From the NCBI GenBank assembly GCA_001247695.2, contig LGRX02003669.1:1-64000 (forward strand): a stretch of 64,000 nucleotides of DNA. The letters are read 5' to 3'. A model generated the notes under the pieces. It ran no database searches and was not told the DNA's origin. It saw only the letters and a program-made list of their open reading frames with translations. The stretch is from Cymbomonas tetramitiformis (Eukaryota > Chlorophyta > Pyramimonadophyceae > Pyramimonadales > Pyramimonadaceae). A program made the translations under genes and the position numbers. Positions 1-64,000 of this stretch are shown piece after piece (position 1 is the first letter of the stretch; every line of letters starts with the position of its first letter).

Positions 1-91
1 AATCGTATACGATTGTCAAGCTCTGGCGTTACCTTGACTTAGAGTCTGCTCTGTCTCTGAGTTCGAAGACTGATTCTGATGCGTAATACAG

Positions 92-1028
92 GCTGTTTGG
101 GAATGGCTGGAACTCCGTGTGAAAGCGTCACGCCGGGAGGGCGGGATGCCGGATGCTCTGAACCAAACGGAGATTTTCGATCTTGATTGGGACCCGAAGA
201 GCGCTGTGATTGAATTCATGGAGCTGAAAATCGAACACAAGGAGCTGCATGCTGCCGAGGGAGTCCAGTATGCGGTGGACTTCAACATGTGCCATCGCGC
301 GAAGTTGCAGAAGAAGCTTCTGACGGGTTTGCTGGATTTCGGAATAAAGGTTAGAGCTGTTCAAATATTTACATTGCAATGTATTAAGTATTTGCTGCGT
401 ATGTATTTCAAAGCAGACTGATGAAAGCAATGTTCCACAGGTTAACGATTCTCTCGCCGAAAGGAATAAGTGTGCACGCAGCAATCAAGTCATGGTCAAT
501 TGGCGCAGTGCAAAAACATTGCAACACACTCGCTATGGAGTGGATCTGATCTTTGTGGATGGTCCTTTTGGGCTGTTTTCGGAGGTATGGGATACCTATT
601 CAACAGACTTCTACTCATACATGGGTGGTATTTGCATGTCGACTATGGATTATGGTGGCATTGTGATTCTATTCTTACCGGACTCGACTATCCGCAGTAA
701 CGTGACCATTAATGGAAAAACCTGCTCGATATCCAGGCAGCAAGCAATCATCGATGCCTTCTGCGCTTCGACCACCGGCTGGCCGCTGAAATGGACATGC
801 CACCAAACGGCTCAATACTGGAATCGAGGCGGAGGACGCATAGGTAATAATGCGGCTGGTCCGGTCAGCGTTTTGCAACCGTATGTGTTGCTGCACTTGG
901 TGGAAGATCCCTCAATGAGTAATAAACTACCGAAGTGGGCCCCGCTGCGAAGCACGGTCGGAAAGTTTGCGAACGCGTTCACGAACATCATGGTAAGAAT
1001 TCTGGTATGCATTCATATCTTGTCATGA
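92..1028 (+). CDS. 3' exons of the H3-mimic/ParB/methyltransferase-like gene (left copy, partial)
   Basis: These are the last two exons (92-349 and 441-1028) of the gene that is complete at 21,492-28,635; the upstream exons lie before the window. The first exon follows an acceptor at 91 and ends at a GTTAGA donor. The second carries the methyltransferase-like segment with VDGPFG and then a GGIVILFLP strand, and it stays open to a stop at 1028. Compared with the right copy there are only a few coding changes (for example Thr/Ile, Ala/Ser and Val/Ala), so the reading frame is preserved. A GTAAGA donor at 991 could instead lead to a further exon. Confidence 0.75.
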
Positions 1029-1086
1029 ATGAAACTCCGCTAAACAAAATTGTCAAGCAGGTGCACTAGCTCCGACACTCAGGTGT

Positions 1087-1108
1087 TGACAATCGTGTAC
1101 GATTGTCA
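1087..1108. repeat. Variant copy of the E palindrome
   Basis: A 22-bp palindrome with half-site TGACAATCGTA and one changed central base (GTGTAC for GTATAC). It lies just 3' of the methyltransferase-like gene. The right-copy equivalent is at 28,694-28,715. The window itself opens inside another copy (bases 1-18). Confidence 0.9.
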
Positions 1109-1214
1109 GAAGTGTCTGGAGGGTAGTTTTGGTATGCACGGCGTGAAACATATTGTTTTTCATACATGTACATATACGGTTTATTTGTGTACAGTCACGT
1201 GACATAAGTGTTAG

Positions 1215-1720
1215 CTACCAAGCATACGTCTCCTCATTGCACGCGCTAGCATCAATTATGCGCGTTAGGGTGCAGATTCTGAACATACGCCCGCAAACTG
1301 CGCATCTCCTTTCATCTTCCTGCAGCAGATCGCTTTCCAGCTCTGTCAGGGCACCGTGCGTAGTTTCGCTGTAGCGGTATCTATTTCGCCAGCCCCGCCA
1401 CTCCAAATCTGAGTATCGGTGGTACGGTAGATCCACCCGCCCTCATACCAGTACACGAGATGCCTCACCCCGAACCTTTCGCTGGATCTACGGCCGTGGA
1501 CGTACATCGGCCAAAAACTCCACCAGTGATAGGTCCTGAGATTAACTGCATGTTGCCCGAAGTCCTCCCAGTCTTCTTCAGCTTGTTGCCGCGCTTGCCG
1601 TCACAAGCGGAGAATTAAACGGTCTTCAGGAACCCATTGGGCTTGTTGTAACTGGCAGTCGCGAAACGTAAAAGTTTCGAAAGGCCATATCCAATACTGC
1701 AATATTCCAATATTGGGCAT
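1215..1720 (-). pseudogene. Trp/Cys-rich small gene, left copy, broken
   Basis: Homologous to 28,822-29,327. The reading frame of the right copy is interrupted here by a TGG-to-TGA change near 1,600 (+ strand GTCAC for GCCAC). A frame change around 1,430 is shared by both copies. The downstream part contains LTELESDLLQ and a CAVCGRMFRIC cysteine cluster that could bind zinc. I do not recognise a family. It lies convergent to the methyltransferase-like gene at the end of element E. Confidence 0.4.
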
Positions 1721-1861
1721 ACTGGTGTAGGTAGTCTAACAAAGGTGCGTGTTGTTTCACGAACGCAGGTGTGTGCAAATGACCTCCGGTTACGACTCCT
1801 CCAACATATACCCTAAAACCCTGAACCTTGGACGCCCCGATATGTCCATGTGCAGCACACC

Positions 1862-2263
1862 TGACACCTAGTGCACCTGCTTGACAATCGTATACGATTG
1901 TCAAGCAGGTACAGTCCGGCACCGAGACTCACGCTTGACAATCGTATACGATTGTCAAGGTGCATCGTTGGGTTCGTCTCTCGACGCACGTTTAACACGC
2001 GCATGCAGCTAGGGTTATACCGAGTCCACAGGTTAGGTGGGAGGGGAGTCGATGTATATTCCTTAAGTATGAAGAAAAATTTAAATTTTCTTAAGTATGT
2101 GAAAACAGAGGCGTCGACGCGGGCCGACGCGTTACCCTCCTTAAGTATGGGCTTAAGTATGGGAGCCCTATTTTGAAATCTTAGAATGTTAAGAATGTTT
2201 GGTCAGTCCGTCCAGTCCGTCCAAACTGGACGGACCGGACGGACTGGACGGACCGACTGGACC
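1862..2263. repeat. Right terminal inverted repeat of element E (left copy)
   Basis: The inverted counterpart of 15,248-15,734. It holds two E palindromes (1,882-1,903 and 1,936-1,957), a segment with several CTTAAGTATG repeats and a terminal run of GGACGGACTGG-type repeats. It differs from the right copy (29,474-29,886) by small indels and rearranged spacers between palindromes, so this end evolves faster than the rest of the duplicated block. Confidence 0.85.
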
Positions 2264-2266
2264 GAT

Positions 2267-3397
2267 ATGAATCCCCCCAGGATCCGCCAGCTACCAGCCC
2301 CCAAGGCTGACAGCCGCCCCACCAACAGGCTACCTCTGGTGGGGAACAAGCCTCCTGGGAGGCCAGCCGGCAGAGCCGCAAGCATGGTGACCACCCCGTG
2401 GGAACCGGCTCCCGAGCCAACACCCCGTGCGGTGCCCCAAAGAGGGCACGGTCGGGTGTCAGCAGTGAGCACACTGCTGATGGGTCGCCGGAGGTGTCCA
2501 CATCGCCGCAACTCAAGTTGCCCAGGGAGGAGGTTCGGAGGCCGATTGAGCCTCTGCCTGTGGACTTGTGGACCCCCCCCCAGGTGCAGACTACTTCCGT
2601 GGCGGACGGCTCAGGGAGCCAGTCAACAGGGAGTCAGCAGCTCGGGATGCCAGCAGCATCACTAGCTGGTGACACTCAGTTGCCAGCTGCAGGGGATGCG
2701 ACGCTGCACAAGCGTCTGGCAGACCTCAAGCTGCAGCTCGAGATAAAAAAACTCGAGGAGCGGCTACAACAGCGGGAGGTGACAGCGGGAGGTGACAGCT
2801 GTGGAGCTCCAATGGGAGGGAGCATGGCAGCAGTTCCTTCTCTCGTTGAGCTCGTGCAGCAGGAGCCGCAGACGCAGGAGCAACAGGAACATGGTTGCAC
2901 AAACCCCTGAGCAACAACCCTTGCCGCAACCTCAGGCGGTGCCGATGCTCCAGCAGCTCCAACAGCTCCAACAGCTCCAGCAGCTCCAGCAGCTCCAGCA
3001 GCTGCAACCCCTTCTGCTGCAAGCTCCCCAGCCCCAGCTCCAGCAGCTGCAAGCTCCCCAGCCCCAACTCCAGCAGCTGCAAGCTCCCAAGCCCCAGCTC
3101 CAGCAGCTCCAACAGCTCCAACAGCTCCAACAGCTCCAACAGACCCAGCAGCTGCAACCCCTTCTGCTGCAAGCTCCCCAGACTTTGCAAATGCAGCAGT
3201 CCCAGCCCATGCTCCTTCAGCAACCACAGGCCCGACAGCTCCAGCAGCTCCAGCAGCTCCAGCAGCTCCAACAGCTCCAGCAGCTCCAGCAACTCCAGCA
3301 ACTCCAGCAGACCCAGCCATTGAATACCTCGGACTTGGGTAGGGCCTCGGGCGTCTCCATAGAGGAGTTGCAGAATTTGAGCATTCCTAGGTCTTAG
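2267..3397 (+). CDS. Coiled-coil and Leu-Gln-Gln repeat protein (left copy, frame broken)
   Basis: Directly beyond the end of element E is a coding-like stretch. One frame (about 2,398-2,910) gives a Pro/Ser-rich segment with a KRAR basic patch and then a helix with coiled-coil heptads (LKLQLEIKKLEERLQQRE). Another frame (about 2,895-3,397) gives long runs of the tripeptide LQQ ending in SIEELQNLSIPRS. The two frames are offset near 2,890-2,908, so an intron, a frameshift or loss of function is needed to join them. Both copies share the break. The function is unknown. It may be the 3' half of the gene whose 5' half lies at 13.4-15.3 kb, cut by insertion of element E. Confidence 0.45.
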
Positions 3398-4132
3398 GCG
3401 TAGTGTACATATTGTACACATTGTAAATATCATTTTCTCTTTTGTTTGTTTGCCTTGTCTTCATATTTAAATTGCCTTGCCAATTTTTAGTGTAACACAT
3501 GCATTCTGAATTTGCACACTTGCATAATTTGCAAGAAATCATTCATAATAAGTTTCGAAAAAAGCACTAGGTTGGGAGTATTTGCACAACATTATCTATC
3601 ACACATATATCATACCCCCAAGCGTGCCTGGAAAAATACTCAAAACGACACAGCTACAAGTGATTGTTTGTTTGTACATGGTAGGAAAAAGTTCTTCACA
3701 AATAGCATTCAACCATTAATTTGTTTCAATGTGGTCTATGAATCTTCATCATGTGTACTTTTCATTCCACTCCATACCCCAAAGCCTTCCGCACCTCATA
3801 TGTGCTCAAAACCAAGATTTTTTCGTAAATACTAGCTCTTATGATTTTTTTCTAAAATCCAAAATTGCGACGTTCATTAATAAAGTCGTGGTGCGGTTTG
3901 GAGACCTTCAAAACATGGGTATTACATACCCCACAACCACCCGCTAAGCGAACACAGCCCAAAAACAGCGATTTCCAGCCCGTTCAGATGAAAAAAATCT
4001 CCAAAAATCTCAAAAAAAAAAATATATTTTTACTAATTTATTTGCCTTTTACAAGGTCTAGTGACTTTATAAACCTTAAAAAATGGTCATTATCACCCAT
4101 TATGCATTTTCCGACGCGGGGGTATGCGACGG
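3398..4132. other. AT-rich non-coding stretch
   Basis: No coding signal, RNA gene or repeat was recognised. It is AT-rich with short poly-A and poly-T runs, and could hold the 3' UTR of the preceding gene. The identical sequence is at 31,021-31,755. Confidence 0.5.
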
Positions 4133-4364
4133 CTCAGTAATCACTCACTTTTAAGAAAACCCGACGTTAAGAAAGCAGCCAGCGTTTGGGGGGGTACCCA
4201 ACTCGATAGTACAGTGGTGGCTTTTCTCTCGGCGGTGTTAAATAAGAGAATACAGTGTTAAGCTAAGAAAATGTGGGTGCTGGCGGGGAGGGGGGGGGTA
4301 CCCAACTCGATGAGTACGGCTGGCTGGCCCAAAATCCATGTTTTCTTAAATATGGGCGATTACT
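4133..4364. mobile_element. Short inverted-repeat element (MITE-like), left copy
   Basis: It begins CAGTAATCACTCAC followed by TTTTAAGAAAAC and ends with the inverted GTTTTCTTAAAT then GCGATTACTG. The ends belong to the same family as the clean 560-bp element at 24,905-25,464, and both share an internal GGGTACCCAACTC-type block. The ends here have diverged and no clear target duplication remains. The right copy is at about 31,756-31,986. Confidence 0.6.
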
Positions 4365-4750
4365 GTATGCAGTATGCCCATATATACGATGAACGGATAG
4401 GGTTAAGGAACCTGGAAAAGCTATTCGGGCCGTTCCGGCATGGTATACGTCTACGATTGTCAAAATTCTCCTTAGGCTGGATTAATCCAACTTACCCGTA
4501 AAGAGCCACCTGGGGTTTTCCTCGAAGGGCCTTTAAAAACTTGGAAATCTTTGTCGTCAAGTTCTCGAGTTGTTCCGTTTCTGCAATGTTCGCGTTATCA
4601 AAATGTTCATCCGAGTCGTCATCTTGACTCTCAAAACAAGGTTTCAAGTATAATATGGGTATGCGAAAAACTAAAATTCCTTAGGAAATTCTAGAAAGAT
4701 TGGCACCCCATTAAATACATCCCCAAATTGCACATCGACAAATCGGCGAT
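4365..4750. other. Non-coding stretch with a half E-palindrome
   Basis: No gene seen. Around 4,443-4,462 there is a degraded half-site (ACGATTGTCA) resembling the E palindrome, the only one noticed outside element E in the duplicated block. Confidence 0.4.
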
Positions 4751-4758
4751 TCGCCCAA

Positions 4759-4949
4759 TAGTGACAGAGCTCCCGAAATACGGGAGTAGTAAAGCTAACC
4801 ACTAGACTGCGCTAGACGGTATAGACGGTACCATATCGTTTATATTACCTAGGGCCCGGGGTTCCACTCCGGGCATGCGCTATGCATTGAGTATACCACA
4901 GTCTAGTGGTTAGTTTCGCTGCTCCCGCATTTCGGAAGCTCTGTCATAA
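4759..4949. repeat. ~190-bp inverted-repeat unit
   Basis: About 49-bp arms in inverted orientation (TGACAGAGCTCCCGAAATAC on the left; GCATTTCGGAAGCTCTGTCA on the right) enclose a GC-rich loop with a GGTTCCACTCC box resembling a tRNA B box. This is consistent with a MITE or a tRNA-derived foldback. It is repeated in the right copy near 32,385-32,572. Confidence 0.55.
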
Positions 4950-5124
4950 ACTTCTTCCCTCGGAGATTCGAACTGGAAGTGAAATCGAGGTTTCTTTTCG
5001 CAGCGATGACGCTTGAGCTTCCGAGGATTGATAGCAGGGGGACGCGGCGGGGTTGTAAATTGCCCCCCCTCTAGGAGTTTTTTTGTCCTTGGGGGTTAGC
5101 CCCCCCTAGAACTTGCACTCGCGC

Positions 5125-5320
5125 ACGGTCTGGGGCGGGCGGGAGTGCCCCAAGATAGCCGATACCACCATCACGCGTGCGGGACGGGCGGGAGTGCCCC
5201 ACGCGGACACCACCATCACCATCGCGGGGCGAACGGGAGTGCCCCACGGTACCACCACAACGCGCGTGGGGCGAGTGGGAGTGCCCCACGATAGCACCAT
5301 AACGCGCGCGGATCACGGGC
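5125..5320. repeat. GGGAGTGCCCCACG minisatellite, first array
   Basis: About four or five irregular units of ~42-50 bp, each with GGGAGTGCCCCACG followed by ACCACCATCACGCGCG-type sequence. Any reading frames through it are repeat artefacts. Confidence 0.85.
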
Positions 5321-6286
5321 GGCGCGGACTAGTCACGCAAGGATGGTGGGGGTGGGAGTGCCCCGCGCTATCGCCTCACATGTGATATTATTATGCGCCG
5401 CAGGCGCGAATTTTCGAACATTCCTGACTTTTTCGTTGAACACGACTAGAGTTATTCCGAGGCAAGGGTGTGTGCTCAGACCCCAAGGAGCTTCAGTTGA
5501 TAGCGGGGGAGAGCGGCGGGGGTTAAAATACCCCCTAGAACTTGCACTCGCGCACACTGGAGTGCCCCACGGAACCACCATAACGCGCACATGGCACCCA
5601 CGGGGGGGTCGAAATGTAGCGTTAAGGGGTTTGGGTATTGCCCGGCGAGTTCTCCAATGTATGCTATCGATGTTAATATCTATAGTACCTATTTTGGTGT
5701 TGCTGAAAACGGTGTTTCACTCCGTTTTAGCTGATACGATTGTATTTGGTGTGCACCATATGTAGAAGTCAAGGGGGTATAGGTCGTATAGCATAGGGTT
5801 TGTGCGCGCTGACACCTCATACACGCTGGGGGTGAACTAATGGGTAATATTTGAGTTCTAACTTTATTAGATATGTATACAAAGAAGCTTTAGGAACTAC
5901 AGAAAACCGGGGAGTGCTGAAATCTCATTTCGCATCATAGGATGTGTGGTTTGTTATTACGCGAGAATATTACTGTTATCAATAACAACACCAAAAAAGC
6001 AACCTTTTCAAGGCTAGTTTTTCCCACAAGAGTGCATATAATACAAAATATACCTATGTTTTCTCTGCCCTTAAACAGGAGGCACCGGCTACAGCTGGCG
6101 AGCGACGCTCCCAACCCTTTACAGGCCGGTGAACAGCATCCGATGCAGTCTTATTATATGCAGACCCCTACTGTGCACGTGAAAGCGCCTCCCTCAAACA
6201 CGAAGGGAGCGCCATACCGAATATATCGGTTATGCACGACAATGTTGTTTATCTAAAAAGTGCTTTATGAAGTCAGCTACTCTACG

Positions 6287-6349
6287 GTTGCCAACGGAAC
6301 CGACGGTAATGTCCTGGTTGCGATGTAACCGTCGGTTCCGTTAGCACCC
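6287..6349. repeat. Hairpin with ~20-bp stem (left copy, decayed)
   Basis: An inverted repeat of GCCAACGGAACCGACGG around a ~21-nt loop. The right copy (33,911-33,974) still has a perfect 21-bp stem, while this copy has lost pairing at the 3' end. Confidence 0.7.
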
Positions 6350-6361
6350 TCCCCCCCCCAG

Positions 6362-6717
6362 GCGTTGGGATTCTAACCCAAGCTGAGTGCACTTAACGCA
6401 CTCAGGCTACAGTCCCATCAGTACTTTTACTATTCCGTACTTCTTTCCAGCGCACCGTACCGTGACTGCGTGCTGCATCCGCAACATGCAGTCAGGGTTC
6501 TAACCGGCTTTCAAATCGAACCGGCAGCCAACAGGGTGGCGTATCCCCTCACATACACGTAATTCTAAACCGGTGTCACTTACCTCTAGACAACTGGCAC
6601 GTATCCCTTGCCTGTGTCCCTTGGAATCTGTTCTGTCCCACCCGCCCCCGCCCCCGGAACTGTTGGGAGTTGAACCCAAGCCGAGTAGGGTAAGCCTCCG
6701 TACTCAGACAGCAGCCC
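6362..6717 (-). other. Two tRNA-like (SINE-like) remnants
   Basis: On the minus strand two segments (about 6,362-6,418 and 6,654-6,717) end in TTGGGTTAGAATCCCAA and TTGGGTTCAACTCCCAA. These are T-arm/B-box-like stem-loops, each preceded by CTGAGT-containing D-arm-like sequence and a pairing variable arm. Neither closes into a normal acceptor stem. They are best seen as tRNA-derived SINE or pseudogene remnants. They are repeated in the right copy near 34,000-34,350. Confidence 0.3.
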
Positions 6718-7689
6718 CAAAATATATTTTCTAGCACTTCAACAAATTCAGCACAAGCAACTGAGTGCTTGCCTGAAGAGGGCCAAGCTAAGTCAAAGAA
6801 AATAGACTCGCCGGCTGGAGCGAGCCGGCTGCACGCTGAGAGTGGATTTCTCAGCACAGGAAATTTTGTTTCAGACCGCGAGAAAAAAACAAGGTAACGA
6901 GGATCGCTGAGAAGCAAAAATAGAGTTGGACACTAGCTCAATATGGCCCGCGGAAAAAAATATTGTTTCAAAGCAGCTTCTTGGAGTTTTTTAATCTCTG
7001 CAGGCCAGTCTGCAAACAAGAAACCACACGAAAGTTAGAAGGGGGAGCAGGGGTGATTAAACCCGAGGACGTCGAAGTCCGCCAGAGAAATATTCTCAGG
7101 ACGCGCTGCTCCCTTTAAGAGAAAACGTACAGCCCTTCCTGCTGGGTCAAACAAGCTTGTGACCGAGTTTCGTGCAAGGCGATGCAGTACAGGGTGGACC
7201 ACAATGAATCAACCTTATGAGCAGAAAATCAGTGCTTGCGCAGTGGCTCTCATGTTCCCACCGAACGCGGTAAACTTCTATCAACTGAGACTCGAACTCA
7301 AAATTCGGCTACATGGAAACTTTTCTAAAAAGCCTCATCTAAAATCTGAAAAAAGAAGATCGTATCCCTATGTACTAGTAATTTTACTAAATCAATGCGC
7401 GTCACCTGTTGCGTTAGCAAAAAGAAGGCGGAGCAAGCGACTACGTAGTCTGTTCGAAGCCAAACGCGATATATAGTGCAATTCAGTGCACGTGCAGGGT
7501 CAAAAATGTTTTCAGAGGGCTTGAAAAAAAAATGTTTTGAAGCACGCCGCCAATTGTGCCACGTAGGACGAGTGAGCGTCTGCGGAACTCCGTGGGGTCA
7601 GTCACCGGTTTTCGCGCGGAACGGAGGACGATTTTAGCACTAACAACTCATTCTTAAATCTCGATTTTACCGGTAGTCATGGGTGCCAT

Positions 7690-7915
7690 GTGCGCGCGCG
7701 GGGCAAGCGGGAGTGCCCCACGATACCACCCGATGACGCGCGCGGGGCGGAAGGGAGTGCCCCACGATACGTGCCCCATGATACCACCATCACGCTCGTG
7801 GGGGACGGGAGTGCCCTACGATACCCCACCACGCTCGCGGGGCGGGCAGGAGTGCCCCACGATACCACCATCGCGCGCGTGGGGCGGGCGGGAGTGCCCC
7901 ACGATACCACCATCA
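7690..7915. repeat. GGGAGTGCCCCACG minisatellite, second array
   Basis: Five or so units of the same GC-rich minisatellite as at 5,125-5,320, in the same orientation, followed by the same ~150-bp flank. Confidence 0.85.
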
Positions 7916-8187
7916 CGGGCGCTGACTAGTCACGCAAGGATGGTGGGGTGGGAGTGCCCCGCGCTATCGCCTCACATGTTATATTATTATGCGCCGCAGG
8001 CGCGAATTTTCGAACATTCCCGACTTTTTCGTTGAACACTGGAGTTATTCTGAGGCAAGGGGGTGTGCTCAGACGCCCCCCCCCTAGGACTTGCATTCTG
8101 CCCTTGGGGGGTGAGCGCCCCCACCTATAACTTGTTTTGTAGGGGGGTCTCCCCCCCACCCCACGCTATCAATCCTCGGAAGCTCCT

Positions 8188-10285
8188 TGCCGGTACGTGC
8201 GGGGGTTACGTGCTGAGCTCGGTGGTTACTGCCATGGGGTCCTTATTACAGGACCCTAACCCGACTCGCCTAGCTAGTCCAAGAAACTGGGTTTCTAAGT
8301 TGCAACCCATGGTGCGATACTTGGACCAGAGGCCAAATTTCTCCCAGGGATTTTCGTTCAAAAAGGGAATTCAAAAAGGGGGGCATTTTAGGATTTTCAC
8401 AAGGTTCCAGGGGGCTTGCGGCCCAAATTACTTGCCACGACCCATTTTCTCTCCTCCGGCGATCAATGCGGCCGTTTTTCACCATTTTCTTGGACTAGGC
8501 CGACTCGACTTACTCTACTTGATGCGACGAGTTGGGGACGTTGAGAAATTAGGCGTGGGGCAGCAATGGAGGTGCGGATTTCTTTAGGCCGTTCCTTAAG
8601 CATCGTGCTTTTTGTTACACTTTTAGTTTTTCGTAAATACGTATGGGCGATATCAGACTCCAAACACCGCCCAATAAAATAAAACGCAATTGCGGGGGCA
8701 GCCCTCCCCACCCCCTTCTTATACACGACCCGATATCAAGGTGGGGTATCGCGGGGTTTTTTGAACTTATAAAAAACAGTAACAATGAATAACACATTTT
8801 TGTTATCGAGTGATATGAATAATTTCAATGAACTTATCGAGTGATATGAATAACTTCAATGAACTTATCGAGTGATATGAATAACTTCAATGAACTTATC
8901 GAGCGATAACGATAGTTCTAGCGCACTTGTTGATTGGTGTGAATAACTTCGCAGAGCTCGATTAATCATGCTACGTATCGATAACACCTGCGATAACCTT
9001 CCTAACCAAAGTTTTCATATCATCCTATCAATCACACGGACTTGCGTCCGTCTCACTGTAGCCTCATGCACACCAACGGTGATATTGGCGTTGCTACTCA
9101 CATCATACGGGTTTTTATGACGAGTGCGCTTCACAAGTCCATTTTCTTGAGCCACAATCATCACGCCTTCGTCAGCAGTGCGCCTACGCGTCAGCCCTTT
9201 CCCACAACCCATGGCGATGTAGAACGTTTCAATGGCGACCCATCTGAAGGAAGAAAGTGGAATTATGACCTACTGGTCCACCCACCTTGGAAATGGTGTA
9301 GCAAAGTCTATGCAACACTATGCACCGGTATCGATCGACGCTTCCGTCCACAACGCAGGGAGATTCGTATCGCCCCAATCAGATGAAATATGCACCCGAT
9401 ATCGAGGTGCAAGTTAAAAGTCTATTGGATGACAAATTTTGCACAATCTCACAGTTTTTAAATAAATCGAAATTCGATATTTTGATCACGATATATGTCA
9501 TTTATCGTGAGTACACTAAATATCGATATTTAGCGTGAGGGTGGACGAACATCAGGGCACATATCCTATGGGGATTGGCCGAGAGGAACCCCAAAGTGTA
9601 GCCCCGGGCCGAAAGCGGGCTCCGCCCGCCAAATCCACGAGAAGCAAAAGCCGCTCTCCCTCACAATCCTCACACACTCAAGACAGATGATAGACAACCA
9701 AAATCGCGACCCATCTCCTAGGCGCTAGGAGTCCAATACTTTGTAGGACCAACCCACCCTATACCTATCGCTCGCATATCTACCATTCTTTTAATGATTC
9801 GTGTTGGGGGACATACAGTACGAGCTATTTATGCAATGGTTCATGTGTCTAAATTTTGGTAAGGTGCATATATAGCGGAGATACCATCACCTGCCATCAG
9901 GTGGGCAAGTGAATGTATTGTAAATTTGCAGTGAGTACACTTCATATGAATTCAAGTTGTGTCTCGCTCATACATCATTTTTGCAATTGCAGTCAATGTT
10001 CTCCATGAGAACACTCATCCAAAGTGGCTTGATTTGAATCAGAACACTCAATGCTCCTTCGGCTAAGGTACTGCAGTTATGGCCTGTTCACCGAAAATTG
10101 AGTGTGTGGGGTGGCCACCGACAAGGTGCAATAGTGCCTGCTCACGATCCGAGCAAGAGAAGTTAAAGCTAAAGTGCTTTCTAAGTGGCCATGCATCCCA
10201 CAAAATGTACACTTTATGTTTGGCTGGAAGCTAAGTGCACTCAAAGTTGGTTTGCTTGTCCCCTAAAATTCCTTCCGAAACCTTG
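8188..10285. other. Non-coding DNA with a 31-bp tandem repeat
   Basis: No supported gene. From about 8,800 to 8,910 a 31-bp unit (TTATCGAGTGATATGAATAA core) is repeated about 3.5 times. The rest is unique DNA between the repeat-rich region and the 3' end of RABL2. Confidence 0.5.
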
Positions 10286-11708
10286 TTATTCATCCTCTTC
10301 CTCACTTTTCTTCGGGTCTTCCTCCTCTCCCTTTGACTCGTCATCATCCTTAAGCGGAGTCTGATGAGAACCACAACACCACCAAAGTAGAACACAAAGC
10401 CCACCGCTCGTTAAACCATAGCAGAGCAATGTAAAACTAGCAGGAAGGTTGGGTCCAGGTCTGTCAAAAGCAGGCAAGCCTCTTATGAGATGCAAGATAT
10501 CAATACAGAATGGGCTATGCTGAGAAATACAGCAGTCAAAATTCTTTGTCACAGCATTGCAAGATCGGGACTTTGGCACACATGCAAAATTCATTAAGTG
10601 CGCAGGAAAATGCAAAAAGAAGTTTCGGACAGAACTACTTGTTTTGGACAAGTCTTACAAAAGAAAAAGCGAGTGCTTACATCATTCAGCAAGTTCATTA
10701 CTTCGCTAAAATAGTCGTCTGGCGGGGCATCTTTCTGCTGCAAGCCCGCCATGATAGCCGCGTGGAACACCTGCAGTGATCCTTCGACCAGGTCAGGTGG
10801 ATTGTTGCTATATCTTCTCACCTTCACATCGTGCCTGTGAAAGAAAAGGTGCAAATTCGTGCTGCAAGCGTGTAGTGAATCGATCAGCACTGAAAAGTGT
10901 TCGATGGAGCAGAAAGAAGGAAGGCTAGAGGCTAGAATTGATAAATACGACACACAAGGCGGTATTGGAACAGGCAGAATAGAATCCAACCTTGACAACA
11001 TTCGTGCCATCACTGGCCGAGACAAACTGAAAGGGCAGTCTGCGCTTGGAGGCGAAGTTGAATGTCTTCGAAGTGACCTTGTAGTCAACTGACAGTGGGA
11101 ACACAAGGACCCGTTAGATTGCTTCTAACGGCACAGTTTGACGGGAAGCTGGGAGGGGCCTGTGTATAACAGGGAACGACGGGAAAGAGAAGAAGAGATG
11201 TGGAAAATCGCATCATAGCATGAAGGCTCAAATCTAAAGTGCATGCTTAAGTACACAGATGATAGCTCGATTTGGAGCCATGCATTCGATTGACGGCTTG
11301 CACGTGGATGCACAATGCTTTTCCCGCCCACACTACAACTGATGTAAGGCAGTGAATACGAGATAGTTCCTCAGCATGTAGGAGATCGACGTCCTTAATG
11401 TTCTTGGCCACAATAACACAAGGGATGCCCTTGCCATACTCACCGTACATCTTATTGGCCACAATAACACAAGGGATGCCCTTGCCATACTCACCGTACA
11501 TCTTATTGGCCACAATAACACAAGGGATGCCCTTGCCATACTCACCGTCGATCTTATTGGCCACTACAATACAAGGGATGCCGTTGCAATACTCACCGTC
11601 GATCTTATTGGCCACCACAAAACAAGGGATGCCCTTGCAGTACTCTTGCAGCTCTTTGTACCAAAGCTCCAGATTTTTGTATGTCACTTTCCGGGTGACA
11701 TCAAACAC
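10286..11708 (-). pseudogene. RABL2: RABL2 3' exons, truncated left copy
   Basis: Contains the four last RABL2 exons in the order of the intact right copy: about 11,597-11,708 (VFDVTRKVTY to NKID), 10,991-11,088 (DYKVTSKTFNFA, VSASDGTNVVK), 10,681-10,770 (VFHAAIMAG) and 10,286-10,360 (acidic C-terminus). The exons with the P-loop and DTAGQE switch II are absent, because the duplicated block ends at about 12,135 inside the preceding intron. It therefore cannot bind GTP unless fused to something upstream. The intact gene is at 37,913-42,154. Confidence 0.85.
11400..11610. repeat. 51-bp repeats that copy a RABL2 exon end with its 5' splice site (left copy)
   Basis: About five units of 51 bp. 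Each encodes GIPC-IVVANK-type sequence on the minus strand followed by GGTGAGTAT. The first unit (nearest 11,597) is the true exon end, encoding the G4 motif NKID. The others lie downstream in the intron as duplicated decoys. The same array is at 39,027-39,237. Confidence 0.85.
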
Positions 11709-11889
11709 CTGTATTCCGAGAGAGCCCAGTGAGACAAAGTGCTGATAACTATAAGTGAAATAACATAGCCTTCCGTTCCTTGTGACAAGAGAAACAACTC
11801 TAATAAAAAACCGGCACACAGCTGGCACACCTTCCCACCGGTGCAGTGTGCACCATACTGGCGTGTCCTGTGACCCCTGCACCTGCCCA

Positions 11890-12135
11890 AGCGTGCAGCG
11901 TGCTCCACACTGACGTGTCCAGTGAAGCTCCACCTGCCTACAGATGCAGCGTGCTCCACGCTGACGTGTCCAGTGAAGCTCCACCTGCCTACAGATGCAG
12001 CGTGCTCCACGCTGACGTGTCCAGTGAAGCTCAACCTGCCTACAGATGCAGCGTGCTCCACGCTGACGTGTCCAGTGAAGCTCCACCTGCCTCCAGATGC
12101 AGCGTGCTCTACGCTGACGTGTCCAGTGAAGCTCC
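11890..12135. repeat. 51-bp intron minisatellite of RABL2 (left copy, five units)
   Basis: Unit GCAGCGTGCTCCACGCTGAC plus CTCCACCTGCCTACAGAT. It ends abruptly at the duplication breakpoint. The right-copy array (39,520-40,225) is longer. Confidence 0.9.
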
Positions 12136-12654
12136 AGATAGAACTTGCTCCAGGTAGAACGTAGGTTGCAATCTTGCAAATGATTAGAGAGATGCGCTTA
12201 GGTTGACGGGCGGCAATGTAAGTAAGGCATGTATATAAATGTAAAGGTGTGTGGGGCATGCATTATTTTGGGGTAGGATTGTTGGTGATACAAGTAAACA
12301 CGTGTTTCAGAAATGTGACCGTGGCAAGGAGAGTGTGAGCAAGTCCCCGACTACACAAAGGTATCGGGTTGGCAGCCCAAAATTTGTGTGGATCCCTTCT
12401 TGTGGCGGGCCATGGGCATTATTCCAAGCAAGGAGGCAACTTTCTTGATTCAATCCTTAGCCACACACCGTGGAAAGCAAGGGGGGTTGAGTAGCGGTGT
12501 TAAGCGGCAATTATAGGTTGAATACCCTTCCAGAGGGTTGTCTACTTGGGAGGAATGCCCGTCACTTGTATGAATAATGACAACATATAATGGATAAGAT
12601 GAGTATAGGGATGGGGGGGGAGCATGCATAACTTGCAATGAAGTGCCCTGGCCG
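12136..12654. other. Unique non-coding DNA after the duplication breakpoint
   Basis: No gene or repeat recognised. The junction at about 12,135 joins the RABL2 intron minisatellite to this sequence. Confidence 0.4.
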
Positions 12655-13255
12655 ATTCAGGGCCTGAAAGGCATTTTCAGGGTTTGAAAGGCATTTTCAG
12701 GGCCTGAAAAGTCATTTTCTGGGCCTGAAAACCATTTTCAGGGCCTGAAAAGTGGTTTTCAGGCCCTGAAACCCGTTTTCAGGGTCTGAAAACCATTTTC
12801 AGGGCCTGAAAAGTCGTTTTCAGGCCCTGGAAACCGTTTTCAGGGCCTGAAGACCATAATGAATAGTCATTTTCAGGGCCTGAAAAGGCATTTGTAGGCC
12901 TTATGTGAATTTTCAAGGCTTGGAACACTGTAAAATTTTCAGGCCCTGAACTTTTTTTTCAGGGGGCAAGATGGGGACATGAGAATATAATTCTAAACTT
13001 TATATAACACGAAAAGTGAATAAAAAGTTCAGGCCCCGAAAAAAAAGTTCAGGGGGCATCTTAAGAGTGTGAATTCCAAATTTTCAGGCCCTGAACTTTT
13101 GTGTAAAACTTATATTAACCATGAGGTTTTTTCTAAGGTGTATAACTAGCCTAGTATAAAACAAGTTCAGACCCTGAAAGTCATTTTCAGGGCCTGAAAA
13201 AAAAGTTCAGGGGGGAATTTTCAGGGGGCAAAAAAAAAAGTTCAGGGGGCAATCG
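12655..13255. repeat. TTTTCAGGGCCTGAAAA palindrome satellite
   Basis: Around twenty copies of the near-palindrome TTTTCAGGSCCTGAAAA, in both orientations and with variable spacing, degrade towards the right into GTTCAGGGGGCA repeats. The array lies directly upstream of the dioxygenase-like gene. It could be a satellite, a protein-binding array or a remnant of subterminal transposon repeats. Confidence 0.85.
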
Positions 13256-13384
13256 TAAGTAGCCCCCCATCTGCCGGATTTACTCAGGTGAGGATACAGT
13301 CGACCAGGCACATGCGCCAGTCCTACTGTCTCTGCTCGCATTCTTTTAGGAAGAGCTTGAAACTGTTGAAAATACTGAAAAACA

Positions 13385-13740
13385 CATAAGTTATTTTGGC
13401 TGCAGGAGCAACTGTTGCTGTTGCTGTTGCTGAGGAGCAGCCGGAGATGGAGATCGCGGTGGATCTCAGCAGGGTGTGGCAGCTGGAGGTGCTGCTGCCG
13501 TATCAGCACCTTGCCCTTCAGAAGACCTGCAAGGTGAGGCTACTTGCGACCACCGGACATACTCTGCTCGCATTCTTTTAGGAGGGAAAGAGTAACAGCA
13601 CGAAACGGGAAAAAAACTGAAAAAGTGTAGTTTGTCTTGGCTGCAGGAGCAGCTGTTCTTGTAGCTGTTACTGAGGAGCAGCCTGAGATGGAGAACGCGG
13701 AGGAGGCGCAGGGTGTGGCATCTGGAGGTGCTGTTGCCGT
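13385..13740 (+). repeat. Duplicated 5' exon of the dioxygenase-like gene
   Basis: TTGGCTGCAG followed by GAGCA, then EEQPEMEN/EEQPEMEI coding, occurs twice about 243 bp apart (13,401 and 13,644), as does the preceding CTCGCATTCTTTTAGGA intron sequence. This is a tandem duplication of an exon with its acceptor. Confidence 0.7.
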
Positions 13741-15323
13741 GGGGGGGGGGAGGAGGGCGCGGGTGCAGCGGCGCAGCCCGAGGGGGAGGCGGATGCGGAG
13801 TGGGGTTTCGCATGTCCCCGGGACTGGCGTGAGCAGCTGGCGGAAAACGGTTTTTTTGCGGACACCTGGAGGACCCGATTCCCGTGGCCGATCTCGTGAA
13901 GGAGTTCCACGCCGGGTACGTGAGCAAAGACGTGAAGTACAACTTCTCCAGCTTCAAGCAAGATGGTATTAAGGTCAACACGGTGAAGGACGAAAAGCGG
14001 CTCATCGGGAACATCGTGGAGGGCAGCCAGCTGGGGAAGCGGGTGGATTATATTGGTGGGGAGTTGATGAAGCGTCTGGAAGGCGAGGGGGGGTCGGGCA
14101 TCCCCCTATATGCAAAGGGGGAGCTGGAACTACGGCAGGAAAACATGGCCAAGACCGTATTGATCACGCAATACGGTGCAGGCAGGCAGGCGAACCACCG
14201 CGACCACGGTGCGTATGGGGTGCTGTTTGTCATGTCCGACTGCTACCAGTTTCGGGCGTACCCTGGTTCGCACTTGGCGGCGAACAAGTCGAGGGTGGCG
14301 TCCATTGAGTCGATCACCCTCCATCTACCGGCGAAGAGCGTGATCGTCTTCAACGGGAAGCTGATACACGGTGCGGTGGAGTACGTGTCCTCCGACTGGG
14401 CTCGGCTATCAGCCCACTTGTACGTGGACAAGAAGGGGGTGCCGATGCCGGAGGATACCACCTGGCCCGTGAAGGGTACTTTCGGCTTGGATGTATCGAT
14501 CACCCCCGTGGACTCCCGGCTATTACTCCAAACTCCCCCTCCCCAGCCGTATTGGCTGACGGCGCTGTTTGCGGAGAAGGAGTTCAGCGCCGCGTGTCCC
14601 CAGGGCTGTCACGCCGTGGGGCCTGAACTGGAGGCGCGCCTCACGCTCCGCAACGTCACGCGTGGGGACACTGCGTTCGGCCGGGTGGTTGTGCATGAGA
14701 AGCACACCACCCTGTTTTGGATTGCGGGCTGTCCGGTGAAGCCACGGGGGGCACGTGCGGGCAATGGCCTGTGGGTATACGACCCATGGGAGGTGGCTCC
14801 AGTGGAAGACGCATGGGGGCACGGCCCCCCCAACCGCAGGTTGGTTTTATTCAGGGCTGGGTGCTTGAACAACAAGACGCCCACCCTGAATAAGAGCCTG
14901 AGCGTGGAGGCGGATCGCGAGGACCTGGGCACGCTGTTGCTGGAGGCGGTGGCTGCTTTGGAGAAGGGCGTGCGCGGGTTGGCGATTGCCCCGGTGGAGG
15001 CCCTAAAACACCACACGAAAAGCTGTGAGGGGAAGTTCGAAGGGGAGCTGCAGCCCCTGCCTCTCTCCGCCCCTGCAGAACCTCCCCTCAACAAGCGGAA
15101 GGCGCAATCTCCACCGGCACCCCCAGCCTCTCTCCGCCCGAGGCTGCCACGGGGGGCACCTCCCGCCTCCGCCCCCAAGGCACCTCCCGCCTCCGCCCCC
15201 AAGGCACCTCCGCCCCCGCTACCTCCCCGGGATCCGAGAGTTAGTTTGGTCCGGTCGTCAGTCCGTCCAGTCCGTCATCCGTCCCGTCGATCCGTCGAGT
15301 TTGGACGGGTTGATTTCAGATAA
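13397..15323 (+). CDS. 2-oxoglutarate/Fe(II) dioxygenase-like protein, 3' end inside element E
   Basis: Read in the frame of 13,884-15,323, the product has ITQYGAG, then NHRDHG (His105, Asp107), a PGSH turn, IVFNGKLIHG (His162) and ARLSAHLYV (Arg174). This HxD...H...R order and spacing fit the double-stranded beta-helix of 2OG-Fe(II) dioxygenases, where two His and one Asp hold iron and Arg holds 2-oxoglutarate. TET/JBP and AlkB enzymes are possible relatives, but the family is unproven. After about residue 400 comes a basic, Pro/Ala-rich tail (NKRKAQSPP, then repeated PPASAPKA). From about 15,248 the frame runs into the terminal repeat of element E and stops there, so the native C-terminus is probably lost. 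Upstream, single-base shifts at a G10 run (13,741) and a T7 run (13,851) break an otherwise continuous frame. These may be sequencing errors or real mutations. Two similar exons precede (about 13,407-13,530 and 13,648 on). Confidence 0.55.
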
Positions 15324-15734
15324 ACCAAACATTCTTAACATTCTAAGATTTCGCAAAATAGGGCTCCCATACTTAAGCCCATACTTAAGGAGGGTAACGC
15401 GTCGGCCCGCGTCGACGCCTGCGTTTTCACATACTCAAGAAAATTTAATGTTTTTCATCATACTCAAGGAATATACACCGACTGCCCCCTCCCCCCCTAA
15501 CCAGGGGCTCAGGGGGTTTCACCCAGTCGCATGCGAGTTTCTAACGTGCGTCAGAGAGACGAACCCAACGACAGAGCTTGACAATCGTATACGATTGTCA
15601 CACGTGAGTCTGGGTGTCGGACCTAGTGCTCCTGCTTGACGATCGTATACGATTGTCACACGTGAGTCTGGGTGTCGAACCTAGTGCTCCTGCTTGACAA
15701 TCGTATACGATTGTCACACGTGTGTCTGGGTGTC
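15248..15734. repeat. Left terminal inverted repeat of element E
   Basis: The reverse complement of 29,474-29,886. From outside in: GTCCGTCCAGTCCGTC-type repeats, ACCAAACATTCTTAACATTC, CATACTTAAG repeats, then a GC-rich run and three E palindromes (15,579, 15,637 variant, 15,695). The opposite end has two palindromes, so the unit number is variable. Confidence 0.9.
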
Positions 15735-15841
15735 ATAATATAAATATTTACACTAAACCCATGTCTATATAGAGTGTTCTTTTCATAAAATAATTCATTT
15801 CTCATGGTACATTCTCATGGTCACATTCTCATAGGAATCCA

Positions 15842-18800
15842 ATGCCGACTTCCCTGCGATACGGTAACCATGCTTTGGATGTCCCGCATGCGGTGCCAAT
15901 CTCTCTTCAGTTACTACAGGCCTTGTTTCCAACCCTTACCGATACCCTGCTGCTTCTTCACATGCGCAGCACAGAAGACGTGCAACCTGCCGAGCTCGGT
16001 ACCGTGTTCCCTGACGGAGCTGTCGTACTTGTGATCGGTGGTGTCAGTACAAACCCCGGATCTAGCGATGTGAAAACCCGTTGTGTAAATGCCGAAACAG
16101 CCACACACGAATCTTCCCAAGCATCAGCTTCTCCGCCTCGCCCTGAGGTAAAGCGCGAAATTTTAGTTTGTGACTTAACCGAATCGCCCCCACCTCCAAA
16201 AGACTCGAATGAATCTATGAAATCCTACAGCGCGGGACAAGAACCAAAGCTCAAGCACAAAGTCAAATCGGACTATGCATCATATATATACCGGACCAGC
16301 TATTCCGATAGATTTTTCTCAGGATGTTGATTTGTCCCAAGACGTAGCGTCTGTTCAGTCTGAAGAGCTTGTGGACGAACTGCCTGTGCCTCTACTTCCG
16401 GGGGTAGTTTACAAGCCACGGGCTGGAGTTTTCTCTCCGTGGAAGGATTTCTTAAAATACGATCCACAGACCTGGATGCGTTCTGGGGACAAACGACGTA
16501 TCAAAGGCCGACTCGTTAGAACTACGCGATGTGGTGGGGATTTATCCTGTGACAACGATGCGTGTGTCGTATTTTGTCGAACGGGTGACCGCAACCGTTC
16601 CCAATTCACCGGTACCTTTAAAAATCGCAATCTGGCTTGCGCCCATTGCAACGCTGCACCTACGCATTCTGGGAATTGCCCGTTTAAAGTAACCACCGAA
16701 GAAGACTCCGATTGGAACATCCTCGTCCTGTCTACTAGCCCCATTGGACACAACCATTCGGTGCTGTCCACCGACCGCCCCAGCGTGGGCGAGCTACAGG
16801 CAGCTAAGACTAGGGCTGAGGAGGTTCTAAATACCGGTGGTGTGCGAAACGTGTGCCAGGTAAAACGGACTCTACTCACGGAAACCGTTTTCCCAAAAGA
16901 CTTTTCTTTTCACCCCAGCCAGCTACCAGGCATCGCGAGGAAAATGAACGTCATTGATACGGCAGTGGACCATAATTTCGTGCGAGGTCGTCGACAGGAT
17001 GAGGGCATGAAAGCCGTTTCCCAATGGGCTGCTCAGCACGGCAAGGGCCTACTGCAATCTTTCGCGGACGAGGGGAACATCGACAGTTTTGCTCACACGT
17101 TCGTTATGTCCAGTGTCGGAGTGGATGGAGGTGTCGATCTCGTGCGTCGCATGCACCCGAAAAGTAGCGACGACTACCTTAGCTCAGCGTACGTCCACTT
17201 GGATTTCGTACATCGCAAGGTTTCTGGGGATTGGGTGACGATGGGGGCGCACGTGTTCTCCATAGAGGCCAACGCCCTGCTCACTATTGCCACCATGAAC
17301 GTACCCAAAGACTGTACCGAAACACAGGTACTTTTTTGGACATTGGTGAAGAAGACGGTAGCAGCCGAACATCCGCGTGAGGAAGTATTATTCTACGGCT
17401 TCATGGGAGATGCAGCAGGTAAGTTAAAGATCATAATTTTCAATGGGAGAGTTTGTAAGTTACACGGTTCTGACAATCGTATACGATTGTCAGCAACCGT
17501 TGACAATCGTATACGATTGTCAGCAACTGACAATCGTATACGATTGTCAGCACCGTGTAAACCTACGCATGATATACTTGGTTTTCAAGAACTGATTAAT
17601 ATTTGGGGCACAGGTGCTAACTGGGCAGCAATCAAGAAAGTTTGGCCAGACCAAGATGACCGTAACAATCTGGAGTGCACGTTCCATTGGGGGCAGAACT
17701 TACATAAGATCGAATCTCTTATTCCATCAGATCTCCATGCCGGGCACAAAGACCTGTTAAAGCGATGGATTCACTCTACTCCCGAGGCCAAGGTATCCTG
17801 TGAAACTGCCATCTTCGCTTGGTATGCTGAGAAGTGCGACAGGTCGAATCAGCCAAAATTGAATGCGTACTTCGTTTTCCAAATACGGCACGCGCAGCAC
17901 ATTCTTACGCAATTCAAGGATCAAACCGAAGACATGACCGCCGAAATCCAACGACCGCTTGTATGCCTTGCGGAAAGCATGCGCGCGAAGTGGAGATCGT
18001 GGGGGGCATACTACTCCACCTTGTTGGAGTCGGTGGAATTCGTTAGCCTTATGCAGATTCGACAAATTTGCCTGGCGATGAACCGGCAGAACTCTACAAA
18101 GCACTTGTTGTGCGTGCAAGGTCGTATTCGTTCATTGGAGGATAAGTGGGTTAAAGGCGTCCTTACTCAGGCAGAGTTTGCAGATGGTCGCGAATTAATG
18201 CAAACAGTTCGTGCTGGCGCGACAGGATGGCTTCCACAGAGGGGCATCCCTGCAACGGACACCCACCGTCCAGATAAGGTAAACCATGGGGGGGTTTCGC
18301 GCAAACGCCCTGCGGAACTTCCCTCGGAAGGCGTCGCCTCCAAGAAGACGCGCACTGCCTCGGCGGTGCCACCTGCCTCTGCGGCAAGACCTACCTCGGC
18401 GGCAAGACCTACCTCGGCGGCACCACCTACCTCGGCGGCAAGACCTACCTCGGCGGCACGTCCGGAGCGTGCTTTAGTTCGCGTTTACCCGGAAGCTGGT
18501 GGGGACTTCCAACCTTCCCTGCTTCACGTCACGCGGGCAGGCACTAACGGTAAATGCTATGGACGGAAGTCTAATGGTTCTCGTCACGACATCCCAATCG
18601 CGAAAGGGCAGCTGACTATTGGGTACACCGGAAGCTTGACCTATTATTTTCCAGCAAAAAACTTAACTCTTCAAAAGGGTCAAGTTCGCGAAGTGAGGAC
18701 CACTCCCCCGATCCGGAGGATTATATTCTGCTCGTGGAAATGTGTTCAAAACCCATGGTATTGTTGTCACGTTTCGATGCCTGGACTGCCCGAGGGGGGG

Positions 18801-19391
18801 GCGAACCGTGTACCCAAACTTCTTGTTGCACCGGACACAAAGATCCTGGAAAGTGAGGAGACTCGTCTCTGTTCTCTTGGTGTTTGCGTTGCCCATGAGG
18901 ATGTGACCCCAGAAGAGGCTCGAGGACATCTGGTGAGATCGGAGAATTCGGAGATGGACGTGGAGGAGAGACTTCGCAACGGTGTTAAGGTGAAAGCGAG
19001 TGGCAAGGGTTTCCTGACGAAGAAGATAGCGAATTTCTATACCGCGCTCCACAGCATGGTTAAGACCGATAACCTTGCACTGACTCAAATCCGGAAATGT
19101 GTTCCTGGTGGTGCAACCGTGTATAACTTCCGAGTTTGTCACCCTGATTCCGATGGCCGTGAATACCTCTTGGAGTTTGGACGAGAATACCGTTGTTCGT
19201 GTCCGTGTTTTCGAGAAATGGCGAGGACCCGACCTGCTCCCTGCAAGCATTTCCTTTGGCTGTACTCCGAGATATTCGAAATTCCGATCAATACGAGTGT
19301 GGGATACCTTCACGAGCCATCTCTGCTATCCTCAGAAGTTCGCAAAATACTGTCGTATTATCCTGGAATTCCGGACAACTTCGATCTCTAG
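15842..19391 (+). CDS. MULE-type transposase with WRKY/GCM-like and SWIM zinc fingers
   Basis: The product should cut and rejoin element ends through an RNase-H-fold DDE domain. In the frame beginning at 16,275, residues 75-165 hold a C-x-C...HNH zinc-binding region like the WRKY/GCM1 (FLYWCH) finger of MULEs. The core has VHLDFVHR (first Asp), DCTETQVLFW, GFMGDAAG (second Asp) and LECTFHWGQNLHK. Near the C-terminus CSCPCF...APCKHF is a SWIM finger. A 195-bp GTAAGT...CAG intron (17,419-17,613) splits the second Asp block. Removing it restores GDAAGANWAAIKK, and it contains three E palindromes. A Ser-Ala-Arg-Pro-Thr repeat with a basic KKTR patch lies near 18,350-18,470. The N-terminal part (15,842-16,280) is in another frame, and one extra TA in the TATATA run at 16,282 would join them. 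A separate upstream exon or a start at 16,275 is also possible. Confidence 0.85.
17419..17613 (+). other. Frame-neutral transposase intron packed with three E palindromes
   Basis: 195 bp, GTAAGT to CAG, divisible by three and without stop codons in the coding frame. Palindromes sit at 17,471-17,492, 17,501-17,522 and 17,528-17,549. If retained, each is read as DNRIRLS. Confidence 0.85.
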
Positions 19392-19609
19392 TTGCTTAGC
19401 TAGAATACAAACGTAAATCTGTTATGGTATGTTAAATATTTTATAGTGTATGCATTTTCATATACGTTATTCAAAACATTTTGTATACCATTGCATGTAT
19501 TAGCACCCTCATCCACATTCGAATATGATTAACCGTACGGTTCCAGCTTGACAATCATATACGATTGTCACACGTGAGAGAGAGCCGAACTTAGCGCCGA
19601 GATCGTGTA
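19392..19609. other. Transposase 3' flank and first partial 156-bp unit
   Basis: An AT-rich downstream region, then a partial 156-bp unit with a variant E palindrome (19,559-19,580, ATATAC for GTATAC). This unit is cut at about 19,609 by the foldback element. Confidence 0.7.
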
Positions 19610-20843
19610 CAGGCATGTAGCACGGCTAGGTGGGCCCGGATTGCATAATCGATGAAAATGACATTTAGAAGTCGCAAGAAGTTTCAAGAAGTACTTAGTG
19701 GTGAAAAGAAATCATCTAGAGGCAATATCTTATATTTTTGATAATTGTAGTGGCCACAGGGCTGCTTACAGGTCGCGGATGGGCTGCCGTACATACATTG
19801 CATATCTTGCGGGCGCGTGAGATATGCAAATGATACGGGGCAGTTATTAGACGTGGTGAGAAGTATTTAGAGGTCATCCGTAGGCAATGAGAAGCGAAAT
19901 TTCACATCGGGACATATTCACGGGGTGCTGGGGAGCTAATTTCGTCTGTAAAATGGCTGCAAAGCAGAAATTGCATATCTTGCGGGCGCGTGAGATATGC
20001 AAATGATACGGGGAAGTTATTACACGTTGTGAGAAGTATTTAGAGATCATACCTAGGCAATGAGAAGCGAAATTTCACATTGGGTCATTTTCACGGGGTG
20101 CTGGGGAGCTAATTTCGTCTGTAAAATGGTTGCAAATCAGAAATTGCATGTCTCGCGGGCGCGTGAGATATGCGAATGATAGGGGGAAGTTATTACACGT
20201 TGTGATAAGTATTTAGAGGTCATACCTAGGCAATGAGAAGCGAAATTTCACATTGGGTCATTTTCACGGGGTGCTGGGGAGCTAATTTCGTCTGTAAAAT
20301 GGTTGCAAATCAGAAATTGCATGTCTCGCGGGCGCGTGAGATATACAATATTAGAAATCAAAATGTTAGAAGTCATTGCAAGTTATGAGAAGTCATCACA
20401 ATGCATCATCACATGAATACTGTGTTATAGTGTGTATTGTATATCTCACGCGCCCACGAGACATGCATTTTCTGTTTTGCAGTCAGTTTACAGACGAAAT
20501 TAGCTCCCCAACGCCCCGCGAATGTGACCCGATGTGAAATATCACTTCTCGATGCCTAGTAATAACTTCTAGATACTTCTCACAACTTCTAATAACTTCA
20601 CCGTATCATTTGCATATCTCACGCGCCCACGAGACATGCATATCCTGCTCCGCGGCCCATCTGCGACTTGTATAGCAGCCGTGTGGCCACAGTAATTATC
20701 GAAAATGTAAAATATTGCCTTCGGGTGATTTCTTATAACTTCTAACATGTTCTTGAAACTTCTTGCGACTTCTTAATGCCATTTTCATTGATTATGCAAC
20801 TTATAGTGCAAGCCCGTTCACCTAGCCGTGCTACATGCCTACA
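19610..20843. mobile_element. 1.2-kb foldback element inserted in the palindrome array
   Basis: Inverted arms of about 190 bp (AGGCATGTAGCACGGCTAGG at the left; CCTAGCCGTGCTACATGCCT at the right). Inside, the left half holds three or so direct units of ~172 bp (GCATATCTTGCGGGCGCGTG core) and the right half one inverted unit. It has no coding capacity. It interrupts a 156-bp repeat at a point that is uninterrupted (GTGTATCCTA) in later units, which shows it was inserted. Confidence 0.75.
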
Positions 20844-20844
20844 T

Positions 20845-21290
20845 ATCCTATAGCATGTCGTATAACCCTGCCTGGATATTCGCGAAGAGTTTGTCACTAC
20901 TCGTGCACATTCGAATATGATTAACCGTACGGTTCCAGCTTGACAATCGTATACGATTGTCACACGTGAGAGAGAGCCGAACTTAGCGCCGAGATCGTGT
21001 ATCCTATTGCATGTCGTATAACCCTGCCTGGATATTCGCGAAGAGTTTGTCACTACTCGTGCACATCTGAATATGATTATTCGTACGGTTCCAGCTTGAC
21101 AATCGTATACGATTGTCACACGTGAGAGAGAGCCGAACTTAGCGCCGAGATCGTGTATCCTATTGCATGTCGTATAACCCTGCCTGGATATTCGCGAAGA
21201 GTTTGTCACTACTCGTGCACATCTGAATATGATTATTCGTACGGTTCCAGCTTGACAATCGTATACGATGGTCACACGTGAGTATTGTAT
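20845..21290. repeat. 156-bp repeats with E palindromes upstream of the H3-mimic gene
   Basis: Three units (20,845, 21,001, 21,157), each ending with one E palindrome (20,941-20,962, 21,097-21,118, 21,253-21,274 with one change) and a CACGTGAGAGAGAGCC tail. Together with the partial unit at 19.5 kb they occupy the spacer where the promoter of the next gene should be. Confidence 0.85.
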
Positions 21291-21452
21291 TAGATATATT
21301 TATAGATTTCTTTATCTATATATACTAGGAAAATATTAAAATAATTCATAATTTTAGACATGTCTACTGGGAGATTATCAAGAGTCAGAAAGCCCACTGC
21401 TAAGGCAATGGCTGTGTCTGCCGGGCGTGAGGGAGGTGCGTATCTGCATCCC

Positions 21453-21458
21453 TATAAA
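21453..21458 (+). promoter_or_regulatory. Possible TATA box for the H3-mimic gene
   Basis: TATAAA lies 34 bases before the ATG at 21,492. If used, transcription would start just before that ATG and give a protein whose second residue begins an exact H3 tail. It is within a frame open from an earlier ATG (21,360), so this is an inference. Confidence 0.35.
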
Positions 21459-21491
21459 TGCATGTCGGGGTGTCATTTGTTTCATTATTGC

Positions 21492-24400
21492 ATGGCTCGT
21501 ACAAAACAAACCGCTCGAAAGAAATTCGGAGGCACAATTAGAGATTTACAGCGTATGGCCTCCGGAGGTGCACAGGCCTCTCAGAGCGGATCTATGGCAT
21601 CCGGGGCAAGTGGTTCAAATGAGTTACCCGCCGCTGGTGTTGCTCCAGGTACCGCAGAAGATGCCACTCCAGTCGCAAGTGGAGATGCCACTCCAGTCGC
21701 AAGTGATCCTCAAGCTACAGGTAAATCGACAAAGCTGACTATTAAAGTTGGTGAGCCGAAACCAGCTCAGCAACCAGCTCAGCAACCAGCTCAGCAAGTC
21801 GTTGCGCTAATGCACGAGTATACCGCTACACATAAACAGAAGGAGAAGAAAGACCTCGAGGCAAGAATTTTGGCCCTTGTGGAAGATGGTGGGGATATAG
21901 TTGATACAGCTGTTGCATTCCTGAAGAATGAGAACGAAAATAAAACTGCTGGCACTCTTAAAAGAATGCTAGGTAAGAGAAAAGTTGGTGCAGTTGCTGT
22001 TGGGGAGGAGGCAGCGCCAAAGGCAGCGCCAGAGGCAGCGTCAGCTCCTGCACCCCAGGCTTCGGGGAGTGCACCACCGCCAAAGCGTGCTCGTGACACG
22101 AAGGGTAAGGCAGCGATATCTGGGACCACTGGTTACGACAATAGGCAAGACTACGTATTCCCAGGACCGCTGAATATCCAGAAAGTGATCCAACAATGGA
22201 CTCAACGTCCCGAGCCTAATTCTCGAGAAGACAAAAAGCTTCCATTAGTTGCCCCTCTTGGCTTGCTGGTACATCCTGCTGATGTTGATGGGGACGCAAA
22301 CCAACTTTCGTTTACCCGCGCGACTTCACAAGAGGGAATAGAGAAGCAGAAGAAGGTCATCATGGAGCGATGGGAGGTGGACAAATCACATGTCATCGCG
22401 TGGTGGACTGGACACTATTACACGGACGCAGAGTATAGGCAAATGCTCATGTCCAAGTTTTATCCCGGTGAGTCCCGGCCATTGCTTGTCATCATTAGCA
22501 TTATGCAAGGGTTTGGGACTTTCCTACAAAGCTTGACAATCGTATACGATTGTCAGACTTGAGTTCATTTCGTTTGCTTACAGCAGCGGATGCGGCGGCT
22601 CCTGAGGAAGTAAGCAACTTCGAGAAAATGGTGAGCAATCTGGAAAAAGACTATCTCAGCCTATTCGATAACGATCCTGACGACTACAAGAGGTGGGTGA
22701 AGAACAAGTTCATGCGAATGCAGCTTGTCGTGGTGGATGGCCAGCATCGCTATGACGCCTGGCTTGACCTTGTCCTGGACGCAAGGAAACGTAAAGCATT
22801 CTGGAACGGTACCGGGACCAATAATAGGTCCTCTCTGGAGGGGTTGGCCACAACGATTATAATTCTGAAGAAAGAAACACCTCTTTGTGTTTTGGTAAGC
22901 AATCCTTGTATGATATCGTTTGTTTCATTATCAATAAAATACCGTGTGTACATGAATGAAAGTTTTACACGTTTCGGTTTGAGCAGAGCCTTATCGGGAC
23001 ACTGACGAACACCGACCAAACAGAAAGTCTTGTTGACTCTCACGAACACGATAAATGGATTTTGCTGTTGAATATTGCCGACGCCTCGGAAGAACAACTG
23101 GCGCAAGTTACACAATTTCCGGTAAGGCAAGCTAGTGCCAAGAGTAACGCTTGGTATCGGAACAATCTGAGCGATACGACCGCGGCGGCCTACTCGAACG
23201 AGATTTCCAGGATTCAGGATCATTCGGCAAAAGTTGCCCTCCTCCAATCGCGCGAGCGGGATGCGCAAAATGTATGAAACTTCCGCGCTCTCTCATGTGT
23301 CCTCACCCACGCGTGACAATCGTATACGATTGTCAAGCTTTGGCGCTAGCTTCGCCCCTGACTCACGTTTGACAATCGTATACGATTGTCAAGCTTTGGC
23401 GCTAGCTTCAGTTCTCACCCACGTTTGACAATCGTATACGATTGTCAAGCTTTGGCGCTAGCTTCAGTTCTCACCCACGTTTGACAATCGTATACGATTG
23501 TCAACCTTTGGCGCTAGCTTCAGTTCTCACCCACGCGTGACAATCGTTTCGCCCCCGTTACATGTGTCCAACGTGTCTTGCTTGCAGATTTTGCGGTTAC
23601 TGGATCCAAAACTGGGAGAGGAATGGCGGAAGGAAGCTCTGGAGTTGAAGAACTATCCGAAAGAACTGCAGCCTGTTCTTACCCTAGAGGCTATAAGCAC
23701 CTCGCTATCAGCCTTAGGGTTTGATGTACGATATTTTTTCTTTGTTCTTAAATCCTATGCTGTTATGGCATTTGGAGTTTCTACGGCATGGTCGGCTAGA
23801 CCGTTGCTTCTTGGTGCATATGAAAGCCATACGTGTTCGTGCTTGCAACCAAGTTCTTCTTGGCATCGTTAGGCACATTTTGAGCTATCGAATGCCTTGA
23901 TAGGGGGTCTCTAAGGGGTCAGAATGGGCGTTTGTGGGGGGTAAATCGGTCGATTTGACACGCGGAAACGCCGGAGATTCCAGCATAGGAGTTAAAGTGG
24001 CGAAGGAAGGAGTATACGTGGCCGATGTGGACAAACGGAAGGAGTTCTACCAGAAATATGGGATCAGTTGCAAGGGCAAGTTTTTGACTGGCACTGAGTT
24101 CAGCACGTATTGTCATCGTCTTGGTTTCATCAAGGATGTCATCGAATCTGCCAAGGCCAAGTTTGCCTCGCTGATGGGTTGGACTAAATACCCAGATTGG
24201 TATGAACACGGACAGGGTATCACGGACGTCTATGATGATGAGGAGGATACGCAGGAGGTGGGCTATTTAATTTAGATTATTTCTTTGTGATTTTAGATTA
24301 ACCCATTTTCATGTTGATTTTAGATTTTTTTATGTCATCCGGCTATTACCGGTGCATGCATCCATGACGCTGTACTGTACCTACTGTTGAGCTATCGCCA

Positions 24401-27400
24401 TGCCATGCGAAATATTACACTCAACACTGAAGAGTTGTCTTGCCGTGATGTCCATATGTCCGAATGGAACCAAAAACCGTTCGATTAAAATCGAACGGTT
24501 TTTGGTTCCATTCGGAAAGATTCACGGCCGTGAATCTAAAAGTCACGGCCGTGAATAACGACTCTTTCCCCATAATGACTTTTATTATTTGCCATCTTTG
24601 CCACAATAGACACTCACGGCGTGTTCTACTTGAAAAAAAGTAAGTAACTTGAAGCCTTGAGCTTCAAGTTACTGAAAGATATGTATCTTGGCAGTATGTG
24701 TGCCAAGTTTCGTGCTCTAGGACGCACGGGAAGCCCTCGGCTGTTTGGCATCTTTGGGTTTGGGTGTCACGTTCGAACCCAAACCCAAAACATCTGCCTT
24801 AGAAATAAATTGCGCGTTTCGCGCACAAGTAACTTGAAGCCTTGAGCTTCTGGTAACTTAAATATATGTATCTTGGCAGTATTCGTGCCAAGTTTCGTGC
24901 TCTACAGTAATCACTCACCTTTAAGAAAACCGTAAATTCCAGGTCAGCCAGCTTTTCTCATCGACTTGGGTACCCCCGCCAGCGCCAGCGTCCTATGGAA
25001 TCTGTTAAGAATAGTGACCGCGATCTTTTAAGCCAGCCAGCACATTCCATAGCCATCCACGTGTCATCCTTACGTAGCCAGCCACATTTCTTAAAATTTT
25101 CAAAACCTAGAAAATGGACCCTGAGAGCCGTGCACAGTTGAAAGAATTAAAGCAGGACTTAGCCGATGATATCATATCTGAATCAGACTATTTAGAACTG
25201 AAGGCCATCATTCTTAGTGCCGTCAAGTCAAACGCTCGTAGCAAGAATGCAACCCTCCCAGAATCCAGCCTAGATTTCTTGATATATATGAACTTTATGA
25301 AATGCCCCTTAAGATAGTCAGCCAGCACCATATTTCTTATCGCAGGGTGATTCCATAAGAAAAAAAGTCCAGCCAGCTTTTCTCATCAACTTGGGTACCC
25401 ACCCCCCCCCCAAAGGCTGGCTGGTTCCTTAACGTCGAGGTTCCTTAAAGGTGAGTGATTACTGTAGGACGCACGGGAAGCCCTCGGCTGTTTGGCATCT
25501 TTGGGTTTGGGTGTCACGTTCGAACCCAAACCCAAAACATCTGCCTTAGAAATAGATTGCGCGTTTCGCGCACAAGTAACTTGAAGCCTTGAGCTTCTGG
25601 TAACTTAAATATATGTACCATGGTAGTATTCGTGCCAAGTTTCGTGCGTTAGGACGCACGGGAAGCCCTCGGCTGTTTGGCATCTTTGGGTTTGGGTGTC
25701 ACGTTCGAACCCAAACCCAAAACATCTGCCTTAGAAATAGATTGCGCGTTTCGCGCACAAGTAACTTGAAGCCTTGAGCTTCTGGTAACTTAAATATATG
25801 TACCATGGTAGTATTCGTGCCAAGTTTCGTGCTCTAGGACGCACGGGAAGCCCTCGGCTGTTTGGCATCTTTGGGTTTGGGTGCCACGTTCGAACCCAAA
25901 CCCAAAACATCTGCCTTAGAAATAGATTGCGCGTTTCGCGCACAAGTAACTTGAAGCCTTGAGCTTCTGGTAACTTAAATATATGTACCATGGTAGTATT
26001 CGTGCCAAGTTTCGTGCGTTAGGACGCACGGGAAGCCCTCGGCTGTTTGCCATCTTTGGGTTTGGGTACGTTCGAACCCAAACCCAAAGGCAAAGGCATA
26101 GGACAGTTTCGTAGATTCTGTCCCGATGCCTTTGCAACCTCGCTTGCTAACTCATATTACAATGAATATTCAACATTCAAGCGTTGGATACCCCACGCCA
26201 ACGGGAAGTGCTCGGCTGATTTGTTATTTGGGTATGCGCACCCAAATGACAAAAAACGCATCTTTGAAACTCGTTAGTTTCAAAGATGCGTGGCCGATGC
26301 CTTCGTGCTTATGTGTGTTAATCCATATGAAATATTCCATGGAATAAATGTGAATATCCCGCACAAACGGGAAGCGCTCGGCCGTTTTGTAAAATTTGGG
26401 TGCACCCAAAATACAAAACGCATCTTTGAAACTCGGAAGTTTCAAAGATGCTTGCCGGTCGCGTGCAGCGGTAAAATGCAAGTCAAAGGGTTTAGGATAC
26501 AGAAGAAGTACAGAGGCCTTTTTTTCAAGCAGAACACGCCGTGAGTGTCTATTACAACGGCGCCCACCATTATCACAAGCGAGACAAATCTTCTTAAAGC
26601 TTTTTCGAGAGCGTTTGACCTGTGTGCACATTATTTGAACAGGAGTCGTGAAAAGGACCACCGGTCATAGCCGGATGACATCAAGAAAACTTAATCTAAA
26701 ATCAACATGAAAATGTGTTAATCTAAAATCACAAAGAAATAATCTAAATTAATTATTTTTCCTACGCAGGAGACTATACTCAAACTAAACGCTGACAACC
26801 CTTGGGGACCCTATGACTTTGATGGGGAATCGTACCGTGATTCGCAGCATATGACGTACGTGCAAAAGCATCACCGGACACTTGGGCAACACGTCCACGG
26901 AGAGCCTGATTTGGAAACCAAGCTTCTGGTGTGGATGTTAATCAAATCTTCCAACAGATTCTACACTGCACGCTTCGATGAGGTCATGAAGAGCATGATG
27001 AAAGCAAAACGATGGAAGCGCGTTGATTCCAAGGAAGGAAGGGCTATGGACCGGAGTGTGAATACGCCATCGCATGATACCATGCATACTTACAAGACTC
27101 TTGTGGATTGCGCTGGTGAGTTAGTCCTCACACGTATTTTTTGTAAGTTGCAGGATTTCAAGTCCTAACGAGAGTTATGTTTGCTATGCAGCCACGCGTA
27201 TGATCTTGTGCTACATTCACTCCTTGCCGGAAGACTACATCGAGGTTCGAAATGCCGGTCGCTTTGGGGCTACGTTCACGAGTCCGAAGCTTTATGGCCC
27301 TGCCTACACTGAGGCACCCGTGAAGGATCCCTCATGGTTTCTGCAGACGTTGGGCATCATCCATACGAAAAGGGGGTTTGAGGAAAACTGCCTGAATTTG

Positions 27401-28635
27401 CTATGGGCGATTCCAGCAGCAGCTGGGTCTCAGATTAATATGGCCCCTGCAGTACTGGCAGCGTCGCGGATGATGGAAGCCAAAGAAATGCCAGATATCA
27501 TTCACGAGATCGCCGCGTTCAGTGCGAAGGTGACCCCGTTGATACACTTGTGATGATCATGCCATGGGGATGTAAGGGCAGTTGGTATATCCACTGAGAA
27601 GTGTGACAATCGTATACGATTGTCAAGCTCTGGCGTTACCTTGACTTAGAGTCTGCTCTGTCTCTGAGTTCGAAGACTGATTCTGATGCGTAATACAGGC
27701 TGTTTGGGAATGGCTGGAACTCCGTGTGAAAGCGTCACGCCGGGAGGGCGGGATGCCGGATGCTCTGAACCAAACGGAGATTTTCGATCTTGATTGGGAC
27801 CCGAAGAGCGCTGTGATTGAATTCATGGAGCTGAAAATCGAACACAAGGAGCTGCATGCTGCCGAGGGAGTCCAGTATGCGGTGGACTTCAACATGTGCC
27901 ATCGCGCGAAGTTGCAGAAGAAGCTTCTGACGGGTTTGCTGGATTTCGGAATAAAGGTTAGAGCTGTTCAAATATTTACATTGCAATGTATTAAGTATTT
28001 GCTGCGTATGTATTTCAAAGCAGACTGATGAAAGCAATGTTCCACAGGTTAACGATTCTCTCGCCGAAAGGAATAAGTGTGCACGCAGCAATCAAGTCAT
28101 GGTCAATTGGCGCAGTGCAAAAACATTGCAACACACTCGCTATGGAGTGGATCTGATCTTTGTGGATGGTCCTTTTGGGCTGTTTTCGGAGGTATGGGAT
28201 ACCTATTCAACAGACTTCTACTCATACATGGGTGGTATTTGCATGTCGACTATGGATTATGGTGGCATTGTGATTCTATTCTTACCGGACTCGACTACCC
28301 GCAGTAACGTGACCATTAATGGAAAAACCTGCGCGATATCCAGGCAGCAAGCAATCATCGATGCCTTCTGCGCTTCGACCACCGGCTGGCCGCTGAAATG
28401 GACATGCCACCAAACGGTTCAATACTGGAATCGAGGCGGAGGACGCATAGGTAATAATGCGGCTGGTCCGGTCAGCGTTTTGCAACCGTATGTGTTGCTG
28501 CACTTGGTGGAAGATCCCTCAATGAGTAATAAACTACCGAAGTGGGCCCCGCTGCGAAGCACGGTCGGAAAGTTTGCGAACGCGTTCACGAACATCATGG
28601 TAAGAATTCTGGTATGCATTCATATCTTGTCATGA
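21492..28635 (+). CDS. H3-tail mimic / ParB-like / amino-methyltransferase-like protein (nine exons)
   Basis: Exons, all phase-consistent: 21,492-22,467; 22,584-22,894; 22,987-23,271; 23,588-23,725; 23,916-24,257; 26,770-27,115; 27,192-27,529; 27,699-27,956; 28,048-28,635. From the ATG at 21,492 the protein begins M-ARTKQTARK-KFGG, identical to histone H3 residues 1-9 with Lys4 and Lys9 kept but Ser10 and Thr11 replaced. A start at 21,360 would add 44 residues and bury it. There follow a low-complexity Ala/Ser/Gln region with an NLS-like PPKRAR, then exon 2 with VVVDGQHRYDAW, a ParB/DGQHR-type motif. Later exons are not recognised. The last exon has LIFVDGPFG and GGIVILFLP, like motif IV (D-P-P-Y/F class, here DGPF) and the next strand of DNA amino-methyltransferases. 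The altered motif could mean lost activity. Introns 1, 3 and 7 carry E palindromes. Exon structure is convincing; the domain names are moderate (ParB) to weak (methyltransferase). Confidence 0.75.
22534..22555. repeat. E palindrome in intron 1
   Basis: A perfect 22-bp copy between the GTGAGT donor (22,468) and the acceptor (22,583). Confidence 0.95.
23314..23549. repeat. Four E palindromes plus a half-site in intron 3
   Basis: Perfect copies at 23,314, 23,370, 23,426 and 23,482 on a 56-bp period with AAGCTTTGGCGCTAGCTTC spacers, followed by a truncated half-site at about 23,538. Confidence 0.95.
24460..24515. repeat. Perfect 56-bp palindrome
   Basis: Arms of 27 bp (CCGAATGGAACCAAAAACCG plus TTCGATT) separated by AA. 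It would form a strong hairpin or cruciform. It sits inside the TTAA-flanked element. Confidence 0.95.
24905..25464. mobile_element. 560-bp TA-flanked MITE nested in the TTAA element
   Basis: Terminal repeats CAGTAATCACTCACCTTTAA and inverse. TA precedes (24,903) and follows (25,465). The neighbouring repeat units read GTGCTCTAGGACG without it, so the TA was duplicated on insertion, as with Tc1/mariner-type elements. Related ends occur at 4,133-4,364. Confidence 0.85.
25114..25317 (+). CDS. 67-residue reading frame within the MITE
   Basis: It starts at an ATG and runs MDPESRAQLKELKQDLADD then IISESDYLELKAIILSAVKS. It looks like a short amphipathic helical protein, faintly like SHOCT-type short helical tails. 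No ribosome or promoter evidence. It may be a captured fragment or chance. Confidence 0.25.
   Translation: MDPESRAQLKELKQDLADDIISESDYLELKAIILSAVKSNARSKNATLPESSLDFLIYMNFMKCPLR
27604..27625. repeat. E palindrome in intron 7
   Basis: A perfect copy between exons 27,192-27,529 and 27,699-27,956. The left copy of the duplicated block enters the window at this same palindrome. Confidence 0.95.
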
Positions 28636-28693
28636 ATGAAACTCCGCTAAACAAAATTGTCAAGCAGGTGCACTAGCTCCGACACTCAGGTGT

Positions 28694-28715
28694 TGACAAT
28701 CGTGTACGATTGTCA
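28694..28715. repeat. Variant E palindrome 3' of the H3-mimic gene
   Basis: Carries the same central change (GTGTAC) as the left copy at 1,087, so the change predates the duplication. Confidence 0.9.
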
Positions 28716-28821
28716 GAAGTGTCTGGAGGGTAGTTTTGGTATGCACGGCGTGAAACATATTGTTTTTCATACATGTACATATACGGTTTATTTGTGTCCA
28801 GTCACGTGACATAAGTGTTAG

Positions 28822-29327
28822 CTACCAAGCATACGTCTCCTCATTGCACGCGCTAGCATCAATTATGCGCGTTAGGGTGCAGATTCTGAACATACGCCCG
28901 CAAACTGCGCATCTCCTTTCATCTTCCTGCAGCAGATCGCTTTCCAGCTCTGTCAGGGCACCGTGCGTAGTTTCGCTGTAGCGGTATCTATTTCGCCAGC
29001 CCCGCCACTCCAAATCTGAGTATCGGTGGTACGGTAGATCCACCCGCCCTCATACCAGTACACGAGATGCCTCACCCCGAACCTTTCGCTGGATCTACGG
29101 CCGTGGACGTACATCGGCCAAAAACTCCACCAGTGATAGGTCCTGAGATTAACTGCATGTTGCCCGAAGTCCTCCCAGTCTTCTTCAGCTTGTTGCCGCG
29201 CTTGCCGCCACAAGCGGAGAATTAAACGGTCTTCAGGAACCCATTGGGCTTGTTGTAACTGGCAGTCGCGAAACGTAAAAGTATCGAAAGGCCATATCCA
29301 ATACTGCAATATTCCAATATTGGGCAT
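28822..29327 (-). CDS. Trp-rich small protein at the end of element E (right copy, frame change)
   Basis: Reading from 29,327, about 95 residues rich in Trp, Arg and Gln (IWPFDTF, DRLILRLWRQARQQ, WWSFWPM) are followed near 29,040 by a change of frame into a stretch with LTELESDLLQEDERR and CAVCGRMFRIC. The join could be an unseen intron, a frameshift or decay. It is the only coding-like sequence between the H3-mimic gene and the right terminal repeat, and runs towards it. No family recognised. Confidence 0.4.
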
Positions 29328-29473
29328 ACTGGTGTAGGTAGTCTAAGGTGCGGGTTGTGGTTCTATGTGACGAACGCAGGTGTGTGCAAATGACCTCCGG
29401 TTACGACTCCTCCAACATATACCCTAAAACCCTGAACCTTGGACGCCCCGATATGTCCATGTGCAGCACACCT

Positions 29474-29886
29474 GACACCCAGACTCACGTGTGACAATCG
29501 TATACGATTGTCAAGCAGGTGCACTAGGTCCGACACCCAGACTCACGTGTGACAATCGTATACGATTGTCAAGCTCTGTCGTTGGGTTCGTCTCTCTGAC
29601 GCACGTTTGAACACGCGCATGCGACTGGGTTATACCCTGAGTCCCTGGTTAGGTGGGGAGGGGGGAGTCAGTGTATATTCCTTAAGTATGAAGAAAAAAT
29701 TTAAATTTTCTTAAGTATGTGAAAACGCAGGCGTCGACGCGGGCCGACGCGTTACCCTCCTTAAGTATGGGCTTAAGTATGGGAGCCCTATTTTGCGAAA
29801 TCTTAGAATGTTAAGAATGTTTGGTCCGGTCCGTCCAGTCCGTCCAAACTGGACGGACCGGACGGACTGGACGGACCGACTGGACC
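29474..29886. repeat. Right terminal inverted repeat of element E
   Basis: The inverse of 15,248-15,734, with palindromes at 29,492-29,513 and 29,550-29,571. Confidence 0.9.
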
Positions 29887-29889
29887 GAT

Positions 29890-31020
29890 ATGAATCCCCC
29901 CAGGATCCGCCAGCTACCAGCCCCCAAGGCTGACAGCCGCCCCACCAACAGGCTACCTCTGGTGGGGAACAAGCCTCCTGGGAGGCCAGCCGGCAGAGCC
30001 GCAAGCATGGTGACCACCCCGTGGGAACCGGCTCCCGAGCCAACACCCCGTGCGGTGCCCCAAAGAGGGCACGGTCGGGTGTCAGCAGTGAGCACACTGC
30101 TGATGGGTCGCCGGAGGTGTCCACATCGCCGCAACTCAAGTTGCCCAGGGAGGAGGTTCGGAGGCCGATTGAGCCTCTGCCTGTGGACTTGTGGACCCCC
30201 CCCCAGGTGCAGACTACTTCCGTGGCGGACGGCTCAGGGAGCCAGTCAACAGGGAGTCAGCAGCTCGGGATGCCAGCAGCATCACTAGCTGGTGACACTC
30301 AGTTGCCAGCTGCAGGGGATGCGACGCTGCACAAGCGTCTGGCAGACCTCAAGCTGCAGCTCGAGATAAAAAAACTCGAGGAGCGGCTACAACAGCGGGA
30401 GGTGACAGCGGGAGGTGACAGCTGTGGAGCTCCAATGGGAGGGAGCATGGCAGCAGTTCCTTCTCTCGTTGAGCTCGTGCAGCAGGAGCCGCAGACGCAG
30501 GAGCAACAGGAACATGGTTGCACAAACCCCTGAGCAACAACCCTTGCCGCAACCTCAGGCGGTGCCGATGCTCCAGCAGCTCCAACAGCTCCAACAGCTC
30601 CAGCAGCTCCAGCAGCTCCAGCAGCTGCAACCCCTTCTGCTGCAAGCTCCCCAGCCCCAGCTCCAGCAGCTGCAAGCTCCCCAGCCCCAACTCCAGCAGC
30701 TGCAAGCTCCCAAGCCCCAGCTCCAGCAGCTCCAACAGCTCCAACAGCTCCAACAGCTCCAACAGACCCAGCAGCTGCAACCCCTTCTGCTGCAAGCTCC
30801 CCAGACTTTGCAAATGCAGCAGTCCCAGCCCATGCTCCTTCAGCAACCACAGGCCCGACAGCTCCAGCAGCTCCAGCAGCTCCAGCAGCTCCAACAGCTC
30901 CAGCAGCTCCAGCAACTCCAGCAACTCCAGCAGACCCAGCCATTGAATACCTCGGACTTGGGTAGGGCCTCGGGCGTCTCCATAGAGGAGTTGCAGAATT
31001 TGAGCATTCCTAGGTCTTAG
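29890..31020 (+). CDS. Coiled-coil and Leu-Gln-Gln repeat protein (right copy, frame broken)
   Basis: Same content as 2,267-3,397: a Pro/Ser-rich start directly after element E, a short coiled coil (about 30,350-30,400), a frame offset near 30,515-30,530 and LQQ repeats to a stop at 31,018-31,020. The repeat region is unchanged in length between copies. The function is unknown; it may be the severed 3' half of the dioxygenase-like gene. Confidence 0.45.
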
Positions 31021-34000
31021 GCGTAGTGTACATATTGTACACATTGTAAATATCATTTTCTCTTTTGTTTGTTTGCCTTGTCTTCATATTTAAATTGCCT
31101 TGCCAATTTTTAGTGTAACACATGCATTCTGAATTTGCACACTTGCATAATTTGCAAGAAATCATTCATAATAAGTTTCGAAAAAAGCACTAGGTTGGGA
31201 GTATTTGCACAACATTATCTATCACACATATATCATACCCCCAAGCGTGCCTGGAAAAATACTCAAAACGACACAGCTACAAGTGATTGTTTGTTTGTAC
31301 ATGGTAGGAAAAAGTTCTTCACAAATAGCATTCAACCATTAATTTGTTTCAATGTGGTCTATGAATCTTCATCATGTGTACTTTTCATTCCACTCCATAC
31401 CCCAAAGCCTTCCGCACCTCATATGTGCTCAAAACCAAGATTTTTTCGTAAATACTAGCTCTTATGATTTTTTTCTAAAATCCAAAATTGCGACGTTCAT
31501 TAATAAAGTCGTGGTGCGGTTTGGAGACCTTCAAAACATGGGTATTACATACCCCACAACCACCCGCTAAGCGAACACAGCCCAAAAACAGCGATTTCCA
31601 GCCCGTTCAGATGAAAAAAATCTCCAAAAATCTCAAAAAAAAAAATATATTTTTACTAATTTATTTGCCTTTTACAAGGTCTAGTGACTTTATAAACCTT
31701 AAAAAATGGTCATTATCACCCATTATGCATTTTCCGACGCGGGGGTATGCGACGGCTCAGTAATCACTCACTTTTAAGAAAACCCGACGTTAAGAAAGCA
31801 GCCAGCGTTTGGGGGTACCCAACTCGATGAGTACGGTGGCTTTTCTCTCGACAGTGTTAAGAAATAAGAGAATACAGTGTTAAGCTAAGAAAATGTGGGT
31901 GCTGGCGGGGAGGGGGGGGGTACCCAACTCGATGAGTACGGCTGGCTGGCCCAAAATCCATGTTTTCTTAAATATGGGCGATTACTGTATGCAGTATGCC
32001 CATATATACGATGAACGGATAGGGTTAAGGAACCTGGAAAAGCTATTCGGGCCGTTCCGGCATGGTATACGTCTACGATTGTCAAAATTCTCCTTAGGCT
32101 GGATTAATCCAACTTACCCGTAAAGAGCCACCTGGGGTTTTCCTCGAAGGGCCTTTAAAAACTTGGAAATCTTTGTCGTCAAGTTCTCGAGTTGTTCCGT
32201 TTCTGCAATGTTCGCGTTATCAAAATGTTCATCCGAGTCGTCATCTTGACTCTCAAAACAAGGTTTCAAGTATAATATGGGTATGCGAAAAACTAAAATT
32301 CCTTAGGAAATTCTAGAAAGATTGGCACCCCATTAAATACATCCCCAAATTGCACATCGACAAATCGGCGATTCGCCCAATAGTGACAGAGCTCCCGAAA
32401 TACGGGAGTAGTAAAGCTAACCACTAGACTGCGCTAGACGGTATAGACGGTACCATATCGTTTATATTACCTAGGGCCCGGGGTTCCACTCCGGGCATGC
32501 GCTATGCATTGAGTATACCACAGTCTAGTGGTTAGTTTCGCTGCTCCCGCATTTCGGAAGCTCTGTCATAAACTTCTTCCCTCGGAGATTCGAACTGGAA
32601 GTGAAATCGAGGTTTCTTTTCGCAGCGATGACGCTTGAGCTTCCGAGGATTGATAGCAGGGGGGGGGGCGGGTTGTAAATTACCCCCCTCTAGGAGTTAT
32701 TTTTTGTCCTTGGGGTTAGCCCCCCTAGAACTTGCACTCGCGCACATACGGTGGGCGGGCGGGAGTGCCCCAAGATAGCCGATACCACCATCACGCGTGC
32801 GGGACGGGCGGGAGTGCCCCACGCGGACACCACCATCACCATCGCGGGGCGAACGGGAGTGCCCCACGGTACCACCACAACGCGCGTGGGGCGAGTGGGA
32901 GTGCCCCACGATAGCACCATAACGCGCGCGGATCACGGGCGGCGCGGACTAGTCACGCAAGGATGGTGGGGGTGGGAGTGCCCCGCGCTATCGCCTCACA
33001 TGTGATATTATTATGCGCCGCAGGCGCGAATTTTCGAACATTCCTGACTTTTTCGTTGAACACGACTAGAGTTATTCCGAGGCAAGGGTGTGTGCTCAGA
33101 CCCCCAAGGAGCTTCCGAGGATTGATAGGGGGGGAGGGGCAGGGTTCAGGAATACCCCCCTAGAACTTGCACTCGCGCACACTGGAGTGCCCCACGGAAC
33201 CACCATAACGCGCACATGGCACCCACGGGGGGGTCGAAATGTAGCGTTAAGGGGTTTGGGTATTGCCCGGCGAGTTCTCCAATGTATGCTATCGATGTTA
33301 ATATCTATAGTACCTATTTTGGTGTTGCTGAAAACGGTGTTTCACTCCGTTTTAGCTGATACGATTGTATTTGGTGTGCACCATATGTAGAAGTCAAGGG
33401 GGTATAGGTCGTATAGCATAGGGTTTGTGCGCGCTGACACCTCATACACGCTGGGGGTGAACTAATGGGTAATATTTGAGTTCTAACTTTATTAGATATG
33501 TATACAAAGAAGCTTTAGGAACTACAGAAAACCGGGGAGTGCTGAAATCTCATTTCGCATCATAGGATGTGTGGTTTGTTATTACGCGAGAATATTACTG
33601 TTATCAATAACAACACCAAAAAAGCAACCTTTTCAAGGCTAGTTTTTCCCACAAGAGTGCATATAATACAAAATATACCTATGTTTTCTCTGCCCTTAAA
33701 CAGGAGGCACCGGCTACAGCTGGCGAGCGACGCTCCCAACCCTTTACAGGCCGGTGAACAGCATCCGATGCAGTCTTATTATATGCAGACCCCTACTGTG
33801 CACGTGAAAGCGCCTCCCTCAAACACGAAGGGAGCGCCATACCGAATATATCGGTTATGCACGACAATGTTGTTTATCTAAAAAGTGCTTTATGAAGTCA
33901 GCTACTCTACGGTTGCCAACGGAACCGACGGGAATGTCCTGGTTGCGATGTAACCGTCGGTTCCGTTGGCAACCCTCCCCTCCCCCCCCCCGGAACTGTT

Positions 34001-37000
34001 GGGATTCTAACCCAAGCTGAGTGCACTTAACGCACTCAGGCTACAGTCCCATCAGTACTTTTACTATTCCGTACTTCTTTCCAGCGCACCGTACCGTGAC
34101 TGCGTGCTGCATCCGCAACATGCAGTCAGGGTTCTAACCGGCTTTCAAATCGAACCGGCAGCCAACAGGGTGGCGTATCCCCTCACATACACGTAATTCT
34201 AAACCGGTGTCACTTACCTCTAGACAACTGGCACGTATCCCTTGCCTGTGTCCCTTGGAATCTGTTCTGTCCCACCCGCCCCCGCCCCCGGAACTGTTGG
34301 GAGTTGAACCCAAGCCGAGTAGGGTAAGCCTCCGTACTCAGACAGCAGCCCCAAAATATATTTTCTAGCACTTCAACAAATTCAGCACAAGCAACTGAGT
34401 GCTTGCCTGAAGAGGGCCAAGCTAAGTCAAAGAAAATAGACTCGCCGGCTGGAGCGAGCCGGCTGCACGCTGAGAGTGGATTTCTCAGCACAGGAAATTT
34501 TGTTTCAGACCGCGAGAAAAAAACAAGGTAACGAGGATCGCTGAGAAGCAAAAATAGAGTTGGACACTAGCTCAATATGGCCCGCGGAAAAAAATATTGT
34601 TTCAAAGCAGCTTCTTGGAGTTTTTTAATCTCTGCAGGCCAGTCTGCAAACAAGAAACCACACGAAAGTTAGAAGGGGGAGCAGGGGTGATTAAACCCGA
34701 GGACGTCGAAGTCCGCCAGAGAAATATTCTCAGGACGCGCTGCTCCCTTTAAGAGAAAACGTACAGCCCTTCCTGCTGGGTCAAACAAGCTTGTGACCGA
34801 GTTTCGTGCAAGGCGATGCAGTACAGGGTGGACCACAATGAATCAACCTTATGAGCAGAAAATCAGTGCTTGCGCAGTGGCTCTCATGTTCCCACCGAAC
34901 GCGGTAAACTTCTATCAACTGAGACTCGAACTCAAAATTCGGCTACATGGAAACTTTTCTAAAAAGCCTCATCTAAAATCTGAAAAAAGAAGATCGTATC
35001 CCTATGTACTAGTAATTTTACTAAATCAATGCGCGTCACCTGTTGCGTTAGCAAAAAGAAGGCGGAGCAAGCGACTACGTAGTCTGTTCGAAGCCAAACG
35101 CGATATATAGTGCAATTCAGTGCACGTGCAGGGTCAAAAATGTTTTCAGAGGGCTTGAAAAAAAAATGTTTTGAAGCACGCCGCCAATTGTGCCACGTAG
35201 GACGAGTGAGCGTCTGCGGAACTCCGTGGGGTCAGTCACCGGTTTTCGCGCGGAACGGAGGACGATTTTAGCACTAACAACTCATTCTTAAATCTCGATT
35301 TTACCGGTAGTCATGGGTGCCATGTGCGCGCGCGGGGCAAGCGGGAGTGCCCCACGATACCACCCGATGACGCGCGCGGGGCGGAAGGGAGTGCCCCACG
35401 ATACGTGCCCCATGATACCACCATCACGCTCGTGGGGGACGGGAGTGCCCTACGATACCCCACCACGCTCGCGGGGCGGGCAGGAGTGCCCCACGATACC
35501 ACCATCGCGCGCGTGGGGCGGGCGGGAGTGCCCCACGATACCACCATCACGGGCGCTGACTAGTCACGCAAGGATGGTGGGGTGGGAGTGCCCCGCGCTA
35601 TCGCCTCACATGTTATATTATTATGCGCCGCAGGCGCGAATTTTCGAACATTCCCGACTTTTTCGTTGAACACTGGAGTTATTCTGAGGCAAGGGGGTGT
35701 GCTCAGACGCCCCCCCCCTAGGACTTGCATTCTGCCAGGTGGGCCCCCCCACCTATAACTTGGATTTGTAGTGGGGTCTCCCCCCACCCCCGCTATCAAT
35801 CCTCGGAAGCTCCTTGCCGGTACGTGCGGGGGTTACGTGCTGAGCTCGGTGGTTACTGCCATGGGGTCCTTATTACAGGACCCTAACCCGACTCGCCTAG
35901 CTAGTCCAAGAAACTGGGTTTCTAAGTTGCAACCCATGGTGCGATACTTGGACCAGAGGCCAAATTTCTCCCAGGGATTTTCGTTCAAAAAGGGAATTCA
36001 AAAAGGGGGGCATTTTAGGATTTTCACAAGGTTCCAGGGGGCTTGCGGCCCAAATTACTTGCCACGACCCATTTTCTCTCCTCCGGCGATCAATGCGGCC
36101 GTTTTTCACCATTTTCTTGGACTAGGCCGACTCGACTTACTCTACTTGATGCGACGAGTTGGGGACGTTGAGAAATTAGGCGTGGGGCAGCAATGGAGGT
36201 GCGGATTTCTTTAGGCCGTTCCTTAAGCATCGTGCTTTTTGTTACACTTTTAGTTTTTCGTAAATACGTATGGGCGATATCAGACTCCAAACACCGCCCA
36301 ATAAAATAAAACGCAATTGCGGGGGCAGCCCTCCCCACCCCCTTCTTATACACGACCCGATATCAAGGTGGGGTATCGCGGGGTTTTTTGAACTTATAAA
36401 AAACAGTAACAATGAATAACACATTTTTGTTATCGAGTGATATGAATAATTTCAATGAACTTATCGAGTGATATGAATAACTTCAATGAACTTATCGAGT
36501 GATATGAATAACTTCAATGAACTTATCGAGCGATAACGATAGTTCTAGCGCACTTGTTGATTGGTGTGAATAACTTCGCAGAGCTCGATTAATCATGCTA
36601 CGTATCGATAACACCTGCGATAACCTTCCTAACCAAAGTTTTCATATCATCCTATCAATCACACGGACTTGCGTCCGTCTCACTGTAGCCTCATGCACAC
36701 CAACGGTGATATTGGCGTTGCTACTCACATCATACGGGTTTTTATGACGAGTGCGCTTCACAAGTCCATTTTCTTGAGCCACAATCATCACGCCTTCGTC
36801 AGCAGTGCGCCTACGCGTCAGCCCTTTCCCACAACCCATGGCGATGTAGAACGTTTCAATGGCGACCCATCTGAAGGAAGAAAGTGGAATTATGACCTAC
36901 TGGTCCACCCACCTTGGAAATGGTGTAGCAAAGTCTATGCAACACTATGCACCGGTATCGATCGACGCTTCCGTCCACAACGCAGGGAGATTCGTATCGC

Positions 37001-37912
37001 CCCAATCAGATGAAATATGCACCCGATATCGAGGTGCAAGTTAAAAGTCTATTGGATGACAAATTTTGCACAATCTCACAGTTTTTAAATAAATCGAAAT
37101 TCGATATTTTGATCACGATATATGTCATTTATCGTGAGTACACTAAATATCGATATTTAGCGTGAGGGTGGACGAACATCAGGGCACATATCCTATGGGG
37201 ATTGGCCGAGGGGAACCCCAAAGTGTAGCCCCGGGCCGAAAGCGGGCTCCGCCCGCCAAATCCACGAGAAGCAAAAGCCGCTCTCCCTCACAATCCTCAC
37301 ACACTCAAGACAGATGATAGACAACCAAAATCGCGACCCATCTCCTAGGCGCTAGGAGTCCAATACTTTGTAGGACCAACCCACCCTATACCTATCGCTC
37401 GCATATCTACCATTCTTTTAATGATTCGTGTTGGGGGACATACAGTACGAGCTATTTATGCAATGGTTCATGTGTCTAAATTTTGGTAAGGTGCATATAT
37501 AGCGGAGATACCATCACCTGCCATCAGGTGGGCAAGTGAATGTATTGTAAATTTGCAGTGAGTACACTTCATATGAATTCAAGTTGTGTCTCGCTCATAC
37601 ATCATTTTTGCAATTGCAGTCAATGTTCTCCATGAGAACACTCATCCAAAGTGGCTTGATTTGAATCAGAACACTCAATGCTCCTTCGGCTAAGGTACTG
37701 CAGTTATGGCCTGTTCACCGAAAATTGAGTGTGTGGGGTGGCCACCGACAAGGTGCAATAGTGCCTGCTCACGATCCGAGCAAGAGAAGTTAAAGCTAAA
37801 GTGCTTTCTAAGTGGCCATGCATCCCACAAAATGTACACTTTATGTTTGGCTGGAAGCTAAGTGCACTCAAAGTTGGTTTGCTTGTCCCCTAAAATTCCT
37901 TCCGAAACCTTG
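31021..37912. other. Non-coding DNA of the right copy
   Basis: Corresponds to 3,398-10,285 and holds no supported gene. Contents in order: AT-rich DNA; MITE-like element (31,756-31,986); ~190-bp inverted-repeat unit (32,385-32,572); minisatellites at about 32,745-32,935 and 35,325-35,550 within inverted GATTGATAGC ends; hairpin with perfect 21-bp stem (33,911-33,974); tRNA-like remnants on the minus strand (about 34,000-34,350); 31-bp tandem repeat (about 36,427-36,535). Confidence 0.6.
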
Positions 37913-40900
37913 TTATTCATCCTCTTCCTCACTTTTCTTCGGGTCTTCCTCCTCTCCCTTTGACTCGTCATCATCCTTAAGCGGAGTCTGATGAGAACCA
38001 CAACACCACCAAAGTAGAACACAAAGCCCACCGCTCGTTAAACCATAGCAGAGCAATGTAAAACTAGCAGGAAGGTTGGGTCCAGGTCTGTCAAAAGCAG
38101 GCAAGCCTCTTATGAGATGCAAGATATCAATACAGAATGGGCTATGCTGAGAAATACAGCAGTCAAAATTCTTTGTCACAGCATTGCAAGATCGGGACTT
38201 TGGCACACATGCAAAATTCATTAAGTGCGCAGGAAAATGCAAAAAGAAGTTTCGGACAGAACTACTTGTTTTGGACAAGTCTTACAAAAGAAAAAGCGAG
38301 TGCTTACATCATTCAGCAAGTTCATTACTTCGCTAAAATAGTCGTCTGGCGGGGCATCTTTCTGCTGCAAGCCCGCCATGATAGCCGCGTGGAACACCTG
38401 CAGTGATCCTTCGACCAGGTCAGGTGGATTGTTGCTATATCTTCTCACCTTCACATCGTGCCTGTGAAAGAAAAGGTGCAAATTCGTGCTGCAAGCGTGT
38501 AGTGAATCGATCAGCACTGAAAAGTGTTCGATGGAGCAGAAAGAAGGAAGGCTAGAGGCTAGAATTGATAAATACGACACACAAGGCGGTATTGGAACAG
38601 GCAGAATAGAATCCAACCTTGACAACATTCGTGCCATCACTGGCCGAGACAAACTGAAAGGGCAGTCTGCGCTTGGAGGCGAAGTTGAATGTCTTCGAAG
38701 TGACCTTGTAGTCAACTGACAGTGGGAACACAAGGACCCGTTAGATTGCTTCTAACGGCACAGTTTGACGGGAAGCTGGGAGGGGCCTGTGTATAACAGG
38801 GAACGACGGGAAAGAGAAGAAGAGATGTGGAAAATCGCATCATAGCATGAAGGCTCAAATCTAAAGTGCATGCTTAAGTACACAGATGATAGCTCGATTT
38901 GGAGCCATGCATTCGATTGACGGCTTGCACGTGGATGCACAATGCTTTTCCCGCCCACACTACAACTGATGTAAGGCAGTGAATACGAGATAGTTCCTCA
39001 GCATGTAGGAGATCGACGTCCTTAATGTTCTTGGCCACAATAACACAAGGGATGCCCTTGCCATACTCACCGTACATCTTATTGGCCACAATAACACAAG
39101 GGATGCCCTTGCCATACTCACCGTACATCTTATTGGCCACAATAACACAAGGGATGCCCTTGCCATACTCACCGTCGATCTTATTGGCCACTACAATACA
39201 AGGGATGCCGTTGCAATACTCACCGTCGATCTTATTGGCCACCACAAAACAAGGGATGCCCTTGCAGTACTCTTGCAGCTCTTTGTACCAAAGCTCCAGA
39301 TTTTTGTATGTCACTTTCCGGGTGACATCAAACACCTGTATTCCGAGAGAGCCCAGTGAGACAAAGTGCTGATAACTATAAGTGAAATAACATAGCCTTC
39401 CGTTCCTTGTGACAAGAGAAACAACTCTAATAAAAAACCGGCACACAGCTGGCACACCTTCCCACCGGTGCAGTGTGCACCATACTGGCGTGTCCTGTGA
39501 CCCCTGCACCTGCCCAAGCGTGCAGCGTGCTCCACACTGACGTGTCCAGTGAAGCTCCACCTGCCTACAGATGCAGCGTGCTCCACGCTGACGTGTCCAG
39601 TGAAGCTCCACCTGCCTACAGATGCAGCGTGCTCCACGCTGACGTGTCCAGTGAAGCTCAACCTGCCTACAGATGCAGCGTGCTCCACGCTGACGTGTCC
39701 AGTGAAGCTCCACCTGCCTCCAGATGCAGCGTGCTCCACGCTGACGTGTCCAGTGAAGCTCCACCTGCCTACAGATGCAGCGTGCTCTACGCTGACGTGT
39801 CCAGTGAACCTGCACCTGCCCACTGCTCCACATTTACGTCTCCTCTGAAGTGGTTTTGTCCACCGATGCAGCGTGCTCCATTCTGACGTAACCTCTGCAG
39901 CTCCACCTGCCTACCGGCACAGAATTCTCCAAATTGACGTCTCCTGTGAACCTGCACCTATCACTAGGCACAGCGTGCTCCGCACCGACGTCTTATCTGA
40001 AGCTCCACCTGCCCACCGGTGCAGCGTGCTCTACGCTAACGTGTCCAGTGAAACTCCACCTCCCCACCGGTGCAGCGTGCTCTACGCTGACGTGTCCAGT
40101 GGAACTCCACCTCCCCACCGGTGCAGCGTGCTCTACGCTGACGTGTCCAGTGAAACTCCACCTGCCTACAGATGCAGCGTGCTCCACGCTGACGCGTCCA
40201 GTGAAACTCCACCTCCCCACAGATGCTGTTTTCCTGAGCGAGCTTACAGGAAAGGCAGTTCGTTCCTTGTAAGGACGTCCTGCCTCCTCCGCGGGGCCGG
40301 GTTAGTGTTCTTAAACCTTCTTGAATGATTTGTTATTTTCCCCTAAAAACGAGCTGGTTTCTAATAGGGAGCTCAGAACTTCGCGCTGAAGATCCCTAAT
40401 GAACTTTGGCTGTCGACAGTGTCATAACAACAGCTTTATACTTCAATGTTAGCTATTAGCCCTTTTGCCGTTAGGCCCCTACCACAGTCCCGTCAAGCTG
40501 CAGGAATTTGCTTGATGCTGAGAAGCCAAGCAGCGTTTGGACGCACCAAAACGCATGCATGCGCGCGGTAGAAGTAAGAGGGGTGCAAGTTGTTGAACCG
40601 TTCTTGACCAGCGGTGTCCCAGATATCTGCGCACAATAGTGGATCGCAGTATTTTGCGAGGAAGTTTCTCAGCGTAGTTGTTCAAGACTAGAGGCCGATG
40701 CAGTCCCGTCAAAATTGCCCAACCTTGGCTTCGTAAACTGCACTGTAGATTACAGCTGGGCGAATGCGAGCTTTTCGCTGCGAGTCAAATATTCGAACTG
40801 TTCTCGGAATAGGAAGCCAACACCCGCAGCTTTGAGGAAGGTTAGCTATGAAACAGTTTCAGCAAGATACTCGCAGCAGCAAAGCCGGTGTGCGAAGGTA

Positions 40901-42154
40901 CGCGGCGCCTACCCACTGGAATTTCCTTGCCTTCAGGGTGCTTGAACATGTAGCGGAATAATGTCAAGGCGAAGGTGGAGAGTTGGTGAGGTTTGCTGCG
41001 CACTCGAACCCTCCGTTTAGTTTGCTATTTCTTCAGAACTCAAAAAATATACCAGTACCAATATCGTGCAAAAATCAAAGTTGCAAGATGCTCTGCGATC
41101 AACATAATCGCGGATCCGTGGAAACCTTTTCAGTGGGGAGGAAGAAAGCGGGCTGAAAACTAAACAGGGACGCGGCGATCGCCTTTAAAAACTTCAACCG
41201 TGATTTTGGGTCGGGGAACATACTAGCCGTCCATAAGAAAGCGCTCCACTAGTCTGGCGATCCAAAACAGAGCACCACACCCAGCCACGATGTGGTCATC
41301 ACTTGTGACAGCATGTTTCGAACGCCAAGACGCGGTCGTGCTCTAGTCCTACACAGAACAGGTACCAGCCATAAGGCGGGAAAAGATTCCGATAGCCGAT
41401 AGCTAAGCATCTCGCGAGGCTTGACACGGCAGTGCTTCGTTTCAAGACAAAACACCGCCCTCAGCCACGGTGCGGTGAACATATGCGACAGCAGTGCTTC
41501 ACGCGAATGACAACGCGGTGCTCCTACACAAGGGTTTGAACAAGGGTCAAGGTGCGCGATCGAGGTGGTACAAAATTTAAAAACGTTTGCGGGGCGTATT
41601 GCAGAACACGATACGTGTGCGCAATCGTACTTCGTCTTTCCCACTGCGGAGTCGCCAAGAAGAATAAGCTTCACAGCGTTGGAGCTGGTCACCTGTTCCC
41701 AAAGTTGTACTCATATTCGAATATGCAACCAGATTTACATTTTCGCAAGAATATTATGCAAAAAAAAAGCTGTAAAGCGTCAGAAGATCAATAATCCACC
41801 AACACGCCAGACACATGCGAGAACAAAAGTTCCAGAGACGCTGGGTCTCAGAACCACCTACCAGCGAGAGTCCACCATCTGCATCATCAGCTTCAGTTCC
41901 CTCCTTTTTCCGAAGTTCCTGAGGATGCGAAGGAGGGTCCCTCAAACCGGGTGTGCTGGCAAACAGAACTGATATTCACAGCTCCAGTTGAGGAGCAACA
42001 GTTGGGAAAACGGGTAGGTCGATCTACAGTGCGCTCCCAAAATAAGATTGCCAACGCCCGTGGCCCTGTAGACTACCTCCAGGAACTTAGTGGTATCTGT
42101 GCCAGCAGCACTTTCGTCGGTCGTCACCCGCCATTCGTGCATATCTTCCGCCAT
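37913..42154 (-). CDS. RABL2: RABL2 small GTPase (ciliary), multi-exon
   Basis: In other ciliates and flagellates RABL2 binds GTP and helps load intraflagellar transport at the cilium base. Exons on the minus strand: 41,631-41,692 (LLGDSAVGKTK, P-loop); 41,224-41,253 (LVERFLMDG); 40,913-40,995 (KPHQLSTFALTLF, GKEIPV); 40,547-40,626 (DIWDTAGQERF switch II, AHACVL); 39,224-39,335 (VFDVTRKVTY, VVANKID); 38,618-38,715 (DYKVTSKTFNFA, VSASDGTNVVK); 38,308-38,397 (VFHAAIMAG); 37,913-37,987 (acidic tail). Junction phases agree and rebuild conserved residues at each splice. Likely N-terminal exons are less certain: MAEDMHEWRV at 42,154 and ELRKKEGTEADD near 41,875-41,925. The exon ending in NKID has its end and donor site repeated five times in the following intron. 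The gene is divergent to CPN10. Confidence 0.88.
39027..39237. repeat. 51-bp repeats of a RABL2 exon end with 5' splice site (right copy)
   Basis: The canonical donor follows NKID at 39,224. Four more units, each with ATCCCTTGT...GTGGCCAATAAG and GGTGAGTAT on the minus strand, lie downstream. Being 51 bp, use of a later donor would add 17 residues per unit in frame. Confidence 0.85.
39520..40225. repeat. 51-bp intron minisatellite of RABL2 (right copy, expanded)
   Basis: Clean units to about 39,810 and then a decayed stretch and further units (CCCACCGGTGCAGCGTGCTC variants) to about 40,225. It lies between the switch II exon and the NKID exon. Confidence 0.9.
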
Positions 42155-43295
42155 ATCGAGGCAGCAATGACGTGTACTGATTATCCAAGTCCCTGCTTCT
42201 ATCCAAAATTATTCAGCGGCAGAATATGGCGCTTAAATTTATGACGACCAACGTGAACAGACGAAATGCGATAGATATATAGGTAGGTATATATGCTTGT
42301 ATAGGAAGTTGTAAGGCTTGAGATCGTCGCAGACGGGAGTTTGAAGCAGTTTTCCTTCTCGCTTCTGTTGATCTGTTCTCACTTTCTGTCTGCTCGATTA
42401 GTTTTTAATTCTTTTTTTCATTTTTAATAATACTTTTACAGTTTTACTTAGACTCAAGACTGTCACAGACTGAGACACTCTCGTCTGACAAGGACGGGCC
42501 TGACGCGACCGTCGCGTCGCGTCGCGTCGCGCTCGCGTGTCACGTATGTGAATGTCGCTGACGTATCATGAATCATCTACTATCTTCACACGATCGACGA
42601 TGACCTTTTTGGTGTGTCACTGTAGAGAGTTTCCAGCAAGTTTTGAACAGTGTTCTGAACACCAAATCCAACAGGGTCATCATCCACGCTGGAATCGTGA
42701 CGGACACGTCAACGTGACGTCACCTCTCGAGTGTTCAGAACAGTGTTCAGAACAGAAATTTCTGATCACCTAACACTGACGAGGTGATCGGAAACTTTCG
42801 TTCTGAACACTGTTCTGAACACTGTTCTGAACACGCTCCGGCGAGGAATTATGACACAGGTTCGCGAATTTTATTATGACACAGTTTTCGATGTACACGC
42901 GAGCGATTTTTGTACAGGCAAGCGATTTCTGTCATTTGTTGTCCATGTCATCCTGTTCGATTTGGTGTTCAGAACACTGTTCAAACTCCTTGCTGGAAAC
43001 TCTCTACTGTTCTGTACTCGTCTACTACTGTGACACTCGACTGTTCAACTGTGAACTGTCCACGTCAAGTCACCGCACCGTCGCGTCGCGCGCGTCGCGT
43101 GACTCACCCGGGTGACACCCGACCGTGACATGACACGATATTGTAGCGGTAGCGGTAGTCAGGCTCAGGCGAGGGCTGGACAAGCGCATGATATCATACA
43201 TAGAAGAAAAGCATAGAAGCAAGAAGGAAACCGAAAGAATCCATCACTGAAAGCTCCCGACAGGTCTAAAATCATCTCGACCAAAATCGAAAACA
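42155..43295. promoter_or_regulatory. Divergent RABL2/CPN10 upstream region with GAACACTGTTC palindromes
   Basis: About 1.1 kb between the two gene starts. Eight or more overlapping GTTCTGAAC / GAACAGTGTTC / GAACACTGTTC palindromes cluster at about 42,640-42,985, flanked by GTCGCG-rich tracts (about 42,507-42,535 and 43,080-43,100). This looks like a shared bidirectional control region. The factor is unknown: the spacing TTC-N-GAA differs from the two-base spacing of classic heat-shock elements. Confidence 0.5.
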
Positions 43296-44700
43296 ATGTC
43301 TGCAGTTAGGCGACTAATTCCGCTTCTGGATCGTGTTTTGGTGCAAAAGGTTGAACCTCTTACGAAGTCTGCGGGCGGTATCCTCTTGCCGGAATCTTCA
43401 ACCAAGGTGAAGATCAAGCTGCCTTTATGGATCATGCACAGGCTCTCAATTTCCAAGAAGCTACTGATTCCCGATTTATGTTTACAATTTCTTAACACTT
43501 GGTTGGATGATATTATCTTCTCGGTGCCAGAACAAGAGGCTTTATGTGCACGGACTCGTAAGCGGTGACTGCGGGTTGTATAAGTCTCAGGGCGGTTCAT
43601 ATAGTTGACTGTCGTCCTCGCAGCTGCGACGCAAACGAATCTAAAAGTCTTTGTCTTTTTTGTATCAGATGAATGAAGGTGTGGTAGTAAAGGTTGGATC
43701 CGGCGGTCGCACTCGGGATGGAACACCTATTCCAATGAGTAAGAATCCATTGCTGCCCGTTTCCTGCCAATGGTACTGCACAGGGATCTGGCAAAAATAT
43801 ACGCAGTGCTTTTGGAACGCGCACAAGTTTTTTATTATACTCGTTGCTGGAAACTTGTTTTCCTATGGTGTGAAGAAGAGAGTGGTTACCGCTTGTTGGA
43901 GGCGATCTACGCGTCCACTTCTGATACCGCGCATTTTGTCACCTTACTAGATAGCTTTGATCCTGCCTTATTTTCTGTGGTAATCTTATCTTACCACAAA
44001 TAATGTTTCTGATTACCCTCACTCACAGGTGTGCAAGAAGGGGATAAGGTGCTGCTCCCAGAATATGGAGGCACTCCAGTTAAGCTCGGCGGCGACGAGT
44101 GAGTGGTTCCTCACAGCACTCGCTTTTCGCGCTCCACCACCTCTTGTTTGCGAAAAACATCCCCTTTCACGGCCACTTTAAACTTTGTAGCGCTCATTTC
44201 TTCTTCGCTTTCTTACTCTCGACACTCTGTCGTCGCTCACCACTCTGCATTCGCTCCGAGACAGCACATTCTGTTGCCTAACTTAAAGCTCCACCGCGCG
44301 CTTGCCCTTTTCCTACTTCGACCGTCAAGTTCTCTTGCGCAGCGTCAAGTTTTGGTGCCTGATAATGCTGCGTATACCCGTCTGAGACTTCTTGCGTATA
44401 TGTTGTTTCGACACATCTTTGGCTCGGCGCACATTCTTGTATTCGCTTCAACAACGTATCCTGCACGCGGTTTGCTGTTCTTGACCGTGCATGCAGTTCA
44501 ATCTGCTGTCCATTAACGTAGCACTGTTTTCTTCGTATCTCTGTCGATCCTACGTGTTCTTCAGGTGTCAAACTTAACTCACCAAGTTTCACCCTTGGAA
44601 CCACGTTCGATGTAGTATTAGGCACTGAAACGTCTCTTATGTTGAATGCAGTTTCACGTTGTACCGTGACGAAGACATCCTTGGAATTCTCAAGGAATGA
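43296..44700 (+). CDS. CPN10: Chaperonin 10 (GroES/HSP10 family)
   Basis: The co-chaperonin ring that caps Cpn60 in mitochondria or plastids. Four exons: 43,296-43,406, 43,669-43,738, 44,029-44,098 and 44,652-44,700, giving 99 residues, the usual length. Visible landmarks are RRLIPLLDRVLVQKVE, the mobile loop KSAGGILLPESST, VVVKVGSGG, GDKVLLPEYGGTPVKL and the C-terminal LYRDEDILGILKE. All introns are GT-AG and the split codons rebuild conserved residues. There is no obvious N-terminal targeting extension, as in mitochondrial Cpn10 whose N-terminus serves as the signal. A single GroES domain argues against the double-domain plastid Cpn20. Confidence 0.95.
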
Positions 44701-45897
44701 GGACCGCCAAACCTCATGTAAAGAAGCGACGTTCTGTTTGGCCTTGCACATTTTTATGTGAACTTTGAGGAAGAAGTTCAGAGAGTGTACACTATGGATA
44801 TAAACAAGTGTAAGCTTGCTTTTACCAGGAAATTGCGCTTTTGCAGCAAGGTATCCACGCATATTGAATTGCCGAAACAGGAAAACTAGCGACGTTCCCT
44901 GGCAGGGAACCATAAAGAGATGAACACTAGTTAAATTTACCTTTAGTACTGAAGTGACTTAGGTCAAAGAGTACATACATCATTATCTTCGAGATCCTAT
45001 GAAGCTCAAACCTGATGCACCAAGTCTAGACAGGTGACCTCCCACTGCCTGTGTTGGGAAACGTGCACACAGTTGGAGCCGAGTTTTGTATAGTTGCATT
45101 TTTGTAGGGGACGAGTTCATAAGTTAGGAGATAGAGTGCACTTTGCCGCATTGTTCGTGTATTCCTTCACAACAATCATTGGTTGGGCAGAAGTAAGAAT
45201 ACATTTAGTCGCCCATGTGAACTCTTATGCTTAAGGGGTATACATCCCACGTGAGCATATCCCCAAAAGTAACTTGTGAGGAAATGTACATGTCCAAGGT
45301 TATGAAAGCCATTTAAAAATCGCATATCGGAGAGGTAAATGAGTTACGTGCGCGGACGTGCTTGGTGCAAGCATGATAGATCTTTAGGCCTCAAAGGGCG
45401 CGAAAGAATAGAACTTTGGATGTTTGTGTCCTAAACCTTGGCTCAAGTAGCAGCAACACCAGCAAAGCGCGTATCGCACCGCTCAAATCGTGCGATCAAT
45501 TATAACGAAACCTGATCCAACGAGTGTCAAATGAAAACGCAGTGGCCGCCGACAACCTCGTCGTCGTCCAGCTGCGTACCTTTCATTCTAACAGTCAACC
45601 GCGACTAACAACTTCATAGTTCGTGATGCGCGATGGCGATGAACAACGTGATTCGTGATTCGCTATGCACGCAACCTCGATATAGCCATTCGCGTCTCCT
45701 AATTTTAAATCATATCATACAGGTGTGACAGTACAGCCAACACACCAGCAAGTTGTGGCAGCGATCATTCAATCTTTTTGATGGTATCGATTAATCGAAA
45801 ATATGTTATTAATCGATGAGAAAATGATTATCTAAATCATTAATATTAATCGATATGTACCTTGCTTTAAGTTGGGCCCAAGGGACCATCGATATGT
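44701..45897. other. Intergenic DNA downstream of CPN10
   Basis: No supported gene. A 211-codon frame on the minus strand (44,278-44,913) overlaps CPN10 exon 4 antisense and is probably chance. The stretch ends at the TATGT target duplication of the LTR element (45,893-45,897). Confidence 0.5.
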
Positions 45898-46112
45898 TGC
45901 TAGATATACAGGGCCGATATATATATATGGTTTGTTATACCCTAAGATAGGGTTTCGATATCAGAACGGTTGAATTGATGAGATAAAAGAGATAAACATA
46001 TACCTGACTTTAAGTTCAGGGATTAGGTTTCGGCCTACGAGTGACGGTTACCGAGACTACTCTAGGATGAGGCAGGTGACAGATTTTAGGTGTCGCTGTG
46101 CCAAATCCAGCA
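45898..46112 (-). repeat. 3' LTR
   Basis: 215 bp, TG...CA ends, matches 62,275-62,489. Confidence 0.95.
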
Positions 46113-47042
46113 CACCACCTAGTGTGGGGACCAAACTAGGTAGCCGACACAGGAAACAAATGCCTACCGGGAGGCAGAAAAGTCAGTGCTAGTGGGTCAG
46201 GAGGCACTGTGCTCATACTGGCCAGGCCCCCTTTCCCGAACAGGCAGTGCAGCAGCTGTGCCACCACTTTCTACTGCCGAATTCGGATACACTGAAAACC
46301 CGAAACAGAGTCCATCTTGGGGCAACCTGCACCTACAGCATCTCAAACTGAAGGCAGGTTATTCTCAATCACGTCAGCACTAGCCACTTTCACAGCGCCC
46401 GGGAGAGCCGGTACCACTGTCACAGCGCCCAGGAGAGCTGGTACCACTGTCATCCGAAACATAGCCGGTGGCTGCACTGTCTGAGGTTTCATGCGTGCGT
46501 GGAGCAAAATGAGAAAGCTCCGATGTTGTCGTTGTCAATTGTGCCCGGTGTAACCAGTCGATCTCTGCGCCCGATCGAAGAGGGTCCACCCTCGCCCCCT
46601 TCGTCCGAGGCGGGTGGGGCATACGATAGTCCGGCGACGGCGATGGCGGAGCACCACCTGGCGAGGGCGGCATCGGAAGGGTCGGAGCAGCCACATGCGG
46701 CTGCGAGGGACCCGGGTGCCAAAGGTACCGGGACGGTGGGACCGCTGCGGGTGACAGCACATCAGCACCACCGACCTCGTCGTCGGTGTGCCCCGGTGCT
46801 GCGGATAAATCATGCGTGGGGCAATTTTGGGTAGAACCCAAACCTCGCTTGCCGATTGAAGATGCGCGTAAGGCCGTTGTCGTCGCCAGAAGCATCCCCG
46901 GCTGCCCGTGAACGACACCACCGACCGGTGGAGCCGCCTCGGCGCCCATGCCAACACCACCGAAGGCTGAAGCGGCCGACGGTACAGCAGCGGCACACAC
47001 GATGAAGAACATGCAAACCGCGAGTGACGTCAGGGCGGAATA
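46113..47042 (-). pseudogene. 3' part of the LTR-element second reading frame
   Basis: A Pro/Ser/Gly-rich frame (46,380-47,042) with a short hydrophobic stretch (VCMFFIVCAAAVP). Across the CACTA insertion it is in phase with the frame at 60,080-60,247 once one copy of ATA is discounted, so it was one frame before insertion. No recognised domain. 46,113-46,379 is non-coding. Confidence 0.5.
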
Positions 47043-47070
47043 CCCTACATTCTGGGAAAACCAGAAGACG
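47043..47070. repeat. CACTA-type left terminal inverted repeat
   Basis: 28 bp, matches the inverse of 60,052-60,079 with one difference. Confidence 0.95.
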
Positions 47071-47705
47071 CGTCTTCTGAACGTCTTCTGAACGTCTTCT
47101 GAACGTCTTCTGAGACGTCTTCTGGGTCCAGAAGACACCCAGAAGACGTCCAGAAGACGTCTTCTGCGCGCATTCTAATGTCTACCATCTTCTGGTTTCC
47201 AGAAGACGTTCAGAAGATCTTCCGGGAAGACGTCCAGAAGTTATCTTATGGACGTCTTCTGTATGACTTCTGTACATCTTCTGAATTCCGGAAGATGTCT
47301 TCTTGATATCTTTTAGGTGTCTTCTGTACATCTTCCCGGAAGATCTTCTGGACGTCTTCCAGAACTCAGAAGATGGTAGACATTAGAAGTCGCGTAGAAG
47401 ACGTCTTCTAGATGTCTTCTGGATATCTTCTGGAATCCAGAAGACGTACAGAAGACATCTTCCGGAATCCAGAAGATGTACAGAAGTCATGCAGAAGACG
47501 TTCAGAAGATATCTTCGGGACGTCTTCTGGACGTCTTATTATATATGTACATATCATTATACAGACATTAGAAGACGTCCAGAAGATGTCTTCTGGACGT
47601 CTTCTGGACATCTTCTGGGATCCAGAAGATGTCCAGAAGACGTCTTCCGGAATCCAGAAGATGTGCAGAAGACGTCCAGAAGACATCTTCCGGACGTCTT
47701 CTGTA
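47058..47705. repeat. Left subterminal repeats (GAAGACGTCTTC family)
   Basis: Dozens of direct and inverted copies of CCAGAAGACGT / ACGTCTTCTGG, interspersed with TAGACATTAGAAG blocks (about 47,178, 47,370, 47,560). Likely transposase-binding sites, as known for CACTA ends. Confidence 0.9.
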
Positions 47706-47830
47706 ACTCTACCAAAAGTCGCTATACGTATGCGTCCAGGTTACACGCATGCAGTTCGTTGGCAGGATGATACAAATGGAACAAAGAAGAAGGTTTTTTT
47801 ACAAAGCTATTTATTTACATATTTACAGTT

Positions 47831-49728
47831 TCAATCATCAGAACCGTCTTCACTACTAGCACTAGAAAGGATTTCCTTCGGCGGAGACCCCGCTTCGGAG
47901 GTGGTGGTTTCGTAGGCCCGATGCAAGTTCTCCTTGAAGATGGGGCGGAGGTGGCTGATGGGAACCACCAGGCCCCACTTTGACTTGTCCCCGAAGGGGT
48001 ACGTCTTCTCCTCCATCGCAGTGAGAAGTTGGGACCCGAGGCCACCCGGCCCGGCGATCTTGTCGTTCGCCTTGAGGCCCTTGCCGTACCACTTCTCCAA
48101 CCCGACAAAGGCCATTTCCATGCCATTTTGCCAGGCGCCCAAGAGCAACGGGGCGTTGTCAAAGCCAACGTCGTCCTTGTCTATGGCCAAAGAGAGCACC
48201 TGGGTGCAGTCACACAAAAGTTTACGATCAGCTGCAAATGTCACTTACGTAATTAAAGAAACTAAATACATATCCAGAAGACGTGCGGAAGATACCCAGA
48301 AGACATATGTGATATCTTCTGGATATCGTGTATTCTAAGGGTTGTGCTTGCAGAACCATACCTTGATGCCAACATACTCGCCATTCAAGTGAAGGGCGGT
48401 GACCGACTTCTTTTTCGCTGTACCCGACTTCAAGCCATGGGCGGCCGCATCCTTTGAATTGGGTGGGTGCGTTATCACCCCCGTGAGAAGGGGCATGTCC
48501 GCGGTCCATATCGCGGACTTCCCCTTCTCGTGGTAGAACCCCGTGGGGAGTATCTCCGGATCGTTCACCAGAGACTCCACCACGCAGTACAATACCACGT
48601 GGCTACCCACCTCAAACCCCTCTTCAGCATCCTCCGCCACCGCCTTCTTCTTCCCCTTCGGGTCCTCCGCCACCGCCTTCCCCTTCGGGTCCACCGATGC
48701 CGCCTTCCCCTTCGCCTTGTTGTCCTCCGCCACCGCCTCCGCCACCTTCCTAACCTTAGAGCTGCCCGCCTTTTTTTCCAGCTCCTCGATCTGCGTCTTT
48801 GACTCCAACTCGACCTGCAAGCATGCCGCCACTGAAACAGGCATATGTTAGTATGTTATACAAGAAGACACTCAGAAGACACTCAGAAGACACTCAGAAG
48901 ACAGTCAGTCATACTTGCCTATTAGCTAAGCCCTATTAACTAAGGAAGACGTGCAGAATACTCTCAAAACGTCTCTGAGGTGTCCTGGTGACGTCTTCTT
49001 GGTGAGACAACAAAACAGGTGAAACAGAAATTAATTAAGCAAATTAACGTACCCATCTCATCCTTCGCCTCACCGTCCAAGGCGTCCAAGGCCTTGGCGG
49101 GCAGCTCGTGCAGCACCAACCCGTCGATGCTGAGCAACGCTGCCTTTTTTTCCTCGTGCGTTGGGTACTTGGTTCTGGCGTCGGTCTCAATTACCAACGC
49201 CTGAATGGCGTCCGTGTGCTTGCGGTAGTATGGGTGGGCGGTCCGGGAGGCTTGCCAAACCCACTTTCCCTTTTCGGTGCCCCTCCCCGACACACAGGTA
49301 TACACCCCATACCTCCAAAATATTCTAAAATCGCAAATCATGTTCCAGAGGCGCCTGCTCACATCACGAACATCGTAGTCGTCGCTGCAGGCCAGGACTT
49401 CCTCCCTGAAGGCCGTAGCCGCAAACGCTTGGTCCGTTACGTTAAGCAGCGGGTCCAGCCGCCCGTCGCAAATCCGCTCCACCATGATGCGGGTGAAGTC
49501 CGCTTGGAAGTGGAGCCCGCCCGTCTTGGACAACTTCTTCTTGGACTCCCCGCGTTGGTTTCCCCCACCGCCTCCGCTCCCCTCCTCCCCATCCCTTGCT
49601 ACGAGCCACTTGATGAAGTTTTCGTCGCTGGCGGTGCCTCCCACCGCCGCGACGAACGACTCAAACTTCTCCCGGAGGTCACCCTCCTTCACCCCGCTGG
49701 CATTCTTTCGTTTCAAGGAATTAGACAT
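47831..49728 (-). CDS. CACTA accessory protein, unknown family (three exons)
   Basis: Exons 49,053-49,728, 48,362-48,831 and 47,831-48,199 join in phase to 504 residues from MSNSLKRKNASG to a Ser/Asp-rich end. The first exon is a largely helical domain with a GGGGG linker. The second starts with a coiled coil (ESKTQIEELEKKAG) and a Lys/Ala/Glu/Asp repeat (KAVAEDPKGK) before a globular part. It is transcribed away from the transposase, with its 3' end at the left subterminal repeats. By position it may play the part of TNPA-like DNA-binding partners, but no known domain is visible. Confidence 0.7.
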
Positions 49729-50059
49729 TTTGTTTTCTGAGTTCTTTAAAAAGTCAAACTGTGCTGGAAGTATCGTAAACGGGTACTTTTTAGCGCCGCA
49801 AAGATGCCTGGAAGACGGGTAGAAGGTCTTTCGCGTGTCTCTGACGCATCCCGTTCCGTACCCCGGTGATCGTACCGGTATCGAAACGACACCAACGTTC
49901 AAACAGGGCCGTCGATCAGCGAGCCCCTTTACCTATCGCGTCGGATCGGTCGAGTGAACTCTAGATGGTTTTTTACGGGAAAATCGAGGACTCTCTGTAG
50001 GGAAACGCGATTTTATTGAATATAACTTTTGCCGTGCAGCGAGTTTCCACCATCGTGGG

Positions 50060-50245
50060 TGCATGGCCGAGTGGTCAAATATGGTAAGCCGAACGCGTCT
50101 CGCGCGAGGGTGAGGGGTTCGAATCCCCTTGGAGGCATGGGCATCCACGATACCCCTTGTGTTCTAGCGATAAGAGGCGATTACCGCCAACGACGCCGCT
50201 AGTGCACAAGGGGCGTCGTGGGTGCCCACCCACGCCTTCATGCCA
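50060..50245 (+). other. tRNA-Ser-like sequence in an inverted repeat
   Basis: TGGCCGAGTGG (A box) and GGGTTCGAATCCCC (B box) with a long variable region resemble a type II tRNA, but the acceptor stem does not pair in the normal position. Downstream GGGCATCCACGATACCCCTT pairs with AAGGGGCGTCGTGGGTGCCC (about 50,140-50,230). Probably a tRNA-derived SINE or foldback in the spacer between the two CACTA genes. Confidence 0.4.
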
Positions 50246-51199
50246 TTTTAAGTTTCTGTAACTCATGGAGACCGTCCGATTAAGACGGGGGGGTTTTTCT
50301 GGACCGCAGATTGCACTGTCCGTTGCGCGCGTGATCGACTCTTCGACCGTTGCTAGGAGCGATGGTGCTCTAAAACAAGAGCAGTTTCTTCTACCAAATT
50401 AGGCGGCCGTTTTAACTTAGTAACTTGGTACGTTTGACCCTCTCCCGAACAAACCACTTGTTTTTTTGCAATTCTACCTTCACAGTACGGTTTTGCCCAA
50501 TATTGCGCACCTTATATGTTTTTTTGTTTTTTCGCGATTTTTTATAGTTTTTTTTCAAAAAATACAAAAACACCCAAAAAACATTCGGAAGATACCCCAC
50601 CCCAGATATCTTCTGTGCATCTTGTTACCCTCCAGAGATGTCTTTGAGGAAGACATGTCTTCTGGAAATCTGCAACTTGTAGAAGTTCCCGTCAACGTCT
50701 TAACGGAAGGCTTAGGTAGACATTAGAAGACGCGTAGAAGATCATCAAAAAAATGAGGAAGACGCCCCGAAGAGGGGTGTTAAGACGTTGACGGGAACTT
50801 CTACAAGTATCAGATTTCCAGAAGACACGTCTTCCTCAAAGAGATCTCTAAGACAACCGGAAGATGTACAGAAGATATCTGGGGTATCTTCCGCAAGCAC
50901 AGTCAAGAAGACGTCCGGAAGATGTCAGGAAATGTCTTCCGCGTGTCTTCTGCGTGTCTTCCGCGTGTCTTCCGCACCTCTTCTGGGTTCAGGAAGACAT
51001 ATATTCCCCGAAGGTGTTCGGAAGATGTACAGAAGGTATCTGGGGTATCTTCCGCAAGCACAGTCAAGAAGACGTCCGGAAGATGTCGGGAGATGTCTTC
51101 CGCGTGTCTTCTGAGTGACTTCTGAACGTCGTCTGAGTGTTTGTCTTCAGGATGCCCTCCGCACTACCTTGGCCAAGTGTCCTTTGTATAGGAGATAGA
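50246..51199. repeat. Spacer with subterminal-type repeats and a long inverted repeat
   Basis: About 75-bp arms at 50,630-50,705 and 50,785-50,860 (share AGAAGTTCCCGTCAACGTCTTA and inverse). Then a ~170-bp direct repeat (GTACAGAAGGTATCTGGGGT block at 50,864 and 51,022). No gene. It is the presumed promoter region of the transposase. Confidence 0.7.
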
Positions 51200-54100
51200 A
51201 TGGCAAGTAAACGTGCCGCGCATCTCCAAAAGGGGGAAGCGCCCCCAAAGACCAAAATGTCGTCCTTCAAACGAGCGATGCTCACTAAACCCCCCCCCGA
51301 ATCCGCGGCGGAGGTCTTCCGTCAATCCAAGCCGGAGGTCTTGAAGGGGAAGATGGCAGCGGTGCACGATTGGTTGTCTACGGTGTCGCCATCCCGCGAG
51401 CTGGATGATGAGATGACGGCATGGCTCGGGGAATCCGTCTACATTCATGAGCATTCCCCTGCAACAAGGTGCTTGCTTGTCTCCATAACCCACATGCATC
51501 TATCATGCACATTTATGCAGTTTGGAATGCATCGTACAACCGAAGATGTGTGGAGCATCTTCTGCGCAACTTCCGGACGTCTTCCACGTGTCTTCTATGA
51601 ATTCACCATCACAATGTTTTCGCAGGGCTGAAGATCATGAGGACGCGGTTCGTATTTGCGTGCCGCGTCAAAGCAACCGGCCACCTTTCGGCTTAGCCGA
51701 GCCCACTAATGTGCTTTTCTCGGTTCAAGAGTTTTTTGGCTATGTGCAAGCAATTTCGGACTTGCATGAACCGGGCTTTAAGGAGCATACGTGGGAGGAC
51801 ATTTTCTCCGATCCATTGGACTTGGCCGATGATCCGGGCACGGTGCACTTTCGACAACATAAGTGGCTGCTTGAGCCTCCCATTGGCGTCAACCTCCAAG
51901 GAATGGTGTTGAAGCTACGGGATGCAATCGCATCGGGCGAACCATATCATCGTCCTCCGGAGCTTGTGAGTGATGGGGATAGGCGGATGAATCCGCAAAG
52001 GCTTACACCTTCACCTCCGGCCCCAATGAATGAAGTTGTGGACATGACCTATACCGAAGTCCATGAGCCCGAGGACCCTCCCCCGGAGATGCCAACACGA
52101 AGGTGCGAACCGGTTGGCACGGCATGCCCATATCTCCGTGAAAGATGTATGCCTGCACGCTCCATCGGAAGTCGTTCCGAAGGCGTCCCGAACGTCTTCT
52201 GCGCATCTTCCGGGTTCATTCCGGTCAAGCTTATTCCCGGCGGATGCGTGTGACATGCTTGCGTAGGCGGATGAAAGGCCCCGCAGCATACCGCAATATG
52301 CCTCCCACGCCCGTCGAGTTGGTGGGTGAGACGCAAGGGGGCGACCGGGCCGCCGTTGGTATCACGTCCAACCGTGACCTCCTCCCCCTGGAGATGCCAA
52401 CACGAAGGTGCGAACCGGTTGGCACGGCATGCCCATATCTCCGTGAAAGATGTATGCCTGCACGCTCCATCGGAAGTCGTTCCGAAGGCGTCCCGAACGT
52501 CTTCTGCGCATCTTCCGGGTTCATTCCGGTCAAGCTTATTCCCGGCGGATGCGTGTGACATGCTTGCGCAGGCGGATGAAAGGCCCCGTAGCACACCGCA
52601 ATATGCCTCCCACGCCCGTCGAGTTGGCGGATGAGACGCAAGAGGACGACGGGGCCGCCGTTTGTATCACGTCCAACCGTGACCCCCTCCCCCCGGAGAT
52701 GCCAACACGAAGGTGCGAACCGGTTGGCACGGCATGCCCGTATCTCTATGAAAGATGTATGCCTGCACGCTCCATCGGAAGTCGTTCCGAAGACGTCCCG
52801 AACGTCTTCTGCGCATCTTCCGGCTTATTCCCGGCGGATCCGTGTGACATGCTTGCGCAGGCGGATGAAAGGCCCCGTAGCACACCGCAACATGCCTCCC
52901 ACACCCGTCGAGTTGGCGGGTGAGACGCAAGAAGATGACGGGGCCGCCGTTGGTACCACGTCCAACCGTGACCCCCTCCCCCCGGAGAGGCCAACACGAA
53001 GGTGCGAACCGGTTGGCACGGCATGCCCGTATCTCCATGAAAGATGTATGCCTGCACGCTCCGTCGGAAGTCGTTCCGAAGACGTCGCGAGCGTCTTCTG
53101 CGCATCTTCCGGGCTCATTCCGGTCAAGCTTATTCCCGGCGGATCCGTGTGACATGCTTGCGCAGGCGGATGAAAGGCCCCGTAGCACACCGCAACATGC
53201 CTCCCATGCCCGTCGAGTTGGCGGGTGAGACGCAAGAAGATGACGGGGCCGCCGTTGGTATCACGTCCAACCGTGACCCCCTCCCCCCGGAGAGGCCAAC
53301 ACGAAGGTGCGAACCGGTTGGCACGGCATGCCCGTATCTCCATGAAAGATGTATGCCTGCACGCTCCGTCGGAAGTCGTTCCGAAGACGTCCGAGCGTCT
53401 TCTGCGCATCTTCCGGGCTCATTCCGGTCAAGCTTATTCCCGGCGGATGCGTGTGACATGCTTGCGCAGGCGGATGAAAGGCCCCGTAGCACACCGCAAC
53501 ATGCCTCCCACGCCCGTCGAGTTGGCGGGTGAGACGCAAGAAGATGACGGGGCCGCCGTTGGTATCACGTCCAACCGTGACCCCCTCCCCCCGGAGAGGC
53601 CAACACGAAGGTGCGAACCGGTTGGCACGGCATGCCCGTATCTCCATGAAAGATGTATGCCTGCACGCTCCGTCGGAAGTCGTTCCGAAGACGTCCCGAG
53701 CGTCTTCTGCGCATCTTCCGGGCTCATTCCGGTCAAGCTTATTCCCGGCGGATCCGTGTGACATGCTTGCGCAGGCGGATGAAAGGCCCCGTAGCACACC
53801 GCAACATGCCTCCCACACCCGTCGAGTTGGCGGGTGAGACGCAAGAAGATGACGGGGCCGCCGTTGGTACCACGTCCAACCGTGACCCCCTCCCCCGGAG
53901 AGGCCAACACGAAGGTGCGAACCGGTTGGCACGGCATGCCCGTATCTCCATGAAAGATGTATGCCTGCACGCTCCGTCGGAAGTCGTTCCGAAGACGTCC
54001 CGAGCGTCTTCTGCGCATCTTCCGGGCTCATTCCGGTCAAGCTTATTCCCGGCGGATGCGTGTGACATGCTTGCGCAGCGGATGAAAGGCCCCGTAGCAC

Positions 54101-57100
54101 ACCGCAACATGCCTCCCATGCCCGTCGAGTTGGCGGGTGAGACGCAAGAAGATGACGGGGCCGCCGTTGGTATCACGTCCAACCGCGGGCCCGGGATGGT
54201 GGTGTGTGATTGTGGCGCGTGTCACTCATCCATGCGCTTCGTCACCATGAGGACACGGTCTCGACATAGGACTATGTTCAAACAGATTGTATGCCTTCCG
54301 ACGCTTCCGGAAGAGGCTGTGGACGACGATGAGCAACATCCCGATGGCGAGGAGTCGGATCAGGTGTGCAAATCCGGGTAGAAAGACTATCATTCTCAGG
54401 TAACCCTCGCGGAAGGTACCCGGAAGACGTGCGAAAGATCTTCCAGGTGTCATCCGCATGTCTTCATGAAAATGAAGGTACATATCAAAATCGGTTACTC
54501 CTGATAGGTAATGCAGTTGTCCTTCACAATTGGCACGTATGTATCTCGTGCCCATTGAAAGTGATTGTGGTTGACAGGAAGATGCCGATTCCGGTTCCCT
54601 TGACGATGCCGATGCCGATGGAAACTTGCCGGACCCGGAAGCCGTTCAAGAAGAGCTCGACGAATTACTCGACCATGTCGACCCGGAACTTGCTAGAAAG
54701 GTGACGGAAGAAATCGAAGGAAAATTAAAGTCGTTGGAGAACTTGGCTGATATGGATTAACGTTCGCTGTTTGAATATTTTGCTCAGAATTGAAAATTGT
54801 ATATAGTGTGATGTCTTTTGTACCCGGAACACGCCCGGAAGTTACATAGGACGTCTTCCGTGCGTCTTCCTGACGTCTTCCGTTTTATCCTTCGATGACA
54901 GACCGCAGCGACGAGCTCCGAGGATACCCTACTCGACTTATTGGAGTGGAATCTGGATGGCAATATGACTCAAGAATCCTTTGGGCAACTGCTGCACATT
55001 TTGAAAACTAATCACCCGGACGTGTTTTCTAAGTTGCCCGACTCCTTCAAACAAAGCATTGCTCGGTTTAAGGTCATGGATATCCCACTCCTAGTGGTGG
55101 ACCTTTGCCCGCATGGGTGCGTGATGTTCGAAAAACAATTCGCGGACTTTGACTTCTGTCCAAGGTGCGGGGCATGCCGTTGGGAGGGAGGTGAGGATCG
55201 GTGCGGTGCGGTGAATGCCGAGGGTGCGGACGACACCCGGAATGCCGAAGCCACCCCGAGTGCAAAGCGGGGGAAGGCGAAGTGCCAATTCTATCATTGG
55301 CATTTTAAGGATTTACTTCAAGCAATTTACAGCCATCCCGACGTTGCTGGGCTCATGCGATCGCACGCCACGAGGGAAAAGTCTGAGGAAGGCATTCTGG
55401 AAGACATTCCCGGTGAGTAACACATTGATAGAGCATATCCTGAATTGCCCCGAAGAGGTACAGAAGATGCGCGGAACGTCTTCCATACATCTTCCGCATA
55501 ACTTCCCGATTCCTACTACTTGAATGAATTTAAGTTGTATTTATGTATCTTGCAGATGGATCTGAGTGGAAGGCGAAGCAAGCTGCATATCCTGACTTCT
55601 TTAAGGACCCTCGCAACGTCATCCTCATGCTTTGCGCCGACGGGGCCACCGTTTGGAAGGACAAGTCGGGGGTTTTCCCTATCTACTTTCAAGTGTTGAA
55701 CTTGCCACCGGAAATCCGCAAGAGGTTTGTGAACCTTGAGTTGTGGGGAATGATGGCGGGGAAGCCGAAGAACACCACCATCCTCTACGAGAAGTTGGTA
55801 GACGAGCTTTTGGAACTTTGGGAAGTTGGGTTTCCATGTTGGGACTCCTTCACGGACGACGTGTTCCAATGCCGGGCGATGCTTCTTGCCGCCGTGTTTG
55901 ACTATGTAGGGCTCGTCGATGCTATGAACATTATGGGCGTGGGCAGCTTCTGTGCGTGTGCAAAATGTTTGATCCGGGGGAAGGGGAAATGCCCGCATCT
56001 AAATAAGATGTTGTACAAGTTTTGCGAGCAAGATCCGCCAGGTCCGTTTTCCCCAAAGACATGCCGAATGTATTCACAACATCTTCCGGGTGTCATCTGA
56101 GCGTCTTCCTGTTATTGTACGCAGGGCCCGCCGTACCAAAGACCGACGAGTTCATTCGACGCGCGGGCCAACGACACGTCTTGCTTAGCACGTGTAAGAA
56201 TGCGGCCAATCTTCAGGAAGTGTTGGAGGAGGAAATCGGCGAAACCGGTGTGAAGTTCCCATCGGCACTATCTCGTTTGCCGTATTTCGATCTTTCCAAG
56301 AATGTCATCCTTGACGGCATGCATCAACTCCGAAACCTTGGGCTATATGTCCATGAGGCACTCATGGGGTTCGACTTTACGCCGGGTGTAAGAGAGCACG
56401 CTCGCGCGAACGATATGCATCCCACGTGGTGGAAGACGACAAGGGACGACAAAGGTGATGCAGTCAAAACCCGACCACTAGCTAGGAAGGTGCCCGGAAG
56501 ATGCCCCAAGTATCCTCTACGTGTCTTCCAGACGTCTTCCTGTTGCCACTAACTTTCGCGCCCGGGAAAATGACAGGTGTGGAACGATATTCAATGGCAA
56601 TTGGTCCGTTTCAAATCCCGATGCGGGCAAAAGGGTCGAAATCTTTGAGGTCGCTAGAGACCGCCTTGAAGTTCATGACGGAGCTCTCGTTGGGAAGGTC
56701 ATGGGGGCAAGGCCATAAGAAGATGTTGCGTCCGAACGGCACGAACACCGGACCGAAGACGCTCAAGTGTCACGAGGCGTTGAAAATGCTACAAGCGGGC
56801 ATCATGAGCGTGCTAGCGTCTTGGGATAGAGACGAGGGCTACTCGAAAAACATGCTTGAAGACTTGATCGGGCAGTTGACGGTCATAACGAGAGAGCTCA
56901 CTTCGGAGCTTGTAGACTGTAAGGTACGGAAGACATCTGGAAGACATCCCGAATACGTTCCGAGTACATTCCACACGTCTTCCTTAATTGCCTTTTATTT
57001 GGTGATTTTGCAGGATGTTCCTAAGCTTCAAAATCTGGTGGATGAGTTCTTCAAGTCACTCGAGCGCGATGGCTCACCTGACTGGCTGGTCATCAACACG

Positions 57101-59516
57101 CATTTGCTTTCCCACTTCCCCGACCAACTCCTCATGTATGGTCCAATACGGGGGACATGGATGTACGTGTTCGAATCATTCAACGGGAAGATTCGAAGGT
57201 GGGTGAAGAACAATGCATATCCGGTTCAGAGTGTTATGCAAGGCTTCGGGCGGTACCGGATGGTACATGTGGTGCGAGGGTTAATCTTGGTACTTCGTCG
57301 CCGGCGGGAGGCAACCACCAATCCCACCCGGCCACCCGTGCTCCCGTTCTTGGCCACCGCACCGTTGAGGGCGCCGAACACCGTGGTTTTGGGAACACAA
57401 GGCAAGCGCCATGTACTCTCCCGCGCTGAAACGAAAGCGCTGGAGCTGTGGATGCATGGCAACGTGCCCCAATACCGCAAGTTGAAGGCAAAATTCGACG
57501 CCTACGTCACCTACTGCAAGAGGTAAGTAAGAAATCAAACCCATAAGATGCCTGGAAGACGTTATATATATCTTCTAGGCATCTTCCACACGTCTTCAGT
57601 AAATACATGTCCTGACACTGTGCACGTATACATTCGCAGGGAAAACCATTATGTTCGGAGAAGTATTGGCGCACGAGCCGGAGCGTCTCGCCTGATGGAT
57701 GTGCCGCTGCATATGCACGGTAGCGACCCCAATGGCTACTGCCCCGCAGTCCTTGTGGTAGGACCAAATCGGCGATTTGGTCCTACCACGAGGACCATTG
57801 TTCTGATAATTTAATTGGCCATCTCCCGTGATTTGTGGTGTCTAACCAATGAAAGGTGGTATATATAGGTCCTATATTAATTTATTTGAACGCTGGTTTG
57901 GCCTATATCCATCCCATATATCCATGACGAATGCATTTCAAACCTCTACACTCAAATTTTTCAAAACGGATTTTTGGAACATTCAAAATGTGGCAAATTA
58001 GTGACTCATCTTCAATAATTTTTTACCAATCATATATCAACACTACACCTGCGCGGATACCATCAAATTGAACCTATACATATGTCCCAATCATATTTGG
58101 GCGGTAGGCCCGGTTGGAATGCATATATTGGCTCGTTGGCTCGTTGGCTTCCCCTCTAATATATTGGCTCGTTGGTTTCCCCCTAAAACAGTGGTCACGC
58201 GAGCTGACCAGCCAGCCATCATAATTGCTTGCTAGAGGGCATATATCGCAAGGTTGGTGTGTGCGGCACATTAAATCTTCAAGTATATATGTATTGCGAA
58301 TTTCTGAAAGTCTAACATCATCAAAATATCTTATTTTTCGACTGGCGTGTACATTTTAGAATGGATGAATGCCAATTTTTAAAGTCCGAAATTCACTAAA
58401 TTCGGAATTTGCATTGTGTTGAACATGCGCCATGCTGAAATAGAGCGGAAATGATGACGAGGGTGCGAAGTAACCGATTCAGTTATCTTATTTGGTCATA
58501 AACTCAAGATGTATAACCATGAGCATCACCGTGAGCCCCGCATGTGACTCCTAATACTCAAAATACGGTGGTCCTTGTGGTAGGACCACCATTTTCTTCA
58601 AGCTTTTGGTGAAATTACACCCCTAAAGCGTGTCGTTCAACCACACACCTAAAGTCTCATGGGGGCCGCCGCTATAAGAAATAAAATTCATTTAACTCAT
58701 AAATATCATGTGCAAATGTTACCTGTGCCTCAAATAGTCGATTTAGTGATCGAACCCGCAATTGCCCATTGGTCCTTGTGGTAGGACCATGAATTTGGGT
58801 AGTAGCCACCAAGGTCTGGCTGGGGAGACCATTCACGGAGAATGAAGCGGCACTCGTCGAAGGGCCTCCTCACGTGTGTCAATCTTTCGGCTCGGTCGTG
58901 GTTCGAGTAGTTTGCTATCGCACGGCAGCTCAGGACAAGACGAAGAAAACTTGTCAACGTTACTTCCGAGCCTTTTTCTCTGGAGAAAACATCAAAGGCG
59001 AGGAAATCGAGACTGACCGGTGCGTCCGTGCATTACGTTTTGGTGAAAGTGCGCAGAATATGTACCGAATGTCTTCTGTGTGTCTTCTGTGTGTCTTCTC
59101 GACGTCTTCGGGGATTCTTACTATAAAGTATAATTGTGGCTCCAACTCGCAGGTACGCCATGGTAGATAGCATCTACAAGGTCGACTTGGCCGCGAAAGA
59201 GTACATTCTTGTGAAGGGAAAGTGGTTCCCTGAATTCAACCAAGCGACGACAAAACGGTTTGCCAAGCTAAACTCGAAGTACGGGCCGGACAATACTGCA
59301 AAGGTGGTGTACACATACGACCCGGATGATCCCGAGACACCTTGGGACACTACTGATCCATTCATCCTGGCGGCTCAAATTGAGCACCAAGTTGTAATCA
59401 AGAAACATCCTGTGATGAAGACGGCGGTGATATTTGATTTAAAGGCTGATTTTTTCGAGTGCATCGACGATGATGGTTCACGACCGAAAGGTGCAAGACG
59501 CAAGAGGCGATCATGA
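51200..59516 (+). CDS. CACTA Tnp2 transposase (many exons)
   Basis: Catalyses excision and insertion of the element. The first exons (51,200-51,468; 51,626 on) encode a Lys-rich start and PPFGLAEPTNVLFSVQEFF. A Cys pair region (VVCDCGACHS) near 54,200 is like the N-terminal CPC finger of plant Tnp2. 54,902-55,412 has LVVDLCPHGCVMFE and FCPRCGACRW. 55,556-56,041 has ILMLCADGATVWKDKSG, ELWGMMAGKP and a CACAKCLIRGKGKCPH finger. 56,125-56,489 has VILDGMHQLRNLG. 57,014-57,522 has LLSHFPDQLLMYGPIRGTW and FESFNGKIRRWVKNNAYP, as in DUF4218. 59,153-59,516 has YAMVDSIYKVD, KGKWFPEF and DPFILAAQIEHQV, as in DUF4216. Introns contain GAAGACGTCTTC repeats. Two oddities, a 7-unit tandem repeat (52,088-54,186) and a ~1-kb insertion (57,750-58,790), interrupt the gene, so activity is doubtful. 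Confidence 0.88.
52088..54186. repeat. Seven ~305-bp tandem repeats inside the transposase gene
   Basis: Units start at about 52,088, 52,393, 52,698, 52,986, 53,290, 53,594 and 53,899. Each has CCAACACGAAGGTGCGAACC, CGTCTTCTGCGCATCTTCCG and ACGCAAGAAGATGACGG. Unit length is not a multiple of three, so to stay coding each would need an intron-like part. The CGTCTTCTGCGCATCTTCC segment resembles the subterminal motif found in introns. Confidence 0.92.
57753..58785. mobile_element. ~1-kb insertion with GTCCTTGTGGTAGGACC repeats
   Basis: GTCCTTGTGGTAGGACC occurs at 57,753, 58,571 and 58,771. The first is part of a 47-bp hairpin with AAATCGGCGATTT at its centre. AT-rich DNA without genes lies between. 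It separates the DUF4218 and DUF4216 exons and may be a small nested element. Confidence 0.45.
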
Positions 59517-59639
59517 TAATACGCCGGGCATCGTACTTAGTGGTATGTATGTTGAATAGATGCAATCGTACATGTATGTGTAGATAGACCTATCAATTAA
59601 CTTAGCCGTATATTATGTATCATAGCAACAGAGCATGAT

Positions 59640-60060
59640 GACAACCCTGAAGTTGTTAGGAAGATACCTGGAATGTCTTCCGCATGTCTTCCGTGCGCCT
59701 TCTGAATGTCTTCTGTGATTACGCGACTAATGTACGTGTGGTATGAAGTAGCTATGTGGCCAAATTGCATAATCATCACATATGTGTCGATAACACATGT
59801 CAGAATGTATTCTGGCCCAGAAGACATTCGGAACATCTTCCGGGTATCTTCCGGGAAGACTGCCCTTTGCACGTCTTCCGGGAAGATGTCTTCCGAAATC
59901 CGGAAGACATTCCGCACATCTTCGGCACGTCTTCCCCGAAGAGTGTCTTCTGGTTTCCAGAAGACGTTCCCGTCAGAAGACGTCTTCTGGAAACCAGAAG
60001 ACATCATTTACCCGAAGACGTCTAGAAGACGTTCAGAAGACGTCTTCTAGACGTCTTCTG
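59640..60060. repeat. Right subterminal repeats of the CACTA-type element
   Basis: Dense CGTCTTCCGG / CCGGAAGACG and CGTCTTCTGG copies in both orientations, ending at the right terminal repeat. Confidence 0.9.
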
Positions 60061-60079
60061 ATTTTCCCAGAATGTAGGG
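60052..60079. repeat. CACTA-type right terminal inverted repeat
   Basis: 28 bp, the inverse of 47,043-47,070. Confidence 0.95.
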
Positions 60080-60082
60080 ATA

Positions 60083-62102
60083 CCCAAAGCCCAACGGCGG
60101 TCTGCCGCAGCCCAAAGCCTGTCGCGGCGGCGGACTACCCTCGTCGTCATCCTCGGACTCCTCCTCAGTCACGGAAACCGAATCAACGGGTGTCACGGGC
60201 CCCATGCAATGCATGGATGAGGGGCGGGCCAGGGTTAGTGAGCTCAAGTCTCACCGCAAACCTGTTCATGAAGGACGTGTCCGGCTCGTGGGCGTGCAGC
60301 GCGCTAACGGGGTACATGCCCTCGTCGGACACCACCGACTGCGGAGCGGCAGGCGGTGCTGGCGGCGGCGGCACGACCAGAGCGCCGTCAAGGATCTTGT
60401 CGTGGACCTGGAAGTTGTTGACGTTCATGGCACCACCAACCGCGCAGACCCCGAAGCGGGTGTCAGCGGGTTGGCAGCACCCCAGATAATCGTCGATGGC
60501 GTGAGTCTCAACGGTGTCGCCCACACAGAAGGAGGCGGCGGAGAGTTCCTCGAGCATTACGGGCTTGCCGCCCGCCAAGAAGCATAGCGCGTCGAAGCGG
60601 TCGGCGTCGTTGCTGTCGATGGCGTGCTGGAAGGCAGCGGCGTAGAAGTCGCCCTCCACGTCTTGAACCTCAAAAGAATGCGCCCCAGTAGCCGTTTTCT
60701 CCGCACGCGGACCGCCGTGCGGGCAGTTGCGGTGCCAATGCCTAGCCCGTGCCGCCGTGCACGTCGAGTGCTGACAAAGTGGAATCGCCTGTCCAGTCCC
60801 ACGATGAAATGCCACAAGCTTCGAATTGCCCTGCGAGGAATTCCCCTCCGGAAGCGGAGAAGCCGCGAAGCGGAGCTTCAACCCTGGGCGTGGGTTGTGA
60901 GGCTTCTCCGCGCGGGGAGTGAAGCCCTTCCCGTTGACCTTGTCGGAGAGAATGCGCACCTCCTTGCGTAGCGCGAGGAGGATCTCCATCATGTCGGCGT
61001 CCGCAGAAGTGTGTCCACCCGGCGGGTCGCCAAATCTCGCAGGCAACATGTGGCTGCCAACCGCAGCCGACTTCTGCGTAGCCGTGCCAGCCCGCACGTG
61101 AGCTGCATGACACTCACGCGCCCACTGCTGAATGGTCAGCAAGGACTCCGCTGCCCGCTGGTCGTGCAGCAGGAGCCGTGATACCACAGGCCTGTAGTAG
61201 TCGGCGTCCATGGCCTGAATGAACTGCCCCTTGACGTCGTCCTCGTCCAGGGTGTTCTTGCGTTTCGCGGCGGCGAGCGCGGCATTGAAGTCCATGATTG
61301 CTTCGTTGGGGTCCTTGCCGTAGCCCAGCTCAACTGCCAGCAAGTCCGACGTCCCCTGAAAGCGTGCGTCGGCATGAAGCAGTTTACGCGCAAACTCGAG
61401 GAGAACCCGTTTCCCATCCGCGGGAAACGTCTAAGCAGAGCTCTCCAACCAGTCCGAAGCGCGACTGGAAGGATGCACGAGGAGCTCGAGGGTGGAGAAG
61501 AGGAGCTGATTGCTCTCTGCTCGCACCGTGATGCCGGCGTCGTCGAGTACAAAGAGGTCGCTCAGCTGCTCGTCCTCGGCCACGAAAGCCTCGCGAAGAG
61601 CAGCTACCATGCGGGTAAAAATGACGTGCACGTTCTTCTCGTCACCATGGAAGCGCTCGTCCTTCAGACCGAAACACTAGTTGGCGACAAACTTGGCGGC
61701 CTTCTCGTCGTGCCTGGTGCGGATCAAAGTCCGGACAGCCGCCACGAACGTCGCAGGGGGTCCCGCTGCCGGAGCGGGACAGTTGCCGTCGGAGTCCCGG
61801 GAGTGGCTGCATGACGTGCAGCAGCTTGGTCGAAAATAGTTGCTAGGTTCCTCCTCCGCAGAGGAGCGCTCGAAGTCGATCTGGTGGCTACCATGACGAA
61901 ATGACTGTGGGGGTGAAGCAAGCGGGTGTGAACGGGAAGCGGTCGCGGTGGTGGCGGCCAAGAGGTGGTGGTCGTCGAGAGCGTCTCGCGGATAAGGACG
62001 GAAAACCTCGATGAAGTCGTGTGGACTTAAAGGATTCCCGGGTACCGCAAACGGTGTGATATCGACCAGAAGTACGGTAAAATCCAGCCAACGTAAAATC
62101 AA
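60083..62102 (-). pseudogene. Gag-like region of the LTR element with internal TAG codons
   Basis: The main frame (60,183-61,343 and upstream) has a helical gag-like part (VELGYGKDPNEAIMDFN, LTIQQWARECHAAH), a coiled segment (ILLALRKEVRILSDKVNG) and a zinc-knuckle-like CQHSTCTAARARHWHRNCPH. The same frame continues upstream through two TAG codons (61,431-61,433 and 61,677-61,679). Near 61,740-61,900 another frame gives a plausible start (MVATRSTSSAPLRRRN). A second frame (60,083-60,247) overlaps the gag end and ran on into 47,042 before the CACTA insertion. It is probably a passenger that moves with proteins from elsewhere. Confidence 0.65.
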
Positions 62103-62274
62103 CTCGCAAAACGCCCAAGTGCACTGTCCGCGAAGCCGCTCAATCGACCAAGCTGCCTAGGCCATACCACTGAACCGCGTGTGCTCCCTTAGCGACCGCT
62201 CACTCCATCCCAAGCGTCGGCGTTTAGCCACTCATAGTAGAAGCAGTGTAAAAGCGATGGTGCGAACCAAAACC

Positions 62275-62489
62275 TGCTAGATATACAGGGCCGATATATA
62301 TCTATGGTTTGTTATACCCTAAGATAGGGTTTCGATATCAGAACGGTTGAATTGATGAGATAAAAGAGATAAACATATACCTGACTTTAAGTTCAGGGAT
62401 TAGGTTTCGGCCTACGAGTGACGGTTACCCAGACTACTCTAGGATGAGGCAGGTGACAGATTTTAGGTGTCGCTGTGCCAAATCCAGCA
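62275..62489 (-). repeat. 5' LTR
   Basis: 215 bp, matches 45,898-46,112, followed by TATGT. Confidence 0.95.
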
Positions 62490-63098
62490 TATGTCTCCTT
62501 ATAAAAAATCGGGAAACTTGATAAGAATTCGGGACATGTTGATATTGAACCTCGCATATGTTTGCTGAGTGCGAAATTTGCGAGGTGCGTAAGAGTTTTA
62601 TGCAAACAAATGGGCATGCAAAGTTTCAAGTGGACAAATAAAGATTTCGAAAATTAGCCTTGTATTTCGAATTAGCGATTCGGATTCACCCGACAAGTTA
62701 TAAAGTTGGTAGCTTTCTTGGGAACCAGACGGGACTTTGGAGAAACGCGTTGGCAGTCGTTATTAGCGTACGTGCTAGGCAGGTGGCATGTTAACAGACA
62801 CGTCAGGTTTTATCCACTCATGATATCATGAACACCATTCCATAAAGTGAGGCCGCAGACAAGGCAGTTATCTAATTTTCAACTCTTTGTTATGGAATTG
62901 GCGGCTGCAGAGCACACTTTTGCTTCGTTGCGACATTCCATACTAACGGTTGCCTCATCACTTACAATAGTTATACTGAATGTGCAATACACACGATACA
63001 ATACTGTGATAGGATGAACGACTCTTGCCCTATAACTGTAAGGAAGTTGTCAAAAATCGACAAGCTTCGTTGAGTAAGAAATGATTAAGTATACCAAG
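62490..63098. other. Intergenic DNA right of the LTR element
   Basis: Begins with the TATGT target duplication. No gene or repeat recognised in the rest. Confidence 0.5.
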
Positions 63099-63476
63099 TC
63101 ATGTGGCATCCGCATATGTGGGACGTGTGCAGCATTGCTGTGGACTGTGCAGGCAGACCTCCAAACCAATCAACCAGCCAACAGTCAATTGATTCGGACC
63201 AAACAGCCAGTACACGATGATCAAATTACTGTATGCTTTGCTCGTCTTCTTCGCCTTGGCACGCTGGTTGTTGAACCAAGTGTTACATTGCTCGTCGAAC
63301 TTTCCACGCTTAGGACCACCGGAACCACGCTTGCGCTTGAGCTTAGGGTCCTCAGCTTGGTCGCGAAGTACATGTTCTTTTCCTAGCCACTTGGTGACGT
63401 TGGGCTTCGGAATGCCTAAGGCTTCACCTGCAGACTGCCTCGTGCGCCCCTCGGAGATGAGCTTATGCATAGCCAT
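63099..63476 (-). pseudogene. pogo/CENP-B-like helix-turn-helix fragment
   Basis: From 63,476 the frame reads MAMHKLISEGRTRQSAGEALG then IPKPNVTKWLGKEH. This is a psq/CENP-B-type helix-turn-helix, followed by a basic linker (KLKRKRGSGGPKRGKF) and WFNNQRAKAKK. Pogo-like transposases and some CENP-B-derived host proteins begin this way. The DDE domain is missing: the frame changes to non-coding sequence near 63,200. It may be a transposase relic or an exon of a domesticated gene. Confidence 0.45.
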
Positions 63477-63841
63477 GTGTGCGTGTACGTATCTCGCTCT
63501 TCAGGATACTTCTCTGCAAAGCCAGAGTGGTTGAATCAATGTTGTCCATCACGCAGCTCCCAGCCCCACGAGCTGTCACGTGGATGACCTTGTAATTGGG
63601 GTGGTCAGAGTGCAGGCCAAGCTCAAGGATGAGGCCGAGATGTGGGCATTGAGCAAATGTTGCGTGTGTCCATCGCGGCGATATTGCGGAATGCAAATAT
63701 TGCGGCGTCATCTTGTGGTATGCTCAAATGTTCTCAGTTGGGTGTTCTTTGCAATCTAGTTGTGTCATTGCGAGGGTGCACCCGTCATAGTGGTGTTACG
63801 GACCTTTCAATCAGGTACGGTATTTTCTGGATATAATCGAG

Positions 63842-63972
63842 AGCTCGATGGACTCTCTGCAACCACGAGCTGCTACTTGCACGCAAAAGTGCCATTGCAG
63901 TGTATGGCTTCCACGAGCCGCAAACAGATGTAGTGTTGTATCCTCAGTTTGTGGCAGAAAAACCGTTGGGCA
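63842..63972 (+). CDS. Possible host exon, unknown protein
   Basis: A frame open after an AG near 63,841 reads LLLARKSAIAVYGFHEPQTD and VVLYPQFVAEKPLG before a GTGAGT donor at 63,973. Composition and the clean donor suggest coding DNA continuing beyond the window. The acceptor is weak and the family is not recognised. Confidence 0.3.
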
Positions 63973-64000
63973 GTGAGTCATCATGATCTGTTTTCGTATC

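Follow-up and report, generated by a model that had tools for sequence, protein, structure and literature searches.

Architecture of the element and its second gene

The window, by which we mean the whole 64,000-nucleotide stretch of DNA analysed, contains a transposon of about 14.6 kb with long inverted repeats, a transposase-like gene and a second gene whose product begins MARTKQ, and the element is present in many copies in the genome (Table 1). With the right repeat reverse-complemented, the two terminal repeats are 91% identical over 417 aligned positions, and the ends carry variable GGAC/GTCC hairpins. No target-site duplication of 8-11 bp, the MULE criterion, was seen at the ends. In line with the original prediction that the element has its own transposase, a transposase-like ORF was found between the repeats. 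By eye, this ORF displays MULE-like zinc-finger and CxxH motifs; in Pfam, a SWIM zinc finger fell below the cut-off (E 0.04) and no MULE transposase profile matched, and the comparison with solved structures gave no meaningful match. Pfam also returned no match for the oxygenase-like ORF at 13833-15272 or for 28956-29342. The partial second copy at the start of the window sits inside a 12-kb duplicate of 27608-39763.

An endogenous virus was set aside, as inspection by eye revealed no capsid-like gene among the window ORFs. In viral contigs, exon 9, the transposase ORF and P0001 had no relatives, and neither the tail pattern nor the palindrome was matched.

Table 1 Positions of the element, its genes and its repeated motifs in the window
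Feature	Position	Strand	Remark
Second element copy, 3' part only	1..2265	+	gene end 1-1028; right terminal repeat 1882-2265
Three more palindromes	1087-1957		in the partial second copy
Left terminal inverted repeat	15265..15676	+	outer edge uncertain
Palindrome TGACAATCGTATACGATTGTCA, 19 copies, up to 2 mismatches	15579..29571	.	
Transposase-like ORF (stop to stop)	16221..19391	+	between both terminal inverted repeats
Inferred intron of transposase-like ORF	17419-17613		contains three palindromes
TATAAAT box	21453..21459	+	31 nt before the A (21484) of initiator-like TTTCATT
Start codon and H3-tail mimic MARTKQTARK	21492..21521	+	
Exon 1	21492..22467	+	tail, then the fast-changing linker and the first portion of the ParB-like region, counted from the favoured ATG
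Exon 2	22584..22894	+	carries DGQHRYDA
Exon 3	22987..23271	+	
Exons 4 and 5, window model	23588..24257	+	
Nested insertion, inverted ends	24258..26762	.	duplicated TACGCAGGAG on both flanks
Exon 6, window model	26770..27115	+	
Exon 7	27192..27529	+	
Exon 8	27699..27956	+	
Exon 9	28048..28599	+	methyltransferase motif IV (DLIFVDGPFG), then a GTAAG donor
Right terminal inverted repeat	29474..29885	-	

The MARTKQ gene had been predicted to comprise nine phase-consistent exons. An open frame does run through GT-AG introns, but the supposed 2.5-kb intron that follows 24257 proved to be a nested insertion, and the 3' end is truncated, with about 3 kb including the last exon gone near the palindrome at 28694. 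The copies C4, C463 and C4902 are continuous across the 24258-26762 site, and thus insertion-free, and roughly 244 bp of the window near 23750-23993 are absent from them too, so that window exons 4-6 form a single exon in them. In C4 the gene has eight exons and an uninterrupted frame of 1313 residues. The last exon, with methyltransferase motifs X and I, was found in C4 and C463 and is absent from the window copy. Exon 2 does contain DGQHRYDA and exon 9 LIFVDGPFG...GGIVILFLP, the two sequence signatures named in the prediction. In protein-database searches neither the spliced protein of the window nor the 60 residues that open exon 1 gave a match, and exon 9 gave two relatives. Palindrome arrays, 3' truncation and nested insertions had not been foreseen, nor had the existing accounts of ParB-methyltransferase transposon proteins in algae.

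Histone H3 match, start site and variation among copies

Read from ATG 21492, M-ARTKQTARK is, as predicted, exactly methionine followed by H3 residues 1-9. With the methionine counted, this ATG shares ten leading residues with H3 and the next best shares four; as the only one of the 2145 window ATGs on both strands to share more than four, it led us to reject a chance match. The ten-residue pattern occurs at 296 places in the genome, and the 100 listed divide into 13 histone H3 genes and 87 element-type places. In one genome search, all 150 scored matches (of 304 candidates) reached query residue 1; scoring in two further searches covered 150 candidates each, out of 408 and 361.

Residue retention and start-site features were counted at 44 distinct places, the copies being closely related. 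All ten tail residues are kept in 43 of these 44. The replacement of H3 Ser10 and Thr11 also holds: the window copy has Lys and Phe at these positions, with Phe to Ile at position 11 in six copies and Lys to Glu at position 10 in one, and Gly12 and Gly13 are retained in all 44. No Pfam histone match to indicate a histone fold appeared up to E 5. These counts support a tail that is not there by chance and is conserved across copies.

A TATA box and an initiator-like sequence precede the MARTKQ ATG in every one of the 44 copies. The box lies at -39 in 43 of them and at -38 in the other, and the 15-mer from -12 to +3 around the ATG is identical throughout. On these sequence features, we favour ATG 21492 as the probable start.

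Across 41 copies, no informative site was found among the 30 of the tail; the later parts of exon 1 have 150 in 717 and 21 in 217, intron 1 has 20 in 116, and the noncoding DNA just upstream is also low in variation (5 of 55 sites). The 41 were taken from 48 loci, the remainder being four duplicates of places already used and three further copies. The linker beside the tail shows a nonsynonymous excess, with a pN/pS of 2.04 in 33 copies after eight were dropped (six without the donor block and two with a stop). Between the window copy and C4, dN/dS is 1.32 overall, a value that could also be obtained from relaxed decay. A second family, with 38-66% protein identity to the element, is missing its 5' end.

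Methyltransferase, ParB-like region and palindrome arrays

Judged from its motifs, the putative methyltransferase is real but split, with the motif IV half in the window copy and motifs X and I carried by C4 and C463. The predicted methyltransferase-like part thus gains profile support, which comes from the last exon of C4; the window copy does not have this exon. It matches adenine methylases weakly but consistently (CcrM NF050803, E 5.6e-5; phrog_18293, E 3.9e-5), and a longer methylase region matches phage proteins down to 2e-7. The C4 match to PF01555 (N4C/N6A methyltransferase) reaches only E 0.041, and the methylase profile scores lie far under curated cut-offs, with 22 against 830 bits for CcrM. 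The best-scoring DNA-methylase profiles and PDB sequences belong to beta-class adenine methyltransferases. When C4 is compared with three phage relatives, the motif order is IV, X, I, the beta-class arrangement seen in CcrM, MboIIA and the phage DLPYG proteins. The element differs from that class in having DGPF in place of the canonical DPPY/F active site, a degenerate motif I, and a fusion to a long eukaryotic protein. Its DGPFG aligns with DLPYG/DLPFG of the three phage relatives and is invariant across the three sequences of alignment A1. Window exon 9 itself matched nothing in phages and nothing meaningful among solved structures, and its structure prediction from three sequences was poor (mean pLDDT 42).

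The predicted ParB-like part retains its DGQHR motif but gains no profile support, as no ParB profile in Pfam, NCBIfam or PHROGs matched. Against phages, the region reached E 0.8 or worse. We therefore treat ParB as a putative, motif-level assignment made from DGQHR.

All 22 palindrome sites of the window lie in element DNA. The palindrome is 22 bp long and often tandemly arrayed. The 19 sites of the window element are distributed over both terminal repeats, the inferred transposase intron, intergenic DNA, the gene introns after exons 1, 3 and 7, and the DNA past exon 9; five are in or adjoin the terminal repeats, and none falls in a gene exon. Three other copies contain 52 sites, 30 of them in gene introns and none in gene exons. 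In 40 copies, hand-picked to spread over identities among the matches listed, 115 of 129 sites are perfect palindromes. The core recurs in the second family, where both arms carry matching changes in two of four sites. The window and the copies read thus contain arrays of an element-specific motif in their noncoding DNA.

Possible action on host chromatin

Certain viruses and host regulators are known to mimic histones. In SNAG-type and viral histone mimics, a non-histone protein begins with a short H3-like peptide that serves to recruit chromatin enzymes; the resemblance there is partial, whereas the element protein has nine identical residues and belongs to a transposon.

Our main reading, to which we give a probability of roughly 0.45, is that the gene product may be a VANC-like, element-specific anti-silencing factor, acting as a transposon accessory protein. 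We infer a scheme in which translation would begin at ATG 21492 and loss of the initiator methionine would expose ARTKQTARK as a free H3 N-terminus. The protein would be held at its own element through sequence-specific binding to the palindrome arrays, alone or with the transposase, where the exposed tail could engage host readers, writers or erasers of H3K4/K9. The phage-type adenine methylase would add 6mA, and the element chromatin would then appear permissive. The predicted protein, with its exact H3 start and its end in a bacterial-type DNA methylase, suggests that the element may mimic chromatin to remain active in its host. We hold more tentatively that the protein may be a bipartite false-chromatin factor, an exact free H3 N-terminus fused to an adenine methylase and aimed by the palindrome arrays, through which the element would mark itself with both parts of an active-chromatin signature, H3K4-type engagement and 6mA.

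VANC of the Arabidopsis VANDAL elements is described as binding motif arrays in noncoding transposon DNA and stripping silencing marks (PMC5735166, PMC10398659). As described there, it shares with the present case a transposon accessory gene and a short element-specific motif lying in noncoding DNA, introns included, as tandem repeats that change in number; the likeness is drawn from mode and motif arrays, not protein sequence. VANC removes marks, whereas the element protein should add one, and the element motif is a long palindrome. 6mA and H3K4me3 are reported to co-occur across eukaryotes (PMC12695648), and in one amoeba 6mA is reported to be independent of H3K4me3.

ParB-methyltransferase transposon proteins in algae are already reported. 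The giant DNA transposon Sola1-1 of Ectocarpus encodes an accessory protein of 1104 residues with ParB and N4C/N6A methyltransferase, for which the authors propose binding and modification of the element that carries it, and green and red algal cases are there attributed to Iyer 2011 and Petroll 2025 (PMC12477816). The two systems, as far as that account describes Sola1-1, have in common a long protein (1104 and, in C4, 1313 residues), a giant DNA transposon and an N4C/N6A-type methylase; they differ in the transposase, and here ParB is at motif level only and palindrome arrays are described. The main text of PMC12477816 makes no mention of an H3 tail or mimic, and the literature searched yielded no H3 tail on a ParB-methyltransferase transposon protein. 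The palindrome is a candidate target sequence for these reported but unexplained proteins. If the bipartite reading is true, a mobile element would be deploying a histone-tail mimic against silencing. The exact H3 tail on a transposon protein, the DNA methylase and the binding-site-like arrays in one element would make the question whether mobile elements counterfeit chromatin directly testable, in a lineage about whose silencing and 6mA little is known.

Repeats near transposon ends are commonly transposase sites, and the palindromes are present in both terminal repeats of this element. They might serve the transposase only, with the tail, methylated or bound instead of the histones, acting as an untargeted decoy or soluble sink that titrates host silencing enzymes; we consider this unlikely, even though no palindrome-reading DNA-binding domain was found in the protein with Pfam, NCBIfam or PHROGs. 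Many palindromes are internal, as the terminal count in the window and the intronic count elsewhere indicate, which is the pattern described for VANC targets. Furthermore, the coupling of a methylase to the tail argues for action on DNA and against a soluble sink.

Somewhat less likely still is that the N-terminus is the captured 5' end of an H3 gene, retained chiefly for what it contributes to the start and to expression, and has hardly any chromatin role or none. The 13 host H3 genes read have identical beginnings, the element retains GG at positions 12-13, and the low variation reaches into the noncoding DNA just upstream, all of which capture would accommodate. Compared with the most frequent form of host H3, found in 6 of the 13 genes listed, however, the element shows five third-position differences and no residue difference, that is, silent changes without replacements. 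In addition, its sequence past GG is unlike H3, and TATA(A/T)A occurs at the element's spacing in none of the 13 H3 genes (one has it at -86).

We regard as improbable a first start at ATG 21360, which would make ARTKQTARK internal, or an intron at 21436-21531 that would splice it out. In 33 of 44 copies the upstream frame is open, five of the remaining 11 still offer a nearer in-frame ATG, and TATATATA is found at 21317-21324; the frame is broken, however, in those 11, and six of them have no in-frame upstream ATG. A quarter of the copies read can thus do without ATG 21360, and the TATA box and initiator stand at standard spacing before ATG 21492 in all 44. An in-phase GT-AG intron can be drawn, but its acceptor would be GGAG, with G at -3, a position occupied by C or T in the other acceptors of the gene. 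Either event would leave the invariance of the peptide unexplained.

Least probable, and very doubtful, is that the gene is a decaying leftover from a time when the element was active and the tail match a relic: dN/dS is near or above 1 in most parts and the window copy is truncated and interrupted, but the copies are many, C4 keeps its long frame uninterrupted, the tail is free of informative variation beside highly variable sequence, and the great majority of palindromes remain perfect.

An H3 tail at the favoured start of a transposon protein

The original prediction that a transposon protein begins with an exact histone H3 tail holds. From the ATG at 21492 the frame reads MARTKQTARK, the sole long H3 prefix in the window (the next best among its 2145 ATGs spans four residues, Met counted), and this start is repeated across element copies. 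In a six-frame search of the genome (851.7-Mb assembly, 25,745 contigs, including the window), 150 of 150 scored matches, from 304 candidates, reached query residue 1. The ten-residue codon pattern occurs at 296 places; among the 100 matches listed, the element's exact 30-mer accounts for 85, silent variants of it for 2, and 13 differ. Reading of the loci identified both silent variants as element copies. All 13 differing loci read on into histone H3 sequence; in one the frame breaks further along, and two contain an intron-like interruption. Host H3 therefore has the same tail. Extrapolation from the listed third suggests on the order of 250 tail-bearing element copies in the genome.

Translation might instead start at the upstream ATG (21360). 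An ATG at -132 or -135 with an open frame is present in 33 of 44 copies; the other 11 have either no in-frame upstream ATG (six) or only a nearer one (five). TATAAAT lies at -39 in 43 copies and at -38 in one, and the 15-mer TTTCATTATTGCATG is identical in all 44. Taken together, these patterns favour transcription beginning near 21484 and translation at ATG 21492. The window's box begins with a T at 21453, which falls 31 nt before the A (21484) of TTTCATT, the usual TATA-to-start distance. An in-phase intron (21436-21531) can be drawn across the tail, with a poor acceptor.

Residues R2 to K9 are invariant in 44 distinct copies, with A1 changed to T in one. Beyond the tail, K10 is E in one copy and F11 is I in six, while G12 and G13 are invariant. 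Across 41 copies, informative sites number 0/30 in the tail, 22/132 from the upstream ATG to the tail (5/55 in the last 55), 150/717 and 21/217 in later parts of exon 1, and 20/116 in intron 1. The tail therefore stays constant next to sequence with an excess of nonsynonymous change, pN/pS being 2.04 in the linker between tail and ParB-like region and 1.76 in the front of that region (33 of 41 copies). Compared with the commonest listed H3 form (6/13), the element tail has five third-position differences and no residue differences; the probability that five random single changes would all be silent is about 0.001 for this form, and for two further listed forms a count by eye gives only four differences. 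Against selection on the tail, the copies compared are close relatives, and low variation extends into the noncoding DNA just upstream. Window-to-C4 dN/dS (C4 being another genomic copy) is 1.32 overall; by region, the linker gives 3.3, the ParB region 0.96, the middle 1.61 and exons 8-9 0.74. These ratios do not demonstrate strong purifying selection across the protein as a whole.

ParB-methylase proteins are already known in algal transposons (Ectocarpus Sola1-1, 1104 residues), and the Sola1-1 authors also refer to cases in green and red algae (PMC12477816). Among the papers listed by full-text searches of open-access literature, we found no H3 tail on a ParB-methylase or any transposon protein. 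The Cymbomonas tetramitiformis genome paper describes 35,945 scaffolds and 914.3 Mb, and its main text has 0 matches to the terms 'histone' and 'methyltransferase' (PMC10675990).

Gene structure and the predicted methylase

Nine exons had been predicted, with a methylase motif in the last. The motif stands, as motif IV (DGPFG, exon 9), but the window copy is damaged: it is interrupted by an insertion and lacks the last exon present in C4 and a further copy, C463. C4, C463 and C4902 (another copy) have a single exon in place of window exons 4 to 6, and lack both the 2.5-kb insertion and ~244 bp near 23750-23993, the empty sites being documented in C4 and C463. The insertion is flanked by duplicated TACGCAGGAG. 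It lies in a coding exon, and its initial GT pairs with the AG in the second target copy to delimit a spliceable in-phase intron that adds one codon, so it could behave as an intron. Roughly 3 kb of C4 and C463, including the last exon, lies between positions that meet at palindrome 28694 in the window.

The C4 copy reads without interruption through 8 exons (1313 residues from MARTKQ), and its last exon contains NIRSVQKPIRLYRELMRLYS...MEFPCGTAPAS, corresponding to motifs X and I. This exon matches CcrM NF050803 (E 5.6e-5, 22 bits; cut-off 830), a phrog_18293 methyltransferase (E 3.9e-5) and one other model, a corrinoid-associated methyltransferase (E 4.8e-5), with PF01555 below cut-off (E 0.041) and CcrM in the PDB at 0.055. 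Searching phages by tblastn gave 328 records, every one below 60% identity, the best (2e-7) annotated as hypothetical; Lactococcus phage 'DNA methylase' genes matched at 1e-2. In an alignment with three phage proteins, DGPFG falls on DLPYG/DLPFG with the following W-D, and the X and I block comes next. The profile matches and this alignment argue for a predicted adenine-type methylase of the beta class (motif order IV-X-I), in which the second residue of motif IV is non-canonical. The methyltransferase part of the original prediction is thereby supported; for the ParB-like part, the one line of support is the motif VVVDGQHRYDAW, and profile searches gave no ParB match.

A palindrome in element DNA

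TGACAATCGTATACGATTGTCA is a perfect 22-bp palindrome that occurs 22 times in the window (≤2 mismatches), always in element DNA. Elsewhere in the window there are none at 4 mismatches and two at 5, and the core occurs neither in 47 kb of non-element window DNA nor in 25.5 kb of H3 loci. Three other copies have 16, 8 and 28 sites, of which 44/52 are perfect, 30/52 lie in gene introns and 0/52 in gene exons. A set of 40 copies, each about 2 kb long, has 129 sites (≤6 mismatches counted), of which 115 are perfect and none lies in exon 1. The arrays vary in number from copy to copy, and their spacings are 44-58 or about 150 bp.

A second family encodes a relative (C3689:16263-18003) with 38-66% identity to C4; the relative's exon-9 part shares 90% identity with P0001, the protein of a public 869-bp contig. 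Its four core-bearing sites are GAACAATCGTACACGATTGTTC, TGGCAATCGTATACGATTGTAC, CGACAATCGTACACGATTGTCG and GAACAATCGTGTACGATGGTTC. In the first and third, outer bases are altered on both arms yet remain complementary (20/22 positions); the second and fourth have 16/22 and 18/22 complementary positions. P0001 ends in YNRIRL, a reading of the palindrome core in the matching intron region, as judged from the protein only. Conservation on both arms of the palindrome suggests that a symmetric protein complex reads the site. The 5' part of the second family is replaced by sequence that is retroelement-like by eye.

An F-box-like ORF adjoins the methylase gene in both families, on opposite relative strands (C4:49188-50108, minus; C3689:18452-18877, plus). 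The C4 ORF matches F-box-like PF12937 below cut-off (E 0.014), and the C3689 ORF is similar by eye.

Proposed function and surroundings of the element

VANC proteins of Arabidopsis VANDAL elements bind short motifs in the noncoding tandem repeats and introns of their own element and remove silencing (PMC5735166, PMC10398659). The present element has a similar anatomy, with an accessory gene, a motif in element DNA, arrays in tandem within introns and upstream sequence, and a fast-changing protein. Permissive chromatin of many unicellular eukaryotes shows enrichment of 6mA together with H3K4me3, although in one amoeba 6mA was independent of H3K4me3 (PMC12695648). We propose that the methylase may mark its own element as permissive, while the free H3 tail would recruit or occupy H3K4/K9 enzymes. 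Without Ser10 and Thr11, the tail would lack the phospho-switch sites. Because chromodomain contacts extend to residue 10, HP1-type readers seem less likely partners than K4-side proteins (writers, PHD readers, LSD1-type erasers).

Features of the element and its surroundings in the window
Feature	Position	Remarks
Element, ~14.6 kb	15265-15676 and 29474-29885	Inverted repeats as bounds, 91% identity
Transposase-like ORF	16221-19391	Inside the element, together with the H3-tail gene
Segment with large inverted repeats	19610-20843	Arms 19641-20002 and 20437-20799
2.5-kb nested insertion	24258-26762	
12-kb duplicate	1-12136 and 27608-39763	99% identity; first part includes a second copy's 3' end
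ORF just left of element	13833-15272 (+)	2OG-Fe(II) oxygenase-like by eye (HRD...H...R); Pfam search without match
High-GC block, ~3 kb	51500-54500	Many repeated ORFs
CACTA/EnSpm-type transposase ORFs	54899-57526 (+)	55534-56100 matches Transposase_21, E 4e-21

The segment with large inverted repeats has no counterpart at the same place in C4 or C463 and is a further nested insertion. The 12-kb duplicate reflects either a recent tandem duplication or an assembly effect.
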